Origin: Cinnamomum chago
Lineage: Eukaryota; Streptophyta; Magnoliopsida; Laurales; Lauraceae
DNA length: 64,000 bases
Assembly: GCA_038049695.1 (NCBI GenBank)
Contig: CP142453.1
Coordinates: forward strand, 116,786,001 to 116,850,000
Direction of reading: 5' to 3'
A model generated the notes under the pieces. The model was not told the DNA's origin. It made no database searches and worked only from the letters and a program-made list of their open reading frames with translations. A program made the translations under genes and the position numbers. Of this stretch, positions 1-64,000 are shown piece after piece (the first letter of the stretch is position 1; each line of letters starts with the position of its first letter).

Positions 1-1020
1 CAGAGGTCGTCCTACTGTTGGTGTTGTTGCGTCGAAACACAAAGGAGCAAAAGAGAGATTCGCTAAAAATGCCTGTTATCATTGTTCATTATCATAAAAT
101 TGATTGATTACAAATGCTCCTCAGTACCTCTCAATCAATCCACTACTTTTCACTATTGAAATAATGTTCATTAGTGCGTGCCTGCCCTAAGTAAGGGGCA
201 TAATGTCATCTTTAATAAGGGTCTATCCAGCTGAGGATTAGTGGAATGAAATTATCCAACTGGCTAATTTCTTCTTGAGGTCAACGTCCACCCTCGCTTC
301 TAAGCGGTCATAATCGTAGTCGAGCCCATAAAACTATTGTTGTGCTGTTTCATATCACCAATTATTAGTTTTAGAATAAGTGGTAGCTCAATAGGGGGTA
401 AGATCCTACATTTCTCACAAAATTTGAGGTGAAAGCAGGTAGAAAAGAACTTTTCGGAAGAAATTGGTAAAGTTTTATTAATTAAACACACAAGCACAGC
501 CTCAATTTTCTGTCATATAAGAAAAAAACTTCATTGTAGGAATTCATATAATTGTTCAACCCAATGAAACTATAGGTAAAGCAGGTAAAAGAGTCACTTG
601 ACATTTGCAGTTAGAAAGGTCATACATAGTATTGGTGACTTTTTTTAAAAAGTGCTTTACTATTATGACCTTTTCATAAAACAACATTTAACCAATAAAA
701 TCATGATTTATTTCTAAAATATCACTAAATTTTATAGTAATTGGGTAATCACAATAAAACCATGAAAAACCAGTTGAGAAATGAAAGTGCTCTTTGTATT
801 CTAAAGAATGTGTATTTCAATGAGCCTTTTAGTATTTCAGAATGAGAATATTTATTATGCTTTTTATTTTCCCTTTTGGTTTTTATCCATAACTTAAGTG
901 GTAAGTTTTTTGTATCTACTCTTACCCAAAAAAAAAAAGGATTTTACCATAAAAATACTTTCCATGACCAACAGTATTAGTCATTATTCACTGATACATA
1001 TCAAAAAATTGGTTTTACCA
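1..1020. other. AT-rich intergenic stretch
   Basis: No convincing gene, domain or structured repeat was seen. The open frames here are short and have no recognisable protein similarity. Confidence 0.6.
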
Positions 1021-1192
1021 GAGGGGTAGCTCAGTTGGCCAATAACAATAGTTTGCACTCAGAGGTTGTAGGTTCAAATCTGCACTACCACAGTAGGACT
1101 ACGTGGGACTTTACCAAGTTTTCCTTTGGGCCTGGAGGAATTAGTTCAGCCCAAAGAATTGGAAACCATCCGATAGCACCAAAAAAAGAAAA
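1021..1192 (+). repeat. tRNA-derived SINE-like element
   Basis: The head resembles a tRNA gene with a polymerase III A box (TAGCTCAGTTGG at about 1027) and a B box (GGTTCAAATC at about 1071) roughly 44 bp apart. It is not a functional tRNA, because the arms do not pair well and no anticodon stem is evident. It is followed by an unrelated body and an A-rich end near 1180-1196, the usual build of a plant SINE. The ends are approximate and no TSD was confirmed. Confidence 0.45.
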
Positions 1193-1199
1193 ATACTCA

Positions 1200-2106
1200 A
1201 GACATAAAAGCCGCCTTGTGCTTCAATTGCACCATTTGTACATGTTTAAGGTCTAAAAAAATAGTGGTGAATCTTAGAATTAATTTATAATGGAATACAC
1301 ACAAACAAAAAAATATCATTCGAGAAGTTAACCGAGGTGAATTGAGAAGAACAAAAGAATTAGGGTGATAAATGACTGTATTAGTTGAGGCTCCAATACC
1401 CATAGAAGGCGACAACACAACCAATAGAGAAAAAGAATCAATGCAAAATCACATAAAATAGATTCTTGAAGATCCTATCTTTATAAAAAATAGTGACACA
1501 TTTGTTTCTCATTGCAAAGAATGACAGTGACTTCATCCCTATTGTGTCCACGGGCTTCCTAAACGCTATTATTATATGTATACATTTGTAGCATGTTTAT
1601 TTCTTTACTGCCGTTGGTGGGAGCCCAGGGTACAAAACTGTTGGTGGGAGAGCATGGGGTTTTAGACTTCGAGTGCATTGGTGATAATACTTTTCTAAAG
1701 AGTCATCTAGCAAGATTGCTCCACTCGAACTTTTTCAAGGCCTTAGTACTTGACTTGCAATTCTTGAATCTGAAAGTCACTAAAAATATTACACATCAAA
1801 TTAAATATATATGGGCTAATATGAGATTTTGCTTCAATGAGAATAAAAACTATTGTTGGATTCATCACATTTAAAATATATTAGGAACTTCAATAAGATA
1901 AAATCCATTCAATCTCATGGTAGGAAGCACTTTCATTGAAGTGAATTTTGATGAGTGCCTAAACAGAAGGAAAGGGAGAATGAGAAATAAATTTCGAAAC
2001 CAGAGTGATTAAACAGATCATTAGTTAAAATTTCTCATCCCCACGAACCAGTGCTCTTGTTCTAGGGATGTCAATGGATCCCCAATTACTAGGTTGACTA
2101 TAATAC
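1200..2106. other. intergenic, no gene seen
   Basis: AT-rich sequence with only short open frames and no recognisable protein or element termini. Confidence 0.5.
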
Positions 2107-2616
2107 TCGCCAACTAGGGGTGTAACGGTTCGGTTAACCGGTTAATTTGGGAAAACCGTTAACCGAACCGTAACCGCGGTTTTCTGTCTTTAAAAACTGT
2201 AACCGTAACCGTATCCACAAAAACCGTGAAAAACCGTAACCGCGGTTAACCGTGTTAAACGGTTCAGTTACGGTTAATAACCGTGGAATGACTTCCTCAC
2301 ATAATGGGATAAATTTGAATGATTGAAGGTAAAATGACACATAAAGAGCAATTAAATAAGGTAAGAAATATTTCATTCAACTCCCTTATTTTTTTCTTTT
2401 ATTTGTAAACGATACGGTTAACCGCATATGGTTAACCGAACCGTATGATAAGGTTCGGTTCGGTTAATAACCGTAACCGAACCGAACCGTGCGGTTTTTT
2501 GATTTCATTAACCGTAACCGTAACCGAACCGTGAAATACGGTTATTAACCGCGGTTCGGTTCGGTTCGGTTCGGTTAGACGGTTTTCCGGTTTTTTTTTA
2601 CACCCCTATCGCCAAC
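2107..2616. mobile_element. hAT-like non-autonomous element with 8-bp TSD
   Basis: The element proper is 2115-2608 (494 bp). It starts TAGGGGTGTAA and ends in the complement, TTACACCCCTA. It is flanked on both sides by the identical 8-bp TCGCCAAC (2107-2114 and 2609-2616). An 8-bp duplication is typical of the hAT superfamily. The interior is an unusual low-complexity array of AACCG/CGGTT words in both orientations, able to fold extensively. It encodes no transposase. Confidence 0.8.
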
Positions 2617-4964
2617 TATAATATCCAGACTATGAACCCTCCTTTCATACGAGATTGATAATTGCGTCTAGTCTAGGCCCACATTCACAGTTTGGGCCCG
2701 ATTGATGAAGTCTTGACTCCAAACCTAAGTGCTCCTATTCGGATGTTTTGCACCATGCGAGACAACCAGTGGGGCCCACCTTGAATCCTTTATTACTCCT
2801 CCGAATATCATGGGTCCCATGGGTTTTAGATTGATCCAAATGTGACTCATCGTTGAACTCAAATGATGCATTTCAAAACCGTTACATTGAGGGCCACATC
2901 TAAAAGGGTTTTGAGGATGAGCAAATGGATCCACCTTACCCATGATTGGTGGGGTCTCAAGTGGGCCCCACCACACAGGGGGAGGGCCCTTATATATATA
3001 TATTAAATATAGATAATGTTTTCATAAGATGCAGATAATCGGGCTCGTACGGCCCACCAATTGCCCCCATCTGATTTGGCATTCATCAAGACTTTGAGTC
3101 TTGAATTTTTAAATTCGGTCAAACCCATTCGAGTTTTTAGACATTGGTTTTGGTATGCCAGATTTCATTCATCTCAATCTTTACATCTGAGATTTGGTAA
3201 ACCCCTATCCAAGCACAATCCTTTTCATCCTCTACCCCTTCTCATGTTGGCCACATTGGGCTCTTGCCCATCAAGCTTACGCTCGATGTTTCTCAAAAAA
3301 TCTAACCTCACATATTTGGGGCTTAGGGTTTATTTGTGTAACATCGTGGAAGAGGAACCATGGAAATGCAAGCCGGATGGAGAGGTCAGACTCATGTTTC
3401 TTAAGTAAACAAACCGACCATTAAAGGAATTTCACGTGTAACTGCCTATATTTTAGACAATTACAAATGACAGCTTTATTCTTGTTTTTACAACTAACAA
3501 TATCTACTAATCTTAAAATCTTACTCAACTACTTTAATAAGAGCATTGAGAGGACAATTTTTGACCGCTGAAGAAATTTGACATATTATGATGAAAGGAC
3601 AAAATTCTCTTCAAAGTAACTCGTTCTAGACAAAATTAAGAGAGTTAATCATGGTTAGAGCTTAATAACCTCGTCACGTTATCATCTCGAATTAGTCTAA
3701 ATCAAGTTATATCAAAGTGGGTTTTCATCATTTTTTTGACAAAATTCAACTAATCTCATCAATCAATCGATAATCAAGCTAACAATCAAGACAGTTGACT
3801 AAGACTTTTATTTTGCTAGAGATGGTTATTCGTCAAAATAAAGAGGCAACTAGTTATTTATAATTATAGAAAAATACACCATTATATTTAAAATTTACCT
3901 CTCAGAAATTCAGTAACAGTTAATGGGAAAGTCTTCGAATCATTTGGTTATTCGTGACTTTGTTAATCTGGAGATTAACATATAGAAACCGGTTTATCAC
4001 TTATTAACGCAAATTTGAATACCTCTAGCATTTAAACAAACATAAATGCACATCTGATTTTATGATAAACACTATATTTTTGTGAAGCCTTGATCAAACG
4101 GCTATCCTTTAATTGGGGATTTATTTATCGCACTCCTCTTCTCTTAAAGACGTGATTGAGCAATGAGGAGATAGATTCTGCGAATTGAGGAGCCATAACC
4201 CCTAAAACTCTTTATACTTATGATTTTCATTAACAATTCCATTTCCAACAGCTATTCAATAGGTTTAGGAAACTCTCATGTATTTAACTAATAAGAATTC
4301 TCATTTGATTAGCGTTTTCATTTAATACCGAAGATATGATTTATATGAACTTAAGAATATGATTTATATGAACTCTCATTTCGTTTTGAGTCGCTTGATT
4401 TTCCTTTTAGTCCTGGAGAATTGAATTTAGTAGCTCATATTTTTGCTAAAAGTATATACTGTAGAGCTGTTGGGTCTTTTGTACCTATGTACCCTCCCTA
4501 TGTCTCTTCCTTGTTACTTTTGCTTTGTATTGCTCGTCCTTTATGGTTATTCTACTTTACAAACAGAAAAAAACAGTATGAGATTCTTTTTAATTGCCTT
4601 TGGTCATCCAAGTGGGCTCCACAACCGACGTCTCGTGATGTGGACCCCATTCCCTTAAAGTCTAACAAACATTTGTCCATGCATGGGAATCTCAGATGCA
4701 GCATGAGACATTTACTTTTGTACAACATCGGAGAAGACTATTCTCACTCTACATCAGTTACAACTAACAGGGGAGCATCCCCTCTAATGACTAACCAAAT
4801 TCTCATTTAGTGAGTTTGTAGCGCCTGTTTGATGGTAGAGAAATGAAAATGAGAGAATTTCCCAAAGTTTTTTTTTTTTTTTTTTCTTTTTCTTCTTCTG
4901 CTGACGAGGGTATTTCACATCTTTGAGAGCTAACTATTTCCCAAACACATAAAGTCCCTGCCTC
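2617..4964. other. intergenic with scattered repeat debris
   Basis: No gene is supported. The part at 2640-3060 is GC-richer and contains the word gtgggccccacc, which recurs in TE modules elsewhere in the window. A short TA run lies near 2991-3003. The open frames at 3061-3408 and 4421-4810 show no recognisable domain or exon structure. Confidence 0.5.
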
Positions 4965-5098
4965 CCCCACGCACCGGGTAAGTCAAGCTTTTGCCTGGGC
5001 AAATGGCCCCAGAGAGCACGAGTTTGAAAACACAACTTCTAACTTTTGGTCCTGATCCTAGCCAACTGCGCTACCTTTCGAGGTCATGAGTTCCCACT
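4965..5098 (-). repeat. possible SINE-like tRNA-derived repeat
   Basis: Read on the minus strand there is an A-box match (TAGCGCAGTTGG, about 5080-5065) and a weaker B-box-like segment (TTTTCAAACTCG). It cannot form a tRNA. It may be a degraded SINE of a different family from the other copies in the window. Confidence 0.3.
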
Positions 5099-5652
5099 AG
5101 TTGGAGAGATGGGGAGAAAATTAAGGGCAGACAATCTGTATAGAAGAACCATGATTTTTCTCTAGCAGTGATTCTCCAATGGTTTAGATTTGAATTTAGA
5201 AAATCAATTTAAAGCCATTTCTTAATAAGAAAACTAATTAATATAAAATTAAATTGACATTCTTACTAATAAAAAAACTCAGTTACACCATAGAAAAGTG
5301 TTTTCTACATTACATTGAGGAGAAAAGTGTTTTCTACAACTAGCAAAACCCTATGCTATGCACGGACCACAGAACCATTAAAAGCACAGACTAAGATGTA
5401 TTATTTTTATTAAATAATTTATTTAGTAAACTGTTTAGTCATTTCTTTATTGTTATTTTGATTTTTATGAGTTTTTCCAGATGTTTTATTATTTACGTAA
5501 GGTATAAATGGAGCTTGCTGAAACTCGGGCAGGTGTAAGAAAATTAAATGAAAGACACATTAAAAATAAAACAACATAGTAAGTGAGAGTAAATATAATT
5601 TTAATAACATGAGGTTCACAATATAAACATTCGTATGAATTTTACAAAACTT

Positions 5653-5893
5653 GGGGCCCACTGATGATTATCAATGGGGCCGTTTTTATGTGGGCCGTTT
5701 TCAGCTACCACAAATGTAAAACCTGGATATTGATGGTTAGTGGAATTTGTGTTGAGTAAGCGGGAGATGTTTCAATGATAAACCTCTTGTGAGGCTCACT
5801 GATCCAAATCATTCAAATCTTCCTACACCTTATGGATAGGCTGTGGCCCAACTTGGATCCTAAACAGAGATAATATAGACACTTAGATTTGGC
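5653..5893. repeat. dispersed module, copy A
   Basis: About 240 bp beginning ggggcccactgatgatta. It recurs as copy B at 6484-6725 in the same orientation with high but imperfect identity, and its second half recurs a third time at about 6357-6445. No coding capacity was seen. It is probably TE-derived, because related gggcccacc words occur inside the hAT element at 10,457. Confidence 0.7.
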
Positions 5894-6356
5894 CACCCAC
5901 TATCCAATCCAATAAAATTTATAGAGAATATTTACAACAGCCACATAAAATATAAGCTTCCATTTTTCCACAATAGAAATGTGTGGGGGCGCACACATTT
6001 CTATGTAGGTTTAAGGAAACCATAATGGAGAGATTTAGGGTGAAGAGATTAGATCTTAGATGAGGATTTGATCAGTATGCTAGAAATGGAAAAGATGAAA
6101 TGGCATTGAGATAATTCGTCATTAAGATAGGATTAAAACTAATCCAAAAATTTAGGATAGGATGGGAGCAAGTGTGCCCAGGCTTTTTTTCTCAACTCCA
6201 TTAGATTATCTCATCCCCTAATCCATTCCTCAAAGATTAATGTTTTTGGAGAAGATAAGTATAGAAGAGAGATTTTAGGGGATGGAAATCAATTTAAATG
6301 GAAAGTAGGAAGGAAGAAAGTTGAGGTGGCGTTTTTGGAGCGTGGCAACACCATCT

Positions 6357-6445
6357 CACCTGTGGGGCGCACTGTTCCAATTCATTCAAATCTGCCTATA
6401 CCTTATGGATAGGTTGTGGCCCAACTTGGACATATAAATCAGAGT
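6357..6445. repeat. partial third copy of the 5.6/6.5-kb module
   Basis: It matches the second half of copy A, from the segment around tgtggggcgcactg to ttgtggcccaacttgga. It stands immediately upstream of copy B in the same orientation. Confidence 0.6.
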
Positions 6446-6483
6446 TAACTGGATCAAAAACTGGGGCCCACTAATGTCAAACA

Positions 6484-6725
6484 TGGGGCCCATTGATGAT
6501 AATCAATGGGGCCGTTTTTATGTGGGCCATTTTCTGCTACCACAAATGTAAAACCTGGCTATAGATGGTTAGTGGAATTTGTGTTGAGTAAGCGGGAGAT
6601 GTTTCAATGATAAACCTCTTGTGGGGCCACTGATCCAATTCATTCAAATCTTCTTACACCTTATGAATAGGCTGTGGCCCACTTGGATCCTAAACAGTGT
6701 TAATATAGACGGTTGGATTTGGCCA
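6484..6725. repeat. dispersed module, copy B
   Basis: Direct repeat of 5653-5893. It differs by scattered substitutions and small indels, so the duplication is not recent. Confidence 0.7.
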
Positions 6726-8559
6726 AACTAAGTTCTGGCCGTTAGATTTTTAGGACCCTTAAAATCTATTGGCACCATCATTTATTAGGGATGGGGTCCA
6801 TGTTGCTCAAACCTTGTCAACAATTGACTCAATGAGATTTTCCCACCCATCCTTGAACGTTGATGGTTGGTGGTCCTAGATGGCCCTACAACAGAGTTCA
6901 AAGGCGCTCCGGTCTGCACAATTGGACAAATCCACTCACACACACCAGGCTCTATTCAATTAGCATAGATTCAAATTCTACGCTATTGCTGATATTTACA
7001 TGATCATATAATCATAATCGTTATTATGATTATTCAACCATTATTTGGTCAATGGTAATTATAAGAGTCATAGCTCTCTTCTTCTTCCTCTCTAGTGGAG
7101 TTGCAGGCTGACCTCTTAGAGTGTCCCTCTTCTTCTTCCTCGCGGCTGGAGCTGAACTCAGCCATCTTCTTCTTCCTTTCTTCTTCTTCTCTTTCTCTTC
7201 GTAGAGGACCTAATTTTTTTTTCCGAAGGTTTTGTTGAGGAAGTTATGCATAGGTTAGTAGAGGGACATGTGGCCTGATGAAGCAGGACATGTGTCTTCA
7301 TGTGAAGAAGAACAGATGTCAACATACCAAGGGAGACTACATTCCCTTAGTATAATAGATAGCTGCTTCTTGTAAAAGTTGGTTACAAGAAGAATTCAAA
7401 AAGCGAAAAATACATTTCACTGGAGAAAAAAAAAATCTCTCCTCCCTACTTCTCTCTACATCCAAACGGGTATATAGTTGCATGCTCATTGTGGGCTATT
7501 AGCTACATTTTAAGCCCACCTAATGCTCTAATATTTTGGGCCCAGACTTACTTATAGTAGGGCTCATATTTTCAACACTTAAAGGCACTGAAGACAGAAC
7601 ATACAGTGCTATAACTGGACCAGGTTCAATTATCCTGAGCGTGAGCAAGCTCAGTCTTTTTGTTAACCAGAACAGATATTCTTTGATAGGCCCAACCTTA
7701 GGGCACTAAAATCAGGCTCTAACCTCTTGAGTTAATCAAGGGCCTAGCACGTGTTTTGGACGGATAGGTAGAGCTGACTTTCTGTGGCTCTAGTTAGATA
7801 TGACTAGCAGTGTTCATGGGCTGCGTCATCCCCAGCTTGACCATACACTCGGCATGCAAATTCCTGGATATGGGCTGTGATTTTAAGCCCCTTTAGCTGA
7901 TGAAGGGCCCAATTGCTGGCCATGATATTAAAATGGGACGGGAATGGGCTTATTATATATGCCCAGATCGAGAATTTAGGATAAGCTGTGTAAAGATTTT
8001 GCAAATGTCTTGGCCTGGGCCAGACTTTGAGGATGACACACATGGCTATGGGCCCAAATATTAGGTCGAATAACTAAACGAGTGAAGCTTGAACAAGATT
8101 CAGACGGCTTTACTCAGCACAAAAACACTTATAGAGATTATAAGGCGGTAGTCCATTCAATGTTGGGCCTCAGGCTTAATCCCTCACCCTGCTCACATGC
8201 CAATACTCCAAATGTGGGATGGGCTCACCACAGGCCCAGGCTGGCCTTTCACTTATTCATTTGCTCGTGGCATTCTGGAGCTTCAATTCAGACCATCGTA
8301 ATGTGGGGGGTCTACTTGGGAACGATCCAGATACTGTCGGATGTATACTGTTTTGACTCAGAATCGGAACATCAGAACCCAAAATAAAAAAACCGAATGG
8401 GTTGGACCCAACCCACATTAACCATGGCCAATTGGGCGGCAGTAGTTAACACCCATATATAACATTTCAATTTTTGTTTAATATTCATCAGCCTCTCTGT
8501 GCCAATATCATCGGAGCCTTGTACCTCAAATATGAAATGATGACATGCTGTCCTCAACA
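6726..8559. other. intergenic, no gene seen
   Basis: Contains a CT-rich tract with repeated cttcttctt (about 7077-7200). The open frames are short and unconvincing. Confidence 0.5.
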
Positions 8560-8942
8560 TGATGCCAATATCAGTTACCGGTTGGGTTTTGTCTTGTATT
8601 TCAGTTTAGGTGGGTCGGCTCGTCTGGATTGGTCAAAACCGAGGATTAGGGTTAAGGGTGTTTTGGTAATTGTAATAGGATTTTCTTGGGGATGAGAAAG
8701 ACTTTATTGGAGGCCAAGAAAGCGGGGATTATATATATCACGTACTCTATAACCCTACCTCTTGGGGTTGAGATAGAAGAACGACAGATGATCTTTCTTT
8801 TCCACATGGAAGTAGGCAATCTTGCCGAACTACGTAAAATCATTGTGTTCATGTGTGTGATGCTTGATGGCTGGTGTGTTTGTGTTCATCGTGGCTGGTA
8901 TTTTCTGTTGTACTACTCTTTCTAACAAGTAGTATCAGAGCA
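8560..8942 (+). mobile_element. LTR-retrotransposon scar: LTR end plus primer-binding site
   Basis: The segment ends in TCTAACA (about 8927) and is followed within 3 bp by TAGTATCAGAGC (8930-8941). That is one base off the classic plant LTR-element primer-binding site TGGTATCAGAGC, complementary to initiator tRNA-Met. A TATA-like stretch near 8730 would fit the LTR promoter. No gag or pol remains downstream and the 5' limit is a guess. Confidence 0.55.
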
Positions 8943-9869
8943 ACTAAGTCTTTGATTTATTTCTTATGGAAAATTGTTACCTACAAGCAAACCACATATT
9001 GTGCTAATGGGGTCCAACTCAGGGCCCATATGCATCCATATCATTGGAAGTACGATAGATGGAAAAGTATCTTTACGAATAACGTAATAAGAGTCATGTG
9101 AAATATCAATCCAATCAAATTATCTTAATTCTTAATTTAATAACATAAGAAGTTTAACAATCTTTTAACTGTAAAATTATTTTTTCTTTTCAAATTCGAT
9201 CCAATGATTAATAAAGATTTAATGAACATAAAATTGACTCGGGGTGATCAGAGTGTGAAAAGGTTTAATGAGCTGCACTAACTAAACGTGGCAATCCAGT
9301 AGGCCACTCATAAAAGAAGATTCTCCATCTGTAATATATAGTTACCTATTACTTATCACAATATGCTAAATATTTTCCCTAAATTTAATTTCAAATAAGG
9401 TGGGATAGCTATCAAATTGATGGGGCAGAAAATATAATTGTGTATTTCACAGATAATCTACAGAAAGAAGAATAAAAATTGGTTTTCTAATTTCTTGTCA
9501 AATATGAGGACAGGTTCCAAGCTGCATTCGATATTATATCAGAGGCTGCAATGCACTCGAACAAGCTCCTGTTCAATTCTGATTCCAAGACAATGTAATG
9601 TGTCCTTGTCAATCCACAAGACTCTCTCAATGGAAGGAAGCATAAGTTCTCTCTCTTTCTGCAAGATAATCAGAAATAATGGTCAGGAGAAGACCCAAGT
9701 GTTTGCATATTTGCAGATGGGACGCGTGCCACGATTATTAAAAAAAGTCACATCACAAACATCATCTTACACGAGTGCGGATTTTCTGAGGCCTTTGACC
9801 TCAGGGACAGTTGCCATCTCACACGCATATCCTGATTCGGGCAAAACATCACAATGTGCCCACCGGTTA
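8943..9869. other. intergenic, no gene seen
   Basis: AT-rich sequence with no recognisable coding sequence or element ends. Confidence 0.5.
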
Positions 9870-10004
9870 AAATTTGACCAGCGGTGCTATGCACCCCGGG
9901 GTGCCTGGGATCCGTTGGATCCCAGAGTGTTGGATCCCAGGCACCCCGGGTCCGTCCGGGGTCTGGATCCCGGGGTGCGTAGACTTTTTTCAAATTTGAC
10001 CAGC
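9870..10004. mobile_element. small GC-rich palindromic element between direct repeats
   Basis: A 109-bp GC-rich insert (9883-9991) sits between identical 13-bp copies of AAATTTGACCAGC (9870-9882 and 9992-10004). It is built of inverted blocks: CTATGCACCCCGGG on the left, CCCGGGGTGCGTAG on the right, and several GGATCC words between. Its right end, read outward, is AAAAAAGTCTACGCACC, close to the AAAAAGTCTATGCACC terminus of the large MULE that starts 10 bp further on. A short relative sharing its terminus is therefore likely. A 13-bp duplication is not typical of MULEs, so the mechanism is unclear. Confidence 0.5.
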
Positions 10005-10456
10005 TCAAAATAAACAAAAAGTCTATGCACCTTGACTTGAGATCCCGATCCGACGTGGTCAGACTTTTTGGTGGTCCAGCTGGACTCCAGCTGGACCACA
10101 CTTTGAGCCAAACAAAAAGGAGAGAAAGAATGGGCGTCATTATTGTTCGTTGTAGTCTGCTGCCCGCCTGTTTTTGAAAGAAGAAAACGCAGCTGAGTGG
10201 AGAAAGGGGAAAACGCAGAGCAAATCTTCCCATCTCCTCAACGATCGACCCAACCTCTCTGCAAATCTCCAGAGCTACTTTCTCTCTCTCAATCTCATCT
10301 CGTTGACACTGCTGCAGCTCTCTCTCTCTCTTTCTCCATCAAACAGGTATGTATTCTGTATGGAATGCAGTGTTCTTCTTCTTCTTCCTCCTCCTTCCTC
10401 CTATTTGATCCTTCCTTCCTACCTTTTCAGCTCTTTTGAAACTGTCTTCTTTCAAG

Positions 10457-11042
10457 CAGGGCCGGCCCTGGGCAAGGGCTGTAAGTGCCCTTGCCCCGGG
10501 CCCATTTTTTGAGGGGGCCCAAAATCCCTAAAATCCCTTCTACTTTTTTTTTTTTTTTTTTTTTCAATCATTTGGTGAGGGCAGGGCTCATCCAATGGAT
10601 TCCATCGTCCTGGGCATCAATAGACTCATCATCAAATCATCTGAGAGTGCTTATTGCATCACTTATTTGAGCATCCATCAGAGGGGCCCACCAATGATAT
10701 TTTATATTTGATGGCTGAAATTCTGGGAAAATCTGGTCTAGTGTTGGGATGATTTAGGGCTTTTTTTTTTACAAATAGATCAAGCCTTCAGTCCTACACC
10801 CGTTCTTCTCATTTGTTAGTGGGGCCCACCAATGATTTTTAATTCCCTATATATGATGCTTAAATTCTGGTCTGAGTTTTCTTTCTTCTCTTTTTTTTCA
10901 AATAGTTATACTTGGGCATCATCAACCCATTACCAATTTTTCACATCAGTGGGACCCACCAATGATATTATCATATATGATGGCTGAAGAGACCTAACTT
11001 TTACTCTTGCCCTGGGCCCTGAAAAATTCAGGACCGACCCTG
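10457..11042. mobile_element. hAT-type non-autonomous element nested in the MULE arm
   Basis: The 586-bp insert has termini CAGGGCCGGCCCTG and CAGGACCGACCCTG. Perfect 8-bp CTTTCAAG copies flank it (10,449-10,456 and 11,043-11,050). The matching place in the right arm (about 14,230-14,242) has only one copy of that octamer and no insert, so it is the empty site. Inside are three diverged units each containing ACCCACCAATGAT (about 10,685, 10,823 and 10,953). It has no coding capacity. Confidence 0.88.
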
Positions 11043-11496
11043 CTTTCAAGCTTTGCGTGAATATTCTGTTATGGGGTCTTTTTTCTTTCTTGATTTCGAT
11101 CTATTGGTATTTTTGTTGATTCCATTTCCTTATATTCCTTTGATGGTGTAGTGTTCTGATCTATGATATTCATCTGGGTTTGTCTTCTTTTACATTGATT
11201 GAGTGAAGATGCTTGAAAACTTTTTTTTTTTTCCTTTGGTAACTGGTGATTGTGCATTTTGGGTGTTTTCAGTTAAGTGTTTCTGAGTTATTGGAACCCA
11301 GGTCACATGGATGGGGTAATTTGACTGGCTGAAATTTTCATGTGCCCCTTTCATGTACCTCCCACGCAAATTTTCATCGCACTGTTACAGCATTAAAATT
11401 TCTGGTCATTTTGCTCTGGCAGAGTCTCCTCTCTGAGACCCATTTTGAATTGACTCAGGATAATCCTGATGAGAGTAATCCTCACTAGAGTTTTAC

Positions 11497-11689
11497 CTGT
11501 AGAATAGTCAATCACAACAAATGCCCATTTTCCATTTGAAGCCAATTCCAGCATTTTTTGGTTCCAGCCACTGAAAGTGGTGAGGCTTCCCAAAAAATCT
11601 GTGGTAAGTCCAATGGCTAGCAGGTCTGAGAAACGGCTTATGTCGCCTTTATAAATGATGCCTAACCACCCCATCAAGAAAGATCCAAC
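11497..11689 (-). pseudogene. captured fluoride exporter (CrcB/FEX) exon, left-arm copy
   Basis: One 193-bp exon of a plant FEX-type fluoride channel, with an AG acceptor and a GT donor still at its edges. The protein segment contains the CrcB pore motif LGSLTTFSGWNQKML, preceded by GWLGIIYKGDISRFSD. The rest of the FEX gene is absent, so it cannot make a channel. It differs from the right-arm copy by at least one residue (Asp for Gly in the VVIxYSTG segment). Family assignment rests on recalled FEX motifs, not on a database search. Confidence 0.75.
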
Positions 11690-12266
11690 CTATGTAAAAA
11701 TATGTGTAATATAATCATTACCCCGATTGGCAGAACAATGAGTTAATAACACAAATAAATAGTCAAGAGCAATTTATACAATCAGTCATGAGGTAGTCAT
11801 ATGCATCATTCTCATTTTTTAATGCCTAAGGGCCACTTCTAGATACTGAAATGCAGAGGCATTTGCAACACTTGGATCCTTTAAAAACAAAGGAAGTACA
11901 AAAATGATACTTCTGATCCGAACTCTGTAAAAACTATATAAAAAGCCAATTGTCCGCAAACCCAAGCTGTAGATATTGTTGGGATATATTTCATCAGAAG
12001 TTATAGTGGGCTCTAGAATTTGGGATTTAAAAGATGCACCATACCCGATCCTTTTGCAATCGCCAACAATACCTATACATTGATATTGTTATAAAAAAAA
12101 AAAAAAAAACCATACACTGATATGCGATGAACCCCATTATGTTGGATAGGGAACTGAGTTATCCATTTAATTCCCGATATCATATAATTCCAGCAAGAGT
12201 TACACAAGTTATTACTGAATTCTGAATAGGAATTAGGTTGGCGACTTAGGTTGATTTTGGTAATTT

Positions 12267-13014
12267 GATTATTCAGCATGTAACAGAATAGTCATCTCAA
12301 TATGTTAAAGTGTTAAGATCAGATTATAGGAGAAGGAGCTATTTTGTTTACTTTGGTATTGAATCAAGCATTATTGTATGAAAGTTACTTTAATGGAACA
12401 GAACTCGTCAGTTCTTGAAAATCTAACATTATTAATGAATATATATATAGAGAGAGAGAGAGACAACTTTCTTCCAACTTAGTTAGAATATAAGATAACA
12501 CTTCCTGTTGGAGGGAGTGTTTACCCAGATGGGTATGTGGGTAAATCAGTTTTTTTCTTTGATTGTTTGAACTTTTTTAGTATTGTAGATTGCAATTGAT
12601 AGAATGATGGATTTTGGGGCTGACCCGATTGTGTTTTTTACAATAGAGTATTGAGATATGAACATGAATGCTTGTGTAACTTAAAGAAAGTTTGGGTATG
12701 ATGATTTGTGACCTGAATTCCTGAAATCTATGTTAGATACCTCATGTTTGAATATGTTTTTTTTTTTTTTTTGTGGCCCCCTAAATCCATGTTTTTTGTG
12801 AACTAATCAGCTACTGTCATCAGTTTGGTAAGACAGAGAAAAAGGTATGCAGCTGTATAGATTTTAAGTTGTTGTGACAACTGAAGAGTTCCATGATGGC
12901 AGTGTAAAACAACTCTTTGAGCTACATCATTATTGTAATTTATGTTGTCCTTAAAGATGGAAACTTTTTTGTAATAAAAAGAACACTTTTTTCTAATAAA
13001 CATCAATGCAACAT
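12267..13014. other. spacer between the MULE arms
   Basis: 748 bp of unique AT-rich sequence between the inverted arms. It includes a TATA/GAGA microsatellite near 12,441-12,463 and a poly-T run near 12,757-12,772. No gene is seen. It would form the loop of the palindrome. Confidence 0.7.
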
Positions 13015-14694
13015 AAATTACCAAAATCAACCTAAGTCGCCAACCTAATTCCTATTCAGAATTCAGTAATAACTTGTGTAACTCTTGCTGGAATTATATG
13101 ATATCGGGAATTAAATGGATAACTCAGTTCCCTATCCAACATAATGGGGTTCATCGCATATCAGTGTATGGTTTTCTTTTTTTTTTTTATAACAATATCA
13201 ATGTATAGGTATTGTTGGCGATTGCAAAAGGATCGGGTATGGTGCATCTTTTAAATCCCAAATTCTAGAGCCCACTATAACTTCTGATAAAATATATCCC
13301 AACAATATCTACAGCTTGGGTTTGCGGACAATTGGCTTTTTATATAGTTTTTACAGAGTTCGGATCAGAAGTATCATTTTTGTACTTCCTTTGTTTTTAA
13401 AGGATCCAAGTGTTGCAAATGCCTCTGCATTTCAGTATCTAGAAGTGGCCCTTAGGCATTAAAAAATGAGAATGATGCATATGACTACCTCATGACTGAT
13501 TGTATAAATTGCTCTTGACTATTTATTTGTGTTATTAACTCATTGTTCTGCTAATCGGGGTAATGATTATATTGCACATATTTTTACATAGGTTGGATCT
13601 TTCTTGATGGGGTGGTTAGGCATCATTTATAAAGGTGACATAAGCCGTTTCTCAGACCTGCTAGCCATTGGACTTACCACAGATTTTTTGGGAAGCCTCA
13701 CCACTTTCAGTGGCTGGAACCAAAAAATGCTGGAATTGGCTTCAAATGGAAAATGGGCATTTGTTGTGATTGGCTATTCTACAGGTAAAACTCTAGTGAG
13801 GATTACTCTCATCAGGATTATCCTGAGTCAATTCAAAATGGGTCTCAGAGAGGAGACTCTGCCAGAGCAAAATGACCAGAAATTTTAATGCTGTAACAGT
13901 GCGATGAAAATTTGCGTGGGAGGTACATGAAAGGGGCACATGAAAATTTCAGCCAGTCAAATTACCCCATCCATGTGACTTGGGTTCCAATAACTCAGAA
14001 ACACTTAACTGAAAACACCCAAAATGCACAATCACCAGTTACCAAAGGAAAAAAAAAAAAAGTTTTCAAGCATCTTCACTCAATCAATGTAAAAGAAGAC
14101 AAACCCAGATGAATATCATAGATCAGAACACTACACCATCAAAGGAATATAAGGAAATGGAATCAACAAAAATACCAATAGATCGAAATCAAGAAAGAAA
14201 AAAGACCCCATAACAGAATATTCACGCAAATCTTGAAAGAAGACAGTTTCAAAAGAGCTGAAAAGGTAGGAAGGAAGGATCAAATAGGAGGAAGGAGGAG
14301 GAAGAAGAAGAAGAACACTGCATTCCATACAGAATACATACCTGTTTGATGGAGATAGAGAGAGAGAGCTGCAGCAGTGTCAACGAGATGAGATTGAGAG
14401 AGAGAAAGCAGCTCTGGAGATTTGCAGAGAGGTTGGGTCGATCGTTGAGGAGATGGGAAGATTTGCTCTGCGTTTTCCCCTTTCTCCACTCAGCTGCGTT
14501 TTCTTCTTTCAAAAACAGGCGGGCAGCAGACTACAACGAACAATAATGGCGCCCATTCTTTCTCTCCTTTTTGTTTGGCTCAAAGTGTGGTCCAACTGGA
14601 GTCCAGCTGGACCACCAAAAAGTCTATCCACGTCGGACCACGTCGGATCGGAATCTCAAGTCGGGTTCTCAAGTCGGGGTGGATAGACTTTTTG
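13015..14694 (-). repeat. right arm of the palindromic MULE
   Basis: Inverted copy of the left arm without the hAT insertion. Its outer end has a short local duplication of the TCTCAAGTCGG word and of the CACGTCGGA word. The inner boundary is taken where homology stops, next to TTACCAAAATCAACC. Confidence 0.85.
13592..13784 (+). pseudogene. captured fluoride exporter (CrcB/FEX) exon, right-arm copy
   Basis: Mirror image of the left-arm copy. The exon begins after ...TTTTTACATAG and ends before GTAAAACTC, encoding about 64 residues from VGSFLMGWLG to VVIGYSTG. It carries LGSLTTFSGWNQ, the conserved pore segment of CrcB/FEX channels that export fluoride. Reading continues open to 13,888 past the donor, but that extension looks like intron. 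The rest of the channel is missing, so this is a gene fragment carried by the transposon. Confidence 0.75.
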
Positions 14695-14696
14695 CA

Positions 14697-14883
14697 AAAT
14701 AAATGCTTTGGTAGTCTATAGTGCAGTTTTAAACTATCTCTCAACGGGAGTTGGTTACGCTATAAAATTGATATTTTAATTAAAAACATAATTAATATGA
14801 TTTTATATATTCATTAACCAAGTATTCTAGCAAATAATCAATTTTACTGTCACAGCGACTCCGTTGAGAGAGCATTTATTTTC
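14697..14883. mobile_element. short MITE abutting the MULE
   Basis: Inverted ends AAAATAAATGC (14,697-14,707) and GCATTTATTTT (14,873-14,883), with internal inverted blocks CTCTCAACGG and CCGTTGAGAG. The left terminus overlaps the TSD of the MULE, so the MULE apparently inserted into the tip of this older element. Confidence 0.4.
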
Positions 14884-15864
14884 TTGGATTTTCATTACAT
14901 GAACTCATTGTATAGTTTCCACTATGCCAATTGAGGATTTATGCAAGTCAAGCTCCGTGACCGCAACTCTTCAAGACTGAATAAAAGGATATGAACTTTA
15001 TTCCTCGAGATCGTTTGTGTCGTGTGGACTAATGACAATCTGTTTACAAGCTAAGAGCATTTTTTTTCCCTCCTTCTCCTTGGAGTCTGTTTGCAAAACA
15101 CAATTTACGAGTAAAATAAAGTGAATTATTAATTCAAGAGAAAATAAAAATATAGAGCCAAATCAAAATGTACTAAATAACTAAACGTCATACTATGATG
15201 GATAGTTTTTTTTCACTTTTTTAATAAAAAAAAAGATTTTCATTATGTGTGGCAGGAGAAAATAATTTGTTGACTTTTTTATTGAGAAAGGGATAGTTGC
15301 CATAAAAAAGCCTCAAATATTTGAAATGAACCAAAGGAATCCACCAAACCATGGAACTCCTAAAAATGGAACTCCTAAAAAGAATTTAGAATCTTCTAAA
15401 AGGGGGTTTACACATGGTGACCATGGGTGGACCAATCACGGACAGCCAGCCACATTAAGTTGCCCGTGGTTGCTGCCTGCCCGTAGTTGGTCCACCCACG
15501 ATCACCGTGGGGTAAAACGTCACCAGAATTAGATTCCCCTAAAATAGACTTAGGAACAATACTCTAATGCAACTATTTTAGTACAACTTTTGTGTGGGCA
15601 CACTATTATTTGCACAAATTTTTTTTCCACACTCATGCATGCGTGTGTATCTCATGTACACGCGCTTCAATGACTTGTACATGGTGATCGTGGTACACGC
15701 TATGCACAGCTTCTATACAAGATATAACAGTGCACAAACCAAAAAATTGTATTGAAAGTTGCCGTGAACAAAAAGTAAAGCTAAAATATGTGCAACACCT
15801 TCCTTAAACCATTTTAGGAATTTCATGATTTTGAGGAGGTTTTTTTTTTTTTTTTATCATTTCT
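14884..15864. other. intergenic, no gene seen
   Basis: AT-rich, with poly-T near 15,840-15,856. The open frame at 15,326-15,532 lacks any recognisable feature. Confidence 0.5.
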
Positions 15865-16240
15865 GGGATTTAACATATCAATCCCCTTTAAACCCTACAT
15901 TTTCAATTTCATGATTGAAAATCTAATAATGTTACGAAAGTCATTTGACTTTAGTATACTTTTCTGCCCTAAATCCCATGATATCATAGGAGTTTAAAAA
16001 CTCAAGATATCATTGGATTCAAATGTTGAAAGTTGAAAAGCATGTACATTGAAAAGCCTAAGCAGTCTTCTTATCTGGATCTGGATCCAGATCCGGATCC
16101 CATGATTTTATGAGATCCAGGGCAGAAAAGTAAAAAAAAAAATTGGACAATAGTCAAATGACTCTAGGGACATTAATAGGTTTTTAGTCATGAAATTGGT
16201 AGAATAGGGTTTAAGGAGAATTAATATGTCAAATCTCCTT
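15865..16240. mobile_element. foldback MITE, copy 1
   Basis: About 376 bp. The left end GGGATTTAACATATCAATCC pairs with the right end ...GAATTAATATGTCAAATCTCC. Inner segments also pair, for example around TCATGATTGAAAATCTAA and its opposite near 16,180. A GGATCTGGATCCAGATCC centre lies near 16,078-16,095. The same element recurs at 16,265 and 18,863. Confidence 0.7.
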
Positions 16241-16264
16241 CTAAATATTCGAGGGTTTTTTTTA

Positions 16265-16584
16265 GGGGATTCGACATATCAATCCCCCTTAAATCTGTCA
16301 TCTCTAATTTCATGACTAAAAATCTAAAAACGACTCTAATGAGTTTTTTTTTCTACCTTGAATCCCATGATATCATGAGATCCAAATATTAAAAGTTGAA
16401 AAGCCCGTACATTAAAAAGCCTAAATAGTCTTCTTATCTCGACCTGGATCCTAGAGCAAAAAAGTAAAAAAAAAAAAAAAAATTTGGTGAACCAAAGTCA
16501 AACGACTCTAGTAACATTTATAAAATTTTAGTCATGAAATTGGGGAAATAGGGTTTAAGGGGAATTGATTTGTCAAATCCCCTT
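16265..16584. mobile_element. foldback MITE, copy 2
   Basis: About 320 bp, same family and layout as copy 1 and separated from it by about 24 bp. It starts GGGGATTCGACATATCAATC and ends near GTCAAATCCCC. A poly-A tract lies internally near 16,466. Confidence 0.7.
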
Positions 16585-17044
16585 GTATAATCATCCCTTA
16601 AAAAAGAGATAATTTTTAAATTTTAGTACATTTTTATTTGGTTTTTTTTTTCTTGAATTAATCCCTCACACCACTGTAATAGAGAGCTTGAATTCCAATC
16701 ATTTTCATCTACCCACGTGCGAAACATAAGATTATAGAAGGTTTTCATCTGATTTCCATCTGTCCATTGTAAGATCATAAAAAAATCTCTGATAGTTGAC
16801 TCTCAAAATTCTGTAGTATGGGTGGATACCGTGGGCTAATAAATCTGCAAGAAACCCCACCTGGCTAAATCAGGATCGAAACAAAAGTCTAGAAAATCAA
16901 GCAACAGTTAAAAGTCTGGAGAGAAAACGACATCGCACGCAACCAACCCCGACCTCTCTCTTTCTCTCTCGTGAATGAAGCCTCCTCTCTCTTTCCTTCT
17001 CTAAAAGTTTCAGTACCGTTTCACCATTTCTCTCCCTCTCGGCC

Positions 17045-19932
17045 ATGTCTGAAAGAAATTCATGGCGAAGAACTCCGACCCATGGCCGCAAAACGCTGCC
17101 TCCACACCCCAACCACCGTACACTAACCCTCCCTCCTTTCCCTCGTTTGAAGCCTAACAAACCCATCAAAATCCTCCAGCGTTGCTCATCCGAACCGATC
17201 ATCCCAACCGTCGGATCCTTTGAAGAAGACGATCATCGAAGACAGAACCAAGTCCTCACATCTCCCCTGCAATCCATCTCTCCCTCTCCTTATTCTTCTC
17301 AGGTAGTAAATATATACCATCTGGGTCGGTCTCAATTCCTTCTTTTTTTTTTTGCTATTGTGTCTGTTTGTATTTGTAATAAGAGTGTCTGTTGTATCTG
17401 TGTTGTGAAATGTAGAGATACAGAGAGGATTCAAAGGTGGTGGTGAACGTGACGGTTGAGGGGAGTCCTGGGCCTGTGCGGGCCATGGTTAGTTTGGGAG
17501 CAAGCGTAGAGGACACCATCAAGCTCGTTGTGGACAAATATGGCCAAGAAGGGCGAAGCCCTCGGCTCGACCGTCATGCTCTCTCAACGTTCGAGCTGCA
17601 TGACTCATATTTTAGCCTACAAGGTAAGTTTAGTTTAAATTTCTTTTGAAGCATCTGTTTCATTAAAAAAAAAAAAAAAAAAAAAGTTTAGATTTTACCA
17701 AGTAGGCCCAACTGAAGAGCATCACCAAATTTTCCTTTATTTCTGCTGCTATTCCAGATATGGCCTCAAAAAAAAACATCAGTATGTAATGAGAAAGGAA
17801 TTGGGGGAAGTAGTAGAAAGACAGTAGTAATTCTCTTTCAGATTTAGTTGGACAACTTGGGGTTGTTGTAATGTGAAAAGATTTAAGATTTCATAATCCT
17901 TAGTGTATCTAGCTACCAAACTCAAAACCATTGCATCTCAGATCTGGCATACCGGTTTGGCACTTTGGTGTGTCTTGACCCTTTTAATTTAAAATAGAAA
18001 TACAAAAATTGCATTAGAATAGAAAAATAAAAAATTCTCATTTTTTCTAGCTTGCTTTTAAAGTGTTCACAATGTAAATCAATTAATAAACAAGAATATA
18101 AAAGCAGTGAGATCACAGGATTTTTATCAACAAAGCAGTCGATACATGACCGTTTGCATTGGACAAAATGTTTTGTGTTTTATTTTAATCTTCTTTTTTT
18201 TCTCTTTACATGGAGGACTTGTCCTCAGCCTCACACCCCCAATCAGTTCACAACCACGTATTTTGACTACTAGTCAGTCATATTCTTTCATAATTTAAAT
18301 GATGCATATAGTTATTAAAATTTGAGGAGACAATATAAGAGGGCAGGAATTATTTGATCAGTCTGTTTTTGAGGTTACCCCTAATCCATGTGCTTATTTA
18401 TTTGATCAGACTGATTTTTTACGTGGAGTCAATCCATTCTTAGCCAAGCACCTTTCCTCCACATAAACAAGGGATTGATGAATCCCCGGCTGTTGTGCGG
18501 TGCGGGAGTCGGGAAGGCTATATTTGTAGTGGGTGTGTGAGTGTTTACCACATAAAAAATAAAACTTATTTCATTTGCGGGTATTTCTTTTTTCTTCGCT
18601 TAAAAGGCGAATATTTCCTTAAGTCATGCACCTAAGCACGATCCATCAGAAGTGATACGTGCATACACTACTTCCTCGATTCACCACAGACGATACTACT
18701 AATTTCACTCGACTTGATGAATGATTTGTTTTAAAAAAGGTACATAATTTGAGAATTATTATATTTTAGTTAACAACAAAAAATAATAATGTATGGTTAC
18801 GACAATACACTTGTATTGAAAACACTCAATTTTCAAAATAATACACCCAACTATATTTTTTTGGGGATTTGACATATCAATCCCTCTTAAACTTTGTATC
18901 CTCAATTTCACAACCGAAAATCTAACAATGTCACAAGAGTCGTTTGAGGTCTGGTACACTTTTTTTTTTTTTTTTGAACTTTTCTGCTCCAGATCCTTTG
19001 ATATGATAGGAGTTTAAAAACCCAAGATATCATGGGATCCAAACGTTAAAAGTTGAAAAGCCCGTGCATTGAAAAGTCTAAACAGAAGTCTTAACTGACC
19101 TAGATCCCATGATAGCATGGGATTCAAGGCAGAAAAGTTAAAAAATTAAAATTAAAATTAAAAAAAATCGTAGACTAGAGTCAAACGATTCTAGTGAAAT
19201 TAATAGATTTTTAGTCATGAAATTAGAGAAATAAGATTTAAGGGAAATTAATATGTCAAACCCCCTTAAAACAAAATTAAAAGCAGATTGTTCCTCAGCT
19301 TTTTAAAGGTATCAGTCATGGCCAAGTCTTCTATGTATTATAATTACCTTTTAAGATCTTGGTAAACTATCTGACATCAAAAGGAACGGATATAAAGCAG
19401 TGGAGAAGAGAGAGAAAAGGGCCCACATGAAGGGTTCTTTTTCTTTTTCTTTTTCCTTCTTTTTCTTGTACTGGTAAAATGAAGATTGTCACCAGCTGCT
19501 GCTCAACGCTCCTCCTCCCCTTCTTGTTTGTTTGAGAAGCCCCACTCCCACCATCCTAAACACAAGAACACTGTTCACGTGAAACTGATGAAATTCATCT
19601 TGATTAGGTAACAATATGATGAGAAACTAGTTTAACAATAGAAATATTTACAAACTTTTGAGTGGGCTTTGACAGGATTGAATAAATGGGATCGGGTCGG
19701 AGATGTGGGAAGCAGGAGCTTTTTCCTTCGTAAGAGCTGCAGTAGCCGCAGTGACCGGAATATGTTGGAAGAAGAAGAAGGTGGAATAAGAGGAGGCTCT
19801 GAGATTGTTGGCTCTGGTGCTCCAGTGGTTCCACCTCAGCTTTTCTATTCTTTCATTGCTCCAAGGATTAGTAAGATTGGAAGAAGAACAAGGAAAATAT
19901 GGAAGGTCTTAGGTTGTATGGCATGTTCATGA
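17045..19932 (+). CDS. DUF7054 protein, At4g22758-like
   Basis: Three exons, 17,045-17,302, 17,416-17,623 and 19,676-19,932, joined with GT-AG borders and correct phase, encode 240 residues. The N-terminal part is basic and proline-rich, with the family's conserved [13 protein letters not shown] segment at about residues 38-50. Residues about 92-175 form the DUF7054 domain, with [31 protein letters not shown] and [13 protein letters not shown]. The C-terminus ends in a basic [18 protein letters not shown] tail. The match is to the plant family 'uncharacterized protein At4g22758-like', recalled from memory. Biochemical function is unknown; the domain is thought to be ubiquitin-like. The start is the only ATG in frame with the conserved SERN opening. 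Intron 2 carries a foldback MITE. Confidence 0.88.
18863..19266. mobile_element. foldback MITE, copy 3, in intron 2 of the DUF7054 gene
   Basis: About 404 bp. It starts GGGGATTTGACATATCAATC and ends ...AATTAATATGTCAAACCCCC. It is the same family as 15,865 and 16,265. It lies wholly inside the intron and leaves the splice sites untouched. Confidence 0.7.
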
Positions 19933-20767
19933 TGTCATGACTCATGAGTCTGGATCCTAGGCTGGGGCTCACAGAATTTTGTGAGGCTGTCTCCTGGAGC
20001 CCACTCATAAAAAAAAATTAAGCCGCTCAAGATAAATGCCCCAGTCTTAAATGGGGGCATTGGCTAAATCTTTATTATAACAGAAGTCATGATGTTCATC
20101 ATCGGAATGATCATGTACATTGAAACATGTATAAAAATATTACAAAAGGTAAATAATAAATATGATCGTAGGCAAAACTCCTATTGAAATGAAATTTATC
20201 TGCATCATGAAAAAGTGGAGTACATTTATTTTGAAGAATTTAGATTTTTAATAATTCGGTATCAAAGGGGAACCTCACAAATTTCTTTTGAGTCTCAACA
20301 TTGCATACGTCTGGTAAGAGCAAGAGGAGAAATTTTGACAGGATTAGGTAGTGGAGACATCAGTTCCTGTACATAAGTAGACTGTAAAAAGAGTTTTCTC
20401 AATCTCCATTTTTTTTTTTTCCTTCTCCTCATCTAAATGATGTAAAGAGTTGACATCATTGCTAGAAAATGTGAAAATTGTTGTTTAGACAACAGACCGT
20501 TTCACATCCCTATCTTATCTTTGGACTTTGAGCTTGGATAATTTATTCACCAAATGGGCAAAGATCACATCACCTGACCACAACCTGCAAAAGTTCACAA
20601 AATCCGTAGAAGCATGGTTATTCAGATACATTTCATAGATAGTTCATACAAGCAACAATAGAATCATCACCACCATCAGGCCACAAAATAGCAACAAATG
20701 TTTTACAGTTTGTGTTACATGTCCTACCAAACATAGTAGCAGTACATATGTGGCAAATAGACTGGCC
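19933..20767. other. convergent intergenic region
   Basis: Lies between the stop codons of two convergent genes and should hold both 3' untranslated regions and poly(A) sites. No other gene is seen. Confidence 0.6.
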
Positions 20768-21897
20768 TCACAGTAACTTTGCATCAGGTTGTCTTTCTGG
20801 CACAGAAGCTTGGAATGCTGGCAGAACTTTGTATGCTGCATAGATCCTATTTAGAGTAGGGAAACTGGACTGCATACACAAATACCAGAAAACAACTACG
20901 ATTTTATGCATTCATAATATCATTGTTGCAACCATGAGGTTCTGGGCACCAGTCATGTTAGCAATTAAAAAAAAATGCAGCATCAAGTACCATTTGCTGA
21001 GAAATAAATTGCATACAAAATTTTACATGAGATTGGTTACTCTTCCATCACATCACAGTTGGACAGATCAATTTCAAATAAGACATTTATGTTACCAAAA
21101 ATAGGGACTCGGACTCACCCAGACAACTCAATAACAGCAGATGTCAATAGGAAGTTTCAGAAACCATGTGGAAAATTCCAACATTACTTTAGCTTCCAAC
21201 AGTACAGAATAATTTCTAGGCCTATTGTGTCTCATTGCTCAATTTATTTCTTTTGCATTCAATGTAAAACAAGCCAAATGCTTTTTTTTTCTTCAAAAAA
21301 AAACCAAATAATGTTCTACTTTAAACTGTAGAACGAAATTATAAAAAAAAGCATTGAAATCTCAATATGAGTTTGAACTCAAATGTAGTTTCCAAAGTTT
21401 ATTAATATTCATCCATTTCATCCTGACTAGCTTATTGGTAATTAACCCCCAACACCAATTATGCCCAGAGACGATGGTTTTTTTCATTAAAAAAAAAAAA
21501 AAACCGTGAAACAATGGGAAATGGAACAAGGTGAGTGTGTGCACATAGAATTGGAATGCTGAGGTTTGGTTACAGAACAAAGGAAATCCTCAATTTACCA
21601 ACATCTGAAGCTGGGTATTAAGATCAAATATGTTAAGGGATCAACATCTGCTAAAATTTCTTTCCTGATTTTCAAAACTCTACCCGTATGGAACATGGAA
21701 GGAGAAAACTTTAACTTTATCCTCGAAAGCAAGCAGAGGTCAACTGAAGCCTTAGAAGCATTTAATAAAGTAAGGTCTTGGGGCAAAAAATCAACAGGTA
21801 AAACACATGCTGAGAGTCTCGCAGTTCTCACACAGGATTTCATAAGTTATGATTTCTTTTCCTATCTGCACGAAGAAGAACCTAATTTTTTAGCAAT

Positions 21898-21935
<38 letters not shown>

Positions 21936-24900
21936 AAACCCTACAAATTCTACCAAGCACAAAAAAGAAGGATAAAAAGGGAGGTTATACAAATAATAGA
22001 AGTAGAAACTTGGGATGCTATTACATTTACTCATGAAGTAAGAGGCATAATGTTAGCAACCAAATTGATTAAATGAGAAAAACCAGGTTTGTAGATTCTA
22101 TTTTGAGAAATGTATCTATCACCCAGGCCACCTCAAAGATGGGATAAGACTTTGATAATATGATGGTAGGATATACTTGTTTTGAAAGTCCACCTGTCAA
22201 GTCCATGCTTTGGGTGGGCTCTAACCTTGTGCAACTAAGGTGTGATGGCCACATGAAAGATTAGATAAATTTATTTGCTATGATGCCCAGATACGGCTAG
22301 GATACGCCATAGACATGGCAGGGACACGGATTTAACACATAAAAAGTGAAATATCGAATACGATACGACACAATACATAGCCCATTTCAAAGTATCTGTG
22401 CGTCATAGTTTATTTGCTGATTTTGAAATGAAAACGAAAGAAATATAAACTTTAATTTTCTATTGGTGATTCTGAATGGATATAAAGTGATGGAGAAAGA
22501 AAGGTAATATTAATAAGTTAATCCTTGGACTAGTAGCTATTTCTTGCATATTATAAGAGATAGAGAACTGCAGCCAGATGTTATGAGGAACAATGAGCAG
22601 AACCATTGCAGGAATGATATATGAGAATGACTTGATGAAGATCCCTTAACAAATAAGAAAACTAAAAGCCACTTGTTGGAGTGCCATCCTTTTACATTCT
22701 TTTTCTTGCATATATAAAATCCCAGTTAACTTCAAAAATAAAACAGTTGGACAAATAACAGGCTAATGAAATACAAAATGAAACCAAAAAATGTTGTGCG
22801 AAAGTGGCGCAGCAGAAGATACCTGCGATCGACGGTCTAGATGCAACATGCATAAACACATGCAATCAATCCACACACACAAGAGACACAGGATTTACGT
22901 GGTTCACCCAAATAGGACTATGTCCACAGGGGACAGTAGGAAGTATATCACTACAACAGTGGAGGTATTATCTCACAGTCCCTAATCCCACAGTACACCC
23001 AGCACCTCAACACTCTCATCTCTCCATGGTGTAGGGAACACCACCTTGCAGAGAGATTACATTGTATATCTCTTCCTCTCTCTTTCTTCCGCTCATCTCA
23101 ACCCAGAGGGAGGCCTCTATTTATAACCTCCATCAGAATGGGAGGGCTTACCATTGCCCATGCTTTCCTAGCTTTGCACCATGTGTGTTGTCAGCTGGCC
23201 CATGTGCTAGCCCATGTCAAGATGTCCTAGCTTTGCACCATGTGTGTTGTCAGCTGGCCCATGTGCTAGCCCATGTCAAGATGTCCCATGAGAAAGTCAA
23301 CAATATAGCTCCTATTGAGCTATAGCCCATTATGCTAACAAAAAAAGTGAGAAATTTTTTCAAAATAATGCTTAAAATTTGGCAGCAAACTCAAACATTC
23401 TAGAGGAACATCTAAAAAAAGGAACACTCCTCATCATCAGATCCTATGGGAAGGCACGAGCAAAAAAAGGAAAAAAGGGTCAAAATTGTAGCGATGGATG
23501 GTTTGAAAATAAAAATTACCATATCAATGTTGAATCTTGTTGTGGCGACACTAATCTGCGGGGCTAAGAATACATCAGCCTGCATATGAAAATCTCTCAA
23601 GTTCAAACTTTGAAGACCACAACAATTTGTAACTTGAACAGTAAAAGCTTGCATAAACATCAGACCATAGACAGATAAGCATGAGGTTTGAATACTTCAC
23701 ACAAATACATCCCTTGACTATCACAAGATAAACCCAAGAATAATGTAAAGTTTGTCAAAATTAAAACATAGTTTCTTCCATCAAAACCTTATAAATATAT
23801 ATAATAGAAATGAAAGAAATAGCCAAGTTTGAGAATCAACTGCATTCGATATTAGCAATAGCATGGTCTTTTAAACAACTACATTAACTATTTGGGAGAA
23901 AGCATAAACAAGTTTTCTTCTAATTTAACTAAGGACAGGTAAGAGGTTTTCACCCCCTTTTTCTTCTTTTCTTTTTCGAGAGTCAAAGACAGGCAAGGGT
24001 TAGGGCGCCTAAATGCATTTCAGGTGGAGACAATGACACAATCAAGTGAGCCAAATTCAATTATTTGTGAACTTAAATAAACCTCGATCTTCAATCAACA
24101 GTAAATCAATCATAAGACAAGGAAAAACATAGTGATTCACTTATCAATGGTTGCTAGATCCACCTTCAATCCAATGGGAGATAGCTCAAACCAATAGGAG
24201 AAGGAAATATAAAAGTGCAAGAACGCAAACTTTTATTCAAAATATAATAAACATATGCAAGAATGAGTTAGTGGACCCTTACAAAGCATATCTATTTAAT
24301 GTTTAAATGCTATAACATCTTCAAAACTTAATATAAAAAAATATAAAAAATATAAAAATCACAGCAATTGATTCTAAACTCATAACATATAAAATCCCTA
24401 AATATTAACATCCTAACATAATCAAAATAAAGAAAGAATATTCCCTTGAGCAACCAGAAGAAAGGCATAGAGAATTTGTTGGACGCAAGGGCATCTTGCA
24501 ATCTTAAGGATGTGAGCCCATTAGCTGTCTTTGTGGAGAAAGCCACACAATCTCAAACCAAATCATCTGAGAAAAAGCAATCTAAACACCTTGCTTCCTA
24601 AATATATGACGCAATCAGGGAAGCCAAATCCAATTGATTATGGGTTCAATAAACCCTGATCTTTAATCAAACACAAAATCTACTCACACAAGGACAAAAA
24701 CATATTCAATGACCGTTGATCACGAATATCCACCATGGATCTTCAATCCAACGGGAGATGCTAAACCAAAAGGAGGAGACAGAAAACTGAACATTGAAGC
24801 AATTTTATCAAAGAGAAAATTATCATAAAACAAGTCCACATGGACATTCCATTAGATGCCTTTAAATCGAAGGATTATATACCAAAAATAATAATAATAA

Positions 24901-27900
24901 AGCTAAGGATAAAACATTAAGAAAATCATAGATTTAATCCTAGCCTTCAATCTCATCTCTAAACAATGAAATCCGTAAAGACTAAGAGCCCAAATGTAAT
25001 CCATAAACAACCAAAACATAAGAGGAAAGAAGTGTGTCATGATTCTTCATTCATATCATGGAGTGTTGATTTCTTTGCTATTCTCATGGACAAATCCACT
25101 CTATCTTAATTATATAAGATTCCTAAATTAAAGGCATAACACTCAAATATGGAAAGTCTGGTAAGAAACAACCAAATGAAGCTAAAGAGGGATTCGGGTT
25201 TTGCACTTAGGAGAACCTCCAGTTTTGGTTTATTGGTTCCCACATCAGGTTCAATAATTTATTTTGTAATTTTTGGGCATTTGGACCGTATTGCCCCTTT
25301 TGCTTGATCGGGCCGTTATTGAGATGGATCATAACCCTATTTGATAGATCTGATTTCTATATATATGAGGGGGCCTGATCTAAAATATGATCTACTAAGA
25401 TCTGGCTATCTGCTCTTGCATCAATATAGGAGATATCTGGTCGTTGAAAATCATATTTGTCTGCATATTTTGGACCTTGTGTAATCCCCACGCTAGCTAG
25501 TGGATCCAATTGATTCTTGATGATTGAACAACAGGCCTGAGTGACCTGTTTCATTGTTGCCCCTTGTGGATCGGATTGGATCAGACCCCCTTTTTGGGCA
25601 TGGATAAGGTGAGTCAAAACTTGATGGAATGCAGTTTTTTTTTCTTTTCTTTTCTTTTCTTTGAACTATTTAGACCATTCAAGCTTTATGGGCTCAACCA
25701 ATTGGGTCGCTAAGGTGTTGTTTGGCACCTCATTTGGTTTAGTAATTTTGACAATTGATTTGGACCCATCTTTACCGTACAAAACTAACTTCAAGCCCTT
25801 TCTCTTGATTGAGACCCAATTAGGATGGACCAAAAACCCTTGATTAAATTGATCCATACAATCAAGGACTTGATCACTCTCATGATCCATTGGATTGAAG
25901 CCAAACATTCCTGGTTGCATCATATTACTGAACTACTGATGCACAACTAGGAAGATTTTTTTTTTTAATTGGTAACATGACTCGAACCACAACCTCAAAG
26001 GCTGCAATAGCGAGCACCTTCCACTGTGTCATTGGCTCTAGCTGCTAGCAATCATATTACAACTTCAAATAAAAAGGAATGACTCGCAGAGGGTTTTTTT
26101 TTTTCCTAGATGTACAATTAATTAATAATCATAAAAACAATATCCTCCGTAGAAAATAAATCCATAGAAAAACTAACCATAAATACTTCATCTCCTGTAG
26201 CATAATTTCCAGCAGAGCCCTCCAACAGCTTCTCGAGGGCTGTGGAAGAGAAAAAAAACACGTTTAAATTACATGATTCAAAATCAGCAAGGCAAATGAG
26301 AAGGCAATGACAAGCATAACTACTACGTAATTGACTGGAGAAAAAACTTCACTCCCAAGTACAGTAATATACATCACAAGATGAATCATTTGTAAAAAGC
26401 ACAGCTATATTCTTAATGCATGTAAATCAATGTAGACATCACTCCGGTTGGAGTGAAGTTTGTGTCAGTGCCTATACATAGCAAGGTGTGTGAATGAGCA
26501 GGTTGGGTCAAGTAAAGCACCCTGCATGGTCAAATCGAAAGTGGTTAGCGAAGGCCATTAGGGTACTCACAGCAAGATATGGTCATTTCTCTTCCTTAAA
26601 TGTACAAAAATGAACTCATGTAAATTTATGAATCTGTAACTATCTGGTACAGGAGGGTTGGGGGATGAAAATGGAACCACATGGATAAGGGGTGATTCAA
26701 GTCTCACCAAAAACCAGTTAATCATAAGACCTTCATTAGAGCATTAGAAGAAATCAATGGTTTTTCAGTGTCAAATTCTCAAGGCTTTAAATCACAACCC
26801 TAGGATGGCCGGCTGGTTTTGAAACTTGACGACCCACTATCCTTGAAGGGACCTTCACATCCTATTAGTACCAACCCCAGGTGGATAAGACCGCACTAGA
26901 TAAAGGACTCACACACACCTAGAAGAAAATTTCAAGAACAGCTCAAGCCAAACCCAATTGTGCAACATTTGACATTCAATCTGGCTCAAACGCAATAGCC
27001 AAGGATTGGACAACTTTGAGGCCCTCAAAATAGTGTCACTGATGATCAGATGGTTCCCATTTTCTGCACACTACTAAGTCACAGGAGACCTTTCAAACCC
27101 TTACACCCTCCATAACTGTCATGCTTTTAGGTAGGACCCGCAGGCTATATCATCTGTATGCTAGGAACACTTTGGCGAACACCGCTCCTAGTTTCCTATT
27201 CTCAGGTGAGGCCATGTGAGGGACCCATGTCAATTAGGCCTGGTGCCAGATCATCTGTTTGGAAGGTTATGTATTTCTGTTTCTCTGCATGTGCATGTAT
27301 TGTGTCTCTGTTTGTATGTTAGATATGAAGGAACAACATTTACCGGTAAAACCTTTAATTACATAATGCTGAGCCCATGATAGTGTATCTTCCGGATATG
27401 CCTTTTTATCAAGGTAATTCTGCAGAAATGGAGAACCAGGTAACTATACCAACCTAAATGTTCAAAAGAGATGTGAATACATACGAGGAAAGAAAGAAAC
27501 TACAAGCAGAACATACCAGCAATGACTGCATATGAAGAGGTTGTATACTCGACCCAATAATGCCTGCAACCTGCAACAAAAAAATGTATCTTTTTAGCAT
27601 AACAAATATAGAAAATATAAGTGTTAAACTTTTTCAGTTGCCTTGGATTGTCTGATATACATTGTCATGTTTTAGTTAGCTATATACGTATGATGTACGC
27701 ATATATGGGTTCAGAAAACTCAACATTTGAATGCTCTACTATCTTCTGTGGCTGTGAAGCCAGCCATTATTCACAAGAGGGATCATGGGCGGCGCTAGAT
27801 GGATCTTAGTGGGGTCAATTATCTGGAAAAATATTTTTAAAAAATTCTTTAATGAATTGAAGTTATGGGAAGCTTTTGACCACACTCAATGCCTAAGTTA

Positions 27901-29815
27901 ATGGGTCATTTGTCTACCAAAAAAAAAAAACTAATGGGCCCAATTTTTATTTTTTTAAGAAAATTCCCTTTTTTAGACATTTTGTCGGTAAGTCTTCATT
28001 TACCCTAACTTAACCTCTAAATTCGGTATTCTCCCCATGTTAGAAGGAGAAAACCCTAATATTATCAAAGGTAGACGACAAATTTTGATAAAGGTAAAAA
28101 CAAATTTATTCGATTTGTGGAAGATAAGTCTTTTGTTGACCCCACTCACTTGAATTTCTGGAGCCGCCAATGAGAGGGATGTGGGATAGAAATTAAGGAT
28201 GGTAAAAGTACTCCAATTTAATAATGACTGCCATCAACTTAAGGGTTTGAAAATTTTAACCATTTAAAATTCAGGTGCTTCAATCCAACTGTGGCAACTG
28301 GCAATACACCTGCAGGGGACGGAGGGTGCATAAGGGTCCCCATATAAGTTTGGCCAGGGGTCTCATTTGAAGATTTTCCTTCATATATGAATCTCTCAAC
28401 AAGTAGCATTGGGGGGGAAACTGCTTTATAACATACCTGAAGATTCAAAGCCTTTTTCTTAACATCAACTGGCAGAAGAGCATTCTGGGGATATTTTTCA
28501 TCCAGATACTGTCCAAATTCAGTACCACCAACAATCAGGAGGAGGTATATCACAGAAGCTTTATAGCATTCCTAAATAGCCTTAAACAATGAAGTCCATA
28601 TCAGCATATATGTGCGGATAAAAGGGGACATGCCAACGGATACAGTGGGGACACGGACTTTAAGCATCAAATGAAGTTTTAGAAATAATACATTGCTTAT
28701 TTTGAGATATCGAAGTATCATAATTCATACCTTCAAAATGTAATAACAACTAAAACGCTGTTAGCATGCAAGTGCTTAAACCAGTTACAAGCCCATGGGC
28801 ACCAAAAGAAGTGTTCACATTCATAGTGATTACTAACCAGCAAGATTGCAAATGAGTCAGAAACCACCAAATCACCTTCCACTAGTACCGGAACAAAATG
28901 AACAGGATTTAATCGCTCAAACTCTGCAATCCAATCAACCAATGTCAATCAATGATTGACCAATAACTACAACCAGAGACACATCCATTGCAATTAGGGG
29001 CGGCAAACAAGTCAAGTCGAGTCCAAATGGGGGGTTGAAAAGGCATATTTACAGGATGAAGTCCAACCATATCTGACCTAGTTTTAGAATGGGTGAAGCA
29101 GCTTCAGACCGCAATTGTTACGGGTCAACCTATTTAACCTGACCCAACCTATAGAAGCTTGGCCAAACCCAATCCATTACAAATATTAAGGCTATATTTG
29201 AATTAAGTTGCAGGCCAACAAAAACCCTATTAAAAGCTCAGCTCATCCCATATAAAATAATGTAATCTAAGTACCAAAATGTTAAACAGGTGGTCCACCA
29301 AATTGTTTGAATGGGTTTATGTATGCAGGTCGGCCATAAACTAACTCATTTAAATAGGTTAGGCAGGTGATGCAAGTTCAACAGGATGACCCTAACCTAA
29401 TCCATTTAAATGTGAGTCAGGTTCTCTTGGTCATGACCCTAACCTAATCCATTTATATGGGAAATTCTAAAAAATGCCCCCTTTTCCTCCCCTCATTTTT
29501 TTTTTGTCATGAGGCCCACGTTGAGTCAATCTAGTCTTTTCACACATACTACCCCCCATGAATAGTCATGAGTCCAAATTTGACACTCATCCGACTTTTC
29601 CTCACCATTGGATTAAAATCATAACAAAATGATGCCTCTAAAATCATTAAATTTTAGGGTCATGGATCAAAAGGTTAGGATGATCTTATGGACTCAAGAT
29701 TTTGCATATAGGTAGGCCTTATATGGATCTTTCCATTCAATGGACTTCCATGATCATCAGGCATCCTAGTGGGCCCAACTAGGAGGGGTGTTTTCTCCTA
29801 AAACGCCCGGGGCGC

Positions 29816-29865
<50 letters not shown>

Positions 29866-31796
29866 GGTCGGGCTTGTGGGTTGGGTCAAACTTTGCAACC
29901 CCCTATTTGTAAATTGCAATATATTCATCTAAAACCTCCTTTACCATGGTAAGGGAACAGAATAGCATGAAAGGACAGGAAAAGACAAAACTCTTCAAAA
30001 AAATCAAGATTATGGGATACAAGATGTACAGAGGTAAGTACATATGTATGTACATATATTCACTGTGTAAACATATTTCTCTACAATTTCTGAAATGAAG
30101 CAGTTCTCTTCAAAACTTAATGCAATGCATATGAAAATGAAAGAACCTTAGATCCTATTAATGGATCAAATCAAATTTAGTTATGTGTTCAAAACTCACC
30201 TGAACTGAACTGCTCCCCTTTTGAAAGATCAACTGCTTTGTACTCGTATGGAAGCTCTATAAATTAAAAAAAAAAACCACTATCACAAATTCAGGAGAGA
30301 GAGAGAGAGAGAGAACCTGAACTTAAGTTAATCATCAAATCCATATGGAAAATGATATGTTCATCTAGTGCAGTGTGCACTCAAATTGAACATGACACAA
30401 CTCAAATGCCCAGACTGTACTTAGTCCATGAATGGGACAATTATCTACAACTCACATGGATCAGATGACTGAAATGGGCTTCAGCCACACATTGTACATT
30501 TTATTTTAATTTGATTCCCTTGGATGAATGATGTGATTGCAGTATGGTGTCGACCAATACTGAATTCTTGTGACTGTGGACTGTCTGTTTTAAGTTGATT
30601 GTTTGTTCATTCCCACTTCATTTACTAAAAGACCATTGGAACCATCGTTGGCATTTATTCACTCAAAAGCATTTTTAAAAGCTAGACTCTTCTTCTTCTT
30701 TTTTCCCCCCTCTTTTTACAGGGTGAATGGTTGCTTATTGGCTGGGTAAACCAGAAGTTTCTAAATTCTAAAGCAGCATTTGGAAATCATAATCGAACAA
30801 TGCGCTTAAACTATGCCAAAAATTGCACACTAGTAATATTCATGAGGATGAACGTAAGAACACCAAAAATGAAGTGAAAAGGGTACACTAATCATTACCG
30901 ATATTCCTCTCCGTCATCCATTTGTAAGTTACTGATCAACGGCTAAGATCATCTAGTCAATAAAATTCCTCTCCTATGACTGATTAACAGTGTGGCCCCA
31001 CCCATAGTTAACTATTCCTTACTACCAAGGGCCAAACAAATACTCCTGAAAAAAACAAAAGTGTCAAACTATGAACTAGGTCATTTGAATAATTTACAAT
31101 TTGATTCACCCAACAGTTCGACATCAATTTGGTCGAACTAGTTCGATTTCATTTAAAATGATACAAAATCAGTATTTCAATTTTTCTATATACCATACTC
31201 AGAAATGCTTTAATTTAAAAGGGAATCAAGAACACTTATCAAAAGAGGTCATATAAGTCATTTATAAACCACTACTTCAATATATAATTTGACAAGATTC
31301 AAACTGAGCATACTAATTATGCACCTATCCATGCAATCAGTCTTATTAAACTAGAGATTTCAAAGGTTCTCCTTTGAATGCTAACAAGAAAAATCAAAGT
31401 TAGCGAACTCAAATTTCCGATTGGGCGAACAAGAAATCAAACTACCCCCAACAAATTGCTGCTCCATTTCAACACACAGAAGAAATTTGAAGTTACTTCT
31501 TAGTTAAATCCTCCTAAAATTCTACATTCAACCAAACCAAAAAAAAAAAAAAAAGAGCAACTGCATTGACTATTGATCACAGACCTTTTAAATTCAAAGC
31601 GAATCTGACGCGCCACGAACACGAGCTTTGCCAATAAGAATACAACTGAATCTTTGTTGAAGAAGACGAAGAAGAACCTGCAAAATCCTGCAGTCAAATA
31701 CGAACCGTCTGTCGATATCGAAGAAAGAAAGAAAGAAAAAACCCTAAAACAGAGCAGGAGGGAGATGAAAACAAGTACCGGAGAATTCGAGTCCAT
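20768..31796 (-). CDS. GSTZ1: zeta-class glutathione S-transferase (maleylacetoacetate isomerase)
   Basis: Isomerises maleylacetoacetate to fumarylacetoacetate in tyrosine breakdown, using glutathione. Ten exons on the minus strand: 31,796-31,779, 31,687-31,585, 30,256-30,200, 28,923-28,838, 28,508-28,437, 27,570-27,517, 27,419-27,344, 26,239-26,178, 23,579-23,520 and 20,869-20,768. All introns are GT-AG and the phases agree, giving 229 residues, close to known GSTZ proteins. The zeta signature SSCSWRVR, with the catalytic serine, is at residues 27-34. The glutathione-binding VPVL and SDSFAI segments and the YLDEKYPQ helix follow. The C-terminal domain shows [17 protein letters not shown] and ADVFLAPQ. 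The first ATG chosen gives a cytosolic enzyme. An in-frame ATG 47 codons upstream (31,937) would add an arginine-rich leader. Introns carry a solo LTR, a hAT MITE and a SINE. Confidence 0.95.
21898..21932. repeat. GA microsatellite
   Basis: Uninterrupted gagaga run of about 34 bp in the last intron of the GSTZ gene. Confidence 0.9.
22280..22410. repeat. dispersed repeat, copy 1
   Basis: Begins near tgatgcccagatacgg and contains ggacacggattt and atttcaaagtatctgtgcg. Related diverged copies lie at 28,610-28,725 and 37,447-37,590 in the same orientation. Confidence 0.5.
22792..23340. mobile_element. probable solo LTR (Copia-like)
   Basis: 549 bp beginning TGTTGTGCG and ending TGCTAACA, flanked by AAAAA on both sides (a possible 5-bp TSD in an A-rich site). 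It contains the segment GGATTTACGTGGTTCACCC, familiar from plant Copia LTRs, and a TATA-like TTTATAA near 23,121. A 59-bp tandem duplication inside (23,169-23,227 and 23,228-23,286) is identical. No internal retrotransposon region is present. It sits in the last intron of the GSTZ gene. Confidence 0.65.
24035..24215. repeat. diverged direct repeat, copy 1
   Basis: Resembles 24,605-24,800: both run from an atgac(a/g)caatca start through tcttcaatcca(a/c)tgggaga-like segments. It lies in intron 8 of the GSTZ gene. Probably degraded TE sequence. Confidence 0.4.
24605..24800. repeat. diverged direct repeat, copy 2
   Basis: Partner of 24,035-24,215, same orientation, moderately diverged. Confidence 0.4.
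25967..26040 (-). repeat. tRNA-like SINE head, family S1
   Basis: On the minus strand it reads GAGCCAATGACACAGTGG (A-box-like), then GTGGTTCGAGTCATG (B box) and TTACCAATT, followed by a T/A-rich tail. Four more copies of the same 70-85 bp unit occur in this window (40,015; 46,269; 59,389; 61,325). Confidence 0.55.
27784..28172. mobile_element. hAT-type MITE with perfect 8-bp TSD
   Basis: 389 bp with termini CATGGGCGGCGCTAG and CTGGAGCCGCCAATG, plus inner inverted words AGTGGGGTCAA and TTGACCCCACT. The octamer AGAGGGAT flanks it exactly (27,776-27,783 and 28,173-28,180). It lies in the intron between exons 5 and 6 of the GSTZ gene. Confidence 0.85.
28610..28725. repeat. dispersed repeat, copy 2
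   Basis: Shares ggggacacggactttaagca, an atgaagtttta segment and a tattttgagata...gtatcataatt end with 22,280 and 37,447. Intronic, non-coding. Confidence 0.5.
28995..29904. mobile_element. possible hAT-like element with AGGGG...CCCCT ends
   Basis: Left end TAGGGGCGGCAAAC, right end TTTGCAACCCCCTA. ATTGCAAT abuts the left end (28,987-28,994), but the second copy (29,913-29,920) is 8 bp beyond the right end, so the TSD is not clean. The interior holds ggtcgggtt-like words and a TA microsatellite. It lies in the GSTZ intron between exons 3 and 4. Confidence 0.4.
29820..29861. repeat. TA microsatellite
   Basis: Uninterrupted (TA)n of about 42 bp. Confidence 0.9.
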
Positions 31797-32280
31797 GAGA
31801 AGAGAGGAGAATTTGGGAGAAGCGAGCAGGAAATGCTTCGAAAGAGGGATGTTGGTGGTGCTAGGTTGCGCCGCGTCCGTAAATACGCAATCTCTGCTTT
31901 TGTATCGGCGCGTCAACAACGAGAGTAGGCGCGCCATTGCTATCTTCTAGTCGCTACCAACCGAAGCGACAAGGAAGTAACAGTAGCTCAGCCCGAGAAG
32001 ATAATGACAGAAATGCCCTTGAAAGCCGAATATGCAATTGCAATGTCCGGGTTTGGTTTGGTGAAAGAGAGGGAGAAGAAGGGAATACAACAGTTGCAGA
32101 GGTTTAGCAGCCTGGGAATACCGTGCGTAAAAGACACTTGAATGGTGTGCGGAGAGAAGGGGTGTGGATTTAGTAGCTCTCTTTTTAGAAAACTCGATTT
32201 CACAACGGAGTGCTAATGGCACATTCCAAATTTCTCCGGGCACATTCCAAATTTTAAGACCAATACATCATTATTCATAG

Positions 32281-32948
32281 GACGTCATATTGGCACACAA
32301 TTTTTCTCCTTTCCTACATATAGTTAAAAAAAAGAACTCCTATGAAATTATCTTTTTGCATACCCTCTCCCTTTCTCTCTCCCCACCTCCCCCTTCACCT
32401 CCGACTTCAACTTAGACCGGGGCCGGTCAGTCCCTTTACTCCCTTTCTCTCTCCTTGTCTCTCTCCCTCCCCACTGTTTTCTCTCTCTCCTCCTCCCTTT
32501 CTCTCCCCCCACTTTCCCTTTCACATCCGGCTCCAACCGATCCTTCTCCTCCCTCTCCTCCTCTCTCTCCCTTCTCCCTGTCTCTCCCTCTCCCTTCATT
32601 TCCCTAGCCAGTGGCAAATCGGACAACCGGGAGATCGCACTGATTGTCGAGTTGCCTGACCTACCATCCGTCAGGGAAAGGAAAAGAGAGAGAGATAAGG
32701 AGATGAGAGGGATCAGCCGGCACCGGTCCAAGCCAGAGCAAGAGGTGAAGGGGAAGGTGGAGGGAAAGAAAGGGAGGAGGAGAGATCGTCTAGCATGGGT
32801 CCTAGCCAGAGCCGGAGGTGAAAGGGGGAGTGGAGAGAGAGAAAGGGAAAGGGTAGGCAAAAAGGTAATTTCAATTGGGGAATTTAAAAAAAAAAAGTAT
32901 ATGTGAGAAAAGAGAAATATTGTGTGGTGTGAAATTTTAAAAAATGAC
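32281..32948. mobile_element. CT-rich foldback element
   Basis: The two halves are inverted copies. ATCTTTTTGCATACCCTCTC near 32,349 pairs with the complement of GGTAGGCAAAAAGGTAAT near 32,850-32,870. The outer AT-rich ends (TTGGCACACAATTTTTCTC and AAATATTGTGTGGTG) also pair. Inside are several diverged modules with a CACCTCCGRCT...ACCGGNGCCGG core in both orientations. The long open frames here are low-complexity Ser/Leu or Glu/Arg artefacts. No TSD was seen. Confidence 0.6.
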
Positions 32949-33559
32949 ACTATTTGCCACTACCCCTAATTTCTCTCTATACTCACCCACACAACCCCAC
33001 TCGAGCCACCACCACCCCCTCCGGTAGAGAGGGAGAGAGGGATAGTGAGAGGGGGAGAGGGAGAGGGAGAAGGAGAGTGGGCGGAGGCAGGAAGGGATAG
33101 AGAGGGAGAGAGGGGGACAGTGAGAGTGAGGGAAAGAATATAGGGTAAGGGTGATTCTATATGCACCCACATGGAATGCTGAGCACACCCACTTGCCGAA
33201 CTCACCACACCCTATGATTTCTTAAAAACAATTTGTTGAGCCTACCCACCATATTACCCAAACTGCCCACGCGAGAGAGCCCAAGTCGTTCTCCTCCAAA
33301 TTTCCCTCGTCAACGGTTTTGAAAATCGTCAGATCAACGGCAGCGTCGAGCTCTTCTTCTTGTGCTGGTCGTTCTCCTCCAAATTTCTCCACTGCATAGC
33401 ACTTCTTCTTCTTGTTCATAGGTTTATCATTTTCACATTCCTTTTAGATTGTAATTTTTTCGTTAGAGATTACAGATGTTTGCAATAGGGTTGCTGCTTA
33501 TATTTTCACATTCGAAGTGCATAATCTTTGTGCATTTTGCAAAAACCCGTGGCATTCAT
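32949..33559. other. GA-rich intergenic sequence
   Basis: A second purine-rich GAGAGGG tract lies at about 33,020-33,140; the rest is unremarkable. No gene is supported. Confidence 0.5.
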
Positions 33560-33864
33560 TTTTCACGATCTACTCGGCATTACAGAACCGTGCAGGGAAT
33601 TTATGCACGGCGAATGTTAACTATGCATATAATTTATGCACGGCAAATGTATTCCGTGCATAATAGATGTCCACGACACATAAGCTGTGCACATCAATTA
33701 TTAACAGAAATATTTTGCCGTGCATAAAAATTTTGCACGAAAAAATTGCACTGTGCAGAAGCATTATGCACTAAACATTTGAACCGAGCTGCACAAGAAA
33801 ACGTGATGTCTTTTGTTATGTTGTTTCCTCTTATTGATTTTCAGTTTTTAACAGATTAGAAGAA

Positions 33865-33987
33865 ATGCCGAGAAGACCAACTCGCCGTATTGGTGGCAGC
33901 TCACAGCCGACAGGTGAACGTGCTAGTTCTTCTAACGAGCTATCGAGAGTGCGGACGAAGATTGGCATTGCTAGACCACCTCGTTGA
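33865..33987 (+). pseudogene. short leader ORF of the TE-borne PMD-like gene
   Basis: Encodes 40 residues, MPRRPTRRIGGSSQPTG onward, then TGA. Further downstream the plus strand shows a GPSDLSVLMRSH-like piece (about 34,236) and YNVQERGPLKCISHWRQL (about 34,386-34,440). These resemble the start of the plant mobile domain found in MAIN/PP7-long proteins and in some MULEs. The pieces are in disrupted frames, so I read this as a broken TE gene. The family assignment is tentative. Confidence 0.35.
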
Positions 33988-34429
33988 TGCGAGTTCTTCG
34001 ACCACCACCCTCAACGACCAACAACGTCTGAACGAAGACGAAAATTACAACAGGATCCACTCCCCGAGCCAGTTGACGAGCATGTTGACACCTCTTCAGA
34101 TGATGATTCCTAAGATGAGGAGGCACAGCCGTCTAGTCCTCCTATAGCGGCAACATGGGAGGATGATTCCTCAGACGAGTAGACACAGTCATCCAGTCCT
34201 CCTGCAGCGGCAGCAGGGAAAGGTCCTATTCTCAGTGGTCCTTCCGACCTATCTGTCCTTATGAGAAGCCATATCCATATGGGATGGGGAGGTACACGTT
34301 TATTATTTTAATATTTTAAGTAATTGTTTTTTCAAATAAGATGTTTCATAATCTATAATAACAGATATTAATGAACTTTTATACCTATAATGTGCAGGAA
34401 CGTGGCCCGCTCAAATGTATCAGTCATTG

Positions 34430-35359
34430 GCGTCAGCTGAAAATGTTCCTAGAAATATGTCACATGCATAATAAGTTTGTTGCATTCGGAAAAACAACAT
34501 TTATTGCATTCATCAGTGCTAACTCTCTATTTGTGACAATCACACAGGGTAGAATGTATCCATCCATTAATTCATCGGCCTCCCTCTATGATTCAAGGTA
34601 CACAACAGCAACGGAGAAAGTCAATTGAGTAGATGTGACACCAACAATTTCAAGCAAGGGAAGTCGATATCTATTAGTCTTGTACGTGGAATCTATTATC
34701 AAAACATCTGGAAATGCACGTAACAACTGAATAGATTATGGATGTGCCCAAAATAGGTCCATCATAGCATCTGTAATGTCATTGCTAATGTGATATTCAA
34801 TGTAGTTGTGTTTGCTCCAAATGCATCATGAGTTGCTGCATCTGTGATCGACCGGCTATCTTAGTCACCCTCCACTTCTGATGAGCATTGTAGATACTCT
34901 TCATCGCAGTGGTGTTGTGCACGTCCATTTCCTGTAATGTTCGGAGGATGTTCCTCGGCTTCACCAAACTCTTAGACATATCAATCAAAATATTGATTTC
35001 TTCCCCAAAAAGTCTTCCCAGTAAACGAGTGCCCCTCGAGATGTAGTGCGTTTGGATGATTGTGCAACCCACAAACCACTATTAACATCAAATCATCGTC
35101 ATTGGCCAACTTTTGGCCCTTCAAAGCAAAAGGGCAACTACACTTCTTCGTTCCCGTTGCCTTATTAGGATTTCTCTTTTCGAAGATCTTCAATGGACCC
35201 CTGTATAATTATTATCGGTTTCCTACCATCTCCACCAGTATCTAAAGTTTTGATTATAATTACCAAGCCATATTTCTTTCCAACTTCCCTTGTCCATTGG
35301 ATTAGGTCCTCTCGGCTTCTGAATATCATGTCAGTGGTAAAGACATTAGTAAAATCCAA
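34430..35359 (-). pseudogene. MULE transposase remnant
   Basis: Minus-strand pieces in order: an N-terminal region with DMIFRSREDLIQWTREVGKK, then a cysteine/histidine FAR1-like zinc region (GTKKCSCPF and VVCGLHNHP), then a DMSKSLVKPRNIL helix. A MULE catalytic-core stretch follows (DVLIIDSTYKTNRYRLPLL, and later VIVTNRELALMN, where the family usually has Asp instead of Asn). Frames change at least three times and in-frame stops interrupt it, so it is dead. Similarity is to plant Mutator-like transposases with an MULE domain. Confidence 0.75.
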
Positions 35360-35729
35360 AGAGCAATCACTGGCACCAGTTGACTCAATCTCCTGAAAAT
35401 ATGATTACAAATTCTTAGTACATCAATGCATGAGCCTTTACAACAGTGTAATATTATACTGCACGGTATATATATGTCGTTCTTCATATATCTGTTCGGT
35501 TTACTTTTGCTGTGCAATAAATCTTTGATTGGCATACATTTACCGTGCAAAAAATATTTATCAGATGGTATTTTGCCGTGCAAAATTAATTTGCACGGTT
35601 CTGGAATACCAAGCACGACACGAGAAAATTAATTAAACAGCTGGAAACGAAGTCAAAATGTATACCTCCTCTTGGTAGATCGTCAAATGCTTGTCCATAT
35701 TGAAAATACCTACTTCCAATAGACAATGT

Positions 35730-36293
35730 GGTGCATGTAGGGGTGAGCGTCTGTTTAACGAACCGAAGTTTCAAACCGAACCGAACCGAAATTTTTTATT
35801 TGATTTGATTATACGGTTAAATTGGTTAGATTCGGTTAAGATTTACAGCAAATTAGGATAATATAGTTCGGTTCGGTTTTGGATTTGTTTCACCAAATTA
35901 ACCGAATTAACCGGGTTTATTACTATACATATAAAAGTTTGTATTTTAGATATATAAAATATATAAACTTGTAAGGCTGATAAACTGTTGAATACTTGGC
36001 TTTAATATCTTTTTTATTTTGGATATTTAGAATTTGCTAGTTGTCTATACTTTGTGTTTTTTTATTACAGAAATGTTCCCAACAAATTTGGACTCCATAA
36101 CAAAGCCCAACATATAGCCTTTCGACCGAATTGACCGAAATTTAACCGAAATATTTTCGATTCGGTCGAATTCGGTTACAACTCATAATTCGGTCGGTTC
36201 GGTTAAGAATTTCTTCGACCGAAATATTTTTATTCGGTCAAAATTTCAACCAAAACCGACCGAATGGACCGAATACTCACCCCTAGGTACATG
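35730..36293. mobile_element. hAT-like element of the TAGGGGTG family
   Basis: The element is 35,738-36,285 (548 bp), starting TAGGGGTGAGC and ending ACTCACCCCTA. The flanking octamers GGTGCATG and GGTACATG differ at one base, consistent with an aged 8-bp TSD. The interior is rich in TTCGGTT and AACCGAA words around an AT-rich core, like the element at 2,115. Non-coding. Confidence 0.72.
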
Positions 36294-39200
36294 GAAATGA
36301 GTACTTCCAATATCGTTAAACAAATGGAGAAGACTTGAAGATACTTCCAAGAGTTGAAGAAGATGATGAGGAATGAGATGAGCATCAATGAGGATGAAGG
36401 AGTGCAGAGGATCAATAATGAAACAATGGATAAAAAGGAGAATGAAGAAGAAAAAGAAGAAGAGGAGATGAGTAGTGACACTGGAAATATACATTGCAAG
36501 AGAACCAAAGGAAGAGGAGAGGAGGTTGATGGTGAAGGGTGATTTCATTCTTTCACCTGGGGGTATTTTGGTAATTAAAAAAATTAAATTGTGGGTGTGG
36601 GCAGCAAAACCCATGGTGCGTTCAGAATTTCCCATAGGATAATTAGAAGAAAACAAGTACCTTGCGAGGAATTTTGGCAATTTTTTGGCTTATCTGATGT
36701 CTGTAGAGAGAAGTTTGGTATGTGACAGCTCTTCATCATGCTTACTCTGATGAAATGACAAAACTGGCCTGAGTCTGTGACGACGCGAATTAATCTTTAT
36801 TAGCACCTTGATCCTTTTTTTTTTACATGTATGAATGATGATGTGTAAATTGAATATTTTATGGATCCCGTTCAAATTAGTGGGGCCCATGATCACAGGA
36901 GTTCATTGCATTATTGGGAAAATTTCTGATAAATACTCAAGCAAAATCCAGAAAAAAAAAAAAAAAAAAAAAAAAAGAGTAGAAAAACTATTAGTAAACA
37001 AGCTCTACTCCTAAGTCCAAACGCACTGTATATTTTTTTTCAATTTTCTTAAAATTACTATTTTTGGGTTTCAGGACAGTAAGTGCACTGTATATGCATT
37101 CCTAATGGCAGTAGGATGTGGAGAAACCACTAGAAAGGTAAATGAAAACATGTTGATAAAAGTGGAGGCATGCTTTTATCAAACTAATCAAGATTAGTGA
37201 TAGTAAATCTTAGCTATGCATATGATGGAACATTTAAAAGGCGGATCATTGATGTAATGCGATATAGTGCAAAAGTTGGGGGATAAAAAAAAATTGGACT
37301 TAAAAAAATGGATTTCCTCAACCCTGAACAGAATATGGTGCTAAACTAGCAAATGAGGAATAGGTATTTGCAAGCCATAAATATGATTGTCATGGTTGTG
37401 GCAAATGCTAATTGCCTATCGTCTGTATATATAGGAGGCAAGGAGTGATGATGCCTAGATACAACATAGATGCAGCAAAGACATCGTATGAATATACAGG
37501 AGACATGGATTTTACACTCATAAAAATGAAGTTTCAGACTCGATATAATACAGATACTTGCCTATTTTGAAGTATATGGGTATCCTAGCTAGGAAACCAT
37601 ACCAATTCTTGAGACTTGATATAATACAGATACTTGCCTATTTTGCAATTTATTCCAGTGCCGCATGCATGTACTGTGGAAACTGCAGCATGACTATCCT
37701 TCAAGAATCTCAGAAGCTATGTGGATGAAGACCGTGTTTGATTGTGGCACTTAGTTCCCTGGTGGGTTCTTGATTTGTTATGAGAGATGGTTTGGATGTG
37801 GGGTTGAAATTTTTTTACCAACAACCATAGCAGACCATCAAATTTTCAACAGAAAAAACATAGCATGCTGATGGTTCTGCGGAGAGGTCTAATGATGGGT
37901 GGAGAGGACTAATGCTATGTTAATAGAGTATTTGCATTACCAATCAGCTGTATTGTTATAGATGCACATGAGTCTTTCACTGCTATTAGACCTCTCAAAT
38001 TGGTCATAGGCCATTGCCCAATTGGTTGAAGGTTCTAGTCAAGTCACCAAAAAAAGATCCTTGTGAAAATCCAACATCCTCACTGGAGCAGATTCCAAGT
38101 TTGCTTCGGTTCTGCTTCAAACTACTGCGATCTACAGTCGACAGTAGTGGTATAGGGAAAGTATTGATTGAAATTATAGTTGAGTTCACAGTTTCTGTCA
38201 TCACCCACATCTATTAATTTGTTTGTGATCAATCAAGCAAATTGTATTCCCCCCTTTCTTTCTTCTTTTTTCTTGATGACATATAAATGAGAAAGAAGAC
38301 TTCCAAGTGTGATGGCAGGTTTATAAGGGAATGCTCGTTTTACATTCTTACCGGTGGACACAGCCTATGTAAATGTTAAGACCTAGTTCTCATTTCCTGA
38401 ATTGTACTTGATCATTAAACGGGATTATGACTTCTGAGCAAGTTTTTCACCTTACTTTGGGAGTTTGGATTGTTGGCCAGGTAGATGCAATGCAGGGCAG
38501 CACTTGGTAGAGGTAACTGGGATAGTAAACCTGAAGCGAGCAACGGCTGCTGAAGCCTGTCTGTCTATCTTTCAATCCTTCTTTTCCTCTGTGTGTTCTG
38601 GTATAGTGGCGCAAAACCTGCCAACCCCACCCTTTCCCAGGGAATGTCCTATATAATTGTTTATGTAGAGTCATGCTGATGTACACTTTTCTGTTTCATC
38701 ACAGGATCCGTTGGCCTGAAGATGATGATTAATTAGTTACTATGAGCAGAAAATCATTGTCATTGCAAGTCCATCTTAAGATTCAAATCTGAAAATTTCC
38801 TGGGGTTCTTGTGCCTAACCAGTAGGAAACTAGGAATCACCTTTATATCTGTTTTACTAATTATACCGATATATCCTCGCAGCTGCTCTTCATTATCAGG
38901 CTCCTTTGGAATGGTATTTGCTCACAAGTTCTTGGAATCTGAATTAGGTGTGTTTGGGATTGTTTACAACACCTGCATCTGATTATTCCACATTTTTGTA
39001 CTTGTGATAGCTTAATTGGATTGATTTGCTCCTACTTATGGTTGATGGCAAGAGATATATTGGTACATAATCTATAGGATTCAGATAAAGAGATATGCTG
39101 GCTTATAACATCTTTCCGCATAAGCAAAAAGAGACTTTCTGCTCCATACGCTGCTTCTTCGTTCCAAGCGGACCTTTTCATTGTATAAAACAGAAGAAGC

Positions 39201-40014
39201 CTACGCTTTTTCTCACTGGAACAACAGAACAGTGTAGTATATCTAAGAGTCCTAACAATGGTTGGTGGCAGCATCACAGAAAAGTAATGGCTTTTCGAGG
39301 AAAAGTGATTCCTTTTTTAATACCTTTTCCCAGGACGTACATCAGTGGAAGGTTTCATTATTTCCCTCACCATACAACGGCATCGAAATTCATTGTATAC
39401 TCGAGTGAGAGTCCAATGCTTTGAAGGTATCAATGATGGGACCTCACTCGTAATCCACGGCCTAAAGTTAAAAACCACTAATGCATGCACGTTTTACTTA
39501 AACAGCATTTCATAAGAACGACGATCAAAATTCATAATCCTCACACCAGATTTTGTGCAATGGCATCGAAGTCTAGAAATAAAAGAGTCAGCTCAATACC
39601 CGCTAACTGGAGGCCAAACGAAGTCTCTGCCACATCGTCCCCTCCCTCAGCACTCTGCAGGAGTGCTTGGAAGTATTGGCAAAGCGTGGACATTGAACAA
39701 AACTGGAGGCAGCTAAATCTGCATATCCCAAACCGGATGAAAATGCACTTTGAACTATAGTTGCTTGGGCCTTTGAAAGTAATGGAGCTTTGTACCTTTG
39801 GAATTTGCATTAGATACAAATGTCCCCAAATCTCTGTTGGGGTTGAGACAGGGTAGCACCTTGGCCAGTCATGGGTAGCCATCTAATTGTCTCCGGAAAT
39901 ATCAAAAACCCACTCATTAATCATCGGATCCTCTGTGAGCTCTATATAATTTGTGGGACAAAGCAAAAATCAGCATCTCACCCTATTTTTCATTTTATTA
40001 TTGGTCACTTGACT
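36294..40014. other. intergenic, no gene recognised
   Basis: GA-rich at 36,350-36,530 and poly-A at about 36,949-36,975. Several open frames of 60-110 codons exist (for example 39,095-39,424 + and 39,541-39,882 -), but none shows a domain, exon structure or recognisable family. Confidence 0.5.
37447..37590. repeat. dispersed repeat, copy 3, with internal duplication
   Basis: Shares ggagacatggatttta, aaaaatgaagttt and tattttgaagtatatg with the copies at 22,280 and 28,610. A piece (gatataatacagatacttgc) is repeated just downstream at about 37,618. Confidence 0.5.
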
Positions 40015-40085
40015 TGGACAGTAGGACTCACAACCTATAACCTCAAGGTTGAGATAGTGAGCACTTTGCCCAAGCTCATCACACT
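40015..40085 (-). repeat. tRNA-like SINE head, family S1
   Basis: On the minus strand it contains GTGCTCACTATCTCAACC and GGTTGTGAGTCC, matching the S1 unit, though the B box is eroded. Confidence 0.4.
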
Positions 40086-40407
40086 AATCCATTATATCTT
40101 TCTTCTTTTTCTTAACTAATAATTAAAGATACGACAATGGAAAAACAAATGCATACAACCGAATAATACGCAAGGAGAATAAAGATTTTCAAAAACAGTT
40201 GGACGGTAGCAGACCAATCCCTTGCCATAAGGGCAAATTCTAACACCACTACCAAAATTATTTTAATTTGTTTCACTTCCAAAATTATTTTAATCTTTTT
40301 CACGTACTGCTAGAGTCGAACTCACGTCTCCCAGAAAGGGATAGCCTTCAACAAAAATTACTAAGCACAAGATGGACCTGCTTTTCATGGCATTGCAATT
40401 ACACTAC

Positions 40408-43400
40408 TCAGTAGGGTTCTACTGGAGCTCGGAATTTCGCTCCAGCATACACTGCAGCAGCCCCAAGCTCTTCCTCAATCCTAAGTAGCTGTAAGCAGGA
40501 AAAAAAAAAAAAGAACGCTCACTAGAACTGTGTATTTTGAGGTATGGGGAAAACTGTTCAAATAATCTCTATCCAAAGATGACTCACCTGGTTATATTTA
40601 GCAAGGCGTTCTGACCTGCATGGGGCTCCTGTCTTGATCTGACCCTGTTTCACCACAAGCATATATGAATAATAAAACTAGAAACCACCATGATGATTGC
40701 TGAAGTGGAAAAAAGAAAATAAACAAAATACAGGATGGATGGAGATTAAATGAAGAAGATAAAGGAAGGATCTTGTTTTTAGTTTCTCACCGTAGCCAAG
40801 CCTACTGAAAGGTCTGCAATGAAAGTATCCTCTGTTTCACCACTGCATCCAGCAAACAAAACTGAGTTAGCGTTGCGGTCAAATGATGATGCAACTTACT
40901 TCCTTTTTTATTCTTTTTTTTTTTTTTCCTCCATTGGAGTAATGGTCTGGGAATGTTGCTTCAACTTGAGGACCCAGGGAAGATGCATAATCAAGGTGCC
41001 AAAACCACTTGGCCATGTGTGTTGGCATATTGAAAAGTGACTTTGTTTTTAAGTTTCTTATCAGTATCCCTACCTTCGGTGGCTTGCCATGACACCCCAG
41101 CCTGCGTGTTTGGACATCTTCACAGCTTCAATGCTCTCGGTGACGGAGCCAATTTGATTCACCTGCTCATCAATAGCAATAATTACATTTACCATTTTCC
41201 TTTAATAACAGAAGGTAAAAATACCAACAATAATAATAGTAAAAAAAATCCTCCACCTAGATAATCCTTGACAGTGCCATATGATTACTATATATCTTAA
41301 ATAACACAACCCAAGTATCAAAATAGCAGTTGCAGTGGGCATAACAGCCAGTGAACAAAATGCTACGTAGTAGGCGATAGCGAAGCCTCGATACATAACA
41401 GCATAGCGATGTGAATTTCTTAAGTGGTCAAATTTTTTTGAATCTTGTGTAGCTATCAATCTTGTGCGTTTTTAGTGATTTAGAACCATATAAGGGTAGA
41501 GACAACTTCAGGAAAGACTATTGAGGAGGAGAAATAGGGAAAACAGTGTTTAAATTTAAAATTGCTCGGCTTCACTAGGGTTTTAGACCATAATGCTTAT
41601 TTTGAACCATGGCACAACCAAATAAAAAAGGCAGCACCTCCAAAAGTTGAATGCCAAAGAGACGATATAAAAGGATGATACCTTTAACAGAAGGGCATTG
41701 CAGGACTTTTCCTTGATTGCTTTCTCGACACGCTGCAGCAGTCATATCATATAAGTACAGAGATCAAGAAAATCCATCCCCGAGTTTCAGTAGGCTAGAA
41801 AATATACCTTAGGGTTGGTGACAAGTAGATCATCTCCAACAATCTGTACTTGCTGCCCAATCTCAGCAGTCATCTTGGCATAATGCTCCCAATCATCCTG
41901 ATCAAATGGGTCTTCTATGGAAACAATCGGGTAATCAGTCACGAATGACTTGTATACATTCTTCAAACTATCCCCTGAGATCTTCTGTGACCCATCATTG
42001 TTCTGCAGAAAACAGACCCCATCAAAAGTCAGATCTTTCATTCAGTTTGACATATAAGTTACAGCAGCTGGGAAATAAGATAACAGGGAGCATGATTACC
42101 TCCTCTTTGAAATTCAAATCATAAGTTTTATCCTTGTTATCATAAAACTCTGAAGCAGCAACATCCATTCCAATCACAACCTGACATAGAAGCCAATCAA
42201 TAAATAGTCTTCTTGCGTAGGCAGCAATTCCAAACATAAAACACCAAAAATAGGAGGAATGAACAGAATAATAGAAACAAACCTTGCCAGTGTATCCAGC
42301 TTTCTCAATAGCTGTCTTTAATAGTTCAAGGCCCTCCTTGTTCTCCTGAATTTTAAATATAAATAGAAAGCAAATAGAGAAAATGAATCATTACTTCATT
42401 TGAAAGCAACCTGAATGGCCAAGTTTGAAACCAAATATGATTGGAGCTTCGAACTGACACAGTACCCAGCAAAACCAAGTTGAATGGGATGAATTCTATA
42501 TAAATGAGCTACTACTTTAATATGGGTTAGCCTTAACAAGGTAAAAGACTCTTGGGGAAACTGGGGCCACCTTGTTTATGAGCAATTACAAGAAACCACA
42601 GCAGCACTAGTACTGATTCCAGTCCCACTTGGGCTTCTGAAACTCAAACAAGTCACAACGTTGGCCCTCTTGGGAAGTAGTAAGAAAGATCATCTTGCCT
42701 AGACCTTTGCCTACTGTGGAAGGATTTGGAAATCTGGATACAATGTTGGCAACAGTCATAAATTGTCAACTACCCTCGAATATTTGTTGATCAGGTTGGC
42801 GCAGATATGCGAATTGGTGGATGGGAGAGTTATCTTCTTACATGTTCCTAGATTTGGGAACTTTAGGGCAAGACTGTGTGGCCCACCTGAATGAATCACA
42901 ATCCACCTATGCCCCACCTGTGTGCAAAAAATGGGAACCATTCACCCACAGGAGGTACTGTTTTATGGGCCTCAAAGTTGCCCAATCCTTAGCTATTAAT
43001 AAAGCCAAACAGGCTCAAACTTTGCCTGATCAATTAGGGGCCACACATACTTCAGATGAGTGCAAAGTCTTGGCTGGTGGCAATTCACAGGAGAGGCTTA
43101 GATTGATCATAAGGCGGCAGGTGGGCCTCCCAGGCTGAAACAGCCAAATCATCCATGAAACGTTATGCCTTGTTTGTATATATTTGTATTTAGGTATGAT
43201 GTATATTACACACAAGCAAAGCGTAAATATTTAAAGGTAGACTTTTTTCTCCTCTCTTCACAAGATTTTGTTGGCTTCTGTGGCAATTACCAATGCTTCT
43301 ACCAAGAAGCAACACGTACAAGGAAACATGGCTACGAATGGATCACAACCAAAAACATCCCCTCCACTGAGTGGGACCGAGGGGTCTCTTCAACCCTTTT

Positions 43401-46400
43401 CAAGTTCTTGATTGGCATGACCCTCAGCATTATCCAATAAGAGTGATATCAGACACAAGAGGGCATTCGTATGTGACCCAACTGGACCTGTCCATAGCCG
43501 AATTTTCCTGGTCAGATCCTTCAGGCAACTGGGTAATCAGAGGTTGATTCACATTCTATACTTTTTCCTTCACATTTTCTATAAGTTTTAATCATTTTCA
43601 CTTTGCACTTGATTTCAAAATCTTCTTATGCCAAAAATCTGTGGCCAAGTTTATTTTGAAAAAGTTGAACTGCAGAAATAAGTTACAAATCCTTTAAATG
43701 TATGCTTTCTTCAAAGTTAGCTTTTACTTTGACATTCATTTTTTTATTTTAAATTTGCAGTTTTACTTAAATATTTTTTATTTTTTTCTAATCCCTAACC
43801 TTTGCATTGTAAAGGATTTTTACTAGTAATAGAAATAAAATAAAGAAATGATGCTTCTCTTCTGAAATGGAATAAAGTATGGATGCTTAACAAGCCCATT
43901 AAATTTATTTTTTTTTGAAAAAAATGACCGTATTAATAGTTCAGGAGTCCTTGAACACTAGCTGAGTAGGAAATAGCCCGACTTCATGAATTATGCAGTT
44001 AGCTGTCCTATATTCCTAACAAACAGTAACAGAAACAGACTCAATTCTGGGAACCTACCACATCTTGCAACTTTGAAATAAAGATTTCAAAAACTACTGA
44101 TTAAGTTATAAAAAAAAGTTATAACACAAGGAAGGAAATAAATTAGTATCCACAAACCTGAATATTAGGAGCAAATCCACCTTCATCACCAACATTGGTG
44201 GCATCTTGACCATATTTCTTCTTAATCACAGCCTGAAAAAGAAAGAGAAAATCATGTGGTGCACTTGAGCGGTCACCTGAAGAAACATAATAAACAAAAA
44301 GCTAGCTTACCTTTAAATGGTGATATACTTCTACACCCATCTTCATGGCTTCTTTGAAAGTGGAGGCCCCAACAGGAAGGATCATAAACTCCTACACGAT
44401 AAAAGAAACAAATGTAGTTGAAGAAAATGCCATAAGCATGATAGCACCTCTCATGACATGATTTTAAGGCTTTGAGCATTACCTGCATTGCTAATTTATT
44501 GCCTGCATGAGATCCTCCATTAATAACATTGAATGCAGGTACAGGCAACACTAGGCTTTTGTTCCCCGCAAGGTTGGCTATGTGCTACATGATAATAAGT
44601 GACAACAATAACACTCAATATATTGCATAATTATTTATTCTGAAATGAAAGAAGATAGACAGTTTCATGTACCTGGTAAAGAGGGATTTTCTTCACACAA
44701 GCACCTGCTTTACAAACAGCAAGGGAGACTGCCAATATAGCATTTGCACCAAGCTGAAAATATAAATGACAGATGAGATGAGTAGCATATTGGGCGCAGT
44801 GGGCTACAGCATCATAAAGAAATATCAGAATATGCATCAGAACTCAAGGGCCATGTAGCACTACCTTTTGTTTGCACCATCCCCACTCATTAACTGTTCC
44901 ATCGAGTTGTTGCACCATATAGTTATCAATCTCAGTTTGTGCTGTTGGATCCTGTAAAAATGGCATGCCGATGCAAGTGTGATATGTCAATCATTTGATG
45001 GAATCTGACATGTTGTTTAACAGGTAGAAAAGATCATTCAAGCCAAGTAGAAACAAAAAATCTGATTATAAATATATATAGATCATTCAAACCAAGTAGA
45101 AACAACAAATCTGATTATATATATATATATTAAAATTGTTTTACATGCCTTTCCAATCAATGCTGGCGCAATTATTGCGTTGACATTCTGTACAGCCTGT
45201 ACACAACAAAACAACACATTAATTAGGTAATGGAGTTATGGACATGTATAAATTAACTGAAAGCATCTTGAAGAGAACCAATTTGCTACAAGAATTTGCT
45301 TGGAAGGACTAAAACCAATATTATCAATGTATATTCTACAAATTCCAATCCTTAAACTACTTAGGGTGTGCTAAGATGAGACACCATTCATCAGAAATGA
45401 GGGAGGTAAAAAAATAAAATGCATTGCCACAGCCTGAATACATTAGTGAAGAAAGAGTAAGAGTCAACGAGCAAGAATGCATCAGTGGTACAAGCTAAAA
45501 AAGTATCATGACTTACAATAACACTCCTAGAAAATAATTTCCAGAATCAACTCTATCCATGGTAATCATATCTCATAAGAGAAAAAAATAAAAATCAAGA
45601 AAATATCAGCATAGGTTTGAGAACTTTTTTCCCTCAGTAGCGTACTGGCTCGATTATCAAATCTAATCAAAAGGGCTCAGCGATAAAGGGAATTTACTGA
45701 ATCTTGTTGTGATCACCGAAGATGACCGCTTGAAAAATAGTGTTTCCCACTGTGGGGAAGAGGGGGCGATTCAATGCAAACAGATTTAATCTTCCCAATG
45801 CTTTTGAAAAATAGTGTTTCACACTGTGGGAAGAGGGGGGATTCCATGCTGTGAGGTTTAATCTTCCCAATGCTTCAACTGTTTAGAACTGTGTAGGTTC
45901 ATAAATAAATGGATCAATCATCTGTCTTAATTGAGCTTTTACACACAGGATTTGGTGAAATTTCCATTGACATTTTTGGGATTTAGTGCAGTTAGTATCT
46001 TCAGTAGGGAAAATCAGATTTCATGGTGTGTTAGGAAGTCAGTAGACAACTGGTGAATGAAAAATGGTTCTACTAGTAGTCATTCTGTGGCCCAGTTGAA
46101 AGAATGGAATAACAGAATTTTCAAGAACAGAGAGACAAAGTTGGGCAGCCATTGCCTTCGGTATTCCTAAAATTAGTTTGACTCATGGTTAATGTACTGG
46201 AAAACTTGAAGGTTATAAATTATTAGATTTTATTAGTAGGAATTCTGAGCCAATTATATTAGGATAACTGAGCCAATAGCACAGTTGGAAGGTCCTCATT
46301 GTTAGAAACGTGAAGTTGAGGTTGTGGGTTTGAGTCATGTTACCAATTTTAAAAACCAAGGAACGTTTCTTAAAGATAAACTCCAACCAAAAATTTAAAA

Positions 46401-48237
46401 GGTCTACATCAATGGTGCAACCAAAGGTAAACAGGTTTTAGCAAAGATTGCTCTTTCCAATCTTTAATACGTAACATGACTCGTGTTCTTACCAAAAATA
46501 AATAAATAACTACGTAACATGACTCAAAAGGGCAGTTTCACAATGAAAGGAAAATGTTCTTTATTCATTCTCAGGAAATATATTTTTAGGAAATTTAGTG
46601 ATAGAAGGTGATTCACTAAATCTCACATCAGAATGAAAAATAAATCTTAGAGAGACATTAAAAATCTTTTTTTTATTGGCCAAGCATGTGTGCATATATA
46701 GAAGTGCAACTGTGCGAGTAGGATGGTATAATCTTTGACAAAAAGTTGGGTGGTTAGTGGTTAGGAATCAGTAATATCCACAATTTTGAGAATCCACACC
46801 TAATGCAATTTTCCTTTTTTTCAGGTGGAGTTTTCTGTGATTACATATTTCATGGATAATATTTCTCTCGAATAGTAGCTCTTTTGTGTTACTTTTTACA
46901 TTTGTGAAATTTATGTTGCTAAAAAGCTTTATTCTTCATTTAATTGGAAAACATAAGTAGGAAGCATTTCTTACCTTGAGGACACCTTTGCCAAGATAGT
47001 CTGATCCACCATCCCTTAGTTCCAAGGCCTCGTATATGCCTTTAAAAAAAGACAAATTTACAGCATGTAAGCACTCAATGAGAAGAACATTACTAATGCA
47101 CACAGACAACACGATTTACCATATGAAAGACCAATAGAATCATATGCATTCATATTGGTATCACTCACTCTATAAACACATGTGAGAGCTCAAATAAACA
47201 AAAGTCAGTCTATAAACGATTGAGAACTCAAATAAACAAAAGACGGATATTGATTCTTATGAATATATTTTTATACACATTATGAATATAGAGTCCATGT
47301 GGTTTTGAAGGCATTTCTTTTGCATTGAAACATTCTTTTCCAATAATAGTATAGATTTTTTTTTTAATGATAATAGTAAATTTCATTAAATAGCAAACAA
47401 CACCATGCAAACATCAGAAAACCAAAGAGCAAGGTAACAAAAACCAAACTTTACAACTAAATAGTAGAAAGATGTACAAGCAGAAAGAAGGACAATAGTA
47501 GGAACATTTGACATCAAGAATTAAAGCATACATCATAATTTTTTCTTGGAAGAATTTATCATGATTACTGATTAGAGGGTATAAATGTGCCTTTAACCAA
47601 ACAGTTCTTTTTTGGGCAATTCAGTTTGATAGATAAGGTTGACAAACACTAACAATATCATAAAACAGAGCCCTGTTCGCTGAGATTACACAATAAGAAC
47701 CCCCAAGTCAAAACCAAACCATCACTGACTGTTCTGCAAGTGAAAATACATGACTGAAATACAAACTATCAGATCCATAAAAAAACAAAGAAAGTTTGAA
47801 GGAAAACGATGAAACATTCATGATCCAACAGACAGAATTCACAAACTTGAAAGAAGATCAGCTATAGATCTAAATCAGATCAACATCTGACTTACCTGTG
47901 GAAGCACCACTCGGTACAGCAGCCCTACATTTAGAACCATCACTGAGAACAACATCCACCTGGAAATCAAAATCGAAAAGATCAAACCAAAGTCTCAGAG
48001 ATCTATCTGTCCATGAAGCGGTCGAAAAAGCATTTCGATGATCCAAAGCTTAAAGTTAGATCGATGATCCGATCGAAAAAAGGAAACATCCGAAACAAGA
48101 TCGTAATGGAAGATCTAAACAGAACCGTAGAAGAGAAGATTGCAGATCGAAGAACATGAAGTGGAAATCACCTCTACGGTAGGATTTCCACGGCTATCGA
48201 AGATCTGTCTCGCTTTAATGCACTTGATCGTCGCCAT
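40408..48237 (-). CDS. ENO2: cytosolic enolase (2-phosphoglycerate dehydratase)
   Basis: Converts 2-phosphoglycerate to phosphoenolpyruvate in glycolysis. Seventeen exons, minus strand: 48,237-48,172; 47,959-47,896; 47,039-46,975; 45,196-45,149; 44,951-44,865; 44,753-44,673; 44,584-44,483; 44,391-44,311; 44,232-44,158; 42,345-42,283; 42,180-42,100; 42,002-41,808; 41,732-41,682; 41,162-41,074; 40,842-40,791; 40,644-40,588; 40,488-40,408. Phases agree and the product is 445 residues, the usual plant length. All key residues are present: Glu172 (AMQEF), Glu215 (DEGGF), metal ligands Asp250, Glu301 and Asp328, Lys353 (LLLKVNQIGS), His381 (ASHRSGE) and Lys404 (IKTGAP). No transit peptide, so cytosolic; the opening [19 protein letters not shown] is typical. 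Intron 4 starts with GC instead of GT. Symbol follows Arabidopsis ENO2/LOS2. Confidence 0.97.
45032..45119. repeat. tandem duplication in an enolase intron
   Basis: About 40 bp (gatcattcaa...tctgattata) present twice with a few mismatches (45,032-45,070 and 45,080-45,119), followed by a short TA run. It lies in intron 4, just after the GC donor. Confidence 0.75.
46269..46351 (+). repeat. tRNA-like SINE head, family S1
   Basis: GAGCCAATAGCACAGTTGG (A box), then GGTTGTGGGTTTGAGTCATG (B box) and TTACCAATTTTAAAAA. It lies in the intron between exons 3 and 4 of the enolase gene. Confidence 0.55.
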
Positions 48238-48297
48238 TTCTCTCTTTCACTCGAAGCTTTCCCTCTAAATTGGAGTCTGGTTTGGCCGGGATAACTG

Positions 48298-48303
48298 TTT
48301 ATA
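48298..48303 (-). promoter_or_regulatory. possible TATA box of the enolase gene
   Basis: TATAAA on the minus strand (context GCTTATAAACAG), about 61 bp upstream of the start codon. It would give a leader of roughly 30 bp if it is used without a leader intron. Not proven. Confidence 0.35.
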
Positions 48304-50587
48304 AGCAAGAGAGAGGGGTAGAAATGGAAGTATTGTGTTTTCTTGGTCGTCACTTCTCACGATATGGGCAAGGCGTGAAAAAACAGCAGATTGGACCCTA
48401 GAAAGATGAGAAGAAAATCCCGTGGGCTGGCTCTGGCTGAAACTAAAACCCTTGGCACCGGGGTTTCGGCACTACACCGACACGTGCCCGAGGGGCAGTT
48501 GGAAAAGGGTAGATGGCTTATGGTTAGGTCTCACGGGAGGATCTGATTCTGCGACGAGAGACGTACATTTACAGTATTTTAGGTAAGTAGTTAGCAACAC
48601 GATCTACATTCTGTTTTTAGAGTATATATACGGAAGCTGAGACGTGGACCATCAATGTTGCCGGAATTTTCGCTGAGGACGGCCCATGGTACCCCCGGGA
48701 AAACTCTTTTTGGGAGGGCCACGTATAAAAAATAGATGTAGTTTTTAAAATACACAAGGGCTTTTCTGAGTTGTTTTTGGGGGTTTTTTTTTTCTCTAGG
48801 GGGGGGGGGGGGTTTGGGGGGGCGGGGGCATACGTAAAAATTTTGTAAAGAAAAAGGGTGTGGCGTGGCCCGTTCTGGTTCGGCCCATGTGTTTCAGTTT
48901 TTTTAAAACTATCTTCTATATATTTCATCTCTCCGAGATATTTAGATTATGATTGATCTATTTTTACCGTCTTTATATGAAAAGGTGCCAAGTTAAATGA
49001 GGATTTAACTAGTATATTAAAATGAAGAAATTGAATTCATACGGCAGACCCTAACATAGTTATGATAAGACTCTGATGATAATAATAAAGGGTGGACCTA
49101 CCCATCGGACATCGATCGGCTTCCAAAATTAAAATTAAGAATCTCAAATATGCTCTCAAAATTCAACTACATGTTTAAGTCTGTCCGTCTCCATCAAACA
49201 AAAATCTTGGGTTTGCTATTATTGATGATAATGATGATTATGATTATAATTGAAACCGTCGGCCCAAGTTCAAATAGATAAGAAGAGTGGAATCAAGTTG
49301 ACAGTTTACATAATATTTTAATTACATTTAGAATATGAATTCTACAATACTATTTCACCATTGGCCATCATAAATAGGAACAACAAAACATAATTCATGT
49401 AGCTATATACGTACTCTTTCCATTTCCTTACCCAACTGAGCTTGAAATCAAACCCCAATTCTTTTTATGGACAGGGAGATATCTCACCAATTAGCCATCA
49501 AGGGATTGGTGCCTAAAATATTATCCCAAAAATATGAAAGAAAAATTAAGACACGCCAATACACAAATAAGGCCGAATTTTGGTGTTGAATTTTCCAAGA
49601 AGATAGGACTGTTTTCTGGCGCCTACATGTCCTAAGTTTTGATATTTTTCTACTTTATATGGTGGGATTTTAATTCTACTCAATCAAATTATACTCGAGC
49701 ATATGTCATGTCATGTTTTTGTTGTATGGTAAATGACTTACTATAGATTTCATTTAAAATGCTCAATATCACAAGCAGTAACTACGGGTCGGAAACCCTT
49801 TTTTGGACCAAACGGGGGGTTTGACATGTAGGGGGCGGGTGTGGGGGCAGAGGAAAGAGAAAAAGTTTCTCTCTCCTCCGCCCCACACCCTTTTTCTCTC
49901 TCCTCTGCCCCCACACCTGCCCTTTGATGTGGCTTTCTCTGTTTCGTCCGAACTGGGAATCCAGTTCCTACTAGTCACATCTTTTTGGGTAACAAGTAAC
50001 AACTACTTGAAAGATTCACACCTCTTATAAATAAGTATTAAACGAGCAATGATCAAAATTATTGTTTAATAATCAGACACGTCTATTTATGAAATCTCAC
50101 TCACAAGATGATGTCAACCCTTTACTTGATAAGTCAAAATTGAGTGTTGTGAAAAATAAAGAACATATTTATGCAACATCAGACTTTATACATACATTTA
50201 TATATATAGGCGTGTTTCTAAAATATGGGCACGCCTGAAGCACAATGCCATCATGTAACAACCAATATAGTTTATTAAGTTATTAGTGTGGGGGTGTGGC
50301 TCAATCAGTCCACTGTGACAGGTATCCTGATAAATTGTTGTGTTGCGTCATTTGACTTTTGTATTTTATTACATAGCCCACCTCTATGACATGCTTGTGG
50401 TTTAAATTGTGTATAGTGATTTAATTAATAATATCTTGCTTACAGGGCTGTTTAATACCAATTATAAGTACTGAGTTGGTGAATGGATCATTTATTAAAG
50501 AAGTCACTGACTTTGGTTTGCATCCTTGAAATTAAGAGTGGAAATGGGGAAAAATAACCTATTTGATGCACATAAGATAAAGTATAG
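48304..50587. other. intergenic, no gene seen
   Basis: Upstream region of the enolase gene, then AT-rich sequence. A homopolymer G run lies at about 48,800-48,813, and the inverted CT/GA words around 49,850-49,910 look like a small hairpin. Confidence 0.5.
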
Positions 50588-51768
50588 AGGATTTTATTGA
50601 AAAAAACAGATTATGTGGCCACTATACCGAAAAGGTAATTTTAAGTGACCTTATACCAAATCAGTCATTTTGCCCGAAAACATAGTTTTTTTAACATTCT
50701 CTACTAGCTCCCTACCTACCCTTTTTTTTTTTTTTTTTAATGTTAACAGTTCCTAACGACCCTGCGTTCGACCCGTTCATACATTTTAGAGCTTAGAAAC
50801 CTGATTTTCTCTCTTGTTTGTTTCCTTATTCTTCATCAGCGTCGACTGTAACTCTACATTACCAGGCGTATTCACAGTGGTTTCCAGCGGTCCTTCATCG
50901 AGCCATTGTGGTTCCCTCCAACGCCCTCTTCGAATGTATGTTTCCTAAAAAAAAACCCTGTTTTTCATTTTCGTTTGTCATGTCATAGTCGGCTGGGTTG
51001 TGCCCGAGGGCTGTCCGAATACAAAACACAAAAACATCACAAATAAAAAAAAAAAAATGAAGACTTTGATTTCCATCGTTTTCTCCAGATTGATGTAAAG
51101 GCATGGGGTTAGGGGCAGAGTGATCATCTACTGTAGCAAATGATTTATTAGAGTGTGCATCCAAATAAACACACAAGTTCTGGGTTAGTGACTCCGCACA
51201 TAATAATGGGTCAAAATAACCACACAAGCATACTTCCCAGCCCAGTTAATAATTGAACATTGATGAATCCAAACCTTCATTGTTGTTGGTAGCCAAAAAG
51301 AAAAAACCTACGAGGAAAAAGAAACCTCTGCCAATTATTGCTATTCAATAATGACCTAAATAATTCCATTGTCCACAGGACCAAACAACGGCATTTGGCT
51401 TTAATGGTCTTTAAGAGGTGGGAATATCCTACGAAGGGGAAGCAAGTCGAGCATAGTTGTTTTTTTCCAACAGCAGAAAATGAGGGATGAATTTCATGCA
51501 ATTATAAGCGTACACCGCAGGGTCGATAGAGACTATTAACATTACAAATAAAAAGATCGATTGAAACACTACAAACAAAGTAAATGGAAGTTTTGTGAAG
51601 GTTAGGATGGACCATAAGGTCGATTGCAAATGAAGGTCGATGGGACCCTAATAGAAAATGTTAAAAAAAAAACTTTTTCGAGCAAAATGACTGATTTTGT
51701 ATAAAATACTTAAAATTACCTTTTCGGTATGGTGGTCACCTAATATGTTTTTTCCTATTAAATCCCCT
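50588..51768. mobile_element. long-TIR element, possibly Mutator-like
   Basis: Terminal inverted repeats of about 110-150 bp. The left end has ACCGAAAAGGTAATTTTAAG and AATCAGTCATTTTGC; the right end has their complements (CTTAAAATTACCTTTTCGGT and GCAAAATGACTGATTTT). Flanking 9-mers aaagtatag and taagtataa agree at 7 of 9 positions, weakly supporting a MULE-type TSD. The 0.9-kb interior has no transposase, though a CT-rich leader-like segment (50,800-50,840) could be captured host sequence. Confidence 0.6.
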
Positions 51769-52204
51769 TAAGTATAAGCAAACTAGAATATTTGTACTTT
51801 GTGTCATTGTGTCTTTTTTTTTTTTTTTTGTGTGTGTGATATAGTACTCCATTCAGACCCAGGCATGCACACTAACAATTTGAGATTAATGACGTGCATC
51901 CTAACGATCAATGATCTATATCCTTCATTGGATTTATTCGTATCTATGTATTTTCTTTGTATTTTATTTTAAATAACCTCTTAAGTTGAGAAAAAAAAAC
52001 AAAAAAAGGATGTTGAGTTGATTAATTCTTTTTACTTAGTTAAATCCATGGTATGGGTGGAATCTAAATCAAGATTAGTTAGCATCTATTCACGCTGACA
52101 TAAGTTTTGATGCTTCCCTCCACTTGTCAGAATACCAAATAGATATGGACTGGGTTCATAATAAGGAGTATAAAAACAGCACTCATTCATTTAGGGCACC
52201 TTTA
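51769..52204. other. intergenic, nothing recognised
   Basis: AT-rich sequence with a poly-T run near 51,815-51,830. Confidence 0.5.
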
Positions 52205-52740
52205 GGGCACGTTTGTGTACACACCCTTTCCGCGGAAAGAGAAAATTGCCACGTCAGCAAATTCCATAGAAATGAAAACCTCGGAAAAGGATTTCCGTAG
52301 AATTTAGAAATTCATGTTTGGTGTAAAAAGAGTTTCCTCATTGAATTGGTGCAAATGTTGTTTGGTGCGACTGTGGATTCCTTATAGAAAATCAAAATTT
52401 CTTATTTGGTGATATAATTTTTTGAAGAAAAATAACATAACATGTATATTATTTATTTAACATTAAATAATAATTTATATAAAGAAATAAAAAATGAAAA
52501 AGTTATAAGGTTTTTGGGTTGAAATAGACAAGAGTGAGGAAAAGAGGGAGAAGTTTTCCGAGGAAAACCATTTCCCATACCCCCCCATGGGAAATCCATT
52601 TCCACAATTATCAAGGAAAATGCTGACGAGGCAGGAAAGCATTTCCGCGGAATTGTTCCGCACCAAACGCCGGAAAAATGGGTTTTCCGAGGAAAATCGT
52701 CAACTTTTCCGCGGAAAAGTGTTACACAAACATGCCCTTA
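52202..52740. mobile_element. Tourist-like (PIF/Harbinger) MITE
   Basis: The element is 52,205-52,737 (533 bp) with ends GGGCACGTTTGTGTA and TACACAAACATGCCC. TTA flanks both sides, the PIF/Harbinger target duplication. The inverted ends extend into a shared TTTTCCGCGGAAAA palindrome. No transposase. Confidence 0.75.
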
Positions 52741-54298
52741 TGTATGTACCATCTAAGGAAACGTAAGTCCCCGAACTTTCACTTTTCAACCTATGTTTTT
52801 TTTACCTTCCGTTGGAAACACATGAAAAATCGTACTGTTTTGATGCTCTTTCTCGTCTATATCAAATTATGGAAAAAGTTTTTTGCAAAAATAGAATACA
52901 TCATTTTTCTTTCAGTTTCCACACACAAAGAAAAAAAAATCTACATAAACGTGGCCAGTTGGTTTGGTAAAAATACCTGTAGGGTGAAGTGAAATAAAGC
53001 CTTAAATGAAGATAGAATAAAATATTAGGGGGTTTAATCATAGATGAGATTTTATTTTGTAGTGGCTTGAAAATGAATCCTTTTAATTTTTTGAGTAAAA
53101 AGTAGATGGATTTTTGCATTTTAGTTGCTTGAGAAATGAGAATGTTGCCTTTTGACTTCTCTTTTTTAAATGAAAGAAATTTTTGAAATTTTATTCTTTG
53201 AACCCTAGTCTTCTATTGTCTACAAAAGGAGGCTTTACTTCTCTCCCCCTTCTATTTGGGGTAATTCCCCTTGTAAAGTGAATTTATGTGAAGAGTCGCT
53301 TTATCAAGAGACGTGAAAAAGAAGATTTAGTCTCGTCAAGAAGTATAAAATTTCAAAAGTTATCCTTAAAAAATAATTAAAAAGTTATTCTCTCATTCAA
53401 CTAAAAAACAGAATAGTTAAGAAAATTTCATTCACGTGCCATAAAATGACAAAAAATTATAGAAGATGGAATTTTAATTTTTAACACTTTTTGATAAGAC
53501 CCATTTTTTTTTCACTTCTCTTGATCATTCACTTAAACTTGCTTTACAAGTGAACTGCTCAAATGGACTAGGCATGCATCTTTTGAAAATCTGATCCAAC
53601 ATTCAACTATTGACCATCCAATTCCAAGGTGACTATGAGTTAATCAACGAATAGTGAGAGGATTGGATTGCCCGCGTGATGGCCTCGATGCAATTAGATG
53701 AATTGAGTGCAAGCAATTTATTTCAACCTACGTTGATTTTAGGTTTTTCCTATTAGAATACTTGTCTAACAGTGCACCTACCTCTGATATTCTTATTCGT
53801 TTAGGATTGATTTATAAGTATTTTGACCAAGCCCTTTCAATCAAAGTAGAGTTACAATAATTGATTAAAAGGGAAGTCAACAAATTGTCATCACATAGTT
53901 TTGTCAGTCAGTAGGGAAATATATAATTATCACTCCTAGAAATTTGAGGTCCATATAAACCTCCCTATCAAAAATTTCACATTTTACTTCTCTAAAGTTA
54001 TTAGACCTCAAATTATCATGAATCTTAGGAATACAATATTGATCAAATAAACAAGTTTAAGGATAAAAGAAGATTTAAATCTTTCAGTTTGATACAGTCC
54101 AACATACACCTTGTCAGGCCCCAACTCTAAATTTAGGTCCAGCCCTCTTGAACTCAAATAAAGCCGGGGAGTTATACCTTGTACCATTGCCATCCTATTT
54201 GAGATGATGGATTTTTGGGAAAGCCCTCTCTCCAGTTATAGGGTCAACGACCATATATTTTACTTTATCCATATTTGGTTGGTCACAACAAATATGAT
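52741..54298. other. intergenic, no gene seen
   Basis: AT-rich sequence with short open frames only. Confidence 0.5.
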
Positions 54299-55398
54299 TA
54301 GGGGTGTTCATGGGCCGGGCCGAGCCGGGCTGGGTTGAGCAATATCCGGGCCCAGCCTAACTTCTGAATGCTAGCTCCAAGCCCGGCATAGGCCATAATT
54401 AGATGGCCCGAGCCCAGCCCGGTTTGCATTATAAATATATATTAAAAAAACGTGATTTAGAATATATTTCTATGTAGTTCGGTTGGCTTTGGTAAGCCAA
54501 TCGAGCTTGGGCTCTCTACCACTGAATCCAAGTCCGACTCATTTAATAAAACAGGCCCAAATAGAAAATCTGACCTGGTCCAAGTAGCAGGACTTAAGGC
54601 GGGATGCCCCGGTCCATGAGTACCACTAAGTAGGATAGTAAAGTACTGGCTGAAAAAAAAAAACATTTACTTTATAAGCAAAAGAAAAGAAAAAAAAAAA
54701 ACACTTAAAACTCAAGTAAAGTAGATACTTTTTTCAACTATCAAATTGCTTTACATCATGAAAACAAATGGAAGTTTTACTTTGCTAAGTCAAATAAGTG
54801 GAAAAGGAAATGGTCGAGTGAAGAGATATATATTTCTTAGTAAACTATATTTGTGTTTGTTTCATAGGATAAAGTACTTTGATGCAAGTTGAGAAGTTAA
54901 CAAGGGTAAAGTAACCAATTTTATTGTGTTTTATGAAATAATTATTTTGGTAACTAAAAAAAAGTAAAAGTAAAATATTTTGGGATAAAGTAAAATAGCT
55001 AACAATTGGGATTAGTTTCCACAAATTTTACTTTACCTCTTGAAAAACAAACATTATCTAAAATTAAAGATGAGTTTTACAGAAGGATAGTAATGCTCAG
55101 CAGCTCATGGTAGGCTTAGATATATAAGTTGGGCCCATTTAGTAATTGAGTGGGGCCTATAAAGTGCTAGGAAGCACAAAGCCCAGCCCGCCCTAGCCTG
55201 AATAGCTAGTTCTCGTTATTTAGTATTTCTCAAAATAATTGCTAGAAAGCCCAGACAAATAATACAAAAGCCAGCCTGGCCCGAATGACGAAATGGATGG
55301 GCTTGGGCCTAAATTTTATTGCCATATTGGGCTTGCATTTCTAAAATCAGACTGGGCCTATATATGCCACAACCGAACCTGATCCATGAACACCCCTA
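54299..55398. mobile_element. element of the TAGGGGTG family, long version
   Basis: Starts TAGGGGTGTTCATGGGCCGG and ends CCATGAACACCCCTA, 1,100 bp. Both ends are rich in gcccgg/ccgggc words around an AT-rich core. The flanking octamers (AATATGAT and CCCACAGC) do not match, so no TSD is visible. Confidence 0.55.
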
Positions 55399-55456
55399 CC
55401 CACAGCTAAAGCCTTTGTGGGGACACAATTTAGTAGTGGAAGATTTTGAATTGCCA

Positions 55457-55740
55457 GGGTGTTAATGGCCTGAGTCGAGCCAGGCTTAGTAATATCCACA
55501 TTTGGCCCGACTTTTAAACCATTAGTCCAAGCCCGACTCATGCCATATGTGCTTGGCCCAAGCCTAGTCTGTCTATAAAAAAGCTAAGCACAAGCCCATC
55601 CCATCTTAGTGTCTGGAGTGGATGAATTTCTTTTCGGTATATAAAAAAAGAGCTTCTAGCGATTGTCTAAGTTGTAGCTTAGCTGTTTGGGACGAGTGTA
55701 CGTGAAACTCAGTCGGCTTGAATCCCAATTCTAGCAAGAG

Positions 55741-55775
<35 letters not shown>

Positions 55776-55846
55776 AAGAGAAGAAGTTTAGGTTAAAGGT
55801 GTCTCTCATTTGGGCCAGGCCGGGCTTAGGCCCTGTCTGTGATCAC
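55457..55846. mobile_element. degraded relative of the 54,299 element
   Basis: Left end AGGGTGTTAATGGCCTGAG with ggcccgac and aagcccgac words, right end GGCCGGGCTTAGGCCCTG followed by TGATCACCCC. It resembles the neighbouring element but is eroded, and it contains a SINE-like insertion. Confidence 0.4.
55661..55772 (+). repeat. SINE-like copy with poly-A tail
   Basis: TAGCTTAGCTGTTTGGG resembles an A box and GGCTTGAATCCCAATTC a B box about 50 bp later. A tail of 27 adenines follows (about 55,746-55,772), which supports insertion by retroposition. It differs in sequence from the S1 copies. Confidence 0.5.
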
Positions 55847-56016
55847 CCCACCCAAAATTATCTTGTCCAATCCACCCCACCCCAACCCAAATTATCTTCT
55901 CAAATCACAGATGACAAGCAAGATGTATGTATCAACAAGTTGGATATTTGTTCCTCCTTCACCTGCAAAAACACAGTTTTCCTAGCAGAGCACAATCTCT
56001 TTCTCTTTCCTGGAAA

Positions 56017-59000
56017 ATGTCCCTCGCACTTGAAGCGGCCGCTTATTCTTCCTGTCTGCAAGTGCACGGAGACTCTCACCCTTCTCCAAGGCACACCTTC
56101 TCAATACTATATATATTCATTTAAGGCATCTTATATCAAATCTATGGAAGATAATCCCATAATCTTTATTTTCATCCCTTTCTTTTGTTGGGGCAGCAGC
56201 AGCTGCATGAGCAAGGTCTTCGTAGGATTGAAACCCCAGTTCAGTGGTAGGATTTATATCTTCTTCTGAATTCTGATGACTTTTTACATCTCCTATAAAA
56301 TGTGTTTTGTCTTTTTTGGCAGGTTGTTTTGCAACTGGTGGGCCTAATTTAACATCTGAATTTCACAATAGAGTCCACCGAAGTCTCAAATCAAGGTATG
56401 TGCAATTTGCAATTGGAGTCTGTGTATGGTGCAGAAATTTGTTATTATTGCTGCCATTAATCCAACATGCAGTTTTTATTACTTCATTCCATGTCTTTAT
56501 GGTCTCCCACTTGTTCATAACTGGGATGCTTAAATTGTCCATAGAAGGGTGCTTGCTTATCCATCTATATGCCTAATTCATCACATCCAGGAAGTACCTG
56601 AATACTTGAAGGCCCCATATAAGAGGGAAAAAATAAAGTAGGTGTGGTTCCAATACTTGGACCCATTTTCAATTCTGGCCTGCATTTAGGTCCATGAATT
56701 TCATACTTGAGGGCCAAAAAAAAAAAAAAACAATGCCATGGCCACATATTCATATTATACAGGTATGACTGTGTGCCTATATTAAGTACTTAATTTTGCA
56801 ACATTAGTATAAAATTATTTGGGCCAGATACAAGACATTTATTCACATTTATTCTAGACTCCAAGCGGAGTCTCTTCAATTCAAATTCGAGTATGAGTAC
56901 AATTCCTGGAACCTACAGAATTGAATTGGATGCAGGTTGGGGTCAAGTGTACAATTCCAGATACAAGACATTTATTCTAGTCCTCTTTGTGACATCGTTT
57001 TTCAACCGCTTTGTTGTTCTGTAATTACTCTTAGATATCATGGTGTAGCACAAAGTAATATTGACCAGATCATCTTGCTTACTATCTGAACCACCAAACT
57101 TGCAGCCCATTCTCTTTGTTCTCCTAAATTATATATCATTTGGCTCCAAAGTCTCATTTATATCTTGTGCAAAAAACGTGAAGATGTGAATGAAATTACG
57201 GATTATTTACCGATTATTTCAATTGAGAGTAGTTACAAGATCTTATCCAAGAATTTGGCTATAAGACTAGGAGAGATTATGCATCTTTCTGTTGCCATTT
57301 GCAAGGAGCATTCATCAAAGAAATATAGTTTGAAGACTGCATTCTCTTAGAGAATAATGCAAGGATGATAGGGGAAAAAAGAAACAGGAATGCTTTGCAA
57401 GTTTTAATATTGACGAAGGTCATGAGAAAGGGATCAATGTTTTTCAGCTACATCTTGAGGCAGCTTGATTTCAGGCTAAACTGTTGTTCATGGGTATGTG
57501 AAACATACTGGCTCCCTCATTTCAATTATCAATGGTGATCCAACTGGATTCTATGTGGGTGAAAGAATCAACAAGGTGACCCCTCCATTCATTTTCTTGG
57601 TGGTGGTGGAAGCTTTTGCTGAAATTATGAAGAGAGCCTTCAGAACTTAGAATTATGAATGGATTTAAGGTGAGGGGTCCATAGGTTATGAATTTATGAT
57701 AATGCCTCTTCTTGCCGTGGTCTCGTTATTTTATCGAGGAGTGCTATGATAGAGTGAAGTAGATCCATGAAACACCTGTTTAAAATTTTCAAAGGTGTGT
57801 TGTGCTTAAAAGTAGACGTTAAAAAAGTGCATGGTGGTTAGGATTGAGGATGAATTTATGGACAGCATCATGAGGTGCTTTGGTTGTAGAAAGGAAAATT
57901 ACCAATTAAATACTTGGGTCCCCCTCCTGGTGCCAATTGGGGAGTTTATTCAATTTGGGATCCTGGTATTGAGTAGATTATTGAGAAAAGATAGAAGAAA
58001 AAAAAAAAGGGGGCTTTCCTTTTGGCAGGAAAATATCGTTAACCAAAGAGATTATAATTCGTCCGAAATATTTTATTTCTTTACTAAAGTACCTGTTTCC
58101 ATTGCAAAAAGAATTGGAAAGCTTCAAAGTGATATTATTATGGGAAGGAAGAAGCACTTCATAAAATTTGCATTGATATCTCAGGGAGAGGTGCAACGAA
58201 GTTGGTTTTGGTTATAGACGGATAAAGCAAAGAAATCATACGTCTTGCTAAGAGATGACAGTTTGGGTTAGAAAGATGAGCACCTTGGATATCAATAACT
58301 TTTTCACGATGTGGTTGATGGAATCCAAGTCATCTTAATTGAAGTGAGGACTCTAGAATTTTGCGTTATGTAGACAATATTTATTCTTGGGTGAGTTATC
58401 AACCAAGGTACAAGGATTAATACTTGTAATGATGAAATACACTTCTTAGAGGATATTTGGTTTGGGAGGAAACTTCACCCTCTACTAGATAAATTGTGGG
58501 TGGTGGTGGAAAATTATGTTGAAATGCCTAGGGGAGCCATTTTCTCCCATGGGAGTCCCATGCACTATTTTTGGTCCCTGCCTTTCATGCAGGGGTTCCC
58601 AATGCTTTGAAATCCCGCACCACACAAGTACGGGAGTCTCGCAAGTGAAAAAATTACATGCCTATTGTATACATGCTTCTGGCATATCTTTAGAAGATAT
58701 TCCCACGATTTAAGATTTCCTTGTATGAAGATTTAATCGGGACCTTACTGACAATATTAGAACTGGTATGAAATCTGGTGTACTCTCTTTGAGGGAGTGC
58801 CTCGTTTATATGATAATGCCCTCAATATTCAATTACATGAATACCCCTTTAGAGAGGTTTTAAAAGAGAGGATTTGCACAGGGGTAGATTAGCAAGATTA
58901 GAAAACTAATTTACAATTATTATCTTCAAGATTCATGATCTTTGAATCAAATCTTGTAGAGGTATCATGCTCCATAGGTGTACCAGCATTGGTACTGTTT

Positions 59001-59848
59001 CACGCTCAGGTTATCTCCCAATTGATACAAGTAATGAAAATATCCAAACTTGGAAATGGGGAGTGAAAGGCCTATTTTAAGCAAAATCACAGTGTAGGCA
59101 ATTTAAACCAGTTGTGCTTTCGTGTGGGCCCTGGTGTTCCACTGAGGTTAGAATCTTTCTGGTGGGCATATATGTCCAATGAGATTTAACACTCGATCAT
59201 TTAACATCTTATATGTCATGTGTTGGGAGTAGGTGCAAATGATTACTCACATCTTTATAACATTAAATTTACATTTGAAGTTTGGATCAAACCGCTGAAT
59301 ATGGTTGGTGTTATGTGGGTTTTGCATAGATCATTGTCAAATATCAAACACTGAATGGAGTTCAGACTTTTAGAAAGATGTTTTTTCCTAATTAACATGG
59401 CTGAAACCACAACCTTGTGGTTGGAACAGTGAGCATCTTCCAGCTATGAAGATGATTATTGAGCTTTTCCTTTTCTTTATTTTTATCATGTGGGTGCAGT
59501 GTGCATGTTGTGTGTGTATACAAAATTATCACATGCACGCTTCATACCTTGCATGCCTCATAGTAGGGTCCACTTGATGACCCATTTAAATAGATCACAC
59601 ATAGGACCACCCCCTGAATTATACCGATCCCTTTTTTTTACAACCATCCGAATGGATTGCACTGTTGGATTGAAGGGTCAAATTTTATAATGGGCGAAAC
59701 TTGTTGGTCGTTGATTAAGGAGTTAGAATGATCATCTGGGTCTCATTGTTTGTACACAAGTAGGCCCCAACCAGGTGATCCTCCTGGTTCCATTCCCAAG
59801 TGGCCCCAGGTGGGCCCTACAGCAAGGTGAACATGGAAGCTTACATAC

Positions 59849-59886
<38 letters not shown>

Positions 59887-60955
59887 TTTCAGCAATAAAC
59901 CATTCATGCATCTCTTTAGTGAAATCAAATTTGGGATGTGGGATAAATGGCTGACAAGGATTAAAACAAGCCTGTAATTAGGAAAAATGTCAGTTCTCAT
60001 TCTGCAAGATCTCCCTTGCCAAAAGCTCTCTCCAAGAGCATCTTCTCCTCCTGTACCTGGCCCTGCTCCTTCCATGACAGGATCTCATCATCTTGTAGCT
60101 CAATTTCTGCAGCCACTTCCACGCCATAGTTTATGGGCCTCCGGCCCCTTGTCTCCTCTATCTTCAGAGCCATGCGAATAACATCAAGAACCTTGATTGT
60201 CCCACAACAACAACCTCATCCACTTCTTCTATGACAGTTTGTGGCGGTCAACCTCATTGACTGCATTTGCAATGCCAAAACCCCAACTTCATGATCTTCA
60301 GCACCTGGCTCACCCACTGGCCTTACCTTGATGCCAAGATCTTCCATTTCATGAAGAAGAAAGTCGTTTGATCGCCTTTCTTCTCAAATTGGTTGCTTGT
60401 TTGGACTTTCATTTTCTCTAGTTCTCTTTTAGAACAAAGTCACAATGGATTTTTATTCACCTAACTAGATCAGATCACTAGAATTTGCAATTTGTCCCAG
60501 TCTGACTGTAAACAGTAATTTCATATTTTCTGTGTTTCCCATGTTTGCTTTTCTTTTTTATATTTGCTTAGTTTTACACAACTCTACCTGCCTTTTCTTC
60601 TGATGTTTTGCCAATCTCTGCTTCTTCTTTTTTTTTTAAGTTATTTGTATGGCTTTAAAGGAAAATAGATGGGATAGATCAGAGAGATGGAAACCAGAGC
60701 AGCTGCTCCCTTCCTCGTTATTTCTTCTAAAATGAAGAGTCTCAAACAGTGGGGAATTCAGGTGCAAGGGAGATGAGAAGATACTTTGCACTTGCTCTAC
60801 TACATCTTCAAGCTCTTGCATGGGATGAGCATCTGAGTGCCATCTCTCTTTTCTTCCAAATGTATGTTTAATCCAAGCCTTCCATTGCATGCCACATCCC
60901 AGGTTTGAGTTTGTGAAAAGGACTCAACGAATATGAATGGTTCGGTGCTGGAACT

Positions 60956-60992
<37 letters not shown>

Positions 60993-62793
60993 GTCTCTAA
61001 TGGAACATGACGTTTCATGGTCTCAGTATAAATATTTGAACAGATTTACTGTTTACTAATAACTGGACAGATTTTTACAGGTAACGTACAGCTTCAGAAA
61101 GGATCATATTTTATAATAATCATTCAAAACCTCTTTAAAAAATCCCATCAAAGTTGAAGCCTTCATATAGGAACTATACTGCTGCATTGATGTGGCACTC
61201 GTCTTTTCGACACGATATGAATTAGCTTACTGCATGATGATTGACATCGCTTTTCTAGCTGGATGAAAAGGACCGTTTTTATTCAATTTTTGGAAATTTT
61301 TAGTGATATTAGCATGTTGCTTGACGAGAGCCTGTCGCACAGTGGAAGGTGCTCACTATTGCAACCTTGGGATTGTTGATCCAAGTCGCATCACCAATAA
61401 TTAAAAGTTATCTTGTTTCTAGTTCGTCGTTGTCATTATCATCATCATAGTCTCATCCCATCAAATTTTATGATATTACATGTGAAATCTCATTTCTGGT
61501 TTCAGGCTTTCAAACAAGAAAGCAACATGTGCACAGTTTGGAATGATGCCCATAGGTACACCTAGAGTGCCATACAGAACTCCTGGTGAAGGAACTTGGC
61601 AGTGGGTTGATCTATGGAATGCTCTTGTATGTTAAATTAACACCATGAATTGATCTCCATTGCATTAGTGAAGTTCTATTTGTTGCTTTTGGACTTCTTC
61701 GTTGATTTTTTATATTCTACAGTCTAATCCATAATTTGCAGTACCGTGAACGTGTCATCTTTATTGGGCAACATATAGATGAAGAGTTTAGTAACCAGAT
61801 ACTAGCAACAATGCTTTACCTTGATAGCATGGATTCTTCCAAAAAGCTTTATCTATATATAAATGGTCCAGGTGGAGATGTGAGTTCATTTTGAGTTCTC
61901 GTATTTTATCTATGTTCCCTTGTTGTTTCTTGTATCGTAAATCATTTTCTTCTTGAAAGTCTACTCCAGTACACTGCATGCATTGCTGTTTATGATATTA
62001 AGAGCTTCTTGGTTTACAGCTGACTCCGAGCATGGCTATATATGACACTATGCAAAGCTTGAAAAGTCCAATTGCCACACAATGTGTTGGCTATGCCTAT
62101 AATCTAGCAGGTTTCCTCCTTGCCGCCGGAGATAAGGTCTGAACATTAATTGGGAACTTCATATTGGTCTTGCATGGCATAATGGGAATTACCTTTATTT
62201 CATTGTTAACATATTTGAAGTTGCAAATTGAAATTATGTTCTCTTCTCTATTTTATTTGTTTATCAAGGGTAGCCGTGTGGCGATGCCTCTTTCAAGAAT
62301 TGCACTGCAGTCTCCTGCTGGTGCTGCTCGTGGCCAGGTATGGCATAAACCATCTCCATGGGATGGTAGCATGACTAATGTTTCTTCTTTGTTTTTTTCC
62401 CCTTATTTGCATGCATTTGATTGTATGAGTTCGCATTTCTAATTGCTTTAACAGGCTGATGATGTCCAAAATGAAGCTAATGAGCTCCTTCGAATTAGAA
62501 ACTACCTTTTCAAAGAACTGGCTGCAAAAACTGGGCAATCCGTTGACAAGGTATAACCTATCCTAGTTAAAAATTTGAAACATTTCACAACTGTCTTTAA
62601 ATAGTTATAGGTTGTTTCATTGTAGTAACACTGTATGTGATTGATGCAGATCAACAAGGATCTGAGTCGAATGAAGCGCTTTAATGCTCAAGAGGCTCTT
62701 GAATATGGGCTTATTGATCGTGTGCTCAGGCCACCACGCATTAAGGCTGATGCACCACGGAAGGAAAATTCAGGGGCCACAGGGCTTGGTTAG
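56017..62793 (+). CDS. CLPR2: plastid Clp protease inactive subunit ClpR2
   Basis: Non-catalytic subunit of the stromal ClpPR protease core. Exons: 56,017-56,090; 56,197-56,246; 56,323-56,395; 61,506-61,626; 61,742-61,879; 62,020-62,136; 62,269-62,337; 62,455-62,550; 62,650-62,793, giving 293 residues. The N-terminus is Ser/Ala-rich, as in a chloroplast transit peptide, and includes the CLPR2-typical KVFVGLKPQ. The mature part starts near [12 protein letters not shown]. The catalytic Ser of ClpP is Asn180 ([11 protein letters not shown]) and the His is Gln205 ([13 protein letters not shown]), as expected for ClpR2. The C-terminus is [14 protein letters not shown]. The first junction needs a GC-AG intron (56,091-56,196). 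If that is wrong, translation may start at 56,144 or 56,207. Intron 3 is 5.1 kb and holds a LINE and SINEs. Confidence 0.94.
57160..58600 (+). pseudogene. dead L1-type LINE reverse transcriptase in CLPR2 intron 3
   Basis: Plus-strand pieces in the order of a plant non-LTR retrotransposon. [18 protein letters not shown] matches the LINE segment that precedes 'sqnaF'. SYILRQLDF follows, then [16 protein letters not shown] (the NGxPtGFF motif) and [15 protein letters not shown]. Last is [18 protein letters not shown] (the 'iP.sva..ie.lqr.FlW' region). Several frames and stops interrupt it, and the YADD active site was not found. The original 5' end, and any poly-A tail or TSD, cannot be seen. 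Confidence 0.7.
59389..59448 (-). repeat. tRNA-like SINE head, family S1 (truncated)
   Basis: The minus strand matches the S1 unit from AGATGCTCACTGTTCCAACC to CATGTTAATTAGG. The B box is altered. Confidence 0.45.
59847..59885. repeat. TA/GA microsatellite
   Basis: A run of TA followed directly by a run of GA, in intron 3 of CLPR2. Confidence 0.9.
60957..60988. repeat. TC microsatellite
   Basis: Uninterrupted ctctct run in intron 3 of CLPR2. Confidence 0.9.
61325..61409 (+). repeat. tRNA-like SINE head, family S1
   Basis: GAGCCTGTCGCACAGTGG, AAGGTGCTCACTATTGCAAC, GTTGATCCAAGTCGCATCAC, then CAATAATTAAAAG. It is the best-preserved plus-strand copy and ends about 97 bp upstream of CLPR2 exon 4. 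Confidence 0.55.
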
Positions 62794-64000
62794 TTGCATT
62801 GCTGCTCTACCTCCCACAGAAGCACACAATGGAAGAATTCAACCATGCACTAGGTTCTTGTTCAGCACATTCCCAGGACTAGCAGAATCAGAATAACTAA
62901 GGTTCGTGTACATTATTTCAGATCATCATGGCACACTCCAATATGTCAGATTTGTAAGATCTATTTGTAAGTTGATGTGGTGCTTCATATGAGTAAGTCA
63001 TGGCAGAGATTGTTGACTCATCTCAAAATATCCTTGATAAACAGTGCTACTATTTCTAAAAGAAAATGATTGGAGAGCTAGGGTAATGCATAAAAACAAG
63101 GCCACTTATTATTTTATCATGTTTCTTTTTCTGCACTTTCTATGAGCTAAATTTGATCAAATTAAATAGATATTTTGGAATTGGAATCGCGATAGGTGTT
63201 TCCATCCAACTTCTGCGATGATGTCTTATTTGAGAATATTTGAAAAATTACAAACATTCCAAGAATAGAGAATATTTGCAAAGTTGTGACGGGGCACTTT
63301 TTTTACTGCTTAATTTTGGGAAGTGTGGTACTTAATGCTGTGGACAACTGAAACCTGCTGCCCATGATGCAAGCAAGCAAATTCTATCAAGCAATTACAA
63401 AAGGGAAATCAAAGCAAGATTTATGTAGTTCGGTGTTGTGCTTACATCAAGGCCAAAGAGAAATCCTTCAGTTCGCTATCCTCCTTTTCCCTTCCTTTCT
63501 AGGGTTAGGGTTTACAAGTTAAATCATATTCATAGTGTGTCATTTCTTAACCCCGAAAGCCTCTTGGTTAACTAGGAACACAAGACATTAACATAACACT
63601 TAGATTGTATTGGAAATGGCTGGGGTTCAAAATTCAATTTTCACTTGCATTCATACATCTCCATGTGGATGAAGATCTTTTCTTCGGCAGTGTTGTTACA
63701 TTACCTCCATACATTGGTAAGGAACATAGGGTATTTTGCTGAATTCGTCATTAGATTTAGGTTGGGACTTGGGAGGCTAGAAGTACAACACACCTGAACA
63801 GGGAATGTTTGTTTAGATATTTTTGTGGCTGCATCTGTAATAAATAGTTTGAAGCATGGATTAAAAGATCATTTGATTGATTACAAATAATTATGGACCT
63901 GGTCAATCAAAGGATTCATTAAATCCAAGTCATTCACTCCTGTGCGAAAACTTCGGTGGTATTTGGATGTGAAGAAGTTGAAGTGGGCATTTTCCATTGG
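62794..64000. other. downstream of CLPR2; LTR fragment
   Basis: Contains the expected CLPR2 3' untranslated region. At about 63,405-63,590 the sequence aagatttatgtagttcggtg resembles the stretch found in Copia-type LTRs (compare the solo LTR at 22,792), so a degraded LTR piece is likely. No further gene is seen. Confidence 0.45.

Follow-up and report, generated by a model that had tools for sequence, protein, structure and literature searches.

Sequence evidence for a Mutator-like element family carrying a fluoride-exporter gene fragment in its inverted arms in Cinnamomum chago

Introduction

Pack-MULEs with acquired sequence in extended terminal inverted repeats (TIRs) have been described previously (Ferguson and Jiang, 2012, PMC3310237), and the Mutator-like element (MULE) reported here resembles them in having long TIRs, a target-site duplication (TSD) and a host-gene fragment. 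In contrast with those elements, sequence of the same exon occurs here in 14 inverted pairs, including relatives that contain transposase domains between their ends. In maize, a hairpin RNA of ~4 kb has been proposed as the agent of the inverted duplication Mu killer, and the same article, having found short antisense transcripts unable to form large hairpins, offers these as a new model (PMC3440606). Captured sequences in maize are also described in a review as sources of siRNAs affecting their donor genes (PMC13317346). Our element is likewise an inverted MULE derivative with the potential for a long hairpin RNA, and one of its relatives (L017) has, like Mu killer, a transposase-start region inverted on both sides. 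However, our element carries sequence of the fluoride exporter FEX, no transposase domain was found in its scanned frames, and it has no known silencing activity. FAR1, MULE and SWIM domains occur among the relatives, as in FAR1-type MULEs such as Jittery. The relatives differ from such elements in having arms of 1.2-3.5 kb that include a host exon, whereas TIRs of 14-500 bp are given in a MULE survey (PMC6446971). The exon shares the TTFSGW-motif region of the plant FEX fluoride channel as presented in PMC5417652, but each arm holds a single exon, not a gene. In the open-licence literature, searched by titles and the beginnings of abstracts, we found no FEX-bearing MULE and no work combining FEX with a transposable element.

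Results

Structure of the element

The analysed DNA (hereafter the window) is a 64,000-nucleotide stretch of contig CP142453.1 of C. chago, and the features of the element are listed in Table 1. The element is 4,680 bp long (10015-14694) and is flanked on both sides by a perfect 9-bp TSD, as the original prediction had stated; among random pairs of 9-mers within the window, 74 of 2,000,000 were identical. The predicted near-identical inverted arms and 748-bp loop were also recovered by repeat search and alignment: the arms are 98.9% identical (1638 matches among 1656 sites, 18 mismatches and 26 gap columns, excluding the left-arm insert). Within 96 bp of their outer ends the arms differ more often than in the remainder (7/96 vs 11/1560; Fisher p 3e-5), a boundary picked post hoc after inspection. 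We conclude that the element is a MULE that transposed as a unit. The arm alignment also revealed the insert, which the earlier account did not contain. Its ends read CAGGG, it has an 8-bp TSD of its own (CTTTCAAG, at 10449-10456 and 11043-11050), and the right arm represents the empty site. On the basis of TSD length and ends we presume it to be a hAT-type element.

Table 1 Features of the element (window positions)
Feature	Position	Strand	Remark
Left TSD, CAAAATAAA	10006..10014	.	
Left TIR, outer part and family 5' leader	10015..10346	+	
Left snapback terminus	10015-10070		
Second palindrome in left TIR	10071-10099		
Left leader splice donor, CAG/GTATGT	10346/10347		
Insert, 586 bp	10457..11042	.	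left arm only
FEX-gene fragment, left arm	11481..12266	-	intron, exon, 16 bp beyond donor
FEX/CrcB exon, left arm	11497..11689	-	193 bp, open frame
Start of centre, FEX intron continuation	12267..12500	-	
Remaining centre	12501..13009	.	common to same side of longer relatives
Putative internal-deletion junction	13009..13021	.	about 5 bases of filler
FEX-gene fragment, right arm	13015..13800	+	
FEX/CrcB exon, right arm	13592..13784	+	193 bp, open frame
Right TIR, outer part and leader	14342..14694	-	mirror-image donor
Right snapback terminus	14616-14694		
Right TSD, CAAAATAAA	14695..14703	.	

The FEX/CrcB exon predicted in each arm was borne out: both copies are flanked by AG acceptors and GT donors, and the Pfam CRCB domain was detected in both (E 8e-9 in the left arm and 7.2e-9 in the right; 36.2 and 36.3 bits, above the curated cut-off of 32.9). 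The Pfam scan covered eight frames of the element, in which CRCB was found twice together with one sub-threshold match, and no transposase domain was detected. A phmmer match to a CrcB chain in PDB (E 0.35) is weak alone. By comparison of the TTFSGW motif with PMC5417652, the exon is read as the TM2-TM3 region of the FEX N-terminal domain. No Rfam family was found in the window at gathering scores, and ARAGORN found no tRNA. The leader donor ranked 4th among 3037 plus-strand GT sites under a simple donor matrix with hand-set weights.

FEX copies in the genome

Matches to the FEX exon were found at 36 places in the host genome. Two of them are FEX genes; among the remaining 34 copies, 28 form the 14 inverted pairs, each with the minus-strand copy followed by the plus-strand one. 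The search for a parental gene proposed in the original prediction was successful: the FEX gene at C1:113.49 Mb (L028) contains the 786-bp fragment at 98.7% identity to the element, followed downstream by the C-domain exons, and is the donor. Its exon is 99% identical to that of the right arm, and the captured fragment ends 16 bp beyond the exon's donor site. The start of the centre matches the same gene at 83% over 276 aligned columns, including gaps. Nine arms were compared, revealing nine distinct non-synonymous and seven synonymous exon changes, and the substitution rate did not differ significantly between exon and flanks (19/1737 vs 88/5346, p 0.12). In this small test, nothing supported the view that the exon copies are coding. 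Private changes, for example G31D, are common to both arms of our element. In the tree, the two arms paired within the element in all three elements with both arms complete, with weak support (ultrafast bootstrap 76, 74 and 59). By raw distance, however, the right arm of our element is closer to L021 (0.51%) than to its own left arm (0.76%).

The MULE family

Searching the genome for elements with the same terminus, another check proposed earlier, gave 71 matches to positions 10006-10300, including partial ones and the window's own. Sixteen sources were examined for TSDs; perfect TSDs of 8-9 bp, within the 8-11 bp typical of MULEs, were present at seven of the nine loci with both outer termini located, and none was found in L017 and L018 even when 3 bases from the ends were allowed. 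FEX exon sequence is present at both ends of each of four relatives, in which FAR1 and MULE domains (L031, 5.9e-18 and 1.4e-35; L029), FAR1 and SWIM domains (L018) or a SWIM domain (L017) were identified, those of L029 and L031 lying between the FEX-bearing TIRs. Because of the FAR1 and MULE domains in L029 and L031 and the TSDs at seven of nine loci, the family is, on sequence evidence, a MULE whose TIR contains a FEX fragment, and the Mutator-like nature first ascribed to the ends is upheld. The transposase open frames of all four relatives are fragmented; thus, an autonomous copy is not proven.

Two features that had been attributed to this element in particular are shared by its family. 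The leader, previously regarded as a captured sequence, is a component of the family TIR. It was recovered from 13 of the 17 sources inspected, and L025, which showed no FEX match within the 7 kb retrieved, has it; capture of the leader as a separate sequence was therefore ruled out. The palindrome is real but not private: there are the 14 exon pairs, arms of ~2.5 kb occur in relatives without a FEX match (L019 and L020), and two FEX-bearing loci (L022 and L030) form palindromes over their whole length, with no spacer. The name Pack-MULE is justified in so far as we are dealing with a non-autonomous MULE that contains part of a host gene, but this part is located inside the inverted arms, not between TIRs. 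The FEX pieces are ~98% alike across subgroups vs 68-89% for the outer TIRs of the same subgroups, and therefore one simple history does not account for everything.

Discussion

Our preferred reading (probability roughly 0.85) is that we see here a non-autonomous member, with an internal deletion, of a MULE family with a FEX fragment in its TIR. In this family a host FEX piece of ~1 kb, one exon with flanking intron, has become part of the TIR, and the element would owe its movement to a transposase acting in trans. The TIR leader may serve as the transposase gene's 5' exon. An acceptor-like T-tract and TAG stand immediately upstream of the transposase ATG in L029 and L031 (and also on the inverted copy in L017), so that the antisense FEX sequence probably lies in the first intron of that gene; on the other hand, in L031, the clearest transposase copy, CAA, not CAG, precedes GT in both leader donors. 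The origin proposed in the original prediction is incomplete, and most likely the element derives by internal deletion from longer relatives with transposase domains. In L017, arm and centre flank 3.7 kb on both sides. In our element, the left centre, whose part 12892-13009 is matched in several FEX-bearing loci, is joined to the right arm via short filler, and CAACATAAATTAC from the junction recurs inverted at 12935-12947, a 13-bp inverted match that was equalled at 17 of 4000 random junctions. The internal region may thus have been lost by end-joining with templated filler, bringing the two arms close. The FEX exon itself is most likely a passenger.

Taken singly, the structure of the element would also suit a classic Pack-MULE whose leader and FEX exon were captured from different genes, two in all, with a later head-to-head duplication in this copy alone, but the recurrence of leader and palindrome across the family makes this very improbable. 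Long palindromes are hard to assemble; however, an assembly artefact was rejected as hardly credible, considering the 18 differing sites and indels between the arms, the insert with its own TSD in one arm alone, and comparable palindromes at other loci. The element might instead produce FEX-fusion transcripts on both strands, with the leader of one end spliced to the FEX exon that the opposite arm presents in sense and the antisense copy removed within the intron. The leader donor and opposite-arm acceptor lie on the same strand, the transposase region normally next is absent, and in-silico splicing keeps an open frame from an ATG within the exon, but the leader holds an upstream 15-codon frame with a stop and the splice strengths come from the hand-weighted matrix, and we consider such a product doubtful.

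Since mirror-image ends carry the FEX piece, RNA across the element could fold back, and the structure would permit a hairpin RNA with a match to FEX: a transcript through both arms could form a duplex of ~1.6 kb including the 193 bp of FEX. It is possible that small RNAs from such a hairpin would reach the FEX gene. That they silence or methylate one or both FEX genes appears unlikely, albeit worth considering in view of the near-identity of the arms and of the donor exon, the 140 of 173 exon 21-mers identical between the arms, and the maize reports on Mu killer and on siRNAs from captured sequences. Against this, the Mu killer article itself reports transcripts incapable of large hairpins, exon and flanks change at similar rates, and the genome has, in addition to the two genes, 34 copies of the exon, and thus the window copy is not singled out as a regulator. 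A related and rather speculative suggestion is that the transposon benefits from the fragment and has retained it for this reason: small RNAs that the host makes from a TIR hairpin would also strike its own FEX, which would make strong silencing of the family costly. If true, a fluoride-exporter gene of the host would be held hostage within the ends of a MULE family, some of whose members bear transposase.

Whatever its role, a host exon in MULE TIRs, together with transposase domains and a donor in the same genome, provides a natural test of silencing spill-over onto a copied gene. The series of copies, including those with no FEX match, a full exon, part of the exon, extended palindromes and an internal deletion, may allow ordering of the steps by which MULE ends gain host sequence and become long palindromes.

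Structure and FEX content of the window element

The original prediction of a perfect 9-bp target-site duplication (TSD) and of near-identical inverted arms around a 748-bp loop was borne out. An exact repeat lies on both flanks of the Mutator-like (MULE) element, and the repeat search of the window placed a 748-bp centre between the arms; these, aligned without the left-arm insert, are identical at 1638 of 1656 sites and have 26 gap columns. This insert has CAGGG ends and the 8-bp repeat CTTTCAAG on each side; since the corresponding site in the right arm is empty, it is probably younger than the arms. The arms differ at 7 of the outer 96 bp versus 11 of 1560 sites elsewhere (p 3e-5), the boundary having been picked after inspection. 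Two snapback hairpins are present at each element end, with equal folding in 0 of 200 shuffles at either end. As DNA, the element is by its behaviour a non-autonomous MULE. A foldback element lies 23 bp from it and has a terminus identical to that of the main element at 15 of 16 bases.

Features of the window
Feature	Position	Strand	Remark
Main element	10015-14694		4,680 bp; flanks CAAAATAAA
Left-arm insert	10457-11042		586 bp
FEX exon, left arm	11497-11689	-	193 bp open, AG before, GT after
FEX exon, right arm	13592-13784	+	193 bp open, AG before, GT after
Foldback element	9883-9991		109 bp, between 13-bp direct repeats AAATTTGACCAGC
Direct repeat	5647-5895 / 6479-6725		249 bp, 93%
Near-tandem pair	23166-23227 / 23225-23286		62 bp, perfect
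Enolase	41790-42041 and 44276-44584	-	Host-gene exons
DUF7054 protein	17416-17646	+	Host-gene exon
GST N-domain	28736-28948	-	Match below cut-off

Each arm also carries, as predicted, an exon of the plant fluoride exporter (FEX/CrcB) with splice-site remnants, and the two exons scored 36.3 and 36.2 bits for Pfam CRCB (cut-off 32.9). Their motif is TTFSGW without a following Glu, which, on our own motif reading, fits the FEX N-terminal domain as described in PMC5417652. Relative to the donor gene, G31D occurs in both arms and G61D in the left arm only. Substitution rates of exon and flanks, pooled over nine arms although these are related to each other, did not differ significantly (19/1737 versus 88/5346, p 0.12).

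Donor gene

The parental FEX gene, whose search had been proposed as a check, was located at C1:113.49 Mb (L028). It shares 786 bp with the arm fragment at 98.7% identity and, over another 276 columns, resembles the beginning of the window's centre at 83%. The region in common with the donor stops 16 bp beyond the exon's donor site. Downstream of the fragment, L028 has one frame with PFGTLSANVLAA (23.9 bits, below the Pfam cut-off) and another with GFLGCLSTVSTFVAE, above the cut-off in the genome search (C1:113497356). L045, another FEX gene, has 83% identity across 171 bp of the exon and 77% across 287 columns. The CRCB family search of the genome gave at least 21 matches, of which the two FEX genes on C1 account for 4 and the other copies for 17.

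Copies across the genome

The genome searched comprised 1.06 Gb in 14 contigs (window, C3:116786001-116850000), and match counts are lower bounds. Other elements with the same terminus, also to be sought according to the original prediction, proved numerous: 10006-10300 had at least 71 matches, many in inverted pairs, with partial ones and the window's own counted. The inner arm segment 13015-13591 had at least 27, and the FEX exon at least 36, namely the two host genes and 34 others. Among these listed matches, 28 of the 34 formed 14 inverted pairs, the window being one, and 6 were unpaired; each pair lay within 15 kb, with the minus-strand exon on the left and the plus-strand exon on the right. 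Nine of the 14 pairs (window, L017, L018, L021, L022, L029, L030, L031 and L046) were examined whole or nearly whole, and the comparison covered 20 stretches of the genome, then two more.

The complete exon is found in group A (window, L017, L018, L021, L027 and L023), and part of it in group B (for example, L022, L029, L030 and L031), mostly 107 bp and 50-107 bp over all such matches. Four relatives (L019, L020, L025 and L026) share the terminal inverted repeat (TIR) and had no FEX match within the stretch compared; for L025 and L026 a match was obtained at one end only. In group B copies L022 and L029-L036, most FEX pieces share 96-99% identity with the window against only 68-89% for the outer TIRs, so the two parts differ in history. 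By pattern, both outer termini were present in 9 of 16 sources examined, and 7 of these 9 loci had a perfect 8-9-bp TSD, different each time; L017 and L018 had none, nor within 3 bases of the termini.

Where the arms are separate, the shortest measure 1.2 kb (L021) and the longest 3.5 kb (L017), with about 2.5 kb in L019 and L020; L022 (96.6%) and L030 (93.6%) are end-to-end palindromes without spacer. L046 (C1:1761601-1768600) has 3.36-kb arms, 98.9% identical, about 220 bp apart, and tandem repeats near its centre. No long arm pair was seen within the stretches compared for L023, L027 and L032, or found in L026, L034 and L036.

Origin of the window element

In the relative L017, an internal region of 3.7 kb has arm plus centre on each side. 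The window element lacks such a region: its left centre joins the right arm directly via about 5 bases of filler, and 13 bases across this join recur inverted at 12935-12947; random junctions were equally good in 17 of 4000 cases when each was compared with its own upstream sequence and in 2 of 3794 against random sequence. The join agrees with end-joining with templated filler, by which the internal region would be lost and the left centre joined to the right arm.

In a tree of the 786-bp fragment, both arms were complete for three elements, and in all three the two arms paired with each other, at weak ultrafast bootstrap values of 76, 74 and 59; this pairing would suggest that arms were homogenised or re-duplicated within elements. 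However, raw distances speak against this: the window's right arm differs less from L021 (4/780) than from the left arm of the same element (6/786).

Transposase, possible hairpin RNA and prior reports

Between FEX-bearing TIRs, we found FAR1 (5.9e-18), MULE (1.4e-35) and a SWIM finger in L031, FAR1 and MULE in L029, FAR1 and SWIM in L018, and SWIM in L017, whose FAR1-like frames were assigned by likeness to L029 and L031. Because the frames of all four are in pieces, no copy is claimed as autonomous. A T-tract and TAG precede the ATG in L029, L031 and the inverted side of L017. The donor region of the leader (the outer TIR part ending in a splice donor) was present in 13 of 17 sources, in both arms in 9 of the 13, and was not found in L019, L020, L026 and L035; in L017, L018, L031 and L046, one or more copies carry an altered base before GT. 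In the simplest model, the leader exon would be spliced to the transposase across a TIR-borne intron containing antisense FEX.

The 97% identical arms of L017 (C9:48664001-48674000; 982-4489 and 5950-9487) hold the MULE transposase start region in inverted copies, a structure like that of maize Mu killer.

A hairpin transcript from the window arms is possible, with 140 of 173 exon 21-mers identical between them. Its nearest proposed parallel is Mu killer, for which PMC3440606 also puts forward short antisense transcripts as an alternative model. Captured gene pieces in maize have been reported as siRNA sources (review, PMC13317346), and siRNAs have been linked with long MULE TIRs (PMC6446971). 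Acquisition of sequence into extended TIRs is already known (PMC3310237). In the literature searched, we found no report of one host exon carried in both TIRs across a family, transposase-bearing copies included.
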